A stretch of DNA of 64,000 bases from Aliiroseovarius pelagivivens (GTDB lineage Bacteria; Pseudomonadota; Alphaproteobacteria; Rhodobacterales; Rhodobacteraceae). The notes beneath the pieces are model-generated. The model worked only from the letters and a program-made list of their open reading frames with translations, did not search any database and was not told where the DNA came from. Position numbers and translations under genes: made by a program. Of this stretch, positions 1-64,000 are shown piece by piece. Every line of letters starts with the position of its first letter. Within the stretch, counting starts at the first letter, position 1. Location: positions 186,001-250,000 of the forward strand of contig NZ_OMOI01000002.1 in the NCBI RefSeq assembly GCF_900302485.1. Direction: 5' to 3'.

Positions 1-1
1 G

Positions 2-364
2 CAGACCATCGCCTATACGCAGGACCGCAAAGCCTTCGGTCAGCGCGTGATGGATTTCCAGAACACGCGCTTCAAGCTGGCCGAGTGTAAAACCAAAGCC
101 GAGGTGCTGCGTAGCTTCGTCAATGACTGCATCGCGCAGCTGATCGCGGGCACGCTGGATGCGCCCACGGCCTCGATGGCGAAATACTGGGGCACCGAGG
201 TCCAGAACGAGATCATGCATGAATGCCTGCAGCTGTTCGGCGGCTATGGCTACATGATGGAGTACCCCATCGCGCGGCTTTACGCGGATGCGCGGGTGCA
301 GATGATCTATGGCGGGACCAACGAGATCATGAAGGAATTGATCGCGCGGTCGATTGATGTGTAA
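2..364 (+). CDS. Acyl-CoA dehydrogenase, C-terminal part (5' end outside window)
   Basis: The reading frame is open from the window edge to TAA at 362-364, so only about the last 120 residues are present. They match the C-terminal alpha-helical domain of FAD-dependent acyl-CoA dehydrogenases: an RKAFGQ stretch near the start, the QLFGGYGYM motif of the flavin/substrate region, and the closing IYGGTNEIMKE motif typical of the family end. These enzymes catalyse alpha,beta-dehydrogenation of acyl-CoA esters in fatty-acid or branched-chain amino-acid oxidation and pass electrons to ETF. The chain-length or branched substrate cannot be told from this fragment. A CoA transferase follows 48 bp downstream on the same strand, which suggests a shared acyl-CoA pathway. 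Confidence 0.9.
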   Translation, partial: QTIAYTQDRKAFGQRVMDFQNTRFKLAECKTKAEVLRSFVNDCIAQLIAGTLDAPTASMAKYWGTEVQNEIMHECLQLFGGYGYMMEYPIARLYADARVQMIYGGTNEIMKELIARSIDV

Positions 365-412
365 ACGGGGCTACCCCTCACCTTTATGCAGGCACTGACA
401 AAGGATCACGGC

Positions 413-1501
413 ATGAACGCAGATAAGCCCCTTACGGGATTGAAAGTCGTTGAGATCCAAGGGCTTGGGCCAACCCCCTTCGCAGCCATGTGGCTGGCGG
501 ATATGGGGGCGGATGTGGTGCGTATCCAGCGCCCGAACCTGAAGGCGCTGATCCCGCAAAAGGTCGATGTGCTGAACCGGGGACGCGGCTTTGTCGAGCT
601 GGATTTGAAGTCTGAAGCTGACCGCGCCACCGCGCATGATCTGATCAGCCGCGCCGACATGCTGATTGAAGGGATGCGCCCCGGTGTCATGGAACGTCTG
701 GGTCTGGGTCCAGAGGATTTCCCGGCAAACCCTGCGCTGGTCTATGGCCGCATGACGGGCTGGGGCCAAAGCGGCCCACTGGCCCATGCGGCGGGGCATG
801 ACATCAACTATATCGCCATCTCGGGCGCGCTTCATGCCATAGGCGGCGATCATCCAGTGCCGCCTTTGAACCTGCTGGGCGATTTCGGTGGCGGCGGCAT
901 GTATCTGGTGGCCGGAATGCTGGCCGCCCTTCACGCTGCAAAAACCACAGGCCGTGGGCAGGTGGTGGACGCGGCAATCACCGACGGAACCGCGCATCTG
1001 ATGGCGATGATCTATTCGCTTTACGGGTCCGGCATCTGGGCCGATCAGCGCGAGGCGAACCTTCTGGATGGTGGCGCGCCTTTCTACACGGTCTATGAAT
1101 GCGCCTGTGGCGGCCACATGACGGTGGGGGCGCTGGAAGCAAAATTCTATGCCGAGTTCCTCGAACGGATCGGTCTTGCCGACGCCAATCTGCCCGCCCA
1201 ACACGACGTCGAAGGGTGGCCCCAGCTGCGTGCCGCCTTTGCAAAACGTTTCAAGGAAAAGACCCGTGACGCATGGGCCGAGATGCTGGAAGGCACGGAT
1301 GCGTGCTGCGCCCCGATCCTGTCGCTGGCCGAGGCTCCGGCCCACCCGCACAACGCAGCCCGGGGCAGTTTCGCCACGATCGACGGGGTGGCGCAGCCCA
1401 GCCCAGCCCCACAAATGTCAAAGAGTGTTCTGCCTGCCAAAGCCGGGGAAGAGAAAGCGCCTCAGAACGTTTCCGACGTTCTGTCCCGCTGGGCCCGCTG
1501 A
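413..1501 (+). CDS. CaiB/BaiF family (class III) CoA transferase, alpha-methylacyl-CoA racemase-like
   Basis: A protein of about 362 residues starting MNADKPLTGLKVVEIQGLGP, with the family N-terminal pattern (GLKVVE, then PFAAMWLADMGADVVRI) and the NRGRGFVELDLK segment. The VYGRMTGWGQSGP motif with its following GHDINYIA is characteristic of class III CoA transferases and alpha-methylacyl-CoA racemases; the D of GHD corresponds to the catalytic Asp region. I chose ATG 413 because AAAGGA lies 7 bp upstream; an upstream ATG at 386 has no comparable site. It probably racemises 2-methylacyl-CoA or moves CoA between acids. The upstream acyl-CoA dehydrogenase fits branched acyl-CoA oxidation. The racemase and transferase alternatives cannot be separated by sequence alone. 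Confidence 0.88.
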   Translation: MNADKPLTGLKVVEIQGLGPTPFAAMWLADMGADVVRIQRPNLKALIPQKVDVLNRGRGFVELDLKSEADRATAHDLISRADMLIEGMRPGVMERLGLGPEDFPANPALVYGRMTGWGQSGPLAHAAGHDINYIAISGALHAIGGDHPVPPLNLLGDFGGGGMYLVAGMLAALHAAKTTGRGQVVDAAITDGTAHLMAMIYSLYGSGIWADQREANLLDGGAPFYTVYECACGGHMTVGALEAKFYAEFLERIGLADANLPAQHDVEGWPQLRAAFAKRFKEKTRDAWAEMLEGTDACCAPILSLAEAPAHPHNAARGSFATIDGVAQPSPAPQMSKSVLPAKAGEEKAPQNVSDVLSRWAR

Positions 1502-1611
1502 GCCACCGGATCGTCCCTGACACGTTTGACGCCTCCGAAAGAAAAAGTCGAAAAAACTTCAACTTTCGCCCTTGCAAACCCCCAGCGGTCCAGTTAATTC
1601 CCCCCTACCGC

Positions 1612-1688
1612 GCTCTGGTAGCTCAGCTGGATAGAGTACCTGACTACGAATCAGGGGGTCGGGGGTTCGAATCCTCCCCAGAGCGCCA
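1612..1688 (+). tRNA. tRNA-Arg (anticodon ACG)
   Basis: A full cloverleaf can be drawn. The acceptor stem pairs GCTCTGG (1612-1618) with CCAGAGC (1678-1684), followed by discriminator G and an encoded CCA. The D arm is GCTCAGCTGGATAGAG. The anticodon stem CCTGA/TCAGG holds loop CTACGAA with ACG at 1646-1648. The T arm is GGGGG-TTCGAAT-CCTCC. The layout matches bacterial tRNA-Arg(ACG), whose A34 is normally edited to inosine to read CGN codons. There is no sign of an integrated element next to it. Confidence 0.97.
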
Positions 1689-1819
1689 TTTTCCTTCTTC
1701 TTGCTGAATACCTGATGGATTTGTCCATTGTGTCATCTGCTTCATGCTGACCTGCAGGTGGCTAAACCGCCTTGCCGGCAGCCTTTGACCGCTTCTGCCG
1801 CTGCGATATAGGTGACAGT

Positions 1820-2713
1820 ATGAGCAACCTGCGCCACCTGCATCCTACGTCCGTGATCGCCATTGATGGCGGAGGCACGAGATGCCGCCTTGCACTGATA
1901 ACCGAGTCCCAGCCCGTGTTGATCGAAGGTGGGTCGGTCAATGTCACCAGTAACTTTGACGCAGCCGTTCGCGAACTGTCACGTGGCCTCGCGGCATTGG
2001 CACAGAAAGCCGGCCTAACCACTTCGGACCTTGCAGCTTTGCCCACCTATGCAGGTCTGGCAGGTGTCATGGATCAGGGCATGGCGCAGAAGGTGACCGC
2101 CGCCCTGCCACAAACGCATATCCGGGTCGAAGACGACCGGCCGGCGGCATTGCGCGGGGCATTGGGCACCACCGATGGCGTCGTGGCACATTGCGGCACA
2201 GGTTCTTTCATCGCCGCTCAGGTCGCTGGTCGCACCCGATTTGCAGGAGGATGGGGGGCCGTTCTGGGTGATCCGACCTCGGCGCAATGGGTCGGGCGGC
2301 GCGCGCTAACCTTGACGCTGGAGGTGGTAGATGGACTGCGCGCGACCTCGGCACTATCGGATCGCTTGTTGGCGAAGTTCACCGGCTGCGCAGGCATCGT
2401 CGCCTTCGCCGCGACTGCGCGCCCTTCCGACTTTGGCGCGCTGGCCCCGGCGGTCACCGAACACGCTCTCACAGATGATGCCATTGCCTGTAAAATCATG
2501 AACGAGGCCGCTGAGGACATCACCGCGCTTCTGCCGAAACTCGGCTGGACCCCTGGCATGGCACTGTGTTTGACCGGCGGGATCGGGCCACATTTCGCAC
2601 CCTATCTGCCGGATAGTATTGCGGCGAACGTCACCGCTCCGCAGGGCGAACCGCTGTCCGGTGCGTTCGAATTGGCGCAGATGTATCGCGACGAGCTGAG
2701 CAATGGCACATAG
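1820..2713 (+). CDS. BadF/BadG/BcrA/BcrD-type ATPase family kinase (N-acetylglucosamine kinase-like)
   Basis: About 297 residues with the ASKHA-fold phosphate-binding motif near the N-terminus (VIAIDGGGTRCRLAL) and a second nucleotide motif, VAHCGTGSFIAA, followed by GGWGAVLGDPTSAQWVG, typical of the BadF family that includes bacterial and eukaryotic N-acetylglucosamine kinases. A late LCLTGGIGPHFAPYL segment matches the adenosine motif. It should phosphorylate an amino sugar or related sugar in the cytosol. The start at 1820 begins just before the family motif; an ATG 48 bp upstream adds a poor extension. It is followed within 20 bp by a fragment resembling the N-terminus of an amidohydrolase, a usual partner of GlcNAc kinases. 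Substrate is inferred. Confidence 0.8.
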   Translation: MSNLRHLHPTSVIAIDGGGTRCRLALITESQPVLIEGGSVNVTSNFDAAVRELSRGLAALAQKAGLTTSDLAALPTYAGLAGVMDQGMAQKVTAALPQTHIRVEDDRPAALRGALGTTDGVVAHCGTGSFIAAQVAGRTRFAGGWGAVLGDPTSAQWVGRRALTLTLEVVDGLRATSALSDRLLAKFTGCAGIVAFAATARPSDFGALAPAVTEHALTDDAIACKIMNEAAEDITALLPKLGWTPGMALCLTGGIGPHFAPYLPDSIAANVTAPQGEPLSGAFELAQMYRDELSNGT

Positions 2714-2729
2714 TAAAGAACAGGGCAGC

Positions 2730-2876
2730 ATGACAGACGTCACCATAGCTTTCCGCAATGGTTGCATCTTCGACGGCACGCAGCTGTCGGAACTGATCCA
2801 CATCCCGCACGACCTCGACCGGATTGCATTTCTGGATAATTCTCCGCCACTCTTGCCCATTTCGAGACTGATATGA
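2730..2876 (+). pseudogene. Short relic resembling the N-terminus of an amidohydrolase (NagA-like?)
   Basis: A 48-codon frame starting ATG at 2730 and stopping at TGA 2874-2876. The first residues (IAFRNGCIFDGTQ) follow the pattern with which metal-dependent amidohydrolases such as N-acetylglucosamine-6-phosphate deacetylase begin. After about residue 19 the similarity to anything I know is lost and the frame soon ends, so the catalytic barrel is absent. It lies between a GlcNAc-kinase-like gene and the glycerate kinase and overlaps the latter by ATGA. The simplest reading is an internal deletion that fused the start of an old deacetylase gene to the upstream region of the kinase. A genuine small protein or leader peptide is possible. 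Confidence 0.4.
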
Positions 2877-4153
2877 CCATTCACAGCATCGAGGCGCTTC
2901 GTCGCGCAGCCCGCCAGATTTTCATGAAAGCCGTCGAGGCTGCGGACCCTGCTCTTGCAGTCCGACAAGCGCTTACTCACGCTCCGCTTCCAACGCCCGG
3001 ACCGAAGGGGAAAAGCTATGTGATCGGCATCGGCAAAGCAGCACCCGCGATGATGCGTGAGGCGCTGAAACACATTGACGGCCCGCACCACGCACTGTGC
3101 ATCACCCACCCAGAGAACGAGGAACAGGTCGAGGGCGTAACTCTTCTGCACGGCGCTCATCCGGTGCCCAATGAAAGCAGCTTGGCGGCCGGACAAGCCG
3201 TGAAGGATCTGCTTTCGCAGGCCGGGGCAGAAGATCGCGTGATCGCCCTGATCTCGGGTGGTGGGTCGGCGCTGATGGCGCTGCCTGCAAACGGAATCTC
3301 GATCGAGGACAAGGGGAAGGTCAGCGCGCTATTGCTGGGGGCAGGCATCGACATCACACAAATGAACCTTGTACGCCAACAGCTTAGCCAGTTGAAAGGC
3401 GGCGGCATGCTGCGGGCAGCAAGCCCAGCGCCGGTGACGGCCTATATCCTGTCGGATGTGATTGGCGATGATCTGCGCGCAATTGCCAGCGGACCCACGG
3501 TGGCGCCCATTGGCACGCGAGGCGACGCGCGCGCGATCTGCGAAGCGGCTGAGATTTGGGCGGACCTGCCCGCGTCGGTCCAAAAGCATCTGTCGCAAAC
3601 GGGAACGCCTGATACGGCACCCCAAGCCGCCCAGAACCTTCTAATCGGGTCGAACCGCCACAGTCTTCACGCCGCCCAAGCGGAAGCTCGAAGCATAGGC
3701 GCGGTTCAGGTCGTCTCGGACATGTTGACCGGGGATGTGAGGGACGCGGCAACCACCCTTCTGGACGCGGCCGAGTCTGCACCTTCCGGCACCTTGTCCG
3801 TACTTCTGGCCGGTGGAGAGACCACCGTCCAACTGACCGGTACGGGTCGGGGTGGACGCAATCAGGAACTGGCGCTTCACGTGGCGATGGGTGCTGCTGA
3901 GCGTGGGCTGGATGACAGTTGGGTCTTCCTAAGCGGCGGAACAGACGGGCGCGATGGTCCGACTGATGCGGCGGGTGGCATCGTGGACGCAGACAGTTTG
4001 CAGCGAATGATTGCCAGCGGAACGGATCCTGCCGCGCTTTTGCAAAACAACGACAGCTACGCCGCCCTTGCCGCCTCGGGTGATCTGTTGATGACCGGCG
4101 CGACGGGCACCAATGTGGCCGACATCCAGTGTTTTCTGATTTCCAAACCCTAG
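2873..4153 (+). CDS. Glycerate 2-kinase type (MOFRL/GckA/TtuD family)
   Basis: A 426-residue protein of the normal length for the MOFRL glycerate kinase family, sometimes annotated as hydroxypyruvate reductase TtuD. Visible blocks are GIGKAAPAM near residue 46, HPVPNESS, ALISGGGSALMALP, VRQQLSQLKGGG, YILSDVIGDDLRAIASGPT, and the C-terminal MOFRL domain with GGETTVQLTGTGRGGRNQELAL and FLSGGTDGRDGPTDAAG. It converts D-glycerate to 2-phosphoglycerate, the final step of glyoxylate and tartronate-semialdehyde assimilation. It could receive carbon from the ureide pathway elsewhere in this window, since that pathway ends in glyoxylate; this link is inference. It overlaps the preceding short frame by 4 bp and is followed by a strong terminator. 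Confidence 0.92.
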   Translation: MTIHSIEALRRAARQIFMKAVEAADPALAVRQALTHAPLPTPGPKGKSYVIGIGKAAPAMMREALKHIDGPHHALCITHPENEEQVEGVTLLHGAHPVPNESSLAAGQAVKDLLSQAGAEDRVIALISGGGSALMALPANGISIEDKGKVSALLLGAGIDITQMNLVRQQLSQLKGGGMLRAASPAPVTAYILSDVIGDDLRAIASGPTVAPIGTRGDARAICEAAEIWADLPASVQKHLSQTGTPDTAPQAAQNLLIGSNRHSLHAAQAEARSIGAVQVVSDMLTGDVRDAATTLLDAAESAPSGTLSVLLAGGETTVQLTGTGRGGRNQELALHVAMGAAERGLDDSWVFLSGGTDGRDGPTDAAGGIVDADSLQRMIASGTDPAALLQNNDSYAALAASGDLLMTGATGTNVADIQCFLISKP

Positions 4154-4157
4154 ACTG

Positions 4158-4194
4158 ACAAAGCCGGGCGCCATCCATTGGCGCCCGGCTTTGT
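4158..4194. terminator. Bidirectional hairpin terminator between convergent genes
   Basis: A perfect 15-bp inverted repeat (ACAAAGCCGGGCGCC and its complement) around a 7-nt loop lies between the stop of the glycerate kinase at 4153 and the stop of the leftward hydrolase at 4202. The A-run on one side and T-run on the other let it work in both directions. Confidence 0.85.
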
Positions 4195-4201
4195 CGATGG
4201 G

Positions 4202-5035
4202 TCAGTCTTTGCCCAAGAAGGTCGTGATCTCGGCACCGACTTCTTCGCGCTGCGTATACATCAGCAGGTGTCCGGCAGGATACACATGCAGCTTGGCGTT
4301 TGGCAGCATGTTGGACAGCAGGATCTGATTGGTGATTGGGATCAGCCCATCAAATTTCCCTGCAATTACCAGCGTGGGCTGGGTCAACGTGCGCAGCCAC
4401 GGCAGGCTGGTCCAGTTACACATTGCCCGCACCTGCGAGAAATACCCTTCCGGGCTGGGACGAATGGCGTGCTTCGAGTACTCGCGGAATTCAGCCGGGG
4501 CGAAGATCGCCTCGCCGCCGTACATCAGGGGACCGATGAAATTACCATAAGCTTTGCTGGTAAAGCGCATCGGGAACATGATTTCGGTCAGCGCTATGGG
4601 GGTGCCCCACCAGCTGCCAACACCACCCGCGGAACAGATGGCCAACACCAGTTTCGCCACACGATCCGGGACCGTATGGGCAATCTGCTGTGCCAAGGCA
4701 CCACCCCACGAAATGCCGAGAATATCGAAGTTCTCAATCCCGACCTCGTCCAGCACCTTGAGGGTGAATTCAGCATAGTCTGGAATGGTCGAGACCCCAT
4801 CGATCATATGCGATCGGCCCGTGCCGGGCATGTCGATTGCGATCAGGCAGCGGTCGTTGATCTCGTCCAACAAGGGCAAAAGCACCTCGATGGACTGGGC
4901 AAGACCGTTACACACCAGTAGCGGCGGAAGGTCCGAATTCACGACCCGATGGAAGTAGCGGATCTTGGCGCCGTCCACCTCGATCATATGAAATTCGGAC
5001 TTGTCGATGGTATCGATCACTTCTTGAACGCCCAT
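4202..5035 (-). CDS. phaZ: Intracellular PHA depolymerase-like alpha/beta hydrolase
   Basis: A 277-residue alpha/beta hydrolase with nucleophile elbow GISWGG, an acid in GKFDGLIP and a histidine in AGHLLMY. The run ILGISWGGALAQQIAH, the LMYGG segment and the WTSLPWL segment closely follow the intracellular medium-chain-length polyhydroxyalkanoate depolymerase of pseudomonads. The gene starts inside the stop of the PHA synthase upstream (TAATG-type 1-bp overlap), so the pair is co-transcribed and probably controls polymer turnover on the granule. No signal peptide is visible. A generic carboxylesterase is the alternative, but the location beside phaC favours PhaZ. Confidence 0.82.
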   Translation of the reverse strand: MGVQEVIDTIDKSEFHMIEVDGAKIRYFHRVVNSDLPPLLVCNGLAQSIEVLLPLLDEINDRCLIAIDMPGTGRSHMIDGVSTIPDYAEFTLKVLDEVGIENFDILGISWGGALAQQIAHTVPDRVAKLVLAICSAGGVGSWWGTPIALTEIMFPMRFTSKAYGNFIGPLMYGGEAIFAPAEFREYSKHAIRPSPEGYFSQVRAMCNWTSLPWLRTLTQPTLVIAGKFDGLIPITNQILLSNMLPNAKLHVYPAGHLLMYTQREEVGAEITTFLGKD

Positions 5036-6660
5036 TACCCCTCGCCCTCAAGCACATAGGTGCCGGGCGCATCGGCCAGACGCTTGTACTTGCGATTCCC
5101 CAGCGTCTTGGCCGCTGCGCCGCGCGCAGCAGGGTTGTGCTGGTCCAGCCACTCCAGCCAATGGGGCCACCAGCTGCCCTCGGTCAGCGATGCACTTTCC
5201 TGCCAGCCTTCGGCGCTGGATTGGTCCGAGCCAGCGGCCCAGAATTTGCGGCGGGTTTTAACCGGGTGATTGATCACAGTGCCCGAGACATGGCCACCGG
5301 TGGTCAGCACGAACTCGGTCGGGCCGGACACTAGGTTGGTCGCAGTGAACGATGTTTTCCACGGCACGATGTGGTCGCCGTCTGCGGCTACGAAATAGCA
5401 CGGCACATCGATGTTGCTGGTATCGACTGGCGTTCCGCAAATGGTCAGCGCGCCCGGCTCTTTCAGCTTATTGGCCATGTACATTTCTTCGACGAAGAAA
5501 CTGTACCAATTGGCGGGCAAGTTCTGCGTGTCTGCGTTCCAATACAGCACGTCAAACGGCGCAGGCGATTTGCCCATCAGATAGTTTGAGACAACAAAGC
5601 CCCAAATGGATTCGTTGACATGCAGCATTGCCATAGCGTTGGCGATGTCACGGCCTGGCGCGACCTTTTCAGACTTGAGACGCTGGTTGTAGGCTTCGAC
5701 TTGCGGCTCGTCGATGAACACTTTGATCTGCCCTGAATCCGAGAAATCGATCATCGTCGACAGGAAGGTTGCGGTCCCCAGCTTTGCTTTCAGATCCTCA
5801 GGCATGACAGCCAACGCTGCGACCAGCATCGTTCCACCATTGCACCAGCCCATTATATCCACCGAGTCGGATTTCGAGACCTCGGTGGTGACACGCAGAG
5901 CCTCGAATATCCCATCCGAGACATATTCGTCCCAACCCAAGTCGCCCATTTCAGGGCTCGGGTTGCGCCATGCGATCATGAAGACGCTCTGCCCTTGTTC
6001 AAGCAGATAGCGGATCATGGATTTCTTTTCGTTCAGGTCGAAGATGTAGAATTTGTTCACGCAGGGCGGCACGATCAGGATCGGCGCTTTGCGGGTCTTC
6101 GCAGCCATTGGTTTGTATTGGATCAGCTCGATCAGATCGTTGCGATAGATGACTGACCCCGGCGTGGTCGCAAGGTTCTTTCCGACCTCGAACGCATCTT
6201 CATCGGTCGTGCTGATATAGCCCTTTTCCAGATCCTCCATCAGGTTCTGATAGCCATCAATCAGGCTTTGCCCACCGGATTCCTGCGCCAGTTTCTGCGC
6301 TTCAGGGTTGGTCGCCAGGAAGTTCGACGGCGACATGTTGTCGGCCGCAATGCGCGCGTAAAAGCTGAGCTTGTCCTGTTCCTGATCCGACAGCCCGGCT
6401 TTGTCGGCCATGTCCACCATCGCCTTCGCGGTAAGCTCGTACGAATGACGCAGCAGGGGGAAGACACCTTCGTTCCATGCGTCACCCCGGAAACGGTTGT
6501 CCTTGGACGGTTCAAGCCCTTCGCCAGCTTTCAGCGCAGTGGTCATCCACAGCTTCGCCATGTCTTTCTGATAAGACATCCAGGTTTCAGCCCAGGCGCC
6601 GAAGGGATTGTCCCCGGATTTATTCATGTCTTCCAGCAGTTTGAAGAATTCTTTATTCAT
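5035..6660 (-). CDS. phaC: Poly(3-hydroxyalkanoate) synthase
   Basis: About 541 residues with the PhaC N-terminal domain (KDMAKLWMT) and the alpha/beta catalytic domain. The lipase-like box is GWCNGG with the catalytic cysteine, preceded by SDSVDIM, and the acid and histidine lie in FVAADGDHIVPW and TGGHVSG. The late ASLTEGSWWPHWLEWL stretch is also typical of synthases. It polymerises hydroxyacyl-CoA into storage granules. I chose ATG 6660 (MNKEFFKLLEDMNKSG) with AAAAGG about 9 bp upstream; a frame 45 bp longer begins with an unlikely sequence. Length and the neighbouring PhaZ resemble the single-subunit type. No phasin or phaR gene is in the window. Confidence 0.92.
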   Translation of the reverse strand: MNKEFFKLLEDMNKSGDNPFGAWAETWMSYQKDMAKLWMTTALKAGEGLEPSKDNRFRGDAWNEGVFPLLRHSYELTAKAMVDMADKAGLSDQEQDKLSFYARIAADNMSPSNFLATNPEAQKLAQESGGQSLIDGYQNLMEDLEKGYISTTDEDAFEVGKNLATTPGSVIYRNDLIELIQYKPMAAKTRKAPILIVPPCVNKFYIFDLNEKKSMIRYLLEQGQSVFMIAWRNPSPEMGDLGWDEYVSDGIFEALRVTTEVSKSDSVDIMGWCNGGTMLVAALAVMPEDLKAKLGTATFLSTMIDFSDSGQIKVFIDEPQVEAYNQRLKSEKVAPGRDIANAMAMLHVNESIWGFVVSNYLMGKSPAPFDVLYWNADTQNLPANWYSFFVEEMYMANKLKEPGALTICGTPVDTSNIDVPCYFVAADGDHIVPWKTSFTATNLVSGPTEFVLTTGGHVSGTVINHPVKTRRKFWAAGSDQSSAEGWQESASLTEGSWWPHWLEWLDQHNPAARGAAAKTLGNRKYKRLADAPGTYVLEGEG

Positions 6661-6743
6661 GCCGCGCGCCTTTTGATTCCGGTTTCTCGCGCCGCAGTAT
6701 CCCAACGAAATGCTTCACGAGTTTTTCAATACGGTCCTTTAGA

Positions 6744-7235
6744 TCAGTTTTCGGCCGTCTCTCGGGCCGAATTTAGCTTTCCCTGAAGCTTTTCATCTTT
6801 CTCGGGTATCATCGAGGCCAGCCCCTCGATCAATCCCGAAAGGTGCGCCGCTGGCACCTTGTCTTCGATTTGTGACAGCATCAGGCCGCCATACACTTCC
6901 CACATCTGGGCCCGAAGCGCTTTGCCCGCATCGGTGATCCGCAAAACCCGACCGCGCCGATCGCTTGGCGCAGGGCATTGCGTGACAAGCCCGTCATCCA
7001 CCATGCGCTTTATCGTGCGCGACAGGTTGGGTTGGTCGAACAGGGATTGGCGCTCTAACTCGTTTTGACGCATCCCCTCTTCTTCACGCTCCAACGCCCA
7101 CAAAATGTCATACCACGCAGCTGATGGCAGCCGGGCGCGTTTCAGCTCGGACTCGAAGGTTTGCGTGACCCGTTTATGGGCGATGTTCAGAAGCACCCAG
7201 ATCGCGGTGGTCTGATCATTTGGTTTCTTGTCCAT
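6744..7235 (-). CDS. MarR family transcriptional regulator
   Basis: A 163-residue winged-helix protein. The central region LERQSLFDQPNLSRTIKRMVDDGLV is the recognition helix and following helix of MarR proteins, and the beta-wing follows as CPAPSDRRGRVLRITDAGKAL, with the DxR motif that defines the family. The N-terminal helix serves dimerisation. It lies between phaC (same strand, downstream) and the divergent yceI-cytochrome b561 pair. An imperfect 22-bp palindrome in the divergent spacer is a good candidate for its operator, so autoregulation plus control of yceI is the likely role. The ligand is unknown. Confidence 0.9.
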   Translation of the reverse strand: MDKKPNDQTTAIWVLLNIAHKRVTQTFESELKRARLPSAAWYDILWALEREEEGMRQNELERQSLFDQPNLSRTIKRMVDDGLVTQCPAPSDRRGRVLRITDAGKALRAQMWEVYGGLMLSQIEDKVPAAHLSGLIEGLASMIPEKDEKLQGKLNSARETAEN

Positions 7236-7286
7236 TTCACATTCCCGTTATCGGCAGATGTGCCGTCTTCCCCTACGCGCTCATTT

Positions 7287-7308
7287 TAGATACATGCACA
7301 TGCATCTA
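7287..7308. promoter_or_regulatory. Imperfect 22-bp palindrome, candidate MarR operator
   Basis: The half-sites are TAGATACATGC and ACATGCATCTA; the second is the complement of the first except at two positions per half. It sits between the divergent marR start (7235) and the yceI start (7356). Size, AT-rich ends and location fit MarR-family operators. Binding is inferred. Confidence 0.55.
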
Positions 7309-7355
7309 TTAGTTTATCCCACGCTGTCCTGCAACATGACAAAGGAGCCGACACA

Positions 7356-7955
7356 ATGAAACCACTTCTGACCGCTGCCACCCTTGGACTGGGCCTTGCT
7401 GCCGCCGGAACTGCCACTGCCGAGATCTATAAGTTCGACCCCGGCCACACCGAAATTCGCTTTTATTACAATCACGCCGGCCTGTCGGAACAGTCGGGCC
7501 AATGGAAAGTAATCGGCGGCGAAGTTGACTTCGACCCCGCCAACATCGCGGCCACAAAAGTCACCGTGACCGTGGACCCGGCCAGCGTCGACACAGGCGT
7601 TGGTCCGCTGGACGATCACCTGAAAAGCGCGGATTTCTTTGACGTTGAGAACTTCCCCGAGATCACCTTCACTTCGACCGGGGTCGAGCAGACCTCGGAC
7701 AACACCATCACGCTGGTGGGTGACCTGACGATCAAAGACAACACCAAGCCGATCACAATGAACTTCACCCTGAACCACAATGGCCCTCACCCGCTGGGCG
7801 AATTCTTCGACTATTACCAAGGCGAGTGGATTGGTGTTCAGGGCACGGGCGATATGCTGCGTTCTGACTATGGTGTCGGCATGTTCGCACCCGTGACATC
7901 CGACGAAGTACGTCTGGAAATCTCGGCCGAAATGCGTGCAGGCGGCTGGGAATAA
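7356..7955 (+). CDS. YceI family periplasmic protein
   Basis: A 199-residue protein with a clear signal peptide (MKPLLTAATLGLGLAAAGTATA, cleavage near residue 22) and the YceI lipocalin-like fold. Family signs are FDPGHTEIRF after the signal, a WKVIGGEVDFDPANI strand, the VDTGVGPLDDHLKSADFFDVENFPEITF motif and GDLTIKDNTKPI. YceI proteins bind isoprenoid or other amphiphilic ligands in a barrel and are often paired with cytochrome b561, as here, where the next gene begins 3 bp downstream. Suggested roles include acid or osmotic stress and ubiquinone-related functions. Probably controlled by the divergent MarR protein. Confidence 0.92.
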   Translation: MKPLLTAATLGLGLAAAGTATAEIYKFDPGHTEIRFYYNHAGLSEQSGQWKVIGGEVDFDPANIAATKVTVTVDPASVDTGVGPLDDHLKSADFFDVENFPEITFTSTGVEQTSDNTITLVGDLTIKDNTKPITMNFTLNHNGPHPLGEFFDYYQGEWIGVQGTGDMLRSDYGVGMFAPVTSDEVRLEISAEMRAGGWE

Positions 7956-7957
7956 TC

Positions 7958-8530
7958 ATGCGTCTGACGAACACGACACAAAGCTGGGGGGCGCTTGCGC
8001 GCCTCCTGCACTGGGCGATTGCAGGGATCATCCTGTATCTACTGGGGCTCGGTGTCTGGATGACTCAGTTCGTGACCGACGCATTGGCACAGTTTCCGCT
8101 GGTGCAGACCCATAAAAGCTGGGGCTTTGTCGTGTTCGTTCTGGCCGTGATCCGCGTGGTCTGGCGCCTGCAGAACCGCAAAGCACCCGCCCTGCCCGCA
8201 CACATGCCCCCGCTTGAGAAGCTGGCGGCGAAGATGGGACATCTGGGGCTTTATGCCCTGATGTTCGTCATGCCGCTGTCTGGCTGGCTTATGGCCTCGG
8301 CCTCGCCCTTGCAGGATCGGTTCGGCGTGAAGAACAAGGTGTTCAACTGGTTCGAGATGTACGACCCCTTCGTGCCCGGAAGCGAAGCGTTGGCAACCTT
8401 CTTTGCGCAGGTGCATTTCTATTCCGCCCTCGCCCTTGGCTTTCTTCTGCTAGGGCATGCGGGCGCCGCGATCTGGCATCACATCCATCACAAAGATGAC
8501 GTGCTGAAACGTATGACATGGGGAAAGTGA
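7958..8530 (+). CDS. Cytochrome b561 family membrane protein
   Basis: A 190-residue membrane protein with four predicted spans (about 15-35, 50-68, 88-108 and 145-168). Family features are the RLLHW motif in the first span, the HKSWG motif before the second, GHLGLYALMFVMPLSGW in the third, and the fourth span with LLLGHAGAAIWHHIHHKD; histidines in these segments would bind two b-type haems. It would move electrons between the quinone pool and a periplasmic partner. It begins 3 bp after yceI, so the two are translated from one message. A strong terminator follows. Confidence 0.92.
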   Translation: MRLTNTTQSWGALARLLHWAIAGIILYLLGLGVWMTQFVTDALAQFPLVQTHKSWGFVVFVLAVIRVVWRLQNRKAPALPAHMPPLEKLAAKMGHLGLYALMFVMPLSGWLMASASPLQDRFGVKNKVFNWFEMYDPFVPGSEALATFFAQVHFYSALALGFLLLGHAGAAIWHHIHHKDDVLKRMTWGK

Positions 8531-8542
8531 TCCCTGAAACGT

Positions 8543-8573
8543 GAAAAGGCCCGGCGCAGTGCCGGGCCTTTTC
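8543..8573. terminator. Rho-independent terminator
   Basis: An inverted repeat GAAAAGGCCCGGC / GCCGGGCCTTTTC with a 5-nt loop follows the cytochrome b561 stop and precedes the convergent permease gene. The A-run and T-run flanks suit termination from both sides. Confidence 0.85.
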
Positions 8574-8593
8574 GTTTTCAAGCAGCGGAACGA

Positions 8594-9865
8594 TCAGTTG
8601 TTGTCGTTCCCGATCGCGTTGGGATCGAACACATTTCCGAAACCGGAGTTGTTCGATGATCCAGCAGCACCTTCGTCCGATGCGCCCTCTTCCTCGTTCT
8701 GCAGCGTGTTCGGAGCGAACACTCCACCGAAGCCCGAGTTGTTGGACGGTTTAGGCGCCGACTGGGTTGCCCCACCTTCCGCACCTTCGGCGGCAGCTTT
8801 ATCAGCCGCTTCCTTGGCACGACGGTCGCGCAGTTCCTGAATGCGCTTCTCGGTTTCAAGACGCTTTTGTTCCTGAATACTGGCGACACACTGTGCCGGG
8901 CTATAATTCATAGCCGAGCCAATCACAGTCACTGTGCCGATCAATAGAACGATCAGAGCAATCGCAGCCGGGTTACGGCTGATAATGCCGGGCACCTCGA
9001 TCTTGCCTGCAAGCTCGCCAACAGTGGCGTCCTTGCGGGCCTCGGCGACCATCTTCTTGCGCTTGATGTTCGCCTCGTTGATCAGGGCAAAGAACACTGT
9101 CAGCGCAACGATCATGAAGGCCAGAGCCGAGATTGCCGGGGTGATCCCGTAACGCACTTTCTGCGCCAATTCGATCGTCAGCGTCGGATATTCACCGAAA
9201 GTGAACGTGGTGGTGTTGTAGTTCTCGAACGAAGCGAGGAACGCCAGCACACCAGCCGACAGGATCGCGGGCATCATGAAGGGCATCATCACCTTGCGGA
9301 ACGCCTGTGCATGGGTCGCACCCAAGTCCAAAGCGGCCTCGGTCAGCGCGGTGTCATAGCGCTGAAGACGCGCCACCAGCACCAGCATGCAGTAGCTGGC
9401 GATGAAGGTGGACTGACCGATGATGGTCAAGAACAGACCGTTCGACAGGAAGCTATCTGCACCCAGTCCCAACATCCGGTTGATGCGGTCCCAGAACACC
9501 AGCGTCGAGATACCGATCACAACGCCAGGGATCAGGATTGGCGCAATGATGATCGTGTAATAGGTCGCCCGAAGCTTGGGCCAGATCTGCGTAAGCATCA
9601 GTGCCCCCGCCAGACCCATCGTCACCGACAGAACGACCGTTCCCATCCCAACAAGGATCGAGTTCTTGATCCCGTTCAGAATGCGTTCGTCCTGGAACAA
9701 GGCACCGAACCACTCGAAGGTCAGGCATTCCCACGGTGTCGCCCGCGGAAAGCTGGGCGAGTTGAACGCCGTGATGGACATGATGATCAGGGGGCCGAGC
9801 AAATAGGAAAAGAAGATTCCCAGATAAACCCAGATCGACACACGTATGATTTTATCCGAGGTCAT
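8594..9865 (-). CDS. PotC-like ABC transporter permease with long extra C-terminal tail
   Basis: A 423-residue protein. Residues 1-265 form an ordinary spermidine/putrescine-type inner-membrane permease with about six spans and the EAA loop (EAALDLGATHAQAFRKVMMP, residues 176-195). Residues 266-423 are unusual: a charged linker, an additional hydrophobic span near 298-318, a charged helical stretch rich in K/E/R/A (327-362), and a low-complexity tail carrying two copies of an SNNSGFGxVFxPN motif (374-386 and 404-416). Ordinary PotC proteins end near residue 270. The gene overlaps the upstream permease by ATGA, so it closes the potD-A-B-C operon. The tail may be periplasmic or cytoplasmic depending on the extra span; its role is unknown. 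Confidence 0.88.
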   Translation of the reverse strand: MTSDKIIRVSIWVYLGIFFSYLLGPLIIMSITAFNSPSFPRATPWECLTFEWFGALFQDERILNGIKNSILVGMGTVVLSVTMGLAGALMLTQIWPKLRATYYTIIIAPILIPGVVIGISTLVFWDRINRMLGLGADSFLSNGLFLTIIGQSTFIASYCMLVLVARLQRYDTALTEAALDLGATHAQAFRKVMMPFMMPAILSAGVLAFLASFENYNTTTFTFGEYPTLTIELAQKVRYGITPAISALAFMIVALTVFFALINEANIKRKKMVAEARKDATVGELAGKIEVPGIISRNPAAIALIVLLIGTVTVIGSAMNYSPAQCVASIQEQKRLETEKRIQELRDRRAKEAADKAAAEGAEGGATQSAPKPSNNSGFGGVFAPNTLQNEEEGASDEGAAGSSNNSGFGNVFDPNAIGNDNN

Positions 9866-10782
9866 TTGCCGATATCTCCCATGTTCACTTTGAACACACG
9901 CATCAGGGCCAGCACCAGCAAGATACAGGTGACAAGCAGAACGATCGCGTAGGCGGCACCTTGCGGCCAGTCAGAGTTGTCGTTGAACTGCTGATAGATC
10001 AACTGCGTGAACCACAGACTGGACGGACCCCCAAGGATTTGGGGTGCAGCCAGTGCACCGGCAGACAGCATGAACACCATCGTACAGCCCGAGCTGATAC
10101 CCGGCTTGGCGTAGGGAATAACCACTCGTTTGTGGATCCTCCACCACGGGGCACCAAGGTCACGCGCGGCCTCGATCTGGTTGTGATCAAGGCTTTCGAT
10201 CACGTTGTAGATCGGGAAGATCATCAAAAGGATGTACGCGTACCCCAGACCCGCATAAAGCGCGATGTCGTTGCGGATGAAGTCAAAGGGCGTGTCGAAT
10301 ATCCCGGACCCTACAAGCAGCGTGTTTATAACCCCGCTTTCCCCAAAGATGATGCGCAACGCGAAGGCGCGCAGGATCTCGTTGATCCAGTAGGGGATGA
10401 TCAGCATCAGCGCGAAAACGCGGATGTGGTTGCCCTTGTTCTGACCCAGATAATAGGCAATCGGATAACACAGGATCAGGTTGAAGATGGTCACACAGAC
10501 CGCCGCCACCAGCGTACGGAAGAACACTTTCAGGTCCACCGCATTATAATCCTGCGACCCGCCTTCGGGGCCAAAGATCAGGTATTTGTAGTTCTCAAGC
10601 GTATAGACATCCTTCGGCCCACCGATCTCGGGCGGGGGAAGGTTTGGACGGAACGAGAAGTCGAGCATCGACAGCTGCGGAAGAATGATCAGGCCGACGG
10701 TCCAAAACAGGACCAGACCCAGCATCAAGGATCCCATCAGCGTGCCGTTCCGGTTGAAGAATTCCTTCAGGAAACTTGGCAT
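9862..10782 (-). CDS. PotB-like ABC transporter permease (polyamine type)
   Basis: A 306-residue inner-membrane permease with six predicted spans, starting with a short cytoplasmic segment and a span at about 14-36. The EAA loop is EAARDLGAPWWRIHKRVVIP. Length and motif order match PotB, the first permease of spermidine/putrescine importers. It starts 11 bp after the ATPase gene and overlaps the next permease by 4 bp, so the two form the membrane channel of one ABC importer. The large loop between spans 1 and 2 is longer than in E. coli PotB. Confidence 0.9.
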   Translation of the reverse strand: MPSFLKEFFNRNGTLMGSLMLGLVLFWTVGLIILPQLSMLDFSFRPNLPPPEIGGPKDVYTLENYKYLIFGPEGGSQDYNAVDLKVFFRTLVAAVCVTIFNLILCYPIAYYLGQNKGNHIRVFALMLIIPYWINEILRAFALRIIFGESGVINTLLVGSGIFDTPFDFIRNDIALYAGLGYAYILLMIFPIYNVIESLDHNQIEAARDLGAPWWRIHKRVVIPYAKPGISSGCTMVFMLSAGALAAPQILGGPSSLWFTQLIYQQFNDNSDWPQGAAYAIVLLVTCILLVLALMRVFKVNMGDIGK

Positions 10783-10793
10783 CGCTCCACTCC

Positions 10794-11906
10794 TTATTCC
10801 GCGGCCAATTCGCCGGCGGGAACCGCAACGGCGTTGTTCACGTCATATTCCAGCGTCATGTCCTGACCCGAATGGTCATCGAACGACTGGCCGTGGTTGG
10901 GGATTGCGACCTTCAACTCTTTGCCGCCATCGCCTTCCATGAAGATGTTGAAAGAGTTACCCTCAAATTCTTCGTGGTTAACCTTGGCGGTGACGAAGTG
11001 ATCGCCCTGCGTGCCGGTCGGTGCCAGAGACAGCGCTTCGGGACGAATGAACATCATCGCCTCGTCACCCACTTTCATCTTGCCCTGATTGGCGGTCGAG
11101 ATGCGCGACAGCAGGTCGCCCGAACGGTTGGTTCGGATCAATACATGCTTGTCTTTCACGTCGATGACCTTGCCACGGAAGACGTTGTTTTCCCCCACGA
11201 AGCTGGCCGCAAATGCGGTCGCCGGATCGTTGTAGATGGTTTTGCCATCAGCGATCTGGTCAATCACACCCGCGCGCATCACGGCGATATCGTCTGACAT
11301 GGTCAGCGCTTCGCCTTGGTCGTGCGTGATGTAGATGAACGTAATACCGACGCGCTTCTGAATTTCACGAAGCTCGGTACGCATGTGTTGGCGCAGCTTC
11401 AGGTCAAGCGCGGACAGCGGTTCATCCAGCAACAACACATCAGGTTCTGCACAAAGCGCGCGGGCAATGGCCACACGCTGACGCTGACCACCCGACAGTT
11501 CCGAGGGCAGCTTATCGCCCTGACCCGGCAGTGCGATCATGTCCAAAAGTTCATCCGCGCGCTTGCGACGTTCACGTGCCGAGGCACCTGCAATCTCCAT
11601 CGAGAAGGTGATGTTCTCCCAAACCTTCATCAGAGGGAAAAGCGCGAGGTTCTGGAAAATCAGAGCAGTCGGACGCTTGTTCGGCCCGATGCCCTTCATG
11701 TTGTTTCCACCAATCAGCACGTTGCCTTCGCTGGGTTCAAGAAAACCCGAAACGGCGCGCAGGATCGTGGTCTTGCCACAGCCCGACGGTCCAAGGAACG
11801 AGAAGAAGTCGCCCCCTTTGATGTGCACATTCGCGTCGCGCACGGCGACGAAATCTCCAAAGCGGATCCAGAGGTTTTCAAGATCGACGCCTACTCCGGC
11901 ACTCAT
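10794..11906 (-). CDS. PotA-like ABC transporter ATP-binding protein
   Basis: About 370 residues with Walker A (GPSGCGKTTIL), the Q-loop, the ABC signature LSGGQRQRV, Walker B (DVLLLDEPLSALD) and the H-loop (YITHDQGEAL), followed by a C-terminal TOBE-type regulatory domain of about 130 residues, the standard PotA architecture. I chose ATG 11906 (MSAGVGVDLENLW), which has GGGGAGA about 6 bp upstream; earlier in-frame ATGs at 11921 and 11936 lack a site. It energises the importer formed with the two permeases and the binding protein in this operon. Confidence 0.92.
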   Translation of the reverse strand: MSAGVGVDLENLWIRFGDFVAVRDANVHIKGGDFFSFLGPSGCGKTTILRAVSGFLEPSEGNVLIGGNNMKGIGPNKRPTALIFQNLALFPLMKVWENITFSMEIAGASARERRKRADELLDMIALPGQGDKLPSELSGGQRQRVAIARALCAEPDVLLLDEPLSALDLKLRQHMRTELREIQKRVGITFIYITHDQGEALTMSDDIAVMRAGVIDQIADGKTIYNDPATAFAASFVGENNVFRGKVIDVKDKHVLIRTNRSGDLLSRISTANQGKMKVGDEAMMFIRPEALSLAPTGTQGDHFVTAKVNHEEFEGNSFNIFMEGDGGKELKVAIPNHGQSFDDHSGQDMTLEYDVNNAVAVPAGELAAE

Positions 11907-11991
11907 ATGGTCTCTCCCCATAAACGGGTCGCTCACGCGCTGATCTCAGGCGTGCGACCGTGTTTCCAGACGTTTCAGTCAGTTTGGTAAG

Positions 11992-12017
11992 GCGCCCCCA
12001 TCCCACGACGGGGGCGC
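11992..12017. terminator. GC-rich hairpin between binding-protein gene and transporter ATPase gene
   Basis: An 8-bp stem GCGCCCCC / GGGGGCGC encloses a 10-nt loop in the spacer after the leftward binding-protein stop at 12034. There is no long T-run on the minus strand, so it may act as a partial terminator or an mRNA-stabilising stem. Such stems often let the binding protein be made in excess over the permeases. Confidence 0.5.
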
Positions 12018-12033
12018 ACAGTTTTCAAGTCGC

Positions 12034-13167
12034 TTAGGCGCTCTTGAACTTGTTGACGAACTCGGTACGCACATCCGCATACCAAGGCGCTTCAGCAGGC
12101 CAGGGGTTCAGGTTGGCCAGGCTTTCACCCGGATAGGCTTCCGAGAAGTTCTTCTTGTAGGTGTCACCCGAATAGGTGTCGGCACCCAGCACCGGCGAGT
12201 TATAGCCGTGGCTGTCGATCGCGACGCCTGCAGGTTGTTGACGATAGGCGTATTCGATGAAGGCATAGACCTGCTCTTCATTGGTTGCGCCAACCGGCAT
12301 CGACATACCGTCGACCCATGCCATCGCACCTTCAACTGGTGCCTGATAGTGCACCGGCTCGCCTGCCGATTTCAGGGCCAGCGGCGGACCATCCCAAGTC
12401 TGACCAACCACAACGCCTTCGTTCAGAAGACCGTTCTTCTGGGTGTCAGCATCGTTCCAGATCAGCTTGATGCGCGACTTGCGTGCGACACACCAGTCGG
12501 TGATTTGGCCCCATACCTTACGCATGGTGTCTTCGTCGTTATACGCAGCCCAGACCGAGCCCGGCTCCATCTCGCCCGACGCTTCCATGTACAGACCAGC
12601 GCCCAGCATCATCGAGTGTGCACGACCCATGGTCTTGCCAGCGTTTTCTTCCGACCAGACGTCGCCATAGCTGGGTGCATCACCCGCCGGCAGCCATTTG
12701 TCGGTACGATAGGCAATGCCTTCGGTGCCCCAGATGTGCGGCAGCCAGTGTGCGCCGCCACCAGCAAAGTTCCATGCATCGGTGCCAATCTTGGCCATCG
12801 CCGGGTTCACAGCGTCGATATTCACTTTCGCCAGATCGAAGGGTTTCAGAAGCTCAAGCGGCTCCCACTGCAGCGAACGGTTGTTGGTGGGCGATATGAT
12901 GTCGAAGCCCTGACCTTTGGTCGCTTTCATCTTGTTGATGATTTCTTCGTTCGATCCGATACCGGTGTAGTTCACCTTGATGCCGGTCTCGCTTTCGAAG
13001 CCTGCGATGAACTCGGGTGGCAGATAGTCGGACCACATCAGGATGTTGACTTCACCGGAGGACGCCAGCGCGTTCTTCACGTAAAGCGGCGTCGCCAGTG
13101 CAGCAGCGCCCATCGTGGTCGCGCCTTTCAGCACGGAACGACGACTGAATTTGTTCTCTGTTGTCAT
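12034..13167 (-). CDS. Extracellular polyamine-type solute-binding protein (PotD/PotF-like), Tat signal
   Basis: A 377-residue periplasmic binding protein. The N-terminus carries a twin-arginine signal (SRRSVLKG, then a hydrophobic run ending at NALASS). The mature part begins with VNILMWSDYLPPEFIAGFE, the usual opening of spermidine/putrescine binding proteins, and continues with GIKVNYTGIGSNEEIINK. The ligand pocket cannot be assigned to one amine from sequence. It is the first gene of the leftward potD-A-B-C set and has a 330-bp upstream spacer with its own likely promoter. The nearby glutamine-synthetase-like ligase and dehydrogenases make an amine ligand plausible. Confidence 0.88.
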   Translation of the reverse strand: MTTENKFSRRSVLKGATTMGAAALATPLYVKNALASSGEVNILMWSDYLPPEFIAGFESETGIKVNYTGIGSNEEIINKMKATKGQGFDIISPTNNRSLQWEPLELLKPFDLAKVNIDAVNPAMAKIGTDAWNFAGGGAHWLPHIWGTEGIAYRTDKWLPAGDAPSYGDVWSEENAGKTMGRAHSMMLGAGLYMEASGEMEPGSVWAAYNDEDTMRKVWGQITDWCVARKSRIKLIWNDADTQKNGLLNEGVVVGQTWDGPPLALKSAGEPVHYQAPVEGAMAWVDGMSMPVGATNEEQVYAFIEYAYRQQPAGVAIDSHGYNSPVLGADTYSGDTYKKNFSEAYPGESLANLNPWPAEAPWYADVRTEFVNKFKSA

Positions 13168-13497
13168 TGTATTCTCCCGTTGGTTTTTCTTTTTGTCTTG
13201 TGACAGTTTTTTTCATTATCCGGCGCACCAATAGCGCCAGCTGTTGTTGCTTGTTCGGTCCAGTTTCAGTGCCGCGATTTGGCTTCTGATCGTTCTTGAC
13301 CATCAATTCGCGACAAACCGGGCCTCAGATCCAATTTTCTCCCTTTATTTTCAAATAACTAAGCACCAAGATACAAACTGGACACATCAACACCTTGATA
13401 CTTGATTTCACTGGACCGACTCCTCGGCCACCTTACGAAGTGAACGACCTGAAAGGGGGGTGTGTCAACTGCGCACCCCAGCCGCTCTCGAATCCCC
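13168..13497. promoter_or_regulatory. Promoter/leader region upstream of the binding-protein gene; ATCAA/TTGAT repeats
   Basis: A 330-bp spacer without a convincing gene. It is AT-richer than its surroundings and probably carries the promoter for the leftward binding-protein gene. At 13386-13399 an inverted repeat ATCAA-N4-TTGAT is followed at once by another TTGAT (13402-13406), which looks like a small operator with a half-site repeat. The regulator is not evident. Confidence 0.4.
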
Positions 13498-14337
13498 TCA
13501 GATCGAAAGACCAATAAGGGCGACACCTCCTGCCATCAGGACCGCGGCCAGAAGGCGACGACGCCAGTTGCCTTCACCCAAAAAGACAAAGCCAATCAAT
13601 GCCGCGAAAATGACCGACGTTTCACGTAATGCCGACACCGCGCCAAGCGGGGCAAAGTTCTTGGCATACAAGACCAAGCCATAGGCCGTCATCGATACTA
13701 TGCCGCCCAGAATGCCGATCATCCAAGTGCGCCGCGGCAATGCACGGATCGCGTTTCCACGTCGCAATGCGATAAAACCCACGATGAAAATATGCAGCAC
13801 CGAATGCCACGCCCAATAGGACAGCGTATCACCCGACAGCCGCACGCCGACCCCATCCACCAGCGAATAACCCGAGATGCAGAACCCGGTGCCAAGGGCG
13901 AAGAACAGCGCAGCCCGCCCGACCCCGTGCCGAAGCGCCGCCCAGCTGGAAATCTGGATTGCCACAGCGATCAGGGCGATGCCGTACCACGCCTGTGCGG
14001 GCAGTATCTCGCCCACGAACAGCATGGCCCACAACGAGACGAGCGCAGGCACGATGCCGCGCGCAATGGGGTAGACGACGCTGAGGTCTCCGTGTTTGTA
14101 GGCCTGTCCCAGCATATAGAAATAGCCGAAGTGGATCACCGTAGAGGCGATCAGGTAAGGCCAGCTTTCCACAGAGGGAAATGGCAGCACTGTCACCATG
14201 ACCAGACCGGGGATCACGTGGCCCAGCGCCACCAGACCCAATGTGGATGTCCGATCCCCTGCCGTTTTCACAATGGTGTTCCATGTGGCGTGCAACAGTG
14301 CCGCCGACAGGATGATCAGGACGATGCCCGTTGTCAT
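13498..14337 (-). CDS. EamA/DMT superfamily transporter
   Basis: A 279-residue, roughly ten-span membrane protein made of two EamA repeats. Visible signs are the first span with a HATWNTIVK motif, the VVYPIARGIVPALVSLWAMLFVGE segment at the end of repeat one, and the matching VSALRETSVIFAALIGFVFLGEGNWRRR segment at the end of repeat two. DMT members move amino acids, amines or metabolites, often outward. It lies 4 bp downstream of the alcohol dehydrogenase on the same strand, so it may export or import the intermediate of that pathway. Substrate unknown. Confidence 0.88.
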   Translation of the reverse strand: MTTGIVLIILSAALLHATWNTIVKTAGDRTSTLGLVALGHVIPGLVMVTVLPFPSVESWPYLIASTVIHFGYFYMLGQAYKHGDLSVVYPIARGIVPALVSLWAMLFVGEILPAQAWYGIALIAVAIQISSWAALRHGVGRAALFFALGTGFCISGYSLVDGVGVRLSGDTLSYWAWHSVLHIFIVGFIALRRGNAIRALPRRTWMIGILGGIVSMTAYGLVLYAKNFAPLGAVSALRETSVIFAALIGFVFLGEGNWRRRLLAAVLMAGGVALIGLSI

Positions 14338-14341
14338 AAGG

Positions 14342-15487
14342 TCAGATCACATCTTCAAACAGTTGGCGCAGGTTTTCGCGGGTCAGTTCGACCGGGTTGC
14401 CGCCGCAGCTAGGATCCTTGATCGCCCCTTCAACAAGGGCATCCATTTGGTCAGCGCTCACCCCCATCTCGGACAGTTTGCGCGGGATCTCGAAGCTGTC
14501 GTTGAAGTCTTGAACGAAACTTTGGAAGCCTTTGAAGCCGCCCTCGATCCCCAGATAGCCCACCGCACGGTCGAAACGATCGGCGATCACATCCGCGTTG
14601 AACTCTAACACAGCCGGCATACAGACCGCATTCGTGGTCCCGTGGTGGGTATTGAAGATCGCGCCGACCGGGTGGGACAGCGCATGGATCGCGCCCAAGC
14701 CCTTCTGGAAGGCAGTCGCGCCCATCGCGGCGGCGGACATCATGTTGGCTCGCGCCTCAAGATCGGTGCCGTCCGCATAGGCGCGCGGCAGATAGTCGAC
14801 GACCAGCCGCATCCCTTCCAGCGCAATGCCTTGCGACATCGGGTGGTAGTGCGGGGACGAGAACGCCTCGACGCAATGCGCGAAGGCATCCAGTCCGGTG
14901 CCTGCGGTGATGAACTTGGGCATGCCCACGGTCAACTCCGGGTCCGCAATCACGACGGCTGGCAGAACCTTGGGGTGGAAGATGATCTTCTTCTCATGCG
15001 TCTCAGAATTCGTGATGATCGAGGCACGCCCCACTTCCGAGCCCGTCCCCGCCGTGGTCGGCACCGCGATGATTGGCGCAATCGCATCCGCATCCGCGCG
15101 GGTCCACCAGTCGCCGATATCCTCAAAGTCCCAGATCGGGCGGGTTTGGCCCGCGTAGAACGCGACCATCTTGCCCAGATCCAAGCCCGAGCCACCGCCG
15201 AAGGCAATCACACCATCATGGCCGCCTGCCTTGTAGGCTTCAACGCCCGCATGCAGGTTAATCTCGGACGGGTTCGGGTCCACGTCGCTGAACATGCCGC
15301 GGCCCAGACCAGCGGCCTCCATGATATCCAGCGTAGCTTGCGTGATTGGCAAGTCGGCCAGACCCTTGTCGGTCACCAGAAGCGGGCGCTTCATGCCCGC
15401 CTGCGCACAGGCCTCGGGCAGTTCCTTGATGCGGCCTGCGCCGAATTTCATAGCGGTCGGATAGGACCAGTTTCCAACAAGGCTCAT
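14342..15487 (-). CDS. Iron-containing (group III) alcohol dehydrogenase
   Basis: About 381 residues starting MSLVGNWSYPTAMKFGAGRI. It has the NAD(P)-binding GGGSGLDLGK motif and the metal-binding region LDAFAHCVEAFSS...MSQGIALEGM with the later AIHALSHPVGAIFNTHHGTTNAVCMP motif, whose histidines bind the metal in this family. ATG 15487 overlaps the stop of the aldehyde dehydrogenase by ATGA and has AAGGTGA upstream, which rules out the longer frame extending to 15592. It would oxidise a primary alcohol to the aldehyde used by its neighbour, or act in reverse. Together with the ligase gene upstream this suggests an amino alcohol pathway. Confidence 0.93.
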   Translation of the reverse strand: MSLVGNWSYPTAMKFGAGRIKELPEACAQAGMKRPLLVTDKGLADLPITQATLDIMEAAGLGRGMFSDVDPNPSEINLHAGVEAYKAGGHDGVIAFGGGSGLDLGKMVAFYAGQTRPIWDFEDIGDWWTRADADAIAPIIAVPTTAGTGSEVGRASIITNSETHEKKIIFHPKVLPAVVIADPELTVGMPKFITAGTGLDAFAHCVEAFSSPHYHPMSQGIALEGMRLVVDYLPRAYADGTDLEARANMMSAAAMGATAFQKGLGAIHALSHPVGAIFNTHHGTTNAVCMPAVLEFNADVIADRFDRAVGYLGIEGGFKGFQSFVQDFNDSFEIPRKLSEMGVSADQMDALVEGAIKDPSCGGNPVELTRENLRQLFEDVI

Positions 15488-16866
15488 GATGTCACCTTCT
15501 TCAGATGGTAGGATTTCGGGCGTGTCAGGTTGTGGAAGCCGATCACGGACAGCCCCCCTCCGCGCCCAGTGTTTTTGCAGCCGGTCCAGCACAGGCCAGG
15601 ATCAAGATAGTCCGCACGGTTCATGAAAACTGTCCCCGTTTCGACCTGATCGCCCACGTGCGCGGCACGATCCACATCGCTGGTCCACAAGCTCGCCGTC
15701 AGACCGAACTCGCTGTCATTCATCAGCGCGATGGCTTCATCATCGGATGAGACCTTCATGATCCCCACAACGGGGCCAAAGCTTTCGTCGCGCATCACGC
15801 GCATGTCGTGGGTGACGTTTGTCAGGATCTGCGGCGTCAGATAGGCACCGCCATCATCCTCGGCGAAGGTGTCGATGTGGGCCACAGCACCATCGGCCAG
15901 CGCCTCGGAAATCTGCGCCCGCACTTCGTCTGCAAATCGCACATTGGCCATCGGACCAAGCGTGGTTTCCGGGTCCAGCGGATTGCCCAGCTTGTAGCCC
16001 TTCACGATCTCGACCGCCTTGGCGACGAAGTCGTCATACAGGCTTTCATGCACGTAAATCCGTTCGATCCCGCAGCAACACTGACCCGCGTTGAACATGG
16101 CACCATCGATTAGCGTGTCGACCGCTGCGTCCAGATCAGCGTCTTCCATGACATAGCCCGGATCCTTGCCGCCCAGCTCGGTTCCGACACCCGTAAAGGT
16201 ACCCGCAGCCGCGCGCTCCATCGCCTGACCGCCACCAACCGATCCGGTGAAGTTCACGAAATCAAAAGCGTTGCCCGCGATCAGATCATTGGTCACGTCG
16301 TGCGACAGGAAGACATTCTGGAACACATCGGCGGGAACACCAGCCGAGGCAAAGGCCGCGGCCATCCGCTCGCCCACCAACAGGGTCTGCGTCGCGTGTT
16401 TCAGAACCACCGTGTTCCCAGCAATCAACGCAGGCGCGACGGTGTTGATCGCGGTCATGTAAGGATAGTTCCAAGGGGCGACGACAAAAACGACACCATG
16501 CGGCACGCGCTTGATGTAGCGCTTGAAGGTCGCATCCTCGCCCACCTCGATATCGGCCAGACTGTCTGCCGCGATCGACGCCATGTGGCTAGCGCGCTCG
16601 TTGAAGCCGCCGAACTCTCCGCCATAGCGCACCGGGCGGCCCATCATCTGGGCCAGTTCCGGCACGATCTCGTCATTCATTGCGCCAACGGCAGCCACGC
16701 CTGCCATCACCAGCTCCACCCGCTCGGCCAACGGGCGCGCGGCCCAGTCTGCCTGTGCCGTCCGCGCACGTGCTACGACCTCTTGCGCCGCGTCCAGCGA
16801 CAGCACCTCGCGCTCGGCAAAGACCGATCCGTCAATCGGCGAGATACATTTCAACATCTGGCCCAT
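15484..16866 (-). CDS. NAD(P)-dependent aldehyde dehydrogenase
   Basis: A 460-residue ALDH with the cofactor-binding region VVAPWNYPYMTAINTVAPALIAGNTVVLKHA, the catalytic glutamate motif GTELGGKDPGYV and the catalytic cysteine motif MFNAGQCCCGIERIYVHE. Length is at the short end of the family, as in gamma-glutamyl aldehyde and succinate-semialdehyde types. It is co-transcribed with the alcohol dehydrogenase (4-bp overlap) and lies 70 bp after the glutamine-synthetase-like gene. This order (ligase, aldehyde oxidation) resembles the Puu-type route in which an amine is glutamylated and its aldehyde oxidised. Exact substrate is inferred, not shown. Confidence 0.93.
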   Translation of the reverse strand: MGQMLKCISPIDGSVFAEREVLSLDAAQEVVARARTAQADWAARPLAERVELVMAGVAAVGAMNDEIVPELAQMMGRPVRYGGEFGGFNERASHMASIAADSLADIEVGEDATFKRYIKRVPHGVVFVVAPWNYPYMTAINTVAPALIAGNTVVLKHATQTLLVGERMAAAFASAGVPADVFQNVFLSHDVTNDLIAGNAFDFVNFTGSVGGGQAMERAAAGTFTGVGTELGGKDPGYVMEDADLDAAVDTLIDGAMFNAGQCCCGIERIYVHESLYDDFVAKAVEIVKGYKLGNPLDPETTLGPMANVRFADEVRAQISEALADGAVAHIDTFAEDDGGAYLTPQILTNVTHDMRVMRDESFGPVVGIMKVSSDDEAIALMNDSEFGLTASLWTSDVDRAAHVGDQVETGTVFMNRADYLDPGLCWTGCKNTGRGGGLSVIGFHNLTRPKSYHLKKVTS

Positions 16867-16935
16867 GCCATGTCTCCATCTTCCAAGGGATCACGCCCCT
16901 TTTTTCTTGTCACAATTATCGTAGGGGCTTGCCCG

Positions 16936-18285
16936 TTACGCCCGCTCGAACCCGCGTGCGACTTCCCAATCAGTCACAACGCGCTCGAACTCTTCGATCT
17001 CGACCTCGGCGGCGCGGGTGTAGTGGTCGACCACGTCGTCCCCCATCGCAGCCCTCAACATCGCGGATCCGTGCAGCGCATCGCGCGCGGCGGACAGATT
17101 GCCCGGGATCATTCCTGTGTCCCCCTGATAGACATCGCCAGTGGTCGGGGCCTGAAGCTCCAACCCTTCTTCGATGCCAGCAATACCTGCCGCCAGCATT
17201 CCAGCTATGGCCAGATAGGGGTTCATGTCCGATCCAGGGATACGGCATTCCACACGCACCGCCTTGGTACCTTCTCCGCACAGACGGAACCCCGCCGTGC
17301 GATTGTCCACCGACCAGATGATCCGCGTGGGCGCAAAAGTGCCCTTCATGAAGCGTTTGTACGAGTTGATATAGGGCGCCATGAAATAGGTGTAATCCGG
17401 TGCGTATTTCAAAAGCCCCGCCATGTAGTTCTTCATCAGATCCGACATGCCCAGCGCATCATCAGGGTCGAAGAACACGTTTGCACCATCCTTCCACAGC
17501 GACTGATGCACGTGGGACGAACTACCTACCTTGTCGTGATGCCATTTCGGCAGGAATGTCGCGGCATGGCCCTGCTGCCACGCGATTTCCTTCACCGCGT
17601 GCTTGGCGATCGAGTGATACTCGGCATTGTCCATCGCGGGCGCGTATTTGATGTTCAACTCCTCCTGACCGGTCTCGGCCTCGCCCTTTGAATTCTCGAT
17701 CGGCAGACCCGCGTTCCACAGGTGATTGCGGATCGGCCGCATCACGTGTTCTTCCTTGGTGGTCTGCAGGATGTGGTAATCTTCGTTGTAGCTCGAGATC
17801 GGGGTCAGATCGCGGAAGCCGCCTTTGCTAATCTCGTCAAAGCTTTTCTCGAACAGGAAGAATTCCAGCTCGGTCGCGGTCATCGCGTCAAAGCCCAGCT
17901 CGGCCAGACGCGCCACCTGACGCTTCAGGATCGCGCGCGGGGAATGGGTAACATCCGCATGCGTATGGTGATCCAGCACATCGCACATCACCATCACCGT
18001 GCCTTCAAGCCACGGGACCGGGCGCAGGGTCGACAGATCGGGCTTCATGACATAATCGCCATACCCGCTTTCCCACGACGTCGAGGCATAGCCTTCCGGC
18101 GTGCCCATTTCCAGATCCGTTGCCAACAGGTAATTGCAGCAATGGGTTTCTTCATAGGCTCCGGCCACGAAATGGCCCGCGTGGAACCGCTTGCCCATCA
18201 GGCGCCCCTGCATGTCGACCAGACATACCAGAACCGTATCAACGCTGCCTTCGGCAAATTGGGCTTTCAGATCGTCGAGTGTCAT
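16936..18285 (-). CDS. Glutamine synthetase family ligase (gamma-glutamylamine synthetase-like)
   Basis: About 449 residues of the GS catalytic fold. Metal and glutamate-binding motifs are visible: TELEFFLF, AETGQEELNIKYAP, and the ATP region GHAATFLPKWHHDKVGSSSHVHQSLW, with RIPGSDMNPYLAIAGMLAAG near the end. The N-terminal beta-grasp domain is short and the protein resembles the PuuA/GlnT group, which joins glutamate to amines, rather than the housekeeping GlnA. The C-terminal adenylylation tyrosine motif of GlnA-I is not seen. I chose ATG 18285 with AGAGG upstream. Flanking TRAP and polyamine-type transporters and the aldehyde dehydrogenase favour a role in amine catabolism. Confidence 0.88.
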   Translation of the reverse strand: MTLDDLKAQFAEGSVDTVLVCLVDMQGRLMGKRFHAGHFVAGAYEETHCCNYLLATDLEMGTPEGYASTSWESGYGDYVMKPDLSTLRPVPWLEGTVMVMCDVLDHHTHADVTHSPRAILKRQVARLAELGFDAMTATELEFFLFEKSFDEISKGGFRDLTPISSYNEDYHILQTTKEEHVMRPIRNHLWNAGLPIENSKGEAETGQEELNIKYAPAMDNAEYHSIAKHAVKEIAWQQGHAATFLPKWHHDKVGSSSHVHQSLWKDGANVFFDPDDALGMSDLMKNYMAGLLKYAPDYTYFMAPYINSYKRFMKGTFAPTRIIWSVDNRTAGFRLCGEGTKAVRVECRIPGSDMNPYLAIAGMLAAGIAGIEEGLELQAPTTGDVYQGDTGMIPGNLSAARDALHGSAMLRAAMGDDVVDHYTRAAEVEIEEFERVVTDWEVARGFERA

Positions 18286-18340
18286 AACTGCCTCTTTCAA
18301 GAAATGCGGGGGCGGCAGGTGGCCGCCCCACGCGGTAACA

Positions 18341-19375
18341 TTAACCGTAGCGGTAAGGCCGTCCAGCCTTCTGCATGTCGGAATTATACTTGCGGAAGAT
18401 CTCGACCACTTTGGCCTTGGTCGGGCTTTCGGCGGCGATCTCGTCCCAGAACTTGACGGCGGCCTCTTCGACCTGCGCCCATTCTTCGTCTGGGATGGTC
18501 GTCAGCTTCATCTTGTCGCCGTTGACCCGCAGGCTGGCTTCTCCGCCCCAATACCACCACTGGCGATAATAGTGCGACTGATCACAGCACACGCGGAACA
18601 AGGTTTGCAGGTCTTCCGGCAGCTCGTTCCAGCGATCCAAGTTGGTGAAGAACGACCCAGCCCATGCGCCCGAGATGTTGTTGGTCAGGAAATAGTCGGT
18701 CACATCAGCCCACCCAACGGTGTAGTCTTCTGTGATGCCTGACCAAGCAACGCCGTCCAGTTCGCCGGTTTGCACGGCAACCTCGATGTCTTCCCAAGGC
18801 AGTGTCACCGGGACCACGCCAAACTGGCTAAGGAACCGGCCCGCTGTCGGGAAGGTAAAGACGCGTTTGCCTTTCAGGTCGGCAAGCGAGTTGATCGGGT
18901 CTTTGGTGGCAAAGTGGCACGGGTCCCACGATCCGGCGCTGACGTGCTTGATGCCAACGGCCGAGTATTCCTCGTCCCAGATCTCGTTCAGGCCGTACTG
19001 GTTGAACAGTACCGGCACATCCAGAGAATAGCGCGAGGCAAACGGGAAATAGCCGCCAAAGACGGTCACATCCGTGGGTGACGCCATCGAATCATCATCC
19101 GACTGCACCGCATCAATCGTACCCTTTTGCATGGCGCGGAACAGCTCGCCTGTCGGGACCAACTGGTCGGCATAGAAGAGCTCGATCTGCATGCGGTCGC
19201 CGGCAATCTTGTTGAACATCGCGATTGCAGGATCAATCACATGCGCGGCAAGCGCGGGACCGGCATAGGTCTGCATCCGCCACTTAATTGTGCTTTGTGC
19301 AAGTGCGGGTGTCGCCAGTGGGGCGGCTGCCATGCCGACCCCGGCGGTGGTTAAGAACTTACGTCTCGTTGTCAT
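18341..19375 (-). CDS. TRAP transporter solute-binding protein (DctP family), Tat signal
   Basis: A 344-residue binding protein with a twin-arginine signal (TTRRKFLTT and a short hydrophobic run ending at ALAQ). The mature sequence begins IKWRMQTYAG and contains the DctP signature around LKGKRVFTFPTAGRFLSQFG, with a conserved arginine that normally pairs with a carboxylate of the ligand, and AVQTGELDGVAWSG. It resembles the 2-oxoacid/TakP-like branch in length and in the WGG segment near the end (QWWYWGGEASL). It works with the DctM and DctQ genes directly upstream. The ligand should carry a carboxylate, for example a glutamylated amine or keto acid. Confidence 0.9.
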   Translation of the reverse strand: MTTRRKFLTTAGVGMAAAPLATPALAQSTIKWRMQTYAGPALAAHVIDPAIAMFNKIAGDRMQIELFYADQLVPTGELFRAMQKGTIDAVQSDDDSMASPTDVTVFGGYFPFASRYSLDVPVLFNQYGLNEIWDEEYSAVGIKHVSAGSWDPCHFATKDPINSLADLKGKRVFTFPTAGRFLSQFGVVPVTLPWEDIEVAVQTGELDGVAWSGITEDYTVGWADVTDYFLTNNISGAWAGSFFTNLDRWNELPEDLQTLFRVCCDQSHYYRQWWYWGGEASLRVNGDKMKLTTIPDEEWAQVEEAAVKFWDEIAAESPTKAKVVEIFRKYNSDMQKAGRPYRYG

Positions 19376-19408
19376 CTTCTCTCTCCTAGTTGGTTGTTTT
19401 TATTATTG

Positions 19409-20728
19409 TTATTTTCCGTACACATAATTGGGCAGCCAAAGAGCGATTTGGGGGAAGATCATGATGATTGCCAAGGCAACTCCCATGATAAGGACGAATG
19501 GCACGATCGAACGGTAAATGTCCCCCAGCCCAATTTCTGGCGGTGCCATGGCCCTCATAAGAAACAGGTTATAGCCAAAGGGCGGCGTCATATACGCGAT
19601 CTGGGTGGTGATGGTGTAAAGCACCCCATACCAGATCAGGTCGAAGCCCAGCACTTTGACCAAGGGCACGTAAAGCGGCGCCACGATGACCAGCATCGCG
19701 GTGTCATCCAGAAACGTACCCATGATAATAAAGCTTAGCTGCATCAGGATCAAAATGACCCACGGGTTTAGCCCAAGCTGATCGGTGAACAGGTTGTCGA
19801 TGGCCTTGACCGCGCCCAGCCCGTCAAAGACAGCGCCAAAGCCCAGTGCAGCCAGAATAATCCACATGAACATGCAAGAAATCAGCAAGGTCTGCTTGGT
19901 GCAGGTCTCGAAGATGTGCCACGTCATGCGACGCTTGGCGACGGACGCGAACAAAGCCGTCAGTGCTCCGATCGCCGAGCTTTCCACCAGCGAGGTCCAG
20001 CCATTCACGAAGGGAACCATCATCGCAGCAAAGATCGCCAGTGGCAGGACACCTGCGCCCAGAAGGCGAAGCTTTTCGGCGCGCGAGACTTCGTGCGCGT
20101 CCTCCATCGCTGGTCCAAGGTGCGGTTGGAACTTACAACGCAGCCAGATGTAGACGACGAACAGCGTGGCCATCATCAGCCCCGGCAACACCCCAGCGAG
20201 CCACAGCTGCCCAACCGGTTGACGCGCGATCATCGCATAAAGCACCAGCACGACCGAGGGCGGCACAAGGATCCCCAGACTAGACCCCGCCTGAATCACC
20301 CCCGTGACCATGATCTTGTCATAGCCCCGGCGCAAAAGTTCTGGCAGCGCGATGGTGGCCCCGATGGCCATGCCCGCGACGCTCAGCCCGTTCATGGCGG
20401 ACACCAGCACCATCAAGCCGATGGTGCCTATGGCGAGGCCTCCGTTCACCGGTCCCATCCAGACGTGGAACATGCGGTATAGGTCGTCTGCCAGACGGCT
20501 TTCGCTTAGGACATACCCCATGAAGATGAACATCGGCAGGGTCAGAAGCGGATACCATTTCATCAGCTTCATCGCGGCCGAGAACGGAATGTCCTGCCCA
20601 CCCACGCCCCAAAGCGACAGCGCAGCAATCGCGCCCACGGCACCAATCGCGCCGAACACGCGCTGTCCGGTGAACAGCATCAGCATCATCGATGCGAACA
20701 TGAAAATGGCGATATATTCTTGGCTCAT
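19409..20728 (-). CDS. TRAP transporter large permease (DctM family)
   Basis: About 439 residues with some twelve predicted spans, beginning MSQEYIAIFMFASMMLMLFTGQRVFG. The family has a long membrane domain with motifs such as GYVLSESRLADDLYRMFH, GLSVAGMAIGATIALPELLRRGYDK and TGVIQAGSSLGILVPPSVVLVLYAM, all present. ATG 20728 overlaps the end of the small permease by ATGA, which fixes the start and excludes a longer frame in the same phase. It is the ion-coupled translocation subunit for the binding protein encoded downstream. Confidence 0.93.
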   Translation of the reverse strand: MSQEYIAIFMFASMMLMLFTGQRVFGAIGAVGAIAALSLWGVGGQDIPFSAAMKLMKWYPLLTLPMFIFMGYVLSESRLADDLYRMFHVWMGPVNGGLAIGTIGLMVLVSAMNGLSVAGMAIGATIALPELLRRGYDKIMVTGVIQAGSSLGILVPPSVVLVLYAMIARQPVGQLWLAGVLPGLMMATLFVVYIWLRCKFQPHLGPAMEDAHEVSRAEKLRLLGAGVLPLAIFAAMMVPFVNGWTSLVESSAIGALTALFASVAKRRMTWHIFETCTKQTLLISCMFMWIILAALGFGAVFDGLGAVKAIDNLFTDQLGLNPWVILILMQLSFIIMGTFLDDTAMLVIVAPLYVPLVKVLGFDLIWYGVLYTITTQIAYMTPPFGYNLFLMRAMAPPEIGLGDIYRSIVPFVLIMGVALAIIMIFPQIALWLPNYVYGK

Positions 20729-21309
20729 GTGCGTGTCACACCAATCTCGTTGCCGCGGATGCGGGCGATGTCTTTGAAAAGTTCGGAAATGGCCTGAAGC
20801 AGCATCAGGAAGAAGCCCAGAACCATGATGGATTTGATCGGCCAAGCATAAGGCCGCCACGCGGTCGATGATCTCTCAAGCCGCCCGATCTCCTCGGCCC
20901 CTGTGATCAGTCCCCAGAAATAGGAAAACGGCGCGTCGCCCCAATAGCCCAACGAATAGGCCGTCGATCCGACGCCACCCCAGATCAGCACACCAAGATA
21001 GATCAACAGGAAGAAGATGGTGAAGGCATCGAACCACGCTTTCTTGCGGTCGTTCCATGTGTGGTAAAACAGGTCCATCCGCACATTCGACCCCATCTGG
21101 AGCGAGTACGGCCCGCCCATGATGTAATAGGTCACCATCGCGAACTGCGCCATTTCCAAGGTCCAGAGCGACGGCAGGAAGAACGTCTTCGAGATCGAGG
21201 ACCACAACAGGATCCCCATCATCACGAACAGCCCCCACATCATCACCCGCCCGATGCGATAGTTCACAGCGTCGATGACATGTACATATCCGGTCATGAA
21301 CGCGGTCAC
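20725..21309 (-). CDS. TRAP transporter small permease (DctQ family)
   Basis: A 194-residue four-span membrane protein with the DctQ features SISKTFFLPSLWTLEMAQF, MGGPYSLQMGSNVRMDLFYHTW in the middle and a C-terminal span followed by IRGNEIG. It is slightly longer than the usual 160-180 residues. It overlaps the amidohydrolase upstream and the large permease downstream by 4 bp on each side, so the four genes are one unit. It pairs with DctM in a sodium- or proton-driven importer. Confidence 0.9.
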   Translation of the reverse strand: MTAFMTGYVHVIDAVNYRIGRVMMWGLFVMMGILLWSSISKTFFLPSLWTLEMAQFAMVTYYIMGGPYSLQMGSNVRMDLFYHTWNDRKKAWFDAFTIFFLLIYLGVLIWGGVGSTAYSLGYWGDAPFSYFWGLITGAEEIGRLERSSTAWRPYAWPIKSIMVLGFFLMLLQAISELFKDIARIRGNEIGVTRT

Positions 21310-22082
21310 GTGGTGTTCCTTTCGGTCATGGTGGCCTCGGCCACGGCGATCCAGTTCGCCAGCATCAGCGCGATGCCAGATTGCTGGTCAGCAGTCTCGA
21401 TCAGGTCGTTTCGGATTTCGATCATCACATTCGGCAACCCATACGGCACCGCATGGTGATTGAGGGTATGGGCGACGCCATCCGATGCCGCATAGGGTTC
21501 ATTCAACTGAACCTCCATCCCAAGATCCGCCGGGATCGACTGCATCATAGCGTGCGCCAGCCGGTCATCATCTCCATGCAGAATTCCGATCTGTACCGCG
21601 CGCATCTGGTCGCGATAGACAGGTGTGAAACTGTGGACGGTCACCATCATCCGAAGATACGCCCGGTGCACACCGATCTGTTCCGTAAGCATGCTTGAAA
21701 ACGGACGATAGACATGGTCCACCCTTGCGGCGCGCGCGACGTCAGACAGATCTGTATTTCCCGGTATTTCAAACACTTCGCTACGGACCGGGATAGCGTC
21801 CGGCGCGTCGGGAGGTCGATTGCAATCGTACACCAGCCGCGAAATTCCGCCATGCACAAGCACGGCATTCATCTTCTGCGCCAGCCCCTTGGCGACGGGC
21901 AACGCGCCGGGATCCCAAGCGATGTGGCGGGTCAGTATGTCGTCATCCAACCCAAGCCCCGCCAGATGCGCAGGCACCCGGTTCGTGGCGTGTTCACACA
22001 CCACGATCACCGAGGGCGCATCGGCCATCTGATCCACATGCACAGCTGGACCGAAAGTAGATTTCAACGACTGCGATTCCAT
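21306..22082 (-). CDS. N-formylglutamate amidohydrolase family protein
   Basis: About 258 residues from ATG 22082 (MESQSLKSTFGPAVHVDQM). It has the family opening SVIVVCEHATNRVPAHLAGLGL with the metal-binding EH pair, HIAWDPGA, and RLVYDCNRPPDAPDAIP. Family members hydrolyse N-formylglutamate (HutG/HutF) or related N-acyl acidic amino acids. No other histidine-utilisation gene is nearby, so here the substrate may be an N-acyl- or gamma-glutamyl-type intermediate. It is the first gene of the leftward TRAP/ligase block, divergent from RpiR. In-frame starts at 22106 (ATG) and 22187 (GTG) are possible; none has a strong ribosome site. Confidence 0.82.
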   Translation of the reverse strand: MESQSLKSTFGPAVHVDQMADAPSVIVVCEHATNRVPAHLAGLGLDDDILTRHIAWDPGALPVAKGLAQKMNAVLVHGGISRLVYDCNRPPDAPDAIPVRSEVFEIPGNTDLSDVARAARVDHVYRPFSSMLTEQIGVHRAYLRMMVTVHSFTPVYRDQMRAVQIGILHGDDDRLAHAMMQSIPADLGMEVQLNEPYAASDGVAHTLNHHAVPYGLPNVMIEIRNDLIETADQQSGIALMLANWIAVAEATMTERNTT

Positions 22083-22154
22083 CTGGAAAAAGTTCCACAG
22101 CTTCATTCGTTGTGTCAATATTTTTCCGTAACGATTTTCCCGCCCTTGATTTTC

Positions 22155-22172
22155 CTGTCGGTTTTTTGACAG
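22155..22172. promoter_or_regulatory. Inverted repeat in the rpiR divergent promoter region
   Basis: CTGTC and GACAG flank an 8-nt spacer in the gap between the leftward amidohydrolase gene and the rightward RpiR gene. Location makes it a candidate RpiR operator for both directions, but it is short and support is weak. Confidence 0.3.
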
Positions 22173-22206
22173 AATGACTAAATTCACAGCAAAAGGGTGA
22201 TGCCAC

Positions 22207-23079
22207 GTGCGCGTAACTGATCAGCTTCTACAACATCGCGAAGAGATGACCCCGTCCGAGCGGCAGCTCTTGAGCGTGCTTCTGGACGACTATCCCTTAT
22301 CCGGGCTGGGCAGCATCACCGAGCTGGCGGCGAACGCGTCGGTGTCCACCACCACGGTCGCGCGGCTTTTGCAAAAAACCGGGTTCAAGGGCTATCCGCA
22401 ATTTCAGGCCGCCCTGCGACGCGAGCTGAAAGAGATGATCTCGGACCCCGTCGCGAAACGCGATGTGTGGAAGACCGATCTGCCGGAAGAGCACATGCTG
22501 AACCGGTATTCACGACAAGCGCTTGAGAACCAGCGGCGCAGCCTGGACGAGGTCGACCCGGACGAGTTCGACGGCTTGTGCAAATTGCTGTGTGATCCAA
22601 ACCGCCGCATCTTCATCGCCGGGGGCCGCATCACCGGCACGCTGGCGCAGTATTTCTATCTGCACCTTCAGATGATCCGGCCCGACGTGCGTCTTTTGCC
22701 CTTCTCAGCATCGTGGACGCACGAGCTTTTGGACATTCGCAAGGGGGACGTACTGATCGCGCTGGATGTGCGCCGTTATGAAAACACCACGCTGGTGATC
22801 GGGCAGCTCTGCCATGAACGCGAGGCCGAGATCGTGCTGTTCACCGACCAGTGGCGATCGCCCATTCACCGGCTGGCGCGCCACACTTTCAGCGCACGTA
22901 TCGCTGTTCCATCTGCATGGGATTCCATGGCCGCGATTTTGGTCTTGCTGGAATGCGCCGTGGCCGAAGTACAGGAACGCCTTTGGGACGATGTGAAAGC
23001 GCGGACAGATGCACTGGAAGAAGCGTTTGATCGCACCAAATTGTTTCGCAAATTCGGACAAAGTAGCAGTTCTAGCTAA
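22207..23079 (+). CDS. RpiR/MurR family transcriptional regulator with SIS domain
   Basis: A 290-residue regulator starting at GTG 22207. The N-terminal HTH_6 domain (about 1-77) has the typical SITELAANASVSTTTVARLLQKTGFKGYPQFQAALRREL stretch with its recognition helix. The C-terminal SIS domain (about 110-250) includes FIAGGRITGTLAQYFYLHLQMI and LIALDVRRYENTTLVIGQLC, the sugar-phosphate-type ligand pocket. It is divergent from the large catabolic block that begins with the amidohydrolase gene, and so probably controls it; the SIS ligand would be a pathway intermediate. RpiR members of alphaproteobacteria also respond to non-sugar ligands. Confidence 0.92.
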   Translation: MRVTDQLLQHREEMTPSERQLLSVLLDDYPLSGLGSITELAANASVSTTTVARLLQKTGFKGYPQFQAALRRELKEMISDPVAKRDVWKTDLPEEHMLNRYSRQALENQRRSLDEVDPDEFDGLCKLLCDPNRRIFIAGGRITGTLAQYFYLHLQMIRPDVRLLPFSASWTHELLDIRKGDVLIALDVRRYENTTLVIGQLCHEREAEIVLFTDQWRSPIHRLARHTFSARIAVPSAWDSMAAILVLLECAVAEVQERLWDDVKARTDALEEAFDRTKLFRKFGQSSSSS

Positions 23080-23149
23080 GACTTTTCGGCATTTGAAAAC
23101 AACCACCTACGCCTTGCGCCCTTAAAACACTGCGCCAAATCTTGCCCGA

Positions 23150-23196
23150 CCCCATCTGCCCCATTTTTGCCCCAATTTTGAGAACACCCCAATTTG
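23150..23196 (+). repeat. Four direct repeats of a CCCCA-T-rich-G unit upstream of the protease cassette
   Basis: Four units read CCCCATCTG (23150), CCCCATTTTTG (23159), CCCCAATTTTG (23170) and CCCCAATTTG (23187). The first three abut exactly and the fourth follows after 6 nt. The array lies in the spacer before the first gene of the protease cassette, about 65 bp from its start. Regular 9-11-bp periodicity, close to one helical turn, suggests stacked binding of a regulator on one DNA face. No coding function is apparent here. Confidence 0.7.
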
Positions 23197-23261
23197 TGAT
23201 AGAGTGGCCGGACTAGCCTTCTAAAATTAATTGCAAATTCTGATTTGGGCCGCGGGTGCGC

Positions 23262-25448
23262 ATGTCCGATATTGATGCCAAGATAGTAAAGAAAAATGGG
23301 GTCCGAGCAGATTGGGTTGATCTGAGGGATCAGAACTATGTGCCGAACCTGGCCATCCTGAAACACGCATTGTCGATTGACCCTCAGTTGCTGACCGCCC
23401 CTGATGACGCGGGATTGCGACATCCGGTTTTCACGGTTCGACATCAGGGCGCGTCCGGGCGGTGCGTTGGGTTTGCATTAGCCAATCTGATCGACATTCA
23501 GCGACACCTGCAACGGGCCGAACGGGGTGAGCCGCCACAAAGTGGCGAAGCCCATGCCGACGACATAACCAGCGCAGACATGCTGTATCGCATGGCACAT
23601 TTCCACGATCGCTATCCATCTCTTGAAGCCATGAAGGTCGAGGCACACGAGGGCGTCCTGACCCTGCGCTCGGCGATCAAGGGGTTCTATCATCACGGTG
23701 CCTGTCTGGACTGGCCATTCCCCGATGCGCCCCCCGATGACACACGGTGGCAAAGCGACTGCTATCTGGCGGGTGGCCCGGATGCGGGGCGGCGGTTCAC
23801 CAGCGTGGCGCAAGCCCGCCATGCCCGCGACATTGGGTTGGGGGCGTATTTCCGGTTGGCCTCGGTCCTGAACCATTTTCACGCCGCACTGAACGACGCG
23901 CAGGCCGTATTGGTCAGCGCCAATGTCCACGACGGGTGGCTCCACGCCACGCCGCAGAACAGCGGGGTGATTGGTTGGCCCCCTGCGCAAGGCAAGATGG
24001 GGACGCACGCCTTTGTTCTGACCGGCTATGACCAGCACGGCTTTCACGTTCTGAACTCGTGGGGGGCGGAATGGGGTGGCTATCAGGGGCAGGCCGGGAT
24101 CGGATTGTGGAGCTATGACGACTGGGCGCGCAACGTGATTGACGGCTGGGTGCTGCGTTTGGGCGTGCCTGCCCCCGCTGCCTTTGGGGCCTCGGTGGGC
24201 GAGAAAGGCACCAAGGGTGTGATCGGCAAGATCCGCTCGGCTTCGACCCCGTGTTTCGAACTTGTCGGGCACTACATGCATCTGGACGATGGCTATCATG
24301 TTTCGACCGGATCTTATCCGTCGTTCAAAGACGGCTGGACCCGCACACATGACCACCTTGCCCCTAAGCTGGACCCCAAGGCCGCGCCGGACGACCCGCA
24401 CAAGTATCGCGGATTGCTGGTGTGGATCCCCGGCAGTTTGGAGGGCATCAAGCCCGCCTTTTCCGCCGCAGTCGCACGCAAGAACGCGATCAAGGCGATG
24501 GGGCTGTATCCCTATTCGATTTTCTGGTGCAACAGCTTCGTCGAGAAGTCTTTAGAGGTGCTGGAAAGCTTGTTCGACAGCTGCACCTCCCAAGCTGGCG
24601 AAACCGCTGAACATCTGGACGAGCTGATCGAAAACCGCGTGCGCGGCGTTGGCCGTGCCTTTTGGCGGGACATCGAGATGAGCGCCATGCGCGCGATGAA
24701 AGGCACCGGCGAGTTGCCGTTCGAACGTCATCTGGACCGAAGCTATTCTGATACCGGCGTGGTCGGGGACTTCCTGCATAGCCTTCTCGATCTGAAGGAA
24801 CAGACCGGCTGCGAGCTGCATATCGTGGCCGAAGGTGCGGGCGTTCTGATGGTGCACGAGATGCTGTCGCTGCTGAAACCCGACATGCCCCCACCCTTTT
24901 CGCGCCCCGGCGTGGATTTCCGCGAAACATGGTTCGACACGATGCATCTGGCGCATCCGGCCATCGGTTTGCCGCGCGCCCAGAATGTCCTTCTGCCCCG
25001 GATCGCGCAGATGAACGGGGCGCTGGATCCCGCGCGTCACAGCAAAAGCCGGGCGCGTGGTCCTGTGGTGCAGCCGGTCCTGCGCGCGGCCAGCGATGTT
25101 CCTGCCCGGATCTATGTCCCAACAGAAGAGCTTGAGGATCGCGTCTGCTTCGGTGCCTACGGCAAATCCGTTTTGCATCTGGTCTCGAACGCGTTCGAAG
25201 ATCGCTATCCCTTGCCGCGTGGCACCGATACACCAGATGTTGCGGCCTATCTGAAAGCACGGCCCTTTCTGGGCATGGCCAGCCTTGTCGAAAACGACGC
25301 GGCGGTTGCCAGCGGCGCGATCTTTCGCCTGAACCGCATCCACAACCAAAAGCACGATCTTGAACGCATTCAGCAGAGCGACCTGAATGCCGACCCCACC
25401 ATCACCAACAGTATTTTCGAGTGCATCAGAGGAACAAGAAACACGTGA
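23262..25448 (+). CDS. Papain-like (C1 family) cysteine protease with degenerate alpha/beta-hydrolase-like C-terminal region
   Basis: A 728-residue protein. Residues 50-310 form a papain-fold domain: Q62 and C68 in RHQGASGRCVGFALA have the oxyanion-Gln to Cys spacing of papain, H249 is in MGTHAFVLTGYD and N265 in LNSWGAEWGGYQG. The catalytic tetrad is therefore complete. Residues about 385-600 look like an alpha/beta hydrolase: a strand GLLVWIPGSLEG and a position corresponding to the nucleophile elbow, VAEGAGVL (523-527), where the serine is replaced by glycine. The last 150 residues are not recognised. There is no signal peptide or membrane span. ATG 23262 is preceded by a GTG two codons earlier. 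A 20-bp gap separates it from the next gene, so they are probably one operon. Function unknown. Confidence 0.82.
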   Translation: MSDIDAKIVKKNGVRADWVDLRDQNYVPNLAILKHALSIDPQLLTAPDDAGLRHPVFTVRHQGASGRCVGFALANLIDIQRHLQRAERGEPPQSGEAHADDITSADMLYRMAHFHDRYPSLEAMKVEAHEGVLTLRSAIKGFYHHGACLDWPFPDAPPDDTRWQSDCYLAGGPDAGRRFTSVAQARHARDIGLGAYFRLASVLNHFHAALNDAQAVLVSANVHDGWLHATPQNSGVIGWPPAQGKMGTHAFVLTGYDQHGFHVLNSWGAEWGGYQGQAGIGLWSYDDWARNVIDGWVLRLGVPAPAAFGASVGEKGTKGVIGKIRSASTPCFELVGHYMHLDDGYHVSTGSYPSFKDGWTRTHDHLAPKLDPKAAPDDPHKYRGLLVWIPGSLEGIKPAFSAAVARKNAIKAMGLYPYSIFWCNSFVEKSLEVLESLFDSCTSQAGETAEHLDELIENRVRGVGRAFWRDIEMSAMRAMKGTGELPFERHLDRSYSDTGVVGDFLHSLLDLKEQTGCELHIVAEGAGVLMVHEMLSLLKPDMPPPFSRPGVDFRETWFDTMHLAHPAIGLPRAQNVLLPRIAQMNGALDPARHSKSRARGPVVQPVLRAASDVPARIYVPTEELEDRVCFGAYGKSVLHLVSNAFEDRYPLPRGTDTPDVAAYLKARPFLGMASLVENDAAVASGAIFRLNRIHNQKHDLERIQQSDLNADPTITNSIFECIRGTRNT

Positions 25449-25468
25449 CCTGACAAAGGAGAAGACCG

Positions 25469-28400
25469 ATGGCCAGAATCTCAGTCGAACAGCTTATGTC
25501 CCAAATGGCGGATCCCAACGTCGCGGAAGAGGACTTGGCCAAATACTTCATATTGGATGAAGAACGCTCCGGTGCGTTCAACCCGATGTTTGAACTGAAC
25601 CCGAAAACGGTCGAAATCCCGGAAGGCCCGGATGCTCGGGCACGGACCGCAGCGGCTATGAACTTTTTCAACTGGGCCTCGCGTGCAAAGCGGCAAGGCA
25701 AGTTCAAGGATAAGGTCAACGCCGGATATACAGGGCCGATCATCGTGTCCGAAGGGGACAGCTGGTTCCAGTATCCGGTGCGTTTGCACGACACCATCGA
25801 TTATCTGATGAAGCCCTATGCAGTGTTTTCGCTGGGGGCTGCCGGTGATCTTTTGAAAAGAATGGCGGACAAGCAAGAGTACCTGAAAGCCTTAGAAGAA
25901 CAGAAAGGCGAGATCCTGCTGCTGTCCGGCGGCGGCAATGATCTGGTCGCCGGTGGCGCGCTTGCCTCGCATCTCGAAAAATACGATCCGGCGCTCAAGC
26001 CTGCGGACTATCTTCTGCCGTCTTTCCAAACCTTACTGGACGACGCGATCCACAATTATGGACGCATGTTCCGGGACGTCCAGCAGCACTTCCCGCATGT
26101 CAGCGTGCTGTGCCACGGCTATGACTATCCCATCCCGGATGGAGGCCGCTGGCTGGGCGCCCCGATGGAAGAACAAGAGATCCTCGACAAAAAGCTGCAA
26201 CGCGCCATCGCTGTCGAGATGATGGACGCCTTTAACCGGCGCCTGCGGCGGCTGACCCGGTCTGTGCCAAACGCCACCTATCTCGACTGTCGTGGACTGG
26301 TTAAAGACAAGCACTGGCATGACGAGCTTCACCCCGACAACACGGGCTATGCCGAGGTCGCGCGCAAGTTTCAGAAAGAGATCAAAAAGATCGAAGCCGA
26401 TCGCATCAGTCCCGCCCCGATTGTCAGCGGGCCGTTTGGTCTGGCCAGCGATTTGGAAGCAGACATTCACCCGACGCCCGTCATCGCGGGGGGGACGCCC
26501 AAGGGGATGTCCCTGCATGTGGGTCTGAACTTGGTGGACCCGGCCCATTACGATGGGTGGGACGGCAAGCTGGCGGCCTGCGAGGCCGACGCGCTGGACA
26601 TGGAAGCCTTGGCCGAAGCCGAGGGGTTCACACCCACGCGGCTTTTGACCGCTGACGCCACCCGGCAGAACGTGGTCGACCAGATCGAACAAGCCGCAGC
26701 TGAACTGAAGGCAGGCGACATGTTCCTGCTCACCGTCTCGGGCCATGGGGGGCGGGTGCCTGACTTCAATCAGGACGAAGACCATGACGGCGACGACAAG
26801 ATGGACGAGACCCTGTGCCTGTTCGATTTCCAGATCGCCGATGACGAGCTTTACATGCTGTGGACCAAGTTTCAGGCGGGCGTGCGGGTGCTGGTGGTGC
26901 CGGACACCTGCCATTCAGGCTCGATGATCCGGTTTGGTCCCGGTGCGCCAACGACCCTGTTTGGGCGCCCGATGTCACCAAACCCGAATGTACGGGCGAT
27001 GCCTTTGTATATCGAAGAGCGCGTCTGGCGCGCGAATGAAGCGGCGTATCGCGAGGCATCAAAGTCTTATAGCGCGCTCAAGGAAAGCGTGATGACCTCG
27101 CCACTGTCCAGCCCGATCCAAGCCTCGGTCCTGAATCTTGGCGCCTGCAAGGACACGCAATTTGCGATGGATGGCCCCCGGAACGGTGCCTTCACCGGCG
27201 CGCTTTTGAAGGTCTGGGCGGATGGTGCATTCAAAGGGGACTACCGTTCTTTCCGCGCTGCCATTGACGAAGAAATCGACAGCGACAGCCAGAACCCTCA
27301 ACTGTTCGAAACTCTGCTGAAAGAGCCGAACTTCGTCACGGATCGGCCCTTTACGCTACTGCCCGCGCGGGGTGGGCGCACCACTTCGATCGGAGGTCCG
27401 ACCCACGCCAGCGCCGAGGATGAAGAAGGCGACGAGAATGACCAGATCCCTGACAGCGAAGTGCGCGCGATCCTTGACGCCAAAGCGCGCGGCGCTGGGT
27501 TTCGCGACTCGACCGCCGCACTGAACTGGCCGGACTATGCGAAGTTCGACAAGTTCATGCGGTCTCTGGGTCTGAGGAACTTCTCGACCGACGAGTTTCT
27601 GATTTTGGGCGGTGGGCACAGTACGCCCGGCGGGGCCTGTCAGGGCAAGAACCTCTACCCCCCGCGCAATCTGTGGACCAACATCGCCAAGACCGCACAG
27701 GTCATCGACCATCTGCGTGATCGTCTGGGCAAACCGATTGCGATCACCAACGCCTATCGCGGGCCCGCCTATAACAAGTGCATCGGCGGCGCGACCTCAA
27801 GCCAGCACATGGCGTTCCGGGCGCTGGACTTCAAAGTCTCGGGGATGGACGCGCCGCAAGTCGCCACGGCCCTGCGCTGGCTGCGCGATAAGGAAGGGTT
27901 CTTCACAGGGGGGATCGGGCGCTACAACAGCTTCACCCATATCGATACGCGCGGTACAAACGCGACCTGGCCGCCCGCGTTTCGGGATGATGCACTGCCA
28001 AGCAAATCCCCGCTTTTGCCGAAAAAGCCCGGTGCGTCGTCGAAACCCAGCACGCCGTCAAAACCTGACAAACCTCAGACGTCTCGGATTCCGGACAAGA
28101 TCCCCGCACTGGCAGACCGGATCGCGATTCTGATCTCGACCATTCTGGCCAAGACACGGTCCGCACCGGGCGATTTCACACCGTCAGCCTTCGCCGAACC
28201 CACCACCCGGTCAGCAGGCCAGTTCGATCCAGACACCACCAGCGCAACTGCACAGCAGGCGCTTCAGTCGGCGGTAAATGCCTCGAGCGTGATCTCATTC
28301 GTCGAGAACCTAACCCCGCAGCAGAAAGAAGACGTGCTGCTGTCTACCCTCTTCGCCCAGCGCGCTGCCGATGCCGCATTCGACCCGGTGAAAGACCGCG

Positions 28401-28906
28401 CGGCTTGGTTCGTGAAATACATGGAAATGCTAAGCGTGTTGGGATGGAGCCGCGAGGCCGCCCCAGTCGAGGCCAGCCAGAAAATGAAAGGCAACGGCAG
28501 CTTTGATCAGGTCATTCTGGCCACGCTGGCGCAGGTCGCGACGGGCAACCAATTTCGCATCGTCGAAAGCGCGATCGAGGCGCTTCGTGGCCTGACGCAA
28601 GACGATGGCAAAATCAAACTTTTCGACTTCGAGACCTCATCCTCGACCGGCGGCAACTTCCAAATCGGCAGCGCCGAGGCGGCGGGTCATGTGATCAGCA
28701 TGGCCTTGGGCGCGTTCAACTTCACCTTCAAGGATCGCAAGCAGAATGTGTTGTTCGTGTCTTGGGGTAAGAATGAACTGGACTATTGGCTGTCGGCCCA
28801 GAAACTGACCCTAAGCCCGGACATCTATGCCGATGTGCGCGACATCGTACGTGACAAGCTGGCGGACACGCGCAAGGCGCTGATCGCTGACATTGACCTG
28901 GGTTGA
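25469..28906 (+). CDS. Four-module protein: SGNH hydrolase, caspase-like protease, M15 peptidase, unknown C-terminal domain
   Basis: A 1145-residue protein with four parts. (1) About 85-305: SGNH hydrolase with EGDSWF (S98), a GGGND block (N157) and DELHPDN (D285/H288). (2) About 345-630: caspase-like domain with catalytic SGHGG (H426) and DTCHSGS (C481), preceded by a metacaspase-style opening KGMSLHVGLN. An acidic insert rich in D follows the histidine. (3) About 660-840: M15-type D-Ala-D-Ala peptidase with Zn ligands H780 and D787 (SSQHMAFRALDF) and H824 (FTHIDTRG). (4) A Pro/Ser/Lys-rich linker (844-875) then an unrecognised 270-residue region. All three catalytic sites look intact. No signal peptide or span is seen. 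Ribosome site AAAGGAGAAG precedes ATG 25469. I know no described protein with this order. Confidence 0.82.
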   Translation: MARISVEQLMSQMADPNVAEEDLAKYFILDEERSGAFNPMFELNPKTVEIPEGPDARARTAAAMNFFNWASRAKRQGKFKDKVNAGYTGPIIVSEGDSWFQYPVRLHDTIDYLMKPYAVFSLGAAGDLLKRMADKQEYLKALEEQKGEILLLSGGGNDLVAGGALASHLEKYDPALKPADYLLPSFQTLLDDAIHNYGRMFRDVQQHFPHVSVLCHGYDYPIPDGGRWLGAPMEEQEILDKKLQRAIAVEMMDAFNRRLRRLTRSVPNATYLDCRGLVKDKHWHDELHPDNTGYAEVARKFQKEIKKIEADRISPAPIVSGPFGLASDLEADIHPTPVIAGGTPKGMSLHVGLNLVDPAHYDGWDGKLAACEADALDMEALAEAEGFTPTRLLTADATRQNVVDQIEQAAAELKAGDMFLLTVSGHGGRVPDFNQDEDHDGDDKMDETLCLFDFQIADDELYMLWTKFQAGVRVLVVPDTCHSGSMIRFGPGAPTTLFGRPMSPNPNVRAMPLYIEERVWRANEAAYREASKSYSALKESVMTSPLSSPIQASVLNLGACKDTQFAMDGPRNGAFTGALLKVWADGAFKGDYRSFRAAIDEEIDSDSQNPQLFETLLKEPNFVTDRPFTLLPARGGRTTSIGGPTHASAEDEEGDENDQIPDSEVRAILDAKARGAGFRDSTAALNWPDYAKFDKFMRSLGLRNFSTDEFLILGGGHSTPGGACQGKNLYPPRNLWTNIAKTAQVIDHLRDRLGKPIAITNAYRGPAYNKCIGGATSSQHMAFRALDFKVSGMDAPQVATALRWLRDKEGFFTGGIGRYNSFTHIDTRGTNATWPPAFRDDALPSKSPLLPKKPGASSKPSTPSKPDKPQTSRIPDKIPALADRIAILISTILAKTRSAPGDFTPSAFAEPTTRSAGQFDPDTTSATAQQALQSAVNASSVISFVENLTPQQKEDVLLSTLFAQRAADAAFDPVKDRAAWFVKYMEMLSVLGWSREAAPVEASQKMKGNGSFDQVILATLAQVATGNQFRIVESAIEALRGLTQDDGKIKLFDFETSSSTGGNFQIGSAEAAGHVISMALGAFNFTFKDRKQNVLFVSWGKNELDYWLSAQKLTLSPDIYADVRDIVRDKLADTRKALIADIDLG

Positions 28907-28918
28907 TCGGAGGCTGTG

Positions 28919-29974
28919 ATGACGCGAGCTTCGGACATAACCAAGCTGCAAATTGATCCGCGATATCTGCTGATCATGCTGTTGCCCGTGGTGGTACTTA
29001 TCGTGGCCGAGTATCTGCTTGGCACCTTCGGGGATACCGCGGTTCATCTTGAGGGGTTGGAGCTGAAAGATCAGTCCCAACTCATCGAGCTTAGCGCGCG
29101 TTATCGCTTTCTGGCTGCTTTGTTCTTCTTCGGAGGGGCGACAATCTCGGTCATCGCGATCTTCGTGTTCGAGCTTTATTCGCGCCACACAAGGCGGTCG
29201 ATCTTGACCACGCTGGTGGGCATATTGGGGATCATCGTGGTCTCACTCAGCTTTTCGACCTTTGAACCCGACTGGATGCCTGCAAGCTTTGAAAGCCAGG
29301 CTCTTTTGGGGGACAACCTGTTTCATGCTTTGATGATCCCAGCCGGCGTTCCGGGCTGCGATATGACAGGCGGCCTGTCCGAAAAATGCGACCAGCAGGG
29401 GGCCTATTTCGCGATGGAATACCTGTTGGATCGGGCGAACATACTGACGTCTCTGTCGGCGGGGGCCGTCATCGCGGGGATGGTACTGGCCCTGTCCAGA
29501 CCCGCAAGCATAGGGCCGTCGGCCCACCCCGACGTTGAAGCAGAAGCGCGCATCCTGAAATCCGCACAGGAAGCCACGCAACGTTATCTTTACTGCTCGG
29601 GCATTCTGCTGACGGCCGGGATGGTTCTCATGCTGTCATGGATGTCTTGGCCGGGTGACGCGATCTTGAACGATGACATGCGCAAGGCCCATGCCGAGTT
29701 GGTCAGCTCTTTGTCGATCTATCGGGGCGTCACCTATTCGGTGCTGATCCTGTCCTATTACCTGCCCGTCAGCCTGTTTCTTAAAGTCCGCATTGATGCG
29801 TTCCATGATGCGGTTGATGCTGCCGGAAAGCACGAGCTTGCAGCAGGTGTCGCGGGATTTGACATACAACGCATCGCGACGCTTGATGCCCTGAAGGCCA
29901 TCATCGCCATCGTCTCCCCTATCCTAACCGGGGCCATCGGGTCGTTCGGAAATCTATCCGGGTTCGGAGGCTAG
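28919..29974 (+). CDS. Multi-pass membrane protein of unknown family (third gene of protease cassette)
   Basis: About 351 residues with roughly seven hydrophobic spans, near 17-38, 62-85, 92-114, 180-199, 226-246, 270-290 and 325-346. The loop between spans 3 and 4 is long (about 65 residues) and holds two cysteines (PGCDM and EKCDQQ) that could form a periplasmic disulfide. A further polar loop of about 25 residues separates spans 4 and 5. I recognise no family. The gene starts 12 bp after the multi-module protein with GGAGG at 28909-28913, so it is translationally linked to it. It could be an immunity, pore, anchor or export component for the two enzymes; the sequence does not decide. Confidence 0.8.
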   Translation: MTRASDITKLQIDPRYLLIMLLPVVVLIVAEYLLGTFGDTAVHLEGLELKDQSQLIELSARYRFLAALFFFGGATISVIAIFVFELYSRHTRRSILTTLVGILGIIVVSLSFSTFEPDWMPASFESQALLGDNLFHALMIPAGVPGCDMTGGLSEKCDQQGAYFAMEYLLDRANILTSLSAGAVIAGMVLALSRPASIGPSAHPDVEAEARILKSAQEATQRYLYCSGILLTAGMVLMLSWMSWPGDAILNDDMRKAHAELVSSLSIYRGVTYSVLILSYYLPVSLFLKVRIDAFHDAVDAAGKHELAAGVAGFDIQRIATLDALKAIIAIVSPILTGAIGSFGNLSGFGG

Positions 29975-30078
29975 GCCACGCTGATTTGTCCATCGCAGTC
30001 TTAGTCTGAAGCGTCACCAAGCTGGCCGCCCTCAACCTTTGCGCTAGTTTACGCCGGGTCGTCGCGTTTTCGCTAGAT

Positions 30079-30092
30079 TTTTGGATCCAAAA
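30079..30092. promoter_or_regulatory. Perfect 14-bp palindrome TTTTGGATCCAAAA, candidate operator
   Basis: A perfect palindrome in the 545-bp gap before the hydroxyproline genes. Its symmetry and the central GGATCC resemble operators of FadR-type GntR regulators that control hydroxyproline and related catabolic genes. No GntR gene is in the window, so the regulator would be encoded elsewhere. The distance to the epimerase start is about 430 bp, with a possible small gene between. Confidence 0.5.
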
Positions 30093-30149
30093 TACATTAG
30101 GCTCATCTCACCACTCGCGGACAACCGGCCTTCTATCGAACAGTCGTCA

Positions 30150-30512
30150 ATGAAACAGGACATTTCATACAATGGAGAGCTCTCCCCTTTGGCCCCGCAT
30201 CATGTGGTGCTCCAAGGGATTGCTGGCGCATGTGACAACACGCGCAACATATCAATCCATCAAGAAGAATGCGCCGTGCCGTCCACCCCATGGACACGGC
30301 AAAACAGTTTCAATGACGCACTTAAACTGGAAGGTGTTGAGCGCATCTCGAATGCAGGTCTGCGCGTCGAAGGTTACTTCGATGCCCTCGACTCAGATCC
30401 GGCCGTCGCCCATGCGATTTTCGCACACAAAGTGGGCGCGGCCGGACTGGCGGAACTTCGAAATCAGGCGCCAAACGGCCGCTTGATTGTTTCCACTGAA
30501 ATTCTGGGATGA
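30150..30512 (+). CDS. Hypothetical small protein upstream of hydroxyproline epimerase
   Basis: A 120-residue frame starting MKQDISYNGELSPLAP and ending seven bases before the epimerase start. I do not recognise it. The second half (DALKLEGVERISNAGLR onwards) has codon use and composition close to real genes of the window, while the first half is ordinary. There is no clear ribosome site before ATG 30150. Another overlapping frame of about 100 codons (30172-30486) looks less protein-like because it is rich in W, M and R. It could be a real small gene co-transcribed with the epimerase, or a decayed remnant. The rest of the 29975-30518 gap holds only the palindrome at 30079. Confidence 0.35.
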   Translation: MKQDISYNGELSPLAPHHVVLQGIAGACDNTRNISIHQEECAVPSTPWTRQNSFNDALKLEGVERISNAGLRVEGYFDALDSDPAVAHAIFAHKVGAAGLAELRNQAPNGRLIVSTEILG

Positions 30513-30518
30513 ACGGTC

Positions 30519-31451
30519 ATGGATATTATCGATAGCCACACGGGCGGCGAACCCACGCGTGTCATCCTAAACGGTGGCCCTGATCTGGGCTCTGGCCCCT
30601 TGGCCCGGCGCGCCCAGACGCTGGCGGAGGAATACGAAGATTTCTATCTGTCTGTGATGCTAGAGCCACGCGGCCAGCCAGCCATGGTTGGCGCGCTGCT
30701 GGTCGAACCGGTGGACCCGACATGTGTCACCGGCGTGATCTATTTCGACGCGGGTGCGGTGATTGGCATGTGCGGGCACGGCACGATCGGGTTGGCCGTC
30801 ACGCTTTTTCACCTTGGGCGGATCGGGCTTGGCACCCATCGCATCGAGACCCCCGTTGGCGTGGTCGAAGTTCTGCTGTCCGACCCCAACACCGTCACCG
30901 TTACCAACATTGAAAGCCGCCGTGTGCACGCGGGCGTCTCGTTTGATGTGCCGGGGCTTGGGCACGTGACCGGGGACGTCGCCTATGGCGGCAATTGGTT
31001 CTTCATCCTTGACCCCACGCCCCTGCCCGTCGCCCCAAACAACATCCGCGCCCTGACAGATGCGGCCATCGCCATCCGCGACACCGCAAATGCACAGGGC
31101 ATCGGCGGCGAAGGGGGCGAGCCGATTGACCACGTGATCTTCCAAGACGCCTCGCCCAATCCGGACATGCACAGCCGGAACTTCGTGCTCTGCCCCGATG
31201 ATGCCTATGACCGCTCACCCTGCGGAACCGGAAGCTCGGCGCGGCTGGCCTGTCTGATCGCCGATGGTCGGCTGAAGTTCGGGGAAGAGATCACGCAGGA
31301 AAGCGTCATTGGTAGCCCCTATCGTCTGTCCTGTACGCCGGGACCGAACGGGGGCGTCATCCCCTCCATCACTGGTCAAGCTTTTGTCATGGCGGAAGGT
31401 CGATTGATCTTTGACGCTACCGATCCTTTCAGGAATGGTATCCGCACCTGA
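30519..31451 (+). CDS. Proline racemase family, 4-hydroxyproline 2-epimerase-like
   Basis: A 310-residue protein of the proline racemase family. Both catalytic cysteines are present: the first in MCGHGTIG and the second in SPCGTGSSARLACL. Two cysteines point to a racemase or epimerase, because trans-3-hydroxyproline dehydratases carry Thr or Ser at one of these sites. The opening IDSHTGGEPTRVI is also typical. It would convert trans-4-hydroxy-L-proline to cis-4-hydroxy-D-proline, the substrate for the D-amino-acid dehydrogenase encoded 24 bp downstream. The later dehydratase, deaminase and ketoglutarate-semialdehyde dehydrogenase are not in the window. A proline racemase cannot be excluded. 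Confidence 0.88.
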   Translation: MDIIDSHTGGEPTRVILNGGPDLGSGPLARRAQTLAEEYEDFYLSVMLEPRGQPAMVGALLVEPVDPTCVTGVIYFDAGAVIGMCGHGTIGLAVTLFHLGRIGLGTHRIETPVGVVEVLLSDPNTVTVTNIESRRVHAGVSFDVPGLGHVTGDVAYGGNWFFILDPTPLPVAPNNIRALTDAAIAIRDTANAQGIGGEGGEPIDHVIFQDASPNPDMHSRNFVLCPDDAYDRSPCGTGSSARLACLIADGRLKFGEEITQESVIGSPYRLSCTPGPNGGVIPSITGQAFVMAEGRLIFDATDPFRNGIRT

Positions 31452-31475
31452 TCCACTTTTCCCTCAAGGTCCAAG

Positions 31476-32714
31476 ATGTCTAACGAAATCACAATCATCG
31501 GTGCCGGTATCATCGGCGTCAGCATCGGGTTGGAACTGGCCCGCCGCGGCCAGAAAGTGCGCGTTCTGGACCGCAAGGGCGTCGCGGGCGAGACCTCGGC
31601 CGGGAATGCGGGTGCCTTTGCGTTTCAGGAAATCGAGCCGCTGGCCACCCCCGGCATCATGAAGAAAGCCCCCAAGTGGCTGATGGACCCGCTTGGGCCG
31701 TTGTCGATCCCGCCGGCCTATGCCGCACAGATCACGCCGTGGATGCTGCGGTTTTGGCGGGCCAGTTGGCGCGACCGCTACGAAGACTCGATGAAGGCGC
31801 AGGCCGAATTGATGCACGTGGCGAAGACGGCGTTTGAACGGCAGGTCGAGCGTATCAAGCGCGAAGACCTGATCCAGCGCAAAGGACAGATGGCGCTCTA
31901 TGAAGGCGAGAAGGCCTATCGCGCTACCCTACCCGCGTGGGAGCTGAAGAAACAGCACGGCTTTGATGCCATCCACCTGACCAGCCCAGAGGCGATTGCC
32001 GAGTATCAGCCGGGCCTGCACCCGCGGTTCACCCACGGTGCATTCACCCCCAATTGGTTCAACACCGTGGACCCGAAACTGTGGACAGAGACCGTCGCTC
32101 AGGCGCTGCGCGACGCGGGCGGCGAAATCCAGATCACCACGGTCAAGAACATCCTGCCCACGGAAACCGGGGTGCGGATCGACACGGACGACGGGCCGAT
32201 TGAAACCTCGAAACTGATCATCGCGGCGGGGGCGTGGTCTCACCAATTGGCACGCCTTCTGGGCGACAAGATCCCGCTGGAAACCGAGCGCGGTTACAAC
32301 ACCACCCTGCCCCCCGGCGCGTTTGACCTGCGGACCCATCTGACCTTCAGCCAGCACGGCTTTGTCGCCTCGGGTATCAACGGCGGCGTGCGCATCGGTG
32401 GCGCGGTCGAGCTGGGCGGCTTGAAGCTGCCGCCGAACTACAAGCGCGCAGATGTCTTGCTGAAGAAAGCGCAAGCGTTCATGCCCGGCCTGAACACAGA
32501 CGGCGGCACGCAGTGGATGGGATACCGCCCGTCGCTGCCCGACAGCCTGCCGGTGATCGGCGCCTCGCCCAAGGATCCGCGGGTGCTTTACGCATTCGGC
32601 CACGGCCATCTGGGCCTGACGCAATCAGCAGGCACGGCCGAGTTGGTCGCGGCTCTGATCTTTGGGGAAACGCCGGGGCTGACACTGGACCCGTTCGCAC
32701 CGACGCGGTTCTGA
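31476..32714 (+). CDS. FAD-dependent D-amino-acid dehydrogenase (DadA-like; probable D-hydroxyproline dehydrogenase)
   Basis: A 412-residue flavoprotein of the DAO/DadA family with the dinucleotide motif [28 protein letters not shown] at the N-terminus, a [18 protein letters not shown] segment, a second FAD motif in [30 protein letters not shown], and the closing [22 protein letters not shown]. It is likely to oxidise cis-4-hydroxy-D-proline to the pyrroline carboxylate and pass electrons to the membrane chain, given its location next to the epimerase. General D-amino-acid dehydrogenase is the alternative. It follows the epimerase by 24 bp on the same strand. Confidence 0.9.
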
Positions 32715-32815
32715 ACCACAATCGTTACAGGGCGCTCACGTCAACGTGCGCCACGGGGCGCTTCCAATTTGCACCCGACACCCCATATCCTTGCTTCAAC
32801 TCGCAGGAGGACCGC

Positions 32816-33262
32816 ATGTCGTATCAGAAATCCCAAGACGCCATTGAACGCCTGACCCCGGAAGAATACCGGGTGACCCAAGAAAACGGAACCGAGCGGG
32901 CGTTCACGGGCAAGTATGACAAGCACTATGAGCCGGGGATCTACGTCGATATCGTCTCGGGCGAGCCGCTATTTTCGTCGTCCGCCAAATTCAATTCGGG
33001 TTGTGGCTGGCCCGCGTTTTCGACACCCATTGAAACGGCGCATGTGACCGAACACCGTGACAGCACCTTCGGGATGGAGCGGGTCGAGGTCCGGTCCACC
33101 CATGGTGACAGCCATCTAGGGCACGTGTTCCCGGACGGCCCACGCGAGATGGGCGGGCTGCGCTATTGCATCAACTCGGCTTCGCTTCGCTTTGTACCGA
33201 AAGACCAGATGGAAGCCGAAGGCTATGGCGACTATCTTGACCTTGTGGAGGGAAACCAATGA
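32816..33262 (+). CDS. msrB: Peptide-methionine (R)-S-oxide reductase
   Basis: A 148-residue MsrB. The catalytic cysteine is in [14 protein letters not shown]; a second conserved region is [20 protein letters not shown], and [18 protein letters not shown] has the family histidines. It lacks the four-Cys zinc site found in many MsrB proteins, so it belongs to the zinc-free type. ATG 32816 follows GCAGGAGG by 5 bp, which excludes a longer frame reaching back over the previous gene. It reduces methionine-R-sulfoxide in proteins. It overlaps msrA by ATGA. Confidence 0.95.
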
Positions 33263-33765
33263 CTGAACGCGCAATTCTGGCCGGTGGCTGTTTCTGGGGC
33301 ATGCAGGATTTGATCCGCAAGATGCCCGGCGTGGAAAAGACCCGTGTGGGATACACCGGTGGGGACGTTCCCAACGCGACCTATCGCAACCACGGCACCC
33401 ATGCTGAAGGGATCGAGATCTGGTTTGATCCGGCCAAGATCAGCTATCGTACGCTGTTGGAGTTCTTCTTTCAGATCCACGATCCGACCACGGTGAACCG
33501 TCAGGGCAATGACCTTGGCACCAGCTATCGCTCGGGCATCTACTATCTGTCGGAAGACCAGAAAGCGACCGCGCTAGACACTATCGCAGATGTTGACGCC
33601 AGCGGGATTTGGCCGGGTAAAGTCGTGACCGAGGTGAAAGCCGCCGGTGATTTCTGGGATGCCGAACCCGAGCATCAGGATTACCTAGAGCGCCTGCCCA
33701 ACGGCTATACCTGCCACTTTGCACGTCCCGATTGGGTTCTGCCCAAACGCGACGCGGCCGAATAG
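33259..33765 (+). CDS. msrA: Peptide-methionine (S)-S-oxide reductase
   Basis: A 168-residue MsrA with the catalytic motif GCFWGMQDL at residues 9-17 and the conserved [20 protein letters not shown] and [23 protein letters not shown] blocks. The C-terminal EPEHQDYL follows as in the family. It reduces methionine-S-sulfoxide, complementing MsrB in front of it. The ATGA overlap with msrB shows coupled translation. A SelO-type gene, also linked to redox stress, begins 9 bp after it. Confidence 0.96.
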
Positions 33766-33774
33766 GCTCGTTTC

Positions 33775-35241
33775 GTGACACAGCCAGAATTCGACAACAG
33801 TTTTGTCCGTGACCTTCAAGGGTTCTATGTAGATTGGAAGGGCGCGCAAGTGCCCGACCCAAAAGTCTTGCGCCTGAACCGCCCCTTGGCGGACGAGCTT
33901 GGCTTGGATGCAGATCACCTGATGACCCCGGATGGCGCACAAGAGCTGGTGGGAATGCGTACTCCTGACGGTGGTAGCTCAGTCGCTATGGCCTATGCCG
34001 GGCATCAGTTCGGGGGCTTCTCGCCGCAACTGGGCGACGGCCGCGCGCTGTTGATTGGCGAGCTGATTGACCGAAACGGAAACCGCCGCGATCTGCACCT
34101 AAAGGGATCTGGCAAGACGCCCTTTTCACGTGGCGGCGACGGCAAGGCCGTGCTTGGCCCCGTCTTGCGTGAATACCTGTTGGGCGAGGCGATGCACGCC
34201 CTTGGTATCCCGACCACCCGCGCGCTTGCGGCCTCGACCACCGGGGAAACCGTGCTGCGCAATAATGGACCTGAACAGGGTGCGGTGCTGGCGCGGGTTG
34301 CGGCCTCGCACCTGCGGGTCGGCACGTTCCAATTCTTTGCGGCGCGGGGCGACCATGGGCGCGTGAAGCAACTGGCCGACTATGCCATTGCGCGCCACTA
34401 TCCTGACGTGGAAGACGCCGAAAACCGCTATCTTGAGCTGTTCCGCCAGGTGCAGGCCCGTCAGGCCGCACTGATTGCCAGCTGGGTTCATGTGGGCTTT
34501 GTCCATGGCGTGATGAACACCGACAACATGACCATCTCGGGCGAGACGATTGACTACGGTCCCTGCGCTTTCCTGGACGCCTACAGCCCAGACGCGGTGT
34601 TTTCTTCCATCGACCGGCAAGGGCGCTATGCGTTTGGGAACCAACCCAATCTAGCGCAGTGGAACCTTGCCCGGCTCGCCGAAACGCTGGTCTTACTGAT
34701 CAACCCGGATGACCAAGACGCGGCCATTGCACAGCTGATGCAGGTGCTTGAGGAGTTCCCTGCGCAGTATCAGCAGCATTGGCTAGCGGGTATGCGTCGT
34801 AAACTTGGGCTGCTCACCGAGCGGGACGAGGATCTGGATCTGGCCAATGACCTGCACAGCCTAATGCAAGAGGCGGGCAGCGACTATACCCGCACCTTCC
34901 GCGCGCTGTCGCGCATAGCGGACGGAGACGGGGCTGCTTTGGATGGGGTGTTGGCCGCCGAAGGTACCAGAGACTGGGTCGCGCGCTATCAGCACCGGCT
35001 AGAAAACGACGGTGAGAGCGATACACGTGCGGCGGAGATGGATGCGGTGAACCCCATCTACATTCCGCGCAACCACAAGGTGGAAGAGGCTTTGGCAGCT
35101 GCATCTGACGGTGACATGGAAGTGTTTGATCGGATGCTGGAAATCCTCAGCGCCCCCTTCGCGGAACAGCAAGGCGCCGAAGCCTATGCCCTGCCCGCAC
35201 CGGACGGATTTGGACCCTACACGACCTATTGCGGAACTTGA
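33775..35241 (+). CDS. selO: SelO family protein adenylyltransferase (YdiU)
   Basis: A 488-residue protein with GTG start at 33775. It has the pseudokinase-like SelO motifs: YAGHQFGGFSPQLGDGRALLIGE, the lysine and glycine region LKGSGKTPFSRGGDGKAVLGPVLREYL, and the metal/catalytic segment GFVHGVMNTDNMTISGETIDYGPCAFLD followed by FGNQPNLAQWNLARLAE. Family members transfer AMP to Ser/Thr/Tyr of proteins and link to oxidative stress, which suits its place after msrBA. A C-terminal Cys near the end (TYCGT) matches the bacterial cysteine equivalent of the selenocysteine site. A hairpin terminator follows. Confidence 0.93.
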   Translation: MTQPEFDNSFVRDLQGFYVDWKGAQVPDPKVLRLNRPLADELGLDADHLMTPDGAQELVGMRTPDGGSSVAMAYAGHQFGGFSPQLGDGRALLIGELIDRNGNRRDLHLKGSGKTPFSRGGDGKAVLGPVLREYLLGEAMHALGIPTTRALAASTTGETVLRNNGPEQGAVLARVAASHLRVGTFQFFAARGDHGRVKQLADYAIARHYPDVEDAENRYLELFRQVQARQAALIASWVHVGFVHGVMNTDNMTISGETIDYGPCAFLDAYSPDAVFSSIDRQGRYAFGNQPNLAQWNLARLAETLVLLINPDDQDAAIAQLMQVLEEFPAQYQQHWLAGMRRKLGLLTERDEDLDLANDLHSLMQEAGSDYTRTFRALSRIADGDGAALDGVLAAEGTRDWVARYQHRLENDGESDTRAAEMDAVNPIYIPRNHKVEEALAAASDGDMEVFDRMLEILSAPFAEQQGAEAYALPAPDGFGPYTTYCGT

Positions 35242-35289
35242 CCTGCTCAGCCTGCCTGCGCATTCGCTGATGTAAGTTCTAGAAATAAC

Positions 35290-35322
35290 CTCGGGATCGC
35301 CGCAAGACACGACGATCCCGAG
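35290..35322 (+). terminator. Probable terminator after selO
   Basis: A perfect 10-bp inverted repeat CTCGGGATCG / CGATCCCGAG with a 13-nt loop, followed by ATTTC. It lies 49 bp after the selO stop. The short T-run makes it a moderate candidate. Confidence 0.6.
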
Positions 35323-35850
35323 ATTTCACATGGACGCTCCACATCATCCATGAATTGTGCGTTTAGTGACGCCCAAGAACCATCCCCTGGTCGGGACCAT
35401 CACAAAGCACAATCTGACTTTGCACCGCGCTTAAGATGCTTCCGTCGCAGGAAAGCGCGCCAAGCCACCGTCAAATTCCGGCGACATGGCACTGTGTAGC
35501 GAGCTGCCTCCCCACGACGAACCACCCCAACCATTCTGCAGACGATGCCCCGACCCAAGTCACGAAGACCTTAGATCAAGAGCATCATTCAGACTGGCCA
35601 GCACAAGGACCGCTGCCAATGACTTAGACAGCGAATTCCCAGCACCGTTGCCGCATGTATACCCATGGTGAACCGGTGCGAACCCACCCACTCAGATGGC
35701 CGATCCATAACCCCTTCTGACCAGAAGAAGTCATGAGCATCTCGCAAAAATTTCGAGAACACTTGGCAACTAGAAACCTCTTTGCATCAATACGATTAAG
35801 ACTAAGAGGCCGCTGGGACGGCGTCATACCCAAGTTGGGGTAAAACGCAT
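35323..35850. other. Gene-poor, lower-GC spacer with possible degenerate remnant
   Basis: About 530 bp with no gene I can support. Base composition is nearer 50 percent GC than the surrounding genes. On the minus strand, 35624-35833 could encode a 69-residue piece ending GSPWVYMRQRCWEFAV, rich in W, M and R, that looks like a broken fragment of an unknown protein. No terminal repeats or target duplications are visible. It sits between two unrelated operons and may be a scar of an old insertion or deletion. Confidence 0.35.
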
Positions 35851-37629
35851 CTAAGGAAGGTGTTTTTCCACCTCATCCAGCACGTCGCGCCAATGACGGA
35901 AAAACACAAGCTGCCCTGCATCATCATAGAGGCGATAGTCGATCCAATCATGATCGGCGCGGAACTCGTCCAGTGTCGCAAGCGGCACCTGCGGGTCCTG
36001 TGCTCCGTTCATATAGATCACTGGAAGGCGGTCTTTCTGCCTGTTGACCAAATCAGACCAGTCGCCCTGCTGCTCCCCCATCACCATGCGCGAGAACGCC
36101 TCGTGTGCGGAATGGGTGTCGGTCAGCGCGGTTTCTGATCCCGTGACCATCGCCTCGAAAACCTCTGGGTTTTCAAAGGTTTCGATATCGGCGGGATTAT
36201 TGCCGTAAACCGCATGCACAAAGCCGCGCTTGCCGATCTTACGTGCCAGATAGAACCCGGCTTTGACCATGAAAGGCAACAGATGCGGCGTGTATTTGGC
36301 ACCTGCCAGAATGAAGCGGTGCCATTTCTCCATCCGCTCGTACTGGACCCGCTTGGTCATCGGAAGCGTTCCGGCGCAGGCGATGATGGCGGTCAGATCG
36401 ACGTCATCCCGAGCCGCCAGCGCAAAGGCATAGTAGCTGTCGGATCCCAGCGAAATCACCGGACAACGGTCCACCCGTTCGGCTTGCAGGATCTGCACGG
36501 TGTCGCGTGCGGCGCAGTTATCATAGTCAACCGACTTCGCCACCATGTCAGACTGGCCGTAACCCGCGCGCACGGGAACAATGATGCGCAACCCACGCGC
36601 CTGCGCTTCGGCCTCGGCCGAAGCAGGCCAGCGCACCAGACCATAATCCAAAGGCAGGAATAAAATGGGCTTGCCAGCCGGATCCCCCAGCACCAGATAA
36701 TCCAATCGCCGCGCGTCGGGCGTGATCAGCGTCTGGAAGGGGCGCTCTTTGAGCGTGGCATAACCCCGGCTGACGATACGCGGACCGGGATCTGCTTTGA
36801 TGGTCAGGTTCGACATGTCCATGACCGACAGCGCAAGGCGCACCAGCTCGATCTGGCTTTTCGTTTCGGTCTTGGACAGGATCGACTTGATCTGCGCGCG
36901 CACTGTGTCGATCGACCGGCCCCGCTGTTCAGCGATCTCTTTGACGGAACAGCATTCGACAAGGCTTTGCACGACCTTGGCCTCGGCCCCGGTCAGGTCA
37001 AAGGCGCGTTTCAGGATGTCCTCGAACCCATCCGGGCAGCTGACCTCGGACGAGGCGGCAAGTACAAACGCGCCCCGGTCGCCGACCTGCACCTCTTGCA
37101 GGCGAACCACGACGAAATGCCCCTTCTCGCGCGAGCGCAGGCGCAAGACGGCGGTTTTGTCGCGCGTATCGGTCACCAAGGTCCGGGCCGCAACGCGGAT
37201 GCTTTCGATATCTTCCGGGTTCACCCGCATCGCAGCGATGTCGTCGCCAAGCGACAGGCCCAAGACCTGCGTTGCTGCCGAATTTACCGCCGCAACCTTG
37301 CCCTGTGGATCCAGAAGAAAGGCCGCAACTTTGTCAAAAGGGGCGATTGCCGCATTCAGCTGCGCTTGCGTACTGGATTGCTCCAGACGGTCCAAAAAGG
37401 CGCTGGCGCGCTCGAAATGACTGGAAATGGTGTTGTCATCCAGAAGCCGGGGCGCGGACAGGTCGACCCCTTCACGCATCGGTTTCAGCGCCGTTTCCCA
37501 CAAGTCCAAAAGCGTTTCATACCGCGACGGATCAAGCGCCACGTCGTAAAGACGTTCGATCGCTTCATCGCGGGTTCTACCTGTCAGACCCTCTTTCTGG
37601 CCTGACATGGGATGCGCAGGTTCGGTCAT
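35851..37629 (-). CDS. PAS-like/LuxR HTH regulator fused to an alpha/beta-hydrolase-like sensor domain
   Basis: A 592-residue fusion. Residues about 90-200 resemble a PAS-type domain (FDKVAAFLLDPQGKVAAVNSAAT). Residues 211-267 form a LuxR helix-turn-helix: LTGAEAKVVQSLVE, then CSVKEIAEQRGRSIDTVRAQIKSILSKT. Residues 285-592 follow an alpha/beta hydrolase fold (PILFLPLDYG, then VPVRAGYGQSD). At the nucleophile elbow, LGSDSYYAF (394-402), the serine position is occupied by D397, and the usual His near the end is Q573 (DDAGQLVFF). The domain is therefore probably a ligand sensor, not an active hydrolase. Transcribed alone; the target genes are unknown. Confidence 0.85.
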   Translation of the reverse strand: MTEPAHPMSGQKEGLTGRTRDEAIERLYDVALDPSRYETLLDLWETALKPMREGVDLSAPRLLDDNTISSHFERASAFLDRLEQSSTQAQLNAAIAPFDKVAAFLLDPQGKVAAVNSAATQVLGLSLGDDIAAMRVNPEDIESIRVAARTLVTDTRDKTAVLRLRSREKGHFVVVRLQEVQVGDRGAFVLAASSEVSCPDGFEDILKRAFDLTGAEAKVVQSLVECCSVKEIAEQRGRSIDTVRAQIKSILSKTETKSQIELVRLALSVMDMSNLTIKADPGPRIVSRGYATLKERPFQTLITPDARRLDYLVLGDPAGKPILFLPLDYGLVRWPASAEAEAQARGLRIIVPVRAGYGQSDMVAKSVDYDNCAARDTVQILQAERVDRCPVISLGSDSYYAFALAARDDVDLTAIIACAGTLPMTKRVQYERMEKWHRFILAGAKYTPHLLPFMVKAGFYLARKIGKRGFVHAVYGNNPADIETFENPEVFEAMVTGSETALTDTHSAHEAFSRMVMGEQQGDWSDLVNRQKDRLPVIYMNGAQDPQVPLATLDEFRADHDWIDYRLYDDAGQLVFFRHWRDVLDEVEKHLP

Positions 37630-37770
37630 GTTCAGTCAGTCATCAACGCGCCATCGGCGCCGGGTTCGCATGACTTAAGTGTAGCAACGCGCCAGCGACC
37701 CGCCAAGGGGCGCACCCTTACGGGAATCCGGACTGAAACGTTACTTTAGGTAAGCAATCTTGGAATACGC

Positions 37771-38760
37771 CTAGCCACGCGCCATCAAGCGGGCGACATC
37801 CAGCATCCGGTGCGAGAAGCCCCACTCGTTGTCATACCAGCCGAAAACCCGCAGCAATCCACCCTCGCAAACCGAGGTTTCGGGCCCCGAGATCACGATG
37901 CTTTCCGGCCGCATCCGCAGGTCGGACGACACCAGAGGTTCCTCGGTCCAGCCCAACACCTTGCCCGTCGCGCCTTTTTGCAGGATCGCGCGGGCCTCGG
38001 CCTCGGTGACTTCGTCGCGTAGGCGCACGGTCAGGTCGATACAGGATACAGAGGCGGTGGGCACTCGGATGGCGCGGGCTTCGACCTTGCCAGCTAGCTG
38101 GGGCAGCACGTCGCCCACCAGCTTGTGCGCACTGGTGGTGGTCGGCACCATCGACAGCGCCGCTGCACGCGACCGCGCAGCATTAGCACGGGGTTTGTCC
38201 ACGGTGGGCTGGCTGCCGGTATAGCAGTGCACGGTGGTCATGTGGCCGCCAATCACGCCAAGTTGGTCATCCAACAGCTTCAAAAGCGGGGCCAGCGCAT
38301 TGGTGGTGCAAGAGGCATTGGACACAATCCGGTGCCCTGCCAACTGATCCTCGTTCGCGCCCAGCACCACGGTCACATCCGCTTCGGACGACGGGCCCGA
38401 GATCAGGACATTGCGCGCGCCTGCCGCCAGACCACGCTCGGCCACGGCGCGTTTGCCCGCCATGCCGGTGCATTCCAGAACCACGTCCACATCGGACAAA
38501 TCCATCGTGCTGATGTCAGGCTTGTCATAGAAGGGAATGCTCTGTCCGTTGATCACAAGCGCCTGTTCCGCCGCTGAAACCTCGCCCGGGAAGGGGCCGA
38601 ATACGCTGTCGTATTTGAACAGATAGGCGCAGGTGTCCAAGCTTTCGATATCGTTGATGAAAGCCACCTCGAACGGGTCGGAATCCTGCGCCAAAATGCG
38701 CAGAATGGATCGGCCAATGCGGCCAAACCCGTTCAATCCGATGCGAATCTTGTGTGACAT
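37771..38760 (-). CDS. gap: Type I glyceraldehyde-3-phosphate dehydrogenase family protein
   Basis: A 329-residue dehydrogenase with the NAD-binding motif IGLNGFGRIGRSILR, the catalytic cysteine motif SNASCTTNALAP and the usual VHCYTGSQPTVDKP and AHKLVGDVLPQL blocks, ending with WYDNEWGFSHRMLDVARLM. It oxidises glyceraldehyde-3-phosphate to 1,3-bisphosphoglycerate. The TGSQPT segment differs from the common TNDQ form, so it may be a second, specialised GAPDH or an erythrose-4-phosphate dehydrogenase-like paralogue. It is alone on its strand with unrelated neighbours, not in a cbb or glycolytic operon. Confidence 0.9.
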   Translation of the reverse strand: MSHKIRIGLNGFGRIGRSILRILAQDSDPFEVAFINDIESLDTCAYLFKYDSVFGPFPGEVSAAEQALVINGQSIPFYDKPDISTMDLSDVDVVLECTGMAGKRAVAERGLAAGARNVLISGPSSEADVTVVLGANEDQLAGHRIVSNASCTTNALAPLLKLLDDQLGVIGGHMTTVHCYTGSQPTVDKPRANAARSRAAALSMVPTTTSAHKLVGDVLPQLAGKVEARAIRVPTASVSCIDLTVRLRDEVTEAEARAILQKGATGKVLGWTEEPLVSSDLRMRPESIVISGPETSVCEGGLLRVFGWYDNEWGFSHRMLDVARLMARG

Positions 38761-38827
38761 CGTTGATCCCTCGCGCCTGTGTCGGTGCCACAGAAGGGGA
38801 AATGCACGGAAGGTTCAAGCCTTATGA

Positions 38828-39655
38828 TCAAAACCCGTTCAGGGGCATGTGGCGGTTCACGTCTTTATAGAGCAGATAGCGAAACGGCCCCGGCCCACCC
38901 GCATAGCAAGCCTGCGGACAGAAGGCGCGCAGCCACATATAGTCACCCGCCTCGACCTCGACCCAGTCTTGGTTCAGGCGATAGACGGCCTTGCCCTCGA
39001 GCACATACAGCCCGTGCTCCATCACGTGGGTTTCGGCGAAGGGAATGACCCCGCCCGGCTGGAAGGTCACGATGTTCACATGCATGTCGTGCCGCAGGTC
39101 GGCAGGCTCCACAAAGCGCGTTGTGGCCCATGCGCCGTCGGTGTCGGGCATCGGCATCGGGTCGTGCTCAGTCTCGTTCGTGACGAAGGGGGTGGGGGCG
39201 GCGATGCCATCGACAGGTTGAAAGCGTTTGCGAATCCAGTGGAAGCTGACCGGCGCATCCGAGCGATTGTTCAACGCCCACGCGCAGCCCGCCGGAAGAA
39301 AAGCATAGCCGCCCGTCTGCATGTCGTGTGAAGTCCCGTCGATGGTCAAGGTCATCTCGCCCTCGACGATGAACAGAACGGCCTCGGCCTCGGGGTTGTC
39401 CTCGGGCCGATCGCTTCCACCACCCGGCGCGACCTCGGCGATATAGTGCGAGAATGTTTCAGCAAAGCCCGACAGCGGACGCGCCAAGACCCAAAAGCGC
39501 GCATCCGACCAATGCGGCAGGGCCGAGGTCGTGATGTCCGACAACGTACCCTTAGGGATCACGGCATATGCATCCGTAAACACCGCGCGATCCGTTAAAA
39601 GCTGGGTCTGCGGCGGCAAACCACCCTTGGGCGTGTAATAGGTCGGTTTCTTCAT
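38828..39655 (-). CDS. allE: (S)-ureidoglycine aminohydrolase (bicupin)
   Basis: A 275-residue bicupin. Start ATG 39655 (MKKPTYYTPKGGLPPQT) follows GGAGG by 5 bp, which removes 17 extra residues of the longer frame. The first cupin has the FIVEGEMTLTIDG pattern; the second has PFAETHVMEHGLYVLEGKAVYRL, which holds the metal ligands (E, H, H, E-type). The overall pattern follows AllE/YlbA. It releases ammonia from (S)-ureidoglycine to give (S)-ureidoglycolate, the substrate of AllA at 49.8 kb. It is therefore a separated part of the purine/ureide pathway in this window. Mn-dependent in the family. Confidence 0.88.
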   Translation of the reverse strand: MKKPTYYTPKGGLPPQTQLLTDRAVFTDAYAVIPKGTLSDITTSALPHWSDARFWVLARPLSGFAETFSHYIAEVAPGGGSDRPEDNPEAEAVLFIVEGEMTLTIDGTSHDMQTGGYAFLPAGCAWALNNRSDAPVSFHWIRKRFQPVDGIAAPTPFVTNETEHDPMPMPDTDGAWATTRFVEPADLRHDMHVNIVTFQPGGVIPFAETHVMEHGLYVLEGKAVYRLNQDWVEVEAGDYMWLRAFCPQACYAGGPGPFRYLLYKDVNRHMPLNGF

Positions 39656-39830
39656 CAAGGCCTCCGATTGACGTCCCATACAATCGCAAGACAACACACC
39701 CGCCAAGGTTTTTCACGCGGAACCTATGACGAATGCTCACGTTTTCGTATGCCGCATGGACGAGAGGTGCAGATTTGGTCCAGATAACCAAGACACGCCG
39801 AAATGGATTGGCGAAGGGAAAGGACGCGTC

Positions 39831-40466
39831 ATGCTGGACGCATATGCACGTAGATTGATTGATCCACCGCTGGATCGCGTGGGCGGCCTGTTGGCGCGCG
39901 CGGGCGTCGGCGCCAATGCGGTGACGCTGGTCGGGCTGGGACTTGGCCTGCTGGCCGCGGTCAGCATCGTGTTTGGGCAGTTCACGCTGGCTTTGTGGCT
40001 GGTTCTGGCATCACGCGTGGCCGACGGGCTGGACGGAGCGATCGCCCGCGCCAGCACCCGGACCGATTTCGGCGGCTATCTGGACATCACCGCCGACTTT
40101 GCCTTCTACGGCGCCATTCCCTTGGCGTTCATTCTGCATGACCCTGCCACGAATGGCATTGCCGGGGCCGTCCTGCTGCTGAGCTTTTATGTGAACGGCG
40201 CAAGCTTCCTTGGCTATGCGATCCTTGCCGCAAAAAAGGGGCTCGATACCCACGCGCAGGGCATCAAGTCGCTCTACTATTCCAACGGCATCCTTGAGGG
40301 CACCGAGACGATCCTGTTCTTCGTGCTTCTCTGCCTTGCCCCCCGTTTCTTCATGCCTCTGGCATGGCTGTTCGCCATCGCCTGTTTCGCCACCGCCATT
40401 CTGCGTGTCTGGGGTGCGTATCAGGCCTTTGGCCCCTCTCTTTCCGATCAACAGGAGTCCAAATGA
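39831..40466 (+). CDS. CDP-alcohol phosphatidyltransferase family membrane protein (YnjF-like)
   Basis: A 211-residue membrane protein. The family motif appears as DGAIARASTRTDFGGYLD then ITAD, which is DG-x2-AR-x7-G-x3-D-x3-D, one residue shorter than the usual x8 spacing. Five to six spans surround it. ATG 39831 has AAGGA upstream. It overlaps the ABC binding-protein gene by ATGA. E. coli places a similar gene (ynjF) beside the ynjBCD transporter, and the three genes downstream here match YnjB, YnjC and YnjD in order. It would transfer a phosphoalcohol group in lipid head-group synthesis. Its head-group and its tie to the transporter are unknown. Confidence 0.82.
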   Translation: MLDAYARRLIDPPLDRVGGLLARAGVGANAVTLVGLGLGLLAAVSIVFGQFTLALWLVLASRVADGLDGAIARASTRTDFGGYLDITADFAFYGAIPLAFILHDPATNGIAGAVLLLSFYVNGASFLGYAILAAKKGLDTHAQGIKSLYYSNGILEGTETILFFVLLCLAPRFFMPLAWLFAIACFATAILRVWGAYQAFGPSLSDQQESK

Positions 40467-41671
40467 AACACCTTGCTCTTGCCGCCAGCCTTTTGGCGTC
40501 GACCCTTCTGCCTACGACCAGTTTTGCCGATCCTGACCCCGCGAATTGGGATGCCGTGTTGGGCGAGGCGAAAGGCCAGACCGTCTATTGGAACGCATGG
40601 GGTGGTTCACCCACCACGAACGCCTTCATCGAATGGGCAGGCGACCAGATCGAAGCGCGCTATGGCGTGACGCTGGAGCATGTGAAGCTGACTGACACTG
40701 CCGACGCGGTGACCCGCGTGTTGTCGGAAAAGCAGGCTGGTCAGGATGATGACGGTGCGATCGACATGATCTGGATTAACGGGGCCAACTTTGCCTCGAT
40801 GAAAGACAACGGTCTGCTGTTTGGCCCGTTCGCCGAGGATCTGCCCAACTGGAAGTTTGTAGATGCCGAGGGCAAGACCGTACGTACTGACTTTACGGTT
40901 CCCGTCGAAGGGTACGAGGCCCCTTGGGCGATGGCGCAGGTGGTGTTCATGTATGACACGGCGGACATTGCCAAACCTCTGCCTTCCGCCGCCGCGATCC
41001 TTGAGTGGGCCAAAGCCCATCCCGGCCGTTTTACCTATCCCCAACCGCCTGACTTCCTGGGTACGACTTTCCTGAAGCAAATGCTTGTCGAGCTGCTGGA
41101 CGATCCCTCCGTTCTGGCCGCGCCTGTGTCTGACGAAAACTACGCCGACGTGACCGCGCCGCTGTGGGCCTATCTGGAAGAACTGACCCCCGCCCTGTGG
41201 CGCGAGGGCCGCACCTATCCGCCCAACGGCACCCGTCAGATCCAGCTGATCAATGACGGCGAGCTGGACATGGCTGTCTCGTTCAGCCCCAGCGCGGCCT
41301 CAACCGCGATTGCAAACTACGAGCTGCCGGACACCGTACGCACCTTCGTCTTGGATAAAGGCACCATCGGCAACGCGTCCTTCGTGGCGATCCCCTATAA
41401 CTCGGGGTCGAAAGCGGGCGCGATGGTGCTGGCGGACTTCCTGATGTCGCCCGAGGCGCAGGCCAACGCCCAAGACCCGAACGTGCTGGGCTATGGCACG
41501 GTTCTGAACATGGCCGCCCTGTCTGACGAAGACCGCGCCCGCTTTGACGCGCTGGATCTGGGCATCGCGACCCTGCCCCCAGCCCAGCTTGGCCGCGTGC
41601 AGGACGAACCGCATCCCAGCTGGATGACCCGCATCGCGGAAGACTGGCAAACACGCTACGGCGTTCAGTAA
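40463..41671 (+). CDS. ABC transporter substrate-binding protein (YnjB-like)
   Basis: A 402-residue binding protein with a Sec signal (MKHLALAASLLASTLLPTTSFA, cleavage near residue 22) and the YnjB-type opening NWDAVLGEAKGQTVYWNAWGGSPTTNAFIEW. The mature part has KQAGQDDDGAIDMIWINGANF and the IPYNSGSKAGAMVLADFLMSPEAQ segment near the end. ATG 40463 follows ACAGGAGT and overlaps the preceding gene by 4 bp. Its ligand is not known in E. coli either; relatives of this group bind iron, thiamine or other small ions. It feeds the permease and ATPase encoded next. Confidence 0.87.
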   Translation: MKHLALAASLLASTLLPTTSFADPDPANWDAVLGEAKGQTVYWNAWGGSPTTNAFIEWAGDQIEARYGVTLEHVKLTDTADAVTRVLSEKQAGQDDDGAIDMIWINGANFASMKDNGLLFGPFAEDLPNWKFVDAEGKTVRTDFTVPVEGYEAPWAMAQVVFMYDTADIAKPLPSAAAILEWAKAHPGRFTYPQPPDFLGTTFLKQMLVELLDDPSVLAAPVSDENYADVTAPLWAYLEELTPALWREGRTYPPNGTRQIQLINDGELDMAVSFSPSAASTAIANYELPDTVRTFVLDKGTIGNASFVAIPYNSGSKAGAMVLADFLMSPEAQANAQDPNVLGYGTVLNMAALSDEDRARFDALDLGIATLPPAQLGRVQDEPHPSWMTRIAEDWQTRYGVQ

Positions 41672-41716
41672 AACATCTCATTGCCCCGCGTCCTGCGCGC
41701 GGGGCAGTATCCCAGT

Positions 41717-43411
41717 ATGATCCGCTTCCCCCGCCTTCCCCTGTTTCCATTACTGACGGTCCTGTTTCTGCTGGGACCGCTGGTGGCTGGACTGTGGGGG
41801 ACGCTTCTGCCTGCCTTTGGGCATTTCCCGGCTGGGGGGCATCATGGCCCCTCGCTTGATCCATTTCGCGCGCTTCTTGACTGGCCCGGATTGTCGGATG
41901 CGTCCCGGCTGTCGCTGGTCACGGGCGTTGTCTCGGCACTGCTTTCACTGTCCATCACGGCGCTGATCCTTGCAGGCTGGACCGGCACACGCGGGTTTCG
42001 GGCACTCGAACGTCTACTGTCTCCCTTCCTTTCGGTCCCCCATGCTGCCGCCGCCTTCGGGCTGGCCTTTTTGATCGCCCCTTCGGGCTGGATCGCGCGG
42101 CTGTTTTCCCCGTGGCTGACCGGGTGGGAGCGCCCGCCAGACCTGCTGATCCTGAACGACCCGTGGGGGCTGTCGCTGATCGCGGGCATGGTGGTGAAAG
42201 AGGTGCCGTTCCTGCTGCTTATGTCCATCGCCGCACTTGGCCAGATCGACGGCCGCCGCCGTATGGCGCTGAGCCAGAGCATGGGATACGGCCGCATCAA
42301 GGCATGGATGATCGCCATCTTCCCCGCGCTTTATGCACGCATTCGCCTGCCCGTCCTTGTGGTCCTGACATGGGCCATGTCGGTGGTGGATGTGGCGGTG
42401 ATCCTTGGGCCGTCCACTCCGCCCACCCTGTCCGTGCAAATCGTGCGCTGGATGTCCGACCCCGACATCGGCTTCCGCCTGCTCGCCGCCGCTGCCGCAC
42501 TGTGGCAACTGGTGCTGGTCGTCGCGGGCGTAGGCTTTTGGTTTCTGGGCGAGCACCTGATTGCCCGCATTGCCCGCAGACAGGTCGAGGCCGGACGCCG
42601 CGGGCACAGCGACACCCCCCTGCGCGTCGTAGGCTTCGCCCTTGGCACCACTGTCTCGCTGTCACTGCTGCTTGGGTTCCTTGGCCTGATCATCTGGTCC
42701 TTCGCTGGGTTCTGGAGCTTCCCTGACCTGCTACCCGATCAGTTCACCCTGCGCAGCTGGATGCGTCACCGCATGGGAAGTCTGGATGCTCTGGGCGAGA
42801 CAGCATTGATCGCCGGGGTCTCGGTCACCATCGGGATGATCCTGACCATTGGCTGTCTGGAGACCGAAGAGCGATACGGCCTACGTATGACCCAACGCGG
42901 GATGTGGCTGATCTATTTGCCGCTGATCCTGCCGCAAACCGCCTTCCTACCGGGGTTGCAAACGCTGCTGCTGAACCTTGGGCTTGGAATGGGACGCGTG
43001 CCGGTCATTTTGGCGCATCTGGTCTTCGTCTTGCCCTATCTGCGCCTGTCTCTGGAAGGACCATGGAGGGCATGGGACACCCGTCAAGCCACTGTCGCCA
43101 AAGCGCTGGGGGCCACGCCGAACCAAATCCTGTGGCGCGTGCGTCTGCCGATGCTGCTGGCCCCGCTTCTGACCGCCACTGCTGTGGGCGTTGCCGTGTC
43201 TGTCGGGCAATACTTGCCCACGCTTCTGGCAGGCGGTGGCCGGGTCGAGACCCTGACGACCGAGGCCGTCGCGCTGGCGTCCGGAGGGGATCGCCGCGCC
43301 ATTGGCGTCTTCGGCCTGATGCAAACTGCCGCCGCGATGCTTCCTTTCGCGCTGGCCTTGGCGCTGCCGGCTTTGGTATGGCGCAACCGAAAGGGGCTTT
43401 TGAATGGCTAA
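41717..43411 (+). CDS. ABC transporter permease, two fused channel domains (YnjC/FbpB-like)
   Basis: About 564 residues with roughly 12 spans forming two permease units in one chain. EAA-like loops are present in both: RRMALSQSMGYGRIKAWMIAIFP in the first half and RQATVAKALGATPNQILWRVRLPML in the second. Start ATG 41717 (MIRFPRLPLFPLLTVLF) lies 46 bp after the binding-protein stop. The fused form matches the ThiP/FbpB/YnjC group, which use a single permease chain with a dimer of ATPase. It overlaps the ATPase gene by 8 bp. Substrate unknown. Confidence 0.88.
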   Translation: MIRFPRLPLFPLLTVLFLLGPLVAGLWGTLLPAFGHFPAGGHHGPSLDPFRALLDWPGLSDASRLSLVTGVVSALLSLSITALILAGWTGTRGFRALERLLSPFLSVPHAAAAFGLAFLIAPSGWIARLFSPWLTGWERPPDLLILNDPWGLSLIAGMVVKEVPFLLLMSIAALGQIDGRRRMALSQSMGYGRIKAWMIAIFPALYARIRLPVLVVLTWAMSVVDVAVILGPSTPPTLSVQIVRWMSDPDIGFRLLAAAAALWQLVLVVAGVGFWFLGEHLIARIARRQVEAGRRGHSDTPLRVVGFALGTTVSLSLLLGFLGLIIWSFAGFWSFPDLLPDQFTLRSWMRHRMGSLDALGETALIAGVSVTIGMILTIGCLETEERYGLRMTQRGMWLIYLPLILPQTAFLPGLQTLLLNLGLGMGRVPVILAHLVFVLPYLRLSLEGPWRAWDTRQATVAKALGATPNQILWRVRLPMLLAPLLTATAVGVAVSVGQYLPTLLAGGGRVETLTTEAVALASGGDRRAIGVFGLMQTAAAMLPFALALALPALVWRNRKGLLNG

Positions 43412-44036
43412 CGGATTGCATCTGGATCAGGTCCGCATCCTGAAAGACGGCGCACCGCTGATCGAGATCGACACCCATGTAGCGCCGGGCTCGGTGCTGA
43501 CCATCATGGGGCCAAGCGGCGTGGGGAAATCCACTCTGCTGTCCGCGATCATCGGCACATTGCCCCCTGCGTTTGACCTGCAAGGCCATGTCCGCCTAGA
43601 GGGCCGTGATTTGCTTCCCTTGCCGCCCGAGGATCGCTGTGTCGGGATCCTGTTCCAAGACGCGCTTTTGTTCCCGCATCTCAGCGTTGGGGCCAATCTG
43701 GCCTTCGGGCTAGCCCAAGGTGGCACCCGCGCGGAACGCCGCACGCAGATTGATACGGCTCTGGCCGAGGTGGGGCTGGAGGGCTTTGCCGATCGCGACC
43801 CCGAAACCCTGTCCGGCGGGCAACGCGCACGGGTGGCGCTGATGCGGATGCTTCTGTCCGAGCCAAAGGCGCTGTTGCTGGACGAGCCCTTTTCCGGCCT
43901 TGATGCCGCCCTGCGTGAACAAGTGCGCGCGCTGGTGTTTGACCACGCCAACGCCCGCGCTCTGCCCGTTCTGATGGTCACCCATGATCAGGAAGATGCG
44001 GATGCGGCTGGGGGCGAGGTCGTGCGTCTGGGTTAG
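43404..44036 (+). CDS. ABC transporter ATP-binding protein (YnjD-like)
   Basis: A 210-residue ATPase without a C-terminal regulatory domain, as in YnjD. Walker A is GPSGVGKSTLL, signature LSGGQRARV, Walker B KALLLDEPFSGLD and the H-loop VTHDQEDADA. It ends in a 4-bp convergent overlap with the leftward CbiO-type gene (TTAG shared by the two stops), so there is no terminator spacer between the operons. It energises the YnjC-like permease just upstream. Confidence 0.92.
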   Translation: MANGLHLDQVRILKDGAPLIEIDTHVAPGSVLTIMGPSGVGKSTLLSAIIGTLPPAFDLQGHVRLEGRDLLPLPPEDRCVGILFQDALLFPHLSVGANLAFGLAQGGTRAERRTQIDTALAEVGLEGFADRDPETLSGGQRARVALMRMLLSEPKALLLDEPFSGLDAALREQVRALVFDHANARALPVLMVTHDQEDADAAGGEVVRLG

Positions 44037-44683
44037 ATCCGCACCAGTTTCCCATTTTCCAGACGATAGCCATCGGGTGCGATCTCGGCCCGGAAATCGG
44101 GGGCGTGGCTGACAAGCAGGATCGCTTGATCCAGCCCTTTCAGAATCTCGGTCAAGCGGGCGTAGTTGTCCGGGTCCAGCGCGTTGGTGGGCTCGTCCAA
44201 GATCAGCACTTCGGGTTCCATCGCTAGAACGGTCGCCAGCGTCACCAGACGCTTTTCACCACCAGACAGCTTGTGCGTGATCCGGTCGCGCAGATGCATC
44301 AAGCCAAGACGGGTCAGAACCTGATCGACAATCGCCAGTGCCTCGTCTTTGGATTTGCCAAGGTTCAGGGGGCCAAAGGCCACGTCCTCGGCCACGGTGG
44401 GGCAGAACAGCTGATCGTCGGCATCTTGAAAAACAAACCCGACGCGGCGGCGGACTTCGTGGAAATCGGCCTCTTCGGCGCGGGGTTTTCCAAAGGCTTT
44501 GATGGTTCCGGCGGTTGGCGGCATGAGCCCCATTATAAGCTTCAGAAGCGTCGACTTGCCCGCGCCATTCGGCCCGACAATCGACAGCCGCTCGCCCGGC
44601 TCCATCCGCATGGATGCCCCTTCCAGCACAGGTTCAAGCCCCGGATAGGCGAAATGGATGTCAGTCAGTTCAAGCAACGGCAT
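44033..44683 (-). CDS. ECF transporter ATPase for cobalt/nickel (CbiO/NikO)
   Basis: A 216-residue ECF ATPase with Walker A GPNGAGKSTLL, the Q-loop GFVFQDADDQLF (typical of CbiO/NikO/BioM), signature LSGGEKRLV, Walker B PEVLILDEPTNALD and H-loop LLVSHAPDF. It is the last gene of a leftward five-gene operon that also encodes CbiQ, a NikL-like protein, CbiM and a DUF4198 protein. It overlaps CbiQ by 14 bp. It drives metal uptake through the CbiM/CbiQ module. Confidence 0.9.
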   Translation of the reverse strand: MPLLELTDIHFAYPGLEPVLEGASMRMEPGERLSIVGPNGAGKSTLLKLIMGLMPPTAGTIKAFGKPRAEEADFHEVRRRVGFVFQDADDQLFCPTVAEDVAFGPLNLGKSKDEALAIVDQVLTRLGLMHLRDRITHKLSGGEKRLVTLATVLAMEPEVLILDEPTNALDPDNYARLTEILKGLDQAILLVSHAPDFRAEIAPDGYRLENGKLVRI

Positions 44684-45458
44684 AGGCGACCTCGACCCAG
44701 ATCAGGGCAGCCAGCGCAAGCACCATGGCGCCTGCAAACATTACATCCGTCCGGGTCAGGCGGAACTCTTCCAGCAGAACGATCCGGCCCGAAAAGCCCC
44801 GGCATTTCATTGCCGCCAGAATACGTTCGGACCGTTCAATCGCGCGCACCAGCATCATGCCCACCAAATAGCCATAGCTGCGATAGGTGTGCCAATTCGT
44901 GCCGGGGCGAAACCCGCGCAGCTTCATCGAGGTGCGCAGACGCATGTATTCTTCGCGCAAGACGTCGATATAGCGGATCGTGAACATCATCAGATGGACC
45001 AGCCGCTCGGGCGTCTTCAGGGCGAACAGGGCGTGGCCCATGGTGACCGGCTCCATCGAGCCGACCAGCGTCATCACCGCCAGAATGACCGCGTTGGCGG
45101 TCAGCGCAATCTCGGTCGCGCGCCAGAGGCCTTCCCATGTAGCGTCAAACCCGAACACCGAAAACATCGGCGTGCCGGGCATGGTGAAGGGCAGAAGGAT
45201 CAGGGTGAAAATGATGAACCCATCCATCATCGCCATGCGTTTCAATGTCTTCTGAAACGGCAGACCTGAAATAGCCAAGAGCCACATCGACAGGATCAAA
45301 GCGCCCGACAGAACCCGCAGATCATCCAGCGCAACCACGGTCACGGCGTAGATCACGGTCATCACGATCCGCATACGCGGATCAAGCGAGGACACCGCGG
45401 CCCGAAGCGCGCCGAAGCCAGTAAGCGGCTTGTCTTCCCCTGTCAGGACATAGGTCAT
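44670..45458 (-). CDS. ECF transporter T component (CbiQ/NikQ)
   Basis: A 262-residue membrane protein of the CbiQ family with five to six spans. The family coupling motifs appear as YMRLRTSMKLRGFRPG and then AIERSERILAAMKCRGFSGR, with the paired Ala-Arg-Gly type patterns that contact the ATPase. It couples the ATPase to the substrate-binding CbiM subunit. It overlaps the NikL-like gene by 4 bp upstream and the ATPase by 14 bp downstream. Confidence 0.9.
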   Translation of the reverse strand: MTYVLTGEDKPLTGFGALRAAVSSLDPRMRIVMTVIYAVTVVALDDLRVLSGALILSMWLLAISGLPFQKTLKRMAMMDGFIIFTLILLPFTMPGTPMFSVFGFDATWEGLWRATEIALTANAVILAVMTLVGSMEPVTMGHALFALKTPERLVHLMMFTIRYIDVLREEYMRLRTSMKLRGFRPGTNWHTYRSYGYLVGMMLVRAIERSERILAAMKCRGFSGRIVLLEEFRLTRTDVMFAGAMVLALAALIWVEVAYAVA

Positions 45459-46036
45459 TTGCCGCCCTCCATCTTGCGGCGGGCCGCGATGTAGAAGCCA
45501 AGACCGAAGAGGCCGGCGATATAGCCCAACCCGCCCAGAATGGTCTGCAGATTGTTCTTGTTTTTATAGGCACTGATTTCCTGTCGCAGGGGGCGCAGCT
45601 CGGTCCGGATCATGGTGGCAAGTTCTGCGCGGGCCTGATCGGACAGACCAGACAGACCAGCCGTCGACGCAGGTGCCGTAGCAGAGGCGGCGGAGGTCGA
45701 GACCGCAGCGTCCTGCCCCATCAGCGCGGCCACGTCTGCGGCAGTCATGATGACCTCGGCCACGTGGCCGGCGCCCAGATCGCCGCGGAAGATATGGGTC
45801 ACGGGCTGCATGGGTGTGTAGACGAAGAACCCGTCCGCGTCGGTCTTTGTTTCGCCCAGCTTGTTGCCAGCCTCGTCAAAGACTTCGACCAGCAGATCGG
45901 TGGCCATGTCGCCGCTGGAAAAACCGATCTCGCCTTCGATGTCCGATCCAGACGGAAAAACGGACGAGATGATGTTGTGGGCCAACGCAGGTACAGGTGC
46001 CGCCAAGGCGAGGATCAGGATAAGGGATCGGATCAT
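45455..46036 (-). CDS. NikL-like periplasmic/membrane accessory protein of the metal transporter
   Basis: A 193-residue protein with a signal peptide (MIRSLILILALAAPVPALA) followed by HNIISSVFPSGSDIEGEIG, an Ig/carboxypeptidase-regulatory-like fold (ETKTDADGFFVY), an Ala/Ser-rich linker, a coiled region (DQARAELATMIRTELRPLRQEISAYK) and a C-terminal transmembrane segment (LGGLGYIAGLFGLGFYIAARRK). This order matches NikL of the NikKMLQO nickel transporters; the histidine just after the signal could bind metal. It lies between CbiM and CbiQ genes with 4-bp overlaps on both sides. Confidence 0.85.
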   Translation of the reverse strand: MIRSLILILALAAPVPALAHNIISSVFPSGSDIEGEIGFSSGDMATDLLVEVFDEAGNKLGETKTDADGFFVYTPMQPVTHIFRGDLGAGHVAEVIMTAADVAALMGQDAAVSTSAASATAPASTAGLSGLSDQARAELATMIRTELRPLRQEISAYKNKNNLQTILGGLGYIAGLFGLGFYIAARRKMEGGK

Positions 46037-46650
46037 GCCCAGCCTCCTTTCGAGCCTGCGAAAAGCTCGGGCTTAACGCGGCGGGCCAGGAAGATGGCCG
46101 CGCCGGACAGAAGCGCTTCGATGAAGATGACAGGAATATGCGCCACGAAGACCAGCTTGGCGGCGGGGATGAATTCGTCCCCAGACAAGGCCAGCGAAAA
46201 GGCCACGGCCAGCGTTGTCACGGCGATGGCGAAACCGCCACCGATCCCGCCCCAAACGGCGCCCTGCATGGGGCTGCCGCGGGCGACGAGGCGGCCAAAG
46301 ATCAACCCGGCCAATACAGCCGGTCCCGCGATATTGATCGCGTTCACGCCCAGAACGGTCAGCCCGCCAAATCCGAAGAACACGGCCTGCAAGAGCAGCC
46401 CAACGAACAGCGCCGGAAACGCAGCCCATCCCAGCACCAAGCCAGCCAACCCGTTCAGGATAAGATGGACCGAGCTTGGGCCGATGGGCACATGGATCAG
46501 CGAGGCCACGAAGAAGCTTGCAGACAGCACGCCTGCAGCCGGAATACGCTCTAGCGGCAGCTTTTTCAGACCCATCGCGATACCGCCCACAGCCAAGGCC
46601 GCGCCGCCGATCAGCACGGGATTTGACAGGGCTCCATCTACAATGTGCAT
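46033..46650 (-). CDS. ECF metal transporter substrate-binding subunit (CbiM/NikM)
   Basis: A 205-residue membrane protein beginning MHIVDGALSNPVLIGG. The N-terminal Met-His pair after processing supplies metal ligands in CbiM/NikM proteins, and the later motif PIGPSSVHLILNGLAGLVLGW has a second conserved histidine. About six spans. It captures Co(II) or Ni(II) for uptake with CbiQ and CbiO. The upstream cobalamin riboswitch argues for cobalt; the accessory genes of NikL and DUF4198 type argue for nickel. Confidence 0.9.
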   Translation of the reverse strand: MHIVDGALSNPVLIGGAALAVGGIAMGLKKLPLERIPAAGVLSASFFVASLIHVPIGPSSVHLILNGLAGLVLGWAAFPALFVGLLLQAVFFGFGGLTVLGVNAINIAGPAVLAGLIFGRLVARGSPMQGAVWGGIGGGFAIAVTTLAVAFSLALSGDEFIPAAKLVFVAHIPVIFIEALLSGAAIFLARRVKPELFAGSKGGWA

Positions 46651-46660
46651 CGCGGGCTCC

Positions 46661-47446
46661 TTACTTCAGCTCTGTCGCGTTGATCCACAAAACCGCGTCT
46701 TGGCTCAGCTCTTTGCCGTCATGTTCGGTGACCGGACCCGACCCCAAGGCCGCGAAGCCCCAGTTGCCTGCTTTTGGAATGCCGAAGGTGAAGACGCCGT
46801 TTGCGTCGGTCAGGGCCACAATGGTCCCGCCCGGCATGGCGCCTACGGTGCTGTCAGTGGCTGCGAATGCCTCTAGATCCGGCTCGGCGGCCATGTATTC
46901 GATCTCGATCTCAACGCCCGGAACCGGCTTGCCTTCGGACAGAACCACACCCGAGAAGGTCGATCCGACCACGACGTTATAAGGCTTGTTCAACGGCAGG
47001 ATCTCAGTCGGCAAGCCAGCAGGCTGATCCCAATCGGTGGGCAGCGTGTTGCGGTTCAGAACCGACTTGGTGATCTGCTGGATGTAGATGTCTTCGCTTT
47101 GCTCATAATACGGCGTGGGCACGGTCACGACCACATAGTCGCCCGACCGTTTGACCGGCACGGAAGCCGTGAAAGCGGCGGCCTCATTGTGCTTGCCTAT
47201 AAACGTAGCAGGCGCCACGCGATCCATCAGGTCGGTCTTTGCGCCGTTGTGGATCATGAAGAACTCTTGCGGAGCTTCCATATCCATGGCGTGCCCGTTC
47301 TCCATCGGGTGCCAGAAGATCAGGCCCATCGGCACGTCGCCGGGCTTGTCGATCAGCACTTCGTCGGTGTGTTGCAGCAGGAAATGCGCCTGCGCGGCAA
47401 CGGGTACAAAAGTGGCCAGTGCAGTGGCCAGAATAGTCTTTTTCAT
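46661..47446 (-). CDS. DUF4198 periplasmic protein (NikK-like) of the metal transporter operon
   Basis: A 261-residue exported protein with a signal peptide (MKKTILATALATFVPVAAQA) and a mature N-terminus HFLLQHTDEV, as in DUF4198/NikK proteins. Histidines and methionines cluster at GLIFWHPMENGHAMDME, which suggests metal capture in the periplasm. A C-terminal Ig-like region ends KAGNWGFAALG. Start ATG 47446 follows GAGGAC; the longer frame has no support. It is the first gene after the cobalamin riboswitch and lies 11 bp before CbiM. Confidence 0.85.
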   Translation of the reverse strand: MKKTILATALATFVPVAAQAHFLLQHTDEVLIDKPGDVPMGLIFWHPMENGHAMDMEAPQEFFMIHNGAKTDLMDRVAPATFIGKHNEAAAFTASVPVKRSGDYVVVTVPTPYYEQSEDIYIQQITKSVLNRNTLPTDWDQPAGLPTEILPLNKPYNVVVGSTFSGVVLSEGKPVPGVEIEIEYMAAEPDLEAFAATDSTVGAMPGGTIVALTDANGVFTFGIPKAGNWGFAALGSGPVTEHDGKELSQDAVLWINATELK

Positions 47447-47575
47447 GTCGTCCTCATTCGACGTCACAGGGGTTACCTGCAATCAAGAATGAACGAACGG
47501 GGTTTTGGCACGGGAGGGTCTTTGGACCGCCGGGCCAGACGCTCACCCCGGCGTCCGGTGGAAATGGGCAAATGC

Positions 47576-47769
47576 CCAGCGTCCGGCAGGTCTCCTGACT
47601 TGCGGGTCTTTGCTTGGCTGGCCTTCCCGGGCGGACCCAGTGGCATGTTCAGCTTCGCTCGCCGCTCACAGTTGCGGGGGCAGTCTCGGTTTTGGCGCCT
47701 GTTGGCTACACCTCACCGGGTTCCCTATTACTTTCGCGGTGCTTCTGCACACGCGAAACCGATCGCTGG
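47576..47769 (-). ncRNA. Cobalamin (B12) riboswitch
   Basis: Read on the minus strand, the region has the whole conserved pattern: P1 pairing CCAGCG with CGCTGG at the two ends, a P2 stem (TTTCGCG/CGCGAAA), GGGAACCCGGTGAGG, then CTGCCCCCGCAACTGT, GCCACTG, GGGAAGG, and the exact B12 box AGTCAGGAGACCTGCC (plus-strand 47585-47600). A GC-rich hairpin at 47524-47556 may form the expression platform. It precedes the metal transporter operon starting at 47446, so B12 should shut off uptake. Confidence 0.95.
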
Positions 47770-47881
47770 TTCTGCATGTCAGAACTGGCGGGGACGAGTC
47801 AAGCGAAAGCGCGCGGGGCGACGGGTCGCAGACGCCACTGCAAAAGTCGCAAAAAGCGCAAGGTATTGTTATGAAACAGAA

Positions 47882-48235
47882 TTAACTTCCGCGATACGTA
47901 GAGTATCCATAAGGCGACAACAGAAGTGGTACGTGATAATGCGCCTGTTCGGACATGCCAAAGCGGATTGGGACCACATCAAGGAAAAGCGGGCTTGTGC
48001 CATCTTGACCAGAGGCCCGCAGATAGTCGCCCGCATGGAAGACCAGCTCATAGGTTCCGACCTCGAACACATCAGCGGGCAGGATTTGTTCGTCTGTTCG
48101 CCCGTCGTCATTGGTCACAAGGGTTTTCACCAACGCACGCGCCTCGCCCTCGATCCGGTAAAGGTCAATGCGCAGGCCTTGCGCGGGACAGCCGCGTGCT
48201 GTGTCCAGAACATGGGTGGTCAGATATCCGGTCAT
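47882..48235 (-). CDS. uraH: 5-hydroxyisourate hydrolase (transthyretin-like)
   Basis: A 117-residue protein beginning [21 protein letters not shown] and ending in the tetrapeptide YRGS, the family signature at the C-terminus. Other conserved parts are the His in TTHVLD, the Arg in LRIDLYRI, and [19 protein letters not shown] with the catalytic His. ATG 48235 has AGAGGA upstream; the longer frame to 48394 is not supported. It hydrolyses 5-hydroxyisourate to OHCU, the substrate of the UraD part of the divergent fusion gene starting at 48349. Confidence 0.95.
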
Positions 48236-48348
48236 GATAAGTCCTCTCCTCGGCCCCACTATTGGGGGATCCGCACCAACGCGCAATCCTATTTGACGTC
48301 TCGACCTTTCCTTGGAAGGGTGGACAGGAACCAAGCACGAGAGAACCC

Positions 48349-49770
48349 ATGCCAGACAGATACGTACGCGACATGCGCGGCCACGGCCCGACACCGCCCA
48401 ACCCGAACTGGCCGAATGATGCCAAGATCGCGGTACAGTTTGTCCTGAACTATGAAGAAGGCGGCGAGAATTGCGTGCTGCACGGCGATGCCGCGTCCGA
48501 GGCGTTCCTGTCCGATATCCCCGGCGCCGCCCAATGGCAGGGCCAGCGGCATTGGAACATGGAAAGCATCTATGAATACGGCGCGCGGGCGGGGTTCTGG
48601 CGGTTGCATCGTCTGTTCACGGGTGCGGATATTCCGGTGACGATCTATGGCGTGGCGTCTGCCCTTGCGCGCAGCCCCGAACAGGTAGCGGCGATGACGG
48701 ATGCCGGGTGGGAGATCGCGAGCCACGGGCTGAAATGGGTCGAACACAAGGACATGCCCGAAGCCGACGAACGCGCCGCGATCGACGAAGCTGTCCGCCT
48801 ACATACCGAGGTCGTCGGAACGCCTCCGCGCGGCTGGTACACAGGGCGCTGCTCGGAAAACACCGTGCGGTTGGTCGCCGAGCATGGCGGGTTCGACTAT
48901 GTCTCGGACACCTATGACGATGATCTGCCCTATTGGGCCGAGATCGGGGATCGGGACCAGCTGATCATCCCTTACACGCTGGAAGCCAATGACATGCGCT
49001 TTGCCACCGCGCCGGGCTGGGTGACAGGTAACGACTTCGGAGATTATCTGATCGACGCCTTTGACACGCTCTATGCGGAAGGGCAGGCAGGCGACCGCCC
49101 CGCAATGATGTCGGTCGGGCTGCACTGCCGCCTGATCGGACGCCCCGGCAAGATCGCGGGGCTGCGCCGTTTCATCGACCATATCCAACGCCACGATGGC
49201 GTCTGGTGTCCTCGCCGGATCGAGATTGCCGAGCATTGGGCGGCTCACCATCCACACCGACGGATCGAGCGTCCCAGTCAGATGAAACGGCATCGCTTTG
49301 TGACTTTGTATGGCGGGATATTTGAACATTCCCCTTGGGTGGCCCAAGCGGCATTTGATCTCGAACTTGGCCCCGCGCATGACAGCGCGAAGGGTCTGCA
49401 CAACGCGCTGTGCCGCGCCTTCCGTTCCGCCAGCGATGATGAACGGTTGGACGTGCTGACTGCGCACCCCGATCTGGCGGGCAAACTGGCAGCGGCGGGG
49501 CGACTGACTGCGGAAAGCACATCCGAGCAAGCCAGCGCCGGGCTGGACATGTTGACGGATCAAGAACGCGAAACCTTTGTGCATCTGAACACAGACTATG
49601 TGGCCAAACACGGCTTTCCCTTCATCATCGCGGTGCGCGATCACGACAAGGCGTCAATCCTTGCGGCTTTCAAACGACGCATCAGGAATGACCGCGCCAC
49701 CGAGTTTGCCGAAGCCTGCCGTCAGGTCGAACGCATCGCCGAGTTCCGCCTGATGGACCTGCTGCTATGA
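48349..49770 (+). CDS. Bifunctional PuuE-type allantoinase / OHCU decarboxylase (UraD) fusion
   Basis: A 473-residue fusion. Residues 1-about 305 are the polysaccharide-deacetylase-type allantoinase PuuE ([57 protein letters not shown]). The rest, from about 310, is a UraD domain ([17 protein letters not shown] pattern at [50 protein letters not shown]). It therefore joins OHCU decarboxylation and allantoin hydrolysis in one chain. ATG 48349 begins at [10 protein letters not shown]. It overlaps allA by ATGA. Fusions of these two enzymes are known in Proteobacteria. Confidence 0.92.
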
Positions 49771-50258
49771 CCAAGATCACCGCGCGGCCCTTGACCGCCG
49801 AAGCGTTCGCCCCGTTCGGCGATGTTTTGGAACTGACCGACCACGACAGCCTGACCATCAACGCAGGCATGTGCCAGCGTCATCACGATCTGGCGCAGCT
49901 GGACTTTGGCGAAGGGCGTGCCGGGATCAGCCTGTTTGACGGCAAGGCGCGGCAGTTTCCCTATGCGCTGGATCTGGTCGAACGGCACCCGCTGGGATCA
50001 CAAGCCTTCATCCCGATGAACGGCGTACCCCTTCTGGTCACCGTCTGCCCGGATGAAGACGGCAGCCCCGGCACGCCGCATGCCTTCGTGATGCGCCCTG
50101 ATCAAGCGATCAACCTACATAAAGGGACTTGGCACGGGGTGCTGGCCCCCATCGACGCGCAAGGGCTTTATGCGGTCGTGGATCGGATCGGCGATGGAAC
50201 CAATCTGGAAGAGCACAGCTTTGCCGCCCCGATCCTGATCCATCCGCCCGAAGTGTGA
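49767..50258 (+). CDS. allA: Ureidoglycolate lyase
   Basis: A 163-residue protein of the AllA family with RPLTAEAFAPFGDVLE at the start, the HPLGSQAFIPMNGVPLLVTVCPD stretch, and NLHKGTWHGVLAPIDAQGLYAVVDRIG near the end, which holds family-conserved histidines. It splits ureidoglycolate to glyoxylate and urea. It is translationally coupled to the PuuE-UraD fusion (ATGA). Its stop is adjacent to the stop of the convergent protease gene (50258/50259). Confidence 0.93.
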   Translation: MTKITARPLTAEAFAPFGDVLELTDHDSLTINAGMCQRHHDLAQLDFGEGRAGISLFDGKARQFPYALDLVERHPLGSQAFIPMNGVPLLVTVCPDEDGSPGTPHAFVMRPDQAINLHKGTWHGVLAPIDAQGLYAVVDRIGDGTNLEEHSFAAPILIHPPEV

Positions 50259-51641
50259 TCAGTAGAACAGAATATCGTCTACAAGGTTCATCTTGTTGGA
50301 CACGTCTTCGATAATCAGCTTGTCACCATTCCCGAAATCAATGTGCACATTACCGTTCTTGACCGTGCCATTCTGTTTCAACAGCTGCCTCACCGTCATT
50401 CCGGCCGGCACATCATCCTGATCAATGTAAATCTTGTCATTCTGCTTGGCCTTGAAATCGGTGATACGGTCCTTGCCGTCGTCATAATAGAACCGATCCT
50501 TGCCTTTGCCGCCCGTCAACTCGTCATCGCCATCTGACCCGTACAGGCGGTCTTTGCCCTTGCCTCCGGTCAGATCGTCCGATCCGGTGCCGCCATACAG
50601 TTGGTCTGCGCCACTGCGCCCGACCAGCGTGTCTCTGCCGCCGCCGCCGAACAGCTCGTTATCCTGTCCATTGCCCACGATCTTGTCACTGCCTGAACCG
50701 CCCATCGCATGCTCGATCACGGTGCCGTTGGCAACGATCAGATTTCCCTTGTACCCCAACACATCCGAAATGCGCCCTTGACGCAAATCGATGTTCTGGC
50801 TTTGCGCGGTTCGGGAAAAATCAAACGTGTCTTCACCGCCAGTGTCCAACACCGTCATTGCAATGCCAGTCGACCCACCCGCAAGTGATGTAAAATCTTT
50901 CGACGGTCCCTGAGCATTCGAATTGTAGCCCCATGTGGTGTTGCCACCATTTGCGTTTGTCGGTTTGCCATACATGCTTTGGATCGCAGCAACATCCGCA
51001 ATCATGGGTGTCAAAATATAGGCATAGTCAGCGTTGATGTTGGTGTTCTCGAATTGGCTGAAATAGGACATGACGGACATCTGCCAACTGTCGTTGGCAT
51101 AGTGCGCACCACCGGGGAACGACGCCGATCCATTATAATCTCCGCCATGCCCCAAACCCAGCGCGTGGCCGATCTCGTGGACATAGGTCTGGTAGGCATA
51201 GCTATGCAGGTCATACTGCTGCCCTTGATACCAGCTTGGGTGCACATTCACCCAAGACCTGTTGATGGTGCCGCCGGACGTGCTTGACGAATTATATGCC
51301 CCGGCCGCGCCATCTTGGAACACGATATCCGCATTGGACCCGCTTACTTTGGAAAAGTTAATACCGGTCACAACGCTCCAAGCTTCCAGCGCTTTTTCGA
51401 CAAACCAGACACCCGCCGCTTCGAGGCCATCGACCGAATAGCTGAGCGTTCCACCTGTTGACACGGCAAACTTGCGTGCTGATCGCCCAGTATCAGCCCA
51501 GTAGCCGTTCACCAGATAGTCTGCGACCTGATTTGTCGAGTAATAGGGCAGTGACGCAAAAGAGGGCCCTGAAGCCGCCGTAACACTGGCGTCATAGGTC
51601 ATCTCATGGAAATTGTGGAAATCCGTGGTGGCGCTGCTCAT
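50259..51641 (-). CDS. Serralysin-type M10 metalloprotease with RTX repeats
   Basis: A 460-residue protein with no signal peptide. The zinc motif HEIGHALGLGH is near residue 155 and the Met-turn is SVMSYFSQ. About residues 320-420 hold several RTX nonapeptides of the form GGxGxDxLx (for example GGSGSDKIVGN, GGGGRDTLVGR, GGTGSDDLTGG, GGKGKDRLYG). This architecture, an N-terminal protease and a C-terminal Ca-binding beta-roll, is typical of type I secreted serralysins. No type I secretion genes, and no serralysin inhibitor, are adjacent, so export must use a system encoded elsewhere. It may degrade extracellular protein. Confidence 0.93.
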   Translation of the reverse strand: MSSATTDFHNFHEMTYDASVTAASGPSFASLPYYSTNQVADYLVNGYWADTGRSARKFAVSTGGTLSYSVDGLEAAGVWFVEKALEAWSVVTGINFSKVSGSNADIVFQDGAAGAYNSSSTSGGTINRSWVNVHPSWYQGQQYDLHSYAYQTYVHEIGHALGLGHGGDYNGSASFPGGAHYANDSWQMSVMSYFSQFENTNINADYAYILTPMIADVAAIQSMYGKPTNANGGNTTWGYNSNAQGPSKDFTSLAGGSTGIAMTVLDTGGEDTFDFSRTAQSQNIDLRQGRISDVLGYKGNLIVANGTVIEHAMGGSGSDKIVGNGQDNELFGGGGRDTLVGRSGADQLYGGTGSDDLTGGKGKDRLYGSDGDDELTGGKGKDRFYYDDGKDRITDFKAKQNDKIYIDQDDVPAGMTVRQLLKQNGTVKNGNVHIDFGNGDKLIIEDVSNKMNLVDDILFY

Positions 51642-51759
51642 TTTGTTCTCCAGCCAGATATCTGGGGACTACAAAACAAAATTACACATTCGCCGCAAGG
51701 TTGCGATTTTTGCTCGGCGAATAAATGCGGATGGCCCATTCTGAACCATCCGCGTTTTA

Positions 51760-54452
<2,693 letters not shown>

Positions 54453-54584
54453 TGTGATCAAATTCGAAGCCCAAAATGTGACGTGGTAGAACTACGTTTT
54501 CTGCATTTTCTTGCGGTATTCTCTATTGCGTCCCGCTAAAAGGCCCGTCAAACACCTGCAAACTTCGGGCCTTGGAAAGGGCAC

Positions 54585-55316
54585 ATGGACAGTCAGATGA
54601 AACCCGCGCGGATCGAATTCAGCACCGCTGCCCTTACGGTGGCCGAGCGTCGGATTCTGTCGGACCTGTCGGTAGACCTGACCGCCAAACGCATCGGCAT
54701 CATCGGGCGCAATGGGTCTGGCAAGACCAGCTTTGCACGGCTTCTGTCCGGACTGGTGGAGCCCAGCGCAGGCACCGTGCGGATCGACGGAGTCGATCCC
54801 GCAAAAGATCGCCGCGCCGCGTTGTCCTTGGTGGGCATCCTGTTTCAGAACCCCGATCACCAGATCATCTTTCCCACTGTGGTCGAGGAACTGGCCTTTG
54901 GCCTGCGGCAGCTTGGTCTGGACGATCCCGAGGGAGCTGCCCGCGCACAACTTGATCGGTTTGGCAAATCCCATTGGGCGGATAGCCACGTGCACGGGCT
55001 GTCTCAGGGGCAGAAACAACTGGTCTGCCTGATGGCGGTTCTTGCAATGGCCCCGCGCATTCTGGTGCTGGACGAACCCTTCGCGGGGTTGGACATCCCC
55101 ACGCGGATGCAACTGGGCCGCTATCTGGATCAATATGAAGGCACGCTGGTCCATGTCACCCATGACCCGCACGAACTGACCGCCTATGACCACGTGCTCT
55201 GGATCGAGGCCGGGAAGCTGGCGCAACAGGGCCTGCCCACCGACGTGCTGCCCGCATTTACCGCCCAGATGACACAGCAAGGAGAGAGCGATGATATCTC
55301 TGACCTCTCCGATTGA
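54585..55316 (+). CDS. bioM: Biotin ECF transporter ATPase
   Basis: A 243-residue ECF ATPase with Walker A GRNGSGKTSFA, the Q-loop GILFQNPDHQIIFPTVVEEL, signature LSQGQKQLV (LSxGQ), Walker B PRILVLDEPFAGLD and H-loop VTHDPHELTAYD. It is the first gene of a BioM-BioN-BioY set: the T component starts 26 bp before its end and BioY follows. Start ATG 54585 has a GAAAGGG site. No BioR-type TTATMTATAA box is seen in the 130-bp upstream gap. Confidence 0.93.
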   Translation: MDSQMKPARIEFSTAALTVAERRILSDLSVDLTAKRIGIIGRNGSGKTSFARLLSGLVEPSAGTVRIDGVDPAKDRRAALSLVGILFQNPDHQIIFPTVVEELAFGLRQLGLDDPEGAARAQLDRFGKSHWADSHVHGLSQGQKQLVCLMAVLAMAPRILVLDEPFAGLDIPTRMQLGRYLDQYEGTLVHVTHDPHELTAYDHVLWIEAGKLAQQGLPTDVLPAFTAQMTQQGESDDISDLSD

Positions 55317-55902
55317 GACCCGCGCCCACGGCTGGCCTGCTGGGCTGAAGCTGGCGGGGCTGTGCGTCGTGACGATCGTGCTGTTCCAGATGCAAAGCCT
55401 GTGGTTCCATCTGGCCGCTTTCGCAACCACGCTGACGCTTTATGCCCTGCCCGGCCAAAGCTTCCTGCGCGCAGGCCTGCGGTCACTGAAAGTGCTCTGG
55501 CCCTTCGTGCTGCTGGTCGGGATCTATCACCTTATCATCCGCAGTCCCGTGGACGGGTTGGTGATCATCCTGCGCATGCTGACCGCAGTCGGGCTGGCCA
55601 ATCTGGTCACCATGACCACGCGCCTGTCTGACATGATCGCCGTCGTACGCTGGCTGGCCACACCCCTGCGCGCGCTGGGGCTACGCACCGAATATCTTGA
55701 GACCGCCATCGCGCTGGTCATTCGCTTTACGCCTGTCCTACTGGCCAAAGGCACCCACCTGACCGAGGCGTGGCGCGCCCGGTCTGCCCGCCGTCCCGGC
55801 TGGCGTGTTATCCTACCATTCACGGTTCTTGCGTTGGACGACGCAGACCATATTGCCGATGCGCTGCGTGCGCGCGGTGGTTTCGACGCTATGAAGGAGT
55901 GA
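55291..55902 (+). CDS. bioN: Biotin ECF transporter T component
   Basis: A 203-residue membrane protein with five spans and the CbiQ/BioN-type coupling segments (TEAWRARSARRPGWRVILPFTVLALDDADHIADALRARGGFD near the C-terminus). ATG 55291 has AGGAGAG in front and overlaps the ATPase gene by 26 bp. It joins the BioY binding subunit to the ATPase to make a high-affinity biotin importer. Confidence 0.92.
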   Translation: MISLTSPIETRAHGWPAGLKLAGLCVVTIVLFQMQSLWFHLAAFATTLTLYALPGQSFLRAGLRSLKVLWPFVLLVGIYHLIIRSPVDGLVIILRMLTAVGLANLVTMTTRLSDMIAVVRWLATPLRALGLRTEYLETAIALVIRFTPVLLAKGTHLTEAWRARSARRPGWRVILPFTVLALDDADHIADALRARGGFDAMKE

Positions 55903-55908
55903 GAAATC

Positions 55909-56460
55909 ATGGAAAAGAACGTAACCCTTATCGCCCTGTTTGCGGCGCTGATCGCGGCCTTGGGCCTGATCCCCAAGATTGATCTGTTCTTCGGCGTTCC
56001 GATCACCGCCCAAAGCCTCGGCATCATGCTGTGCGGCACCATCTTGGGCGCCAAACGCGGCGCGCTGGCTGTGCTCTTGTTCCTGCTGCTGGTCGCCATC
56101 GGCCTGCCGCTTCTGGCTGGCGGACGCGGAGGCCTTGGCGTCTTTGCGAGCCCGACCGTCGGCTTCCTGATCGGCTTCCCGATCGCAGCCTTCGTCACCG
56201 GCCTGATCACTGAAAAATGGCGTGCCGGCCCCGTCTGGCTGAGCGCCGGCGTGGCGTCCGTCGTGGGCGGCATCATCGTGCTCTATGCCTTTGGCATTCC
56301 GGGTCTGGCCTTCATGCTGGACAAGTCGCTGTTGGAAGCCACCGGTCTGGTCACGGCCTTCATCCCCGGCGACGCGATCAAAGCGGCCCTTGCTGGCATG
56401 CTGACCGCCGCCTTGGTCAAGGTACGCCCGGCCAGCGTTCTGTCGCGCGCCGAAGCCTGA
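55909..56460 (+). CDS. bioY: Biotin ECF transporter S component
   Basis: A 183-residue, six-span membrane protein with the BioY signature FGVPITAQSLGIMLCGTILGAKRGALAVLLFLLLVAIGLPLLAGGRGGLGVFASPTVGFLIGFPIAAFVTG. It binds biotin. It begins 6 bp after the T component and ends before a strong terminator, so bioMNY is one operon. Confidence 0.95.
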   Translation: MEKNVTLIALFAALIAALGLIPKIDLFFGVPITAQSLGIMLCGTILGAKRGALAVLLFLLLVAIGLPLLAGGRGGLGVFASPTVGFLIGFPIAAFVTGLITEKWRAGPVWLSAGVASVVGGIIVLYAFGIPGLAFMLDKSLLEATGLVTAFIPGDAIKAALAGMLTAALVKVRPASVLSRAEA

Positions 56461-56481
56461 TCCAAACACGCCCTTCGGGCC

Positions 56482-56515
56482 AAAGCCGCAGCCGCCCCGT
56501 GCGCTGCGGCTTTTT
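56482..56515 (+). terminator. Rho-independent terminator after bioY
   Basis: Stem AAAGCCGCAGC / GCTGCGGCTTT with a short loop, followed by a T-run (56509-56515). It lies 21 bp after the bioY stop and before the sulfatase-fold gene, which must have its own promoter. Confidence 0.88.
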
Positions 56516-56625
56516 CTGTGGCTGCACATTCCAGTTTGCCGATTTCGACGGATCCAGAGAAACTTCCGCTGGACCCAAAGAAATTCCATGCCCTATCAAT
56601 TGTGAAACGGGGTAGGAGTTCCGCG

Positions 56626-58161
56626 ATGACCGCCAAGAAGAACGTGCTGTTTATCATCATCGACCAATTGCGGGCGGACTGCCTGCATGGTGCTCTGGCC
56701 GATCACGTGGACCTGCCCAACCTGCGGGCCCTGATGGACGACAGCGTCACGTTTAAACGTCACTTCTCGGTCGTGAACCCGTGCGGGCCGTCGCGTGCCT
56801 CGATCCTGACGGGGCAGTATGCGATGAACCACCGGTCCGTGCGCAATGGCACGCCGCTTCGTCACGACACGCCCACCATCGCCAGCGAGATGCGCAAGGC
56901 GGGGTATCTACCGATGCTGTTTGGCTATACCGACACCTCGCAGGATCCGCGCGTGTTCGCGCCAAATGACCCGGCAGTGCAGACCTATGAAGCAGCCATG
57001 TCCGGCTTTGTCGAGCAGGTCGAGATGCGGCTTGAGATGTCCTATCCGTGGCGATCCTACCTGATGGGTAAGGGGCATCACTGGGACAATTACTGGCAGC
57101 TTTACATTCCCGGCGGCGATGGCTCTGCGCTGAACGCCCCGGCTGTCTATAAGGCCGAGGACAGCGACACCGCCTTCCTGACCAATCAGTTCCTTGACCG
57201 GATGCCTGCCTATGCCGATCAAAGCTGGTTCGCACATCTGACGTACATCCGGCCGCACCCGCCGCTTGTTGCCCCCGCGCCCTATAACGACATGTACGAT
57301 CCGACCACCCTGCCCGCACCCACGCGTGTCGGCACGCGCAAGGACGAGACCGCAGTGCATCCCTTCTTCGGGCCTGCGCTGGCCAAAGAAAAGGCTGCGA
57401 ATTTCGTCATTGGAGCCAAGGCCGACGACAGCGACGAAACCCTGCAAGCCCTGCGCGCCGTCTATCTGGGACTGGCGACCGAGGTGGACCATCATATCGG
57501 CCGCGTCGTCACCTTCTTGAAAGACAGCGGCCAGTGGGAGGACACGCTTCTGATCGTGACCGCCGACCATGGCGAGATGCTGGGCGACCACCACGCATGG
57601 GGCAAACATTCGGTCTATGACGCGGCCTATCACACGCCGCTGATCATCCACGCGCCGGGCTGCACTGCGGGGCATGTGGTGGACGTTCCGACAGAAAGCA
57701 TCGACCTGACTCCGACGATCCTGTCATGGGTTGGACAGGAGGTTCCGAATGCGATGGATGGGCGGTCTTTGCTGCCGCTCATGTCCGGGGAAACGCCCGA
57801 GGATTGGCGTGAGTATTCCTTCTCGGAATTGGACTTTGGCGACCCGATCACACCGACCCTGTGGCAAAAAGAGCTGGGCACGGATGCCAGCAATTCCTGC
57901 GTCGGCATCCTGCGCGACCAACGGTTTACCCTGATCGAGTTCGCCGCAGACCTGCCGCCGCTTCTGTTTGATCACGGTGGTCAGGGAGAGCTAGAGGACG
58001 TGGCGGACAAGCCAGAATTCGCTCCTGATCTGGCGCGCCTGACACGGCAAATGCTGCGCCACCGAATGCGGAACATGGACCATACGCTGTCGTATGACAT
58101 GATCACCGATCAGGGGCCAAAACGTGCGGCGCGCTATCCCGAGAATGACGCCAGCGCGTAA
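56626..58161 (+). CDS. Sulfatase-fold phosphonate monoester hydrolase/phosphodiesterase-like enzyme
   Basis: A 511-residue enzyme of the alkaline phosphatase superfamily. The sulfatase motif is NPCGPSRASILTGQY, where the Cys of C-x-P-S-R is normally converted to formylglycine, and metal-binding parts are LFIIIDQLRADC near the N-terminus and TADHGEMLGDHH later. The order and wording of the flanking segments (GQYAMNHRSVRNGTP, YIRPHPPLVAPAPYNDMY, LPPLLFD) follow the Rhizobium/Burkholderia phosphonate monoester hydrolases more closely than arylsulfatases. ATG 56626 excludes a poor extension to 56518. It may supply phosphate or phosphonate near tmpAB. It overlaps the convergent dehalogenase by 28 bp. 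Confidence 0.85.
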   Translation: MTAKKNVLFIIIDQLRADCLHGALADHVDLPNLRALMDDSVTFKRHFSVVNPCGPSRASILTGQYAMNHRSVRNGTPLRHDTPTIASEMRKAGYLPMLFGYTDTSQDPRVFAPNDPAVQTYEAAMSGFVEQVEMRLEMSYPWRSYLMGKGHHWDNYWQLYIPGGDGSALNAPAVYKAEDSDTAFLTNQFLDRMPAYADQSWFAHLTYIRPHPPLVAPAPYNDMYDPTTLPAPTRVGTRKDETAVHPFFGPALAKEKAANFVIGAKADDSDETLQALRAVYLGLATEVDHHIGRVVTFLKDSGQWEDTLLIVTADHGEMLGDHHAWGKHSVYDAAYHTPLIIHAPGCTAGHVVDVPTESIDLTPTILSWVGQEVPNAMDGRSLLPLMSGETPEDWREYSFSELDFGDPITPTLWQKELGTDASNSCVGILRDQRFTLIEFAADLPPLLFDHGGQGELEDVADKPEFAPDLARLTRQMLRHRMRNMDHTLSYDMITDQGPKRAARYPENDASA

Positions 58162-58817
58162 TCCGCCACGTCCTTCAGGCTTTTGCCGCGCGCCATTGGC
58201 TCGACCCCCAGCCGTTCCATCGGCAGGCCGTAACGGTTCAGCCAGATCGTGTGATAGCCAAACCATGTGGCCCCGCAGATGTCCCAGCAATTGGACGACA
58301 CGAACAGGATGTCCGACGCGTCACAGCCGAAGGCATCCGGGCCCATCTGATAGGCCTCGGGTGCGGTTTTGAACTTGCCGACGGTATCGACCGACAAAAC
58401 ATGGTCCAACAGCCCGTCCAAACCGGCGGCCTCAAGCGCGCTGTCGATCATCGCACGCGTCCCGTTGGATAGGATCGCCATCGGCACACCAGCAGCTTTC
58501 AAACGGGTCAGCTGAGCGTGGTTTTCGTCGAACGCGGTCAGCTTCTCATAGGCGCCCATCAGCGCGGCACGTTGCTGGGCCGTTGGGGCGACCCCATGCA
58601 ATGCGCAAGCATAATCCAACCCGTCCCCGGTCACCTGCCAGAAATCGGTATAGCGATCACACATCGTCCGCAGGCGGGTGTATTCGATCTGCTTGTCGCG
58701 CCATGTGACGGCAATGTCCGCACCCTTTCCGGGGAAGAACTCTTCCGCCAATGCGCCGACCGAATAGACATCCAGCAGGGTGCCATAGGCGTCGAATGCA
58801 ATCGCTTTTATGGGCAT
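58134..58817 (-). CDS. Haloacid dehalogenase type II (HAD superfamily)
   Basis: A 227-residue HAD hydrolase with the nucleophile motif IKAIAFDAYGTLLDVYSV (first Asp), a second motif in MAILSNGTRAM, and the later FVSSNCWDICGATWFGYHTIWLNRYG, which is the SSNxWD pattern of L-2-haloacid dehalogenases. The conserved Arg and Asn residues of the family are present. It would release halide from short 2-haloacids. The stop overlaps the C-terminus of the convergent sulfatase-fold gene by 28 bp, and the start has a 100-bp gap to the ilvD end. Confidence 0.93.
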   Translation of the reverse strand: MPIKAIAFDAYGTLLDVYSVGALAEEFFPGKGADIAVTWRDKQIEYTRLRTMCDRYTDFWQVTGDGLDYACALHGVAPTAQQRAALMGAYEKLTAFDENHAQLTRLKAAGVPMAILSNGTRAMIDSALEAAGLDGLLDHVLSVDTVGKFKTAPEAYQMGPDAFGCDASDILFVSSNCWDICGATWFGYHTIWLNRYGLPMERLGVEPMARGKSLKDVADYALASFSG

Positions 58818-58880
58818 GGGGGATCCTTTCCGTTCGCCACCTTAGCCTACGGGCAAGCAGGGCGGTCGGGAAAGGGAAAA

Positions 58881-58912
58881 CGGGCGCGAAGGTATTCCTA
58901 CCTACGCGCCCG
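58881..58912 (-). terminator. Terminator hairpin after ilvD
   Basis: An inverted repeat CGGGCGCG / CGCGCCCG, extended inward by AGGTA / TACCT around a 4-nt loop, lies just past the ilvD stop (58920, leftward). On the minus strand it is followed by TTTTCCCTTTCC. Confidence 0.78.
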
Positions 58913-58919
58913 ATGGTGT

Positions 58920-60755
58920 TTAGTCGATGACGCGCACGGCGCCTTTGGCTGCCGACGAGGCCAGCATCGCATAGGCTTTCAGTGCCTTCGATACCTTGCG
59001 CTTGCGCGGCTCGGCAGGCTTCCAGCCTTTTTCATCCTGCGCCTTGCGGCGTGTGGCCATTTCCTCGTCCGAGATGGCAAGGTTGATAGAGCGGTTCGGG
59101 ATGTCGATCTCGATCTTGTCGCCGTCCTGCACAAGGCCAATGGCACCACCTTCAGCCGCTTCCGGCGAAGCATGACCGATCGACAGGCCCGAGGTCCCGC
59201 CCGAGAAACGACCGTCCGTCAGAAGCGCACAGGATTTCCCCAACCCTTTCGATTTCAGATAGCTGGTCGGGTAGAGCATTTCCTGCATCCCCGGCCCGCC
59301 ACGCGGACCCTCATAGCGGATGACAACCACGTCGCCTTCCTTGACCTTGCCGGTCAGGATGTTGTTCACGGCGGCATCTTGGCTTTCGCAGACATGGGCC
59401 GTGCCGGTGAAGGTCAGGTTCGACGCATCCACACCCGCGGTTTTCACGATGCAGCCATCTTCAGCGATGTTGCCGAACAAAACCGCCAGACCGCCGTCTT
59501 GACTGAACGCGTGTTCTTTCGAACGGATTACGCCGCCTTCGCGGTCGGTATCCAGTTCCTTGTACCGGTTCTCGGTCGAGAACGCCTGCGTGGTGCGCAC
59601 GCCACCGGGGGCCGCCTTGAACAGGCTTTCCGCTTCGGGATTGTTGGCAACCTTGATGTCCCACTTGGCAATCGCTTCACCCATGGTCGACGAGTGAACC
59701 GTGGAACAATCGTTGTGCAAAAGCCCAGCACGCGACAACTCACCGAGGATCGAGAAGATGCCACCCGCACGGTGCACGTCTTCCATGTGCACGTTGTGGA
59801 TGTTCGGCGCGACCTTACACAGGCACGGCACTTTGCGGCTGAGTTGATCCATGTGGGTCATGTTGAAATCAACTTCGCCTTCGTTGGCGATGGCCAGAAG
59901 GTGCAGAACCGTGTTGGTGGATCCGCCCATGGCGATATCCAGCGACATGGCGTTCTCGAACGCTTTGAAGGTCGCGATCTCGCGCGGCAGCAGGCCAGCT
60001 TCTTCGTCCTGATAGTGGCGCTTTGTGATCTCGACGATCTTGCGGCCCGCTTCCAGGAACAGGCCCTTACGGTCGGCGTGGGTTGCCAGCGTCGAGCCGT
60101 TGCCCGGCAGTGCCAAGCCCAGCGCCTCGGCCAGACAGTTCATCGAGTTCGCGGTGAACATGCCCGAGCACGACCCGCAGGTCGGGCAGGCGTTTTCTTC
60201 GATGTGCTGAACTTGCTCATCGGTGAATTTGTCGTCCGCAGCGGCAACCATCGCGTCCACAAGGTCGATCTTGGTCATGTCCAGATCGGCAATGTCGATC
60301 TTGCCCGCTTCCATCGGACCACCGGAAACGAAGATCACCGGAATGTTCAGGCGCATGGCGGCCATTAACATACCCGGGGTGATCTTGTCGCAATTCGAGA
60401 TACAGACCATGGCGTCCGCACAGTGCGCGTTGACCATATACTCGACCGAATCCGCGATCACTTCGCGCGACGGCAGCGAATAGAGCATCCCGTCATGGCC
60501 CATCGCGATGCCGTCATCGACGGCGATGGTGTTGAATTCCTTGGCGACACCGCCTGCGGCCTCGACCTCGCGGGCGACCATCTGGCCCAGATCCTTCAGG
60601 TGCACGTGACCCGGAACGAACTGCGTGAAGCTGTTCACGATGGCGATGATCGGCTTGCCGAAATCGCTGTCAGTCATGCCGGTCGCGCGCCAAAGGCCGC
60701 GGGCACCAGCCATGTTGCGGCCATGAGTAGAAGTTCTGGATCTGTAAGCAGGCAT
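58920..60755 (-). CDS. ilvD: Dihydroxy-acid dehydratase
   Basis: A 611-residue protein with the IlvD iron-sulfur cysteines in [15 protein letters not shown] and [19 protein letters not shown], and the family blocks [22 protein letters not shown] and [19 protein letters not shown]. It converts 2,3-dihydroxy-isovalerate/methylvalerate to the keto acids of branched-chain amino-acid synthesis. It is transcribed alone, leftward, with a hairpin terminator behind it and a divergent epimerase gene ahead (188-bp gap). Length matches the E. coli protein. Confidence 0.97.
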
Positions 60756-60942
60756 GCGGTTCCCACCCTTATCTTAGTGTTCCTGTCTGGCAGCGATTAT
60801 CACCTCGCGCACGTTGAAACCAGAGCAGATTGACATCTTCGCTGGGATTGCACATTGGCCTCGGCGTATCACCAACCTGCTTGGCGCAGCCGATTGTGGC
60901 GTCTAGGGTTAAGCCAGACGATTTCAGAAAAGGTCATTTTCA

Positions 60943-61962
60943 ATGCGTAAACGTAAGGTTCTTGTGACGGGCTCGGCCGGGTTTATCGGCTATCACCTGT
61001 CAAAACTTCTGCTGGAAGAAGGCTTTCGCGTGCATGGCTTCGACGGGATGACGGATTATTACGACGTCACCTTGAAGCAGCGCCGCCACCAGATGCTTTT
61101 GCAAAATGAAAGCTTTTCGGCCACCGAAGGAATGCTGGAAAATCTGGAGCTGTTTGACCAGATGGCAGACGATTTCGCGCCTGACATCATCGTGCATTTG
61201 GCGGCACAAGCTGGCGTGCGTTACAGCCTTGAGAACCCCCGCGCCTATATCGACTCGAATGTTGTCGGCACCTTCAACGTGATGGAGGCCGCCCGGCGTC
61301 ACGAGGTTGAGCATCTTCTGATGGCCTCGACCAGTTCGGTCTACGGCGCCAATGACGAAATGCCGTTCACCGAAATGGAAAAGGCCGACAATCAGCTGAC
61401 CATTTATGCGGCCACTAAGAAAGCGAATGAAAGCATGGCGCACAGCTATGCCCATCTGTGGAACATTCCGTCCACGATGTTTCGGTTCTTTACCGTGTAC
61501 GGCCCGTGGGGACGGCCTGATATGGCGCTGTTCAAATTCACCAAAGGGATCATCGAGGGCACGCCCATCGACATCTACAACAATGGCGACATGTTCCGCG
61601 ACTTCACCTATGTCGAGGATCTGGTCCGCGGTATCCGTTTGTTGATTGACGAACCGCCCGTGCGCCCCGACAGCAAGGATGACATCGAAGAAGGCGACAG
61701 CCTGTCCCCCGCCGCGCCCTATCGCGTGGTGAATGTCGGAAATTCCGACAAAGTGCGTCTTCTGGATTTCGTGGAAGCGATCGAGGACGCGTTGGGCAAG
61801 AAAGCCGTGCGGAACTACATGGAGATGCAGAAGGGTGACGTGCCGGCCACATGGGCGGACGCGACCCTGCTTCAACGCCTAACTGGATATCGCCCAGCCA
61901 CAGATTTCCGAGATGGAGTAAACAGCTTCGTCGCGTGGTATCGGGACTATTACAAAGTCTAA
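60943..61962 (+). CDS. NAD-dependent sugar epimerase, UDP-glucuronate 4-epimerase-like
   Basis: A 339-residue extended SDR enzyme with the NAD motif VLVTGSAGFIGYHLSKLLL, the catalytic YAATK (Y-x3-K) and STSSVYG (Ser/Thr) and the DYYDVTLKQRRHQML segment seen in UDP-glucuronate 4-epimerases. TVYGPWGRPDMALFKFTKGI also follows this group. It would make UDP-galacturonate for capsule or LPS. This fits the nearby gene transfer agent spike genes, whose product binds capsule in Rhodobacter, although no direct link is shown. A terminator-like hairpin follows before convergent genes. Confidence 0.9.
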   Translation: MRKRKVLVTGSAGFIGYHLSKLLLEEGFRVHGFDGMTDYYDVTLKQRRHQMLLQNESFSATEGMLENLELFDQMADDFAPDIIVHLAAQAGVRYSLENPRAYIDSNVVGTFNVMEAARRHEVEHLLMASTSSVYGANDEMPFTEMEKADNQLTIYAATKKANESMAHSYAHLWNIPSTMFRFFTVYGPWGRPDMALFKFTKGIIEGTPIDIYNNGDMFRDFTYVEDLVRGIRLLIDEPPVRPDSKDDIEEGDSLSPAAPYRVVNVGNSDKVRLLDFVEAIEDALGKKAVRNYMEMQKGDVPATWADATLLQRLTGYRPATDFRDGVNSFVAWYRDYYKV

Positions 61963-61999
61963 GAAACAAGCCATCAAAGCTATCTGTTCCCGGTAGAAA

Positions 62000-62017
62000 C
62001 CCGCCCTTTCGGGCGGG
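62000..62017. terminator. Hairpin between convergent epimerase and spike-gene operon
   Basis: Perfect stem CCCGCCC / GGGCGGG with a 4-nt loop TTTC, between the stop of the rightward epimerase (61962) and the stop of the leftward operon (62024). Short pyrimidine-rich flanks suit both directions. Confidence 0.75.
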
Positions 62018-62023
62018 ATCTCT

Positions 62024-62416
62024 TCATTCTTCAATTGGGATCGGCGCAAGATGTAGAAGCGGGATTGCAGAACCCGGTTCCACCCCGACAATGGCCAGAA
62101 GCGTATCCTGATTCAGCACGGGTGGCGTATCCGACATGAGCGGAGACCAGATCGCCAGCTTGCTTTGTGCCCGAGCCGCCGCATCTATATCCGCCATTGG
62201 CGCATGCGCAGGTGTTTGCAGGACGCTCGACGCGGCAACAGGGAAATCATCACCGGCCAGCAAAGATGCCAAAGCGAAACGCGCGCCGGTTTGGTTCTCC
62301 CACCCAGCACGCTTGAATGTCTGAACATCCGCCGCACTGCTTCCAACACAAAGTGCAAACTGGTTGGCATCGGCCATCATGGCCTCGGGACATGCAATAG
62401 TTATGCGAAGCGTCAT
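62024..62416 (-). CDS. Hypothetical protein, third gene of the head-spike operon
   Basis: A 130-residue protein (MTLRITIACPEAMMADANQFALCVGSS start) of unknown family. It has an alternating hydrophobic pattern and no signal peptide or span. The segment PLMSDTPPVLNQDTLLAIVG near residue 95 is conserved-looking but I do not recognise it. It overlaps the spike-fiber gene by ATGA, so it is translationally coupled. Similar small genes follow GTA spike genes or phage tail fibers as adaptor or chaperone proteins, so that is a reasonable guess. The longer frame to 62446 is not supported. Confidence 0.65.
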   Translation of the reverse strand: MTLRITIACPEAMMADANQFALCVGSSAADVQTFKRAGWENQTGARFALASLLAGDDFPVAASSVLQTPAHAPMADIDAAARAQSKLAIWSPLMSDTPPVLNQDTLLAIVGVEPGSAIPLLHLAPIPIEE

Positions 62417-63228
62417 AGCGTTACTCCGATTTTGTCTGCCATCCATTGTTCAAGCATCTCGATCTGCGTGAGGCTAGGCTGAGGTCGGGTGCTATCCCAC
62501 ACCTGAAGCCCATAGAGACGAAACGCCCCGGGAATGCTGCCTGAAACCTCGGCCAAACCTACCCGCAACGGCTGGGCATCGACGAACTCGCTCATCAAGT
62601 TTTGCGAGCGCGTCATAACCTTTACACCGTCCAGGCGCATCGTCGCTCCACCCGCGTAGGTTTGCAGCGTAGCAACGCGGATCTGGTGGCCACCCCAGAT
62701 GCTGTTGGCAACCAGATTGCTGGCGTTCACCCCTTCTTGCACCAATCGACTGTAGTACTGCAGGCGGTCATAGCTCGCATGGGATCCCATCGACATGCCA
62801 TTCGCGCTGTTTTTACTGATTTCAGCGAAGTTCACACGAGCAGCACCAACTGTTGTGAGCAACTGATAGCCAAGCACCATGGTCATCGGGTTTCCGACCC
62901 GTAATGACGGCAAGGAAACCAAACCATCGTCCACGCCATCCGTCTCGATCCAGTGATAGGTACCATCGGTCCGATAGCTGGGACGTGCGGCACTGACCGC
63001 TTGGCTCAGATCCAGCCCATTCAGTGTCTCATCCTGCCAAAGCCCGACCGGTTGGTTATCTGCAGTCACGGCAGTCGTTCCCGCATCGTCCTGATATAAC
63101 TGTGCTGTATTCGCCGGATCGAACATCGCCGAGGGTGCAAGTTGCAACGGCGAGAACGGCGCAGGTGATGACGATGACCCTGCAGTCCGCAGAGCTACCG
63201 CCGGAAGTTCAAATCCTAATGACAGCAT
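62413..63228 (-). CDS. Gene transfer agent head-spike fiber-like protein (GhsB-like)
   Basis: A 271-residue protein whose first third is a flexible region and whose remainder (from AMFDPANTAQLYQDDAGTTAVTADNQPVGLWQDE) matches the concanavalin-like fiber proteins encoded with Rhodobacterales spike-base genes. YRTDGTYHWIETDGVDDGLVSL and the later GLQVWDSTRPQPSLTQIEMLEQWMADKIGV are typical of this type of phage fiber. In Rhodobacter capsulatus the homologue forms the head spike of RcGTA that helps bind capsule. Start overlaps the spike-base stop by 1 bp and the end overlaps the next gene by ATGA. Confidence 0.75.
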   Translation of the reverse strand: MLSLGFELPAVALRTAGSSSSPAPFSPLQLAPSAMFDPANTAQLYQDDAGTTAVTADNQPVGLWQDETLNGLDLSQAVSAARPSYRTDGTYHWIETDGVDDGLVSLPSLRVGNPMTMVLGYQLLTTVGAARVNFAEISKNSANGMSMGSHASYDRLQYYSRLVQEGVNASNLVANSIWGGHQIRVATLQTYAGGATMRLDGVKVMTRSQNLMSEFVDAQPLRVGLAEVSGSIPGAFRLYGLQVWDSTRPQPSLTQIEMLEQWMADKIGVTL

Positions 63229-63494
63229 CAGATCAGCACGAACGCATGAATGCCCGACGCTGTTGTGCCCGTCGACATGACTTTGCGAACACCGACCGGT
63301 AGAATGGCGTTGTTGGCGACCACTACTGTACGTGCCATCCCTGCCGCACTTTCAAACGACACCGTGCCACCTGTTTCCACATACAAAGACACAGCAACAT
63401 TAGGTAGATCGCTCAGGTCGGACGGCAGAACGGGTTCGATGTCGGTGGCCGGTCCACGCAGGGACGGCGAACGGTTTTCGAAGGGGTTGGACAT
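63228..63494 (-). CDS. Gene transfer agent head-spike base-like protein (RCAP_rcc01079 family, GhsA-like)
   Basis: An 88-residue protein beginning MSNPFENRSPSLRGPATDIEPVLPSDLSDLP, the usual beginning of the spike base family, followed by a small beta domain (VAVSLYVETGGTVSFE, then VVVANNAILPVGVRKVMSTGTTASGIHAFVLI). The family member in R. capsulatus forms the base of the RcGTA head spike. It is the first gene of a three-gene leftward unit. No other GTA genes are in the window, and in R. capsulatus these genes also lie away from the main cluster. Confidence 0.8.
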   Translation of the reverse strand: MSNPFENRSPSLRGPATDIEPVLPSDLSDLPNVAVSLYVETGGTVSFESAAGMARTVVVANNAILPVGVRKVMSTGTTASGIHAFVLI

Positions 63495-63593
63495 TGCAAG
63501 CTCCTGACAAGTTTACACGCTGACAGGCGGCCACAATCTGGGCACCTTGCGTGATGGGTGTCGAGCTTTCTAAACAGAGAGGTTGAAGAAGCC

Positions 63594-64000
63594 TTAACTG
63601 GGCCGAACGCCCCGTTGCGCAGCTTTCAACGCGACGGGCAATACTTCGTGCCCAAAATCGGAAAGCTGGCTCCAAAGATCGTTCAGGGTCGCTTTGCTGT
63701 TCTTAGGATCACGGTAGATGCGGATCTCAAGATCTGTGACCAGACGATTGTCCACGATGGTCAAGACACCCTCATCTATTTCGGGTTGGCACAGGCTAAG
63801 CGGCAGCCATCCCATCCCGAACCCTTCAAGGATCATCGCTTTTACACTGTTCGCCAGCGCGTTTTGGTTCACGACAAAGACTTTTCGTGGGCTGACAATC
63901 TGTTCCACCACGAATTCCTGCACCGATCGCAGCGCCGAAACAGCTCCGTAGGACAGTAGCGGCATCGCGTCTTTCGCCGTTTCACTAAACGTGAATTCCG
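63594..64000 (-). CDS. LysR family transcriptional regulator, C-terminal part (5' end outside window)
   Basis: The frame runs in from the window edge to TAA at 63594-63596, giving about 134 residues with no start inside. The text around LANSVKAMILEGFGMGWLPLSLCQPEIDEGVLTIV is the second half of a LysR effector domain, where the GxGxGxLP pattern marks the end of a binding-fold lobe. The helix-turn-helix lies outside the window. The target is not known; about 100 bp separate it from the head-spike operon, on the same strand. Confidence 0.8.
   Translation of the reverse strand, partial: EFTFSETAKDAMPLLSYGAVSALRSVQEFVVEQIVSPRKVFVVNQNALANSVKAMILEGFGMGWLPLSLCQPEIDEGVLTIVDNRLVTDLEIRIYRDPKNSKATLNDLWSQLSDFGHEVLPVALKAAQRGVRPS

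Follow-up and report, generated by a model that had tools for sequence, protein, structure and literature searches.

A cassette of three + strand open reading frames (ORFs), herein termed A, B and C, lies within the 64-kb window (the whole stretch of DNA that was analysed) and may well encode a self-contained, protease-gated lysis device that acts on its own cell. A combines a papain-like peptidase with a lipase-like fold, while B joins an SGNH hydrolase, a caspase and an M15 peptidase to a predicted Cyt-like domain, the part from which the cassette as a whole makes the most coherent sense. The genes, taken from the ORF list, and their associated features are:

23070..30066, no strand: block holding the entire cassette; 6,997 bp, from blastn against congener G657
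23178..23205, +: promoter-like site before A; weak; the region has 4 such sites where 2.3 would be expected
23256..25448, +: gene A, papain-like C1 peptidase with an alpha/beta-hydrolase-like domain; 730 aa, GTG start
23283..24179, +: papain-like domain of A (aa 10-308); Q64, C70, H251, N267
24180..25445, +: lipase-like alpha/beta-hydrolase fold of A (aa 309-730); E/D-G-A-G at the elbow
25469..28906, +: gene B, SGNH - caspase - M15 - Cyt-like; 1145 aa
25469..26488, +: SGNH hydrolase of B (aa 1-340); S98, N157, D285, H288
26501..27388, +: caspase/orthocaspase C14 domain of B (aa 345-640); H426, D479, C481
27551..28018, +: M15 peptidoglycan peptidase of B, endolysin-like (aa 695-850); H780, D787, H824
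28208..28210, +: Arg914 codon of B, candidate cleavage site in a variable linker; near-invariant
28256..28903, +: predicted Cyt/volvatoxin-fold domain of B (aa ~930-1145); fold match
28916..29974, +: gene C, polytopic membrane protein, no Pfam family, lineage-specific; 352 aa, GTG start

Layout and genomic setting of the cassette

The genes are as tightly packed as the original prediction had claimed, with a gap of 20 bp between A and B and of 9 or 12 bp between B and C, depending on the start codon; alternative ATG starts are found at 23262 for A (728 aa) and at 28919 for C (351 aa). Congener G657 has 144 bp in place of the 6,997-bp block, and blastn aligned the reverse complement of locus L139 to either side of it, with positions 1-4340 corresponding to window positions 18728-23069 (86%) and positions 4485-4871 to 30067-30457 (72.5%). 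The cassette is thus a discrete block that is present or absent as one unit, and it is found at more than one chromosomal site within the Aliiroseovarius clade. The longest direct word common to the two ends of the insert is 12 bases, no inverted word of at least 9 bases was found there, and the GC content of the insert (0.594) equals that of the remainder of the window (0.593). Given these short repeats and the matching composition, we make no claim of element type or recent import.

In the window, the locus is flanked by an SIS/RpiR-type regulator on one side and metabolic genes on the other, and a Pfam scan of three flanking ORFs found no defence gene. All three cassette genes look to be under purifying selection: nine comparisons, drawn from three relatives, gave dN/dS values of 0.05-0.11, although dS is close to saturation for one of the relatives (L041).

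Domains and active sites of proteins A and B

The N-terminal half of A matches the papain-like C1 structure 3ois (E 1.3e-7) and phrog_16701 (E 1.5e-10), and scores 13.4 bits against Pfam C1, under the cut-off of 20.7. Among 117 aligned sequences, H251 and N267 are invariant, and Q64 and C70 are kept in all but one (116/117), which has a gap. The C-terminal half, which the original domain list had missed, gave no match in a sequence search against the PDB and was assigned to the lipase-like fold solely by fold comparison. Position 527, at the nucleophile elbow, is Gly in 116 and Ala in one of the 117 sequences and is never Ser, Cys or Asp, while the following residue is Ser in seven; the nucleophile by which an active alpha/beta hydrolase would be recognised is therefore absent from the elbow.

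Protein B scores above the respective Pfam cut-offs for Lipase_GDSL_2, Peptidase_C14 and Peptidase_M15_3. The residues S98, N157, D285 and H288 of the SGNH domain are conserved in 120/120 aligned sequences, as are H426, D479 and C481 of the caspase, which has both the His-Cys dyad and the DxCHSG motif and whose nearest solved structure is 3bij (GSU0716; E 5e-72). The M15 domain (Pfam E 4.4e-21; phrog_894 endolysin E 9.2e-25) retains H780, D787 and H824, which we take to be its zinc ligands by family, in 69/69 sequences. The claim that the catalytic residues of all four hydrolase modules are present is therefore borne out across aligned relatives. Also consistent with the original prediction, a plain hydropathy score found no signal-peptide-like segment at the N-terminus of either A or B.

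Counting four hydrolase activities (papain, SGNH, caspase and M15) overlooked the C-terminus of B, to which we assign a Cyt/volvatoxin fold with moderate confidence. Structural alignments to Cyt/volvatoxin chains give at most 17% identity, and two profile searches each matched a Cyt-type chain weakly and no other PDB entry (E 0.014 and 0.031). A single-sequence PDB search did not find the Cyt-type match; it returned an annexin (E 0.13), which we treated as chance. Among 21 members of the Cyt-like family, Pfam yielded no consistent assignment, with 11 families matched by one member each and Hydro_N_hd as the best (7e-4, 1/21 members). Gasdermin appeared neither in the fold list for this domain, for which the top 1000 chains ranked by Foldseek were aligned, nor among the Pfam matches of A, B and C.

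The region is predicted to share its fold with the Cyt / volvatoxin A2 / Evf family, and may form pores after proteolytic activation. Cyt protoxins carry a removable N-terminal piece, and B likewise has a disordered stretch before the core that holds a conserved Arg. This residue, Arg914, is R in all 62 sequences with a letter at that position (seven of the 69 aligned have gaps) and in 59/69 by a second alignment, and our guess from this conservation is that it may be the site at which B is cleaved. In contrast to the Cyt family, the Cyt-like domains described here are fused to enzymes or lie beside them, and their pore formation is a prediction. The Cyt/volvatoxin fold is otherwise known from extracellular toxins.

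Linkage of the genes among relatives

The expectation that the genes stay together in distant genomes holds for A and B, which are linked, and sometimes fused, across distant Alphaproteobacteria. A is present in 45/59 SGNH-caspase loci once L100 and L103, which repeat L017 and L048, are removed (47/61 raw, including L033 with only a fragment of A); 14/61 are without A. Of 378 confirmed loci, only the 80 best were kept, so these counts lean to close relatives. The correlation between A and B distances (r 0.94, n 44) was not counted as proof, since linked genes of any kind would show it. Among class-wide genomes with A, 7/11 have no SGNH gene within the region fetched, so A may have another role, and 34/66 SGNH-caspase rows are without M15, so that, unless partners act in trans, not every member can work through a pore and a wall cutter joined in one chain.

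C does not share this linkage. It adjoins B in 13/61 usable loci, all from the Aliiroseovarius clade, and where C has a match in four other family genomes (weakly in one), the neighbouring gene encodes an ABC-transporter ATPase or HflX and is neither A nor B. We therefore rejected C as a conserved component, and the trio finds no support as a general unit; the seven membrane spans ascribed to C are six by a plain hydropathy count.

Some relatives adjoin TIR, CHAT, STAND or KAP genes, and a Cyt-like homologue lies beside TIR/CHAT genes. Gene calls in the fetched loci are plain ORF picks, and some high-GC neighbours are surely wrong. The N-terminal hydropathy of several companions is intermediate (chitosanase 1.45, PG-binding/CHAP 1.25, the C1 protein of L104 1.68). 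No relative of A or B was found in the viral contigs scanned, and none of 318 phage records matching B covers 80% of it; for the 20 that were listed, the match falls in the M15 part in 19 cases and in the caspase part in one. A phage or prophage cassette was rejected on these grounds.

Comparison with known systems and possible roles

A literature search turned up no published account of this operon, in agreement with the original prediction. Among PADLOC (2023) models, B matched only a generic caspase (30.2 bits) and A and C matched none at E up to 1, so a known PADLOC system was rejected; nor does the EACC1-caspase two-gene system apply (24.1 bits for NF047832, whose cut-off is 140). By the account in PMC9612521, bacterial gasdermin systems pair a caspase-like protease with a pore former, sometimes with amidase or lysozyme neighbours. 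The cassette resembles them in uniting a caspase-family protease with a predicted latent pore-forming domain and a wall-cutting enzyme, and in having a candidate cut at a basic residue and no recognisable export signals. Its proteases, the caspase of B and the papain of A, have conserved active sites, and we infer that they are cognate to the pore former. It differs in that its pore domain has a predicted Cyt/volvatoxin fold and is not a recognised gasdermin, that the pore domain shares a single chain with the caspase, the wall peptidase and SGNH, that a papain partner is present, and that a defence role is here only proposed.

Other likenesses are more partial. Canu (caspase-nuclease), as outlined in PMC12799240, also brings together, within a small operon, a caspase-family protease and an effector that is probably latent, whereas the effector here would be a pore, wall peptidase and SGNH; the metallo-beta-lactamase family of the Canu pro-nuclease was not found among the Pfam matches of A, B and C. 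In the VMAP ternary systems treated in PMC7159879, a caspase gene adjoins an alpha/beta-hydrolase gene, whereas the hydrolase fold in the cassette is fused to papain and lacks its nucleophile, and VMAP, MoxR and vWA families are not among the Pfam matches of the trio. A Chitinophaga pinensis protein, given as an isolated example in PMC3501461, carries caspase, amidase and GDSL/SGNH in one chain, but with Amidase_2 in place of M15, and the part of that paper describing it mentions neither a Cyt-like domain nor a papain partner.

By analogy, the cassette could plausibly work as bacterial gasdermin systems do, joined to the action of a holin-endolysin pair. Built from other parts, it would parallel the gasdermin death systems of animals as well as those of bacteria. 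B would be kept latent in the cytoplasm until a trigger is sensed by A, whose pseudo-lipase half may serve to bind some ligand or a lipid of the membrane, with C perhaps serving as an anchor in Aliiroseovarius. Papain and/or caspase activity would then cut B in the linker around Arg914, and the released Cyt-like domain would perforate the inner membrane. The M15 domain could thereby reach and cut the cell wall, the SGNH domain would attack lipids or other acyl groups, and the cell would burst. The most likely purpose of such lysis is abortive defence against phage or plasmids. No sensor was identified in the window cassette.

The original prediction had offered self-damage or specialised delivery, and the former fits better than delivery by a T6SS. 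An antibacterial weapon, with A and B reaching competitors by injection or release and their lipase, wall peptidase, protease and pore-forming parts acting there jointly, is unlikely: although interbacterial toxins show the same mix of enzymes, directed at wall, lipid, protein and (here among relatives) nucleic acid, and a Rap1a/Tai-type immunity gene is annotated near locus L105, the window cassette has no evident immunity gene, A and B lack a recognisable export signal, and the TIR/CHAT/STAND neighbours of some relatives point inward. The T6SS sheath gene VipB is present in 9/34 genomes searched that carry A and/or B (two of the 34, the same genomes as the L100/L103 repeats, are probably repeats themselves), yet it is absent from the window genome G000 (99.96% complete) and 24 others, and T6SS dependence was rejected.

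Somewhat less probable is altruistic or developmental lysis, with release of gene-transfer-agent or other cargo in place of defence. Gene transfer agents are widespread in Rhodobacterales, whereas the cassette is patchy, A being found in 7/248 family genomes and 16/21 genomes of the genus. The precedent is LypABC, which is CARD-NLR-like and includes a trypsin and a trypsin-endonuclease protein; as reported in PMC13236601, it is required for gene-transfer-agent lysis in Caulobacter and, per the authors, is likewise unassociated with known immunity genes. Both are protease-driven lysis machineries of Alphaproteobacteria, and one SGNH relative (L077) has as its neighbour a trypsin-endonuclease gene built like LypC. 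However, the trio has no recognised CARD, its caspase and papain replace trypsin, and Pfam found no NTPase family (NLR-like STAND) in A, B, C or the three flanking ORFs. Secreted enzymes for nutrient acquisition or envelope remodelling, using an unrecognised export route, are very improbable: several domains do come from families whose members mostly work extracellularly, and the window cassette sits among catabolic-looking genes, but neither A nor B begins like a secreted protein, other clade members carry the cassette at other sites, a Cyt-like fold and an invariant caspase dyad would be odd for such a role, and one Cyt-like homologue keeps company with TIR/CHAT genes.

If self-lysis is the role, pore and wall cutting would be united in one gated protein, and caspase and papain proteases tied to one death effector; 'holin-endolysin mimicry' has so far been suggested for gasdermin operons (PMC9612521). 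A broader proposal, which we advance only tentatively, is that the Cyt/volvatoxin fold serves bacteria inside the cell as a death effector gated by proteases, taking the place of gasdermin, with B and its papain/pseudo-lipase trigger as a minimal 'pyroptosome' able to lyse the cell unaided and as one member of a large reshuffling family of death enzymes of the cytoplasm (SGNH plus caspase or trypsin plus nuclease, phospholipase, peroxidase or amidase). This would make it a second pore-forming fold in protease-gated bacterial cell death. C70 of A and C481, R914 and H780 of B provide testable residues, and the related operons, several of which sit on conjugative rhizobial plasmids, form a set in which to seek new immune systems.

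Gene order and linkage of the cassette genes

The cassette comprises three consecutive ORF calls:

23256-25448, + strand, gene A, papain-like peptidase with a pseudo-lipase half
25469-28906, + strand, gene B, SGNH, caspase, M15 and Cyt-like domains in one chain
28916-29974, + strand, gene C, polytopic membrane protein

The tight packing originally described, with gaps of 20 and 12 bp, is borne out, as 20 bases separate A from B and 9 bases, or 12 counted from the ATG, separate B from C. The closest named loci are those of Aliiroseovarius. In eleven other clade loci the A-B spacing is 15-27 bases, except for a single ORF whose picked start is extended, and 5 of the 11 show a 4-base overlap between B and C. 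Based on these short gaps and overlaps, A, B and C are probably co-transcribed.

The original prediction treated the trio as one unit; the pairing of A with B proved broad, whereas C beside B is restricted to the Aliiroseovarius clade. Among the loci collected, which lean to close relatives because the best 80 of 378 confirmed were kept in one selection, 66 rows contained an SGNH-caspase ORF and 61 were usable, having enough upstream sequence or an identified A. In 46/61, A precedes the SGNH-caspase ORF on the same strand (in L033 as a fragment only), and in one it is fused to that ORF (L022, 1792 aa), an A-B fusion also seen in proteins P0084 and P0087; with two duplicate rows removed, A is linked or fused in 45/59. 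The 14 loci without A are mostly from Beta- and Gammaproteobacteria, plus two from Rhizobium. In all 32 rows (30 distinct) where B carries M15, A is present as well. In a family-level draw, A occurred in 7/248 genomes, five of which encode an SGNH-caspase B that always adjoins A. A class-level draw placed A in 11/385 genomes, the window's included: it adjoins an SGNH fusion and a haem peroxidase gene in L119 and a lone SGNH gene in L120 and L121, and in seven loci (L122-L128) no SGNH was found around A within the fetched region. A is thus not confined to this cassette. C adjoins B in 13 loci, all of the Aliiroseovarius clade; in four other family genomes its match sits beside an ABC-transporter ATPase (three) or HflX (one, the weakest match).

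Presence and absence of the block

Within Aliiroseovarius, A is present in 16 of 21 genomes, and one of the five without it is 87% complete. In the cassette-free congener G657, matches to window 18728-23069 and 30067-30457 are separated by just 144 bp; the 6,997 bp holding A, B and C is therefore present or absent as a single block. The site has undergone more than one change, since the right arm in G657 is a short match of low identity (72.5% across 393 bp) and a further ~840 bp (window 30458-31297), most of the first post-cassette gene, is also missing. Of eight other clade loci, four share the window flanks and four match in the cassette only, one of the latter also matching, in inverted orientation, a far-off stretch of the window. 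Neither long terminal repeats nor a base-composition shift was found for the block. Relatives of B's domains, single-domain matches counted, occur in 94 plasmid records, 57 of them conjugative. The cassette's neighbours, the last two assigned by eye, are:

22207-23079, SIS/RpiR-type regulator
30519-32714, proline racemase-like and DadA-like ORFs

In G657 the regulator lies close to the later genes, most of the racemase-like ORF being absent as well.

Genomic company of related modules

The partner genes of relatives are given here as individual examples. Proteins with the SGNH module also carry Trypsin_2 (L065, L073), Trypsin_2 and an EEP nuclease (L062), Trypsin_2 and Endonuclease_NS (L092, L102; on an adjacent gene in L077), or Amidase_3 and M15 (L089; on an adjacent gene in L080). 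Nearby genes encode S8 with lipase_3 (L078), S8 and ATP-grasp (L029), an AAA/STAND-like protein (L069) or An_peroxidase (L036, L086, L098), and L101 has a split A adjacent to a KAP NTPase. Annotated plasmid regions combine C1-caspase with SUMF1 and TIGR02594; caspase with chitosanase, L,D-transpeptidase and C25 peptidase; caspase with a PG-binding/CHAP protein; and SGNH-amidase-M15 with trypsin, trypsin/phospholipase D and patatin. The last four are consecutive on Rhizobium etli pRetIE4803d (L133:6779-16325). The SGNH and trypsin-endonuclease genes of L077 (3421-13476), the latter with the make-up of LypC, diverge from a large pair of genes, with products of 1374 and 352 aa, to which the AAA/STAND-like pair in L069 is related.

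Animal-type haem peroxidase genes adjoin papain/SGNH genes at L036:6018-7991, L098:6415-8400, L086:5586-7538 and L119:5816-7717, the last identified through similarity to L086; no signal-peptide-like N-terminus was found in the three peroxidases checked, and an oxidant-making effector is possible. Chitosanase, L,D-transpeptidase and PG-binding/CHAP genes directly 3' of SGNH-caspase genes (L105:10935-12681, L109:1728-2411) have no clear signal peptides. The wall-acting enzymes checked lack the N-terminus type of two solute-binding proteins (plain hydropathy scores of 0.42-1.45 versus 2.77 and 2.84). A multi-span membrane protein of ~630 aa and a signal-peptide-bearing solute-binding protein, possibly a sensor pair, recur beside SGNH-caspase (L105:5261-8212, L109:2567-5427).

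Cyt-like genes also occur outside B. In L037 one lies immediately 5' of an SGNH-caspase gene that itself lacks the domain, and an annotated plasmid region places one with SGNH-amidase-M15 and trypsin beside an 'ABC-three component system'. Another such region reads TIR, CHAT, a 205 aa protein, Cyt-like, TIR, its last TIR protein matching PADLOC ThsB models. This is the order on Rhizobium leguminosarum plasmid pRL31b3 (L130:4463-13369), where genes for a CHAT protease, an uncharacterised small protein, a stand-alone Cyt-like protein and TIR are consecutive, with a second TIR upstream; this row is likely an undescribed immune operon. A stand-alone homologue on Vibrio parahaemolyticus plasmid p2 (L108:7851-8681) has no protease gene in the nearby annotation, and at L087:8862-16843 a Cyt-like gene diverges from a 2392-aa ORF without a Pfam match at E 0.01.

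Predicted action and its alternatives

We propose protease-gated self-lysis, in which a cut would be followed by a pore and then by wall cleavage. Gasdermin operons follow the same logic: neighbours resembling caspases, cuts after Leu or Arg and, in some cases, lysozyme/amidase genes are described for them (PMC9612521). B unites a caspase, a predicted latent membrane-active domain and an endolysin-like domain in a single, probably cytoplasmic chain, and A is its papain partner. Defence is the likeliest purpose, since some module relatives lie beside TIR, CHAT, STAND-like or KAP genes. Another live option is lysis that serves gene transfer, since Caulobacter LypABC has that role (PMC13236601). 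Self-damage or specialised secretion had been suggested; delivery by T6SS, judged by the sheath gene, is unlikely for the window genome and 24 others of the 34 searched.

The literature searched, with partial coverage, yielded no account of the A-B-C operon, nor of a bacterial death system with a Cyt-like domain. A caspase-amidase-GDSL protein was noted in 2012 (PMC3501461), pairs of caspase and alpha/beta-hydrolase in 2020 (PMC7159879) and pairs of caspase and nuclease in 2025 (PMC12799240). Given these published fusions and pairs, and an operon not found described, the cassette appears to belong with the already known protease-gated cell death, with an unusual predicted pore fold.

The chain from M15 to the Cyt-like core varies in length and sequence. 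Within it, Arg914 falls in a stretch of pLDDT <50 preceding the core in the predicted structure (model residues 9-31, aa 898-920), and is present in 62/62 sequences with a letter there in the local alignment (7 gaps, n=69) and in 59/69 in the global one. Orthocaspases cleave after positively charged residues (PMC6426788). Our guess from sequence is that Arg914 may be a candidate cleavage site of B; Arg884 is likewise well conserved (65/69).
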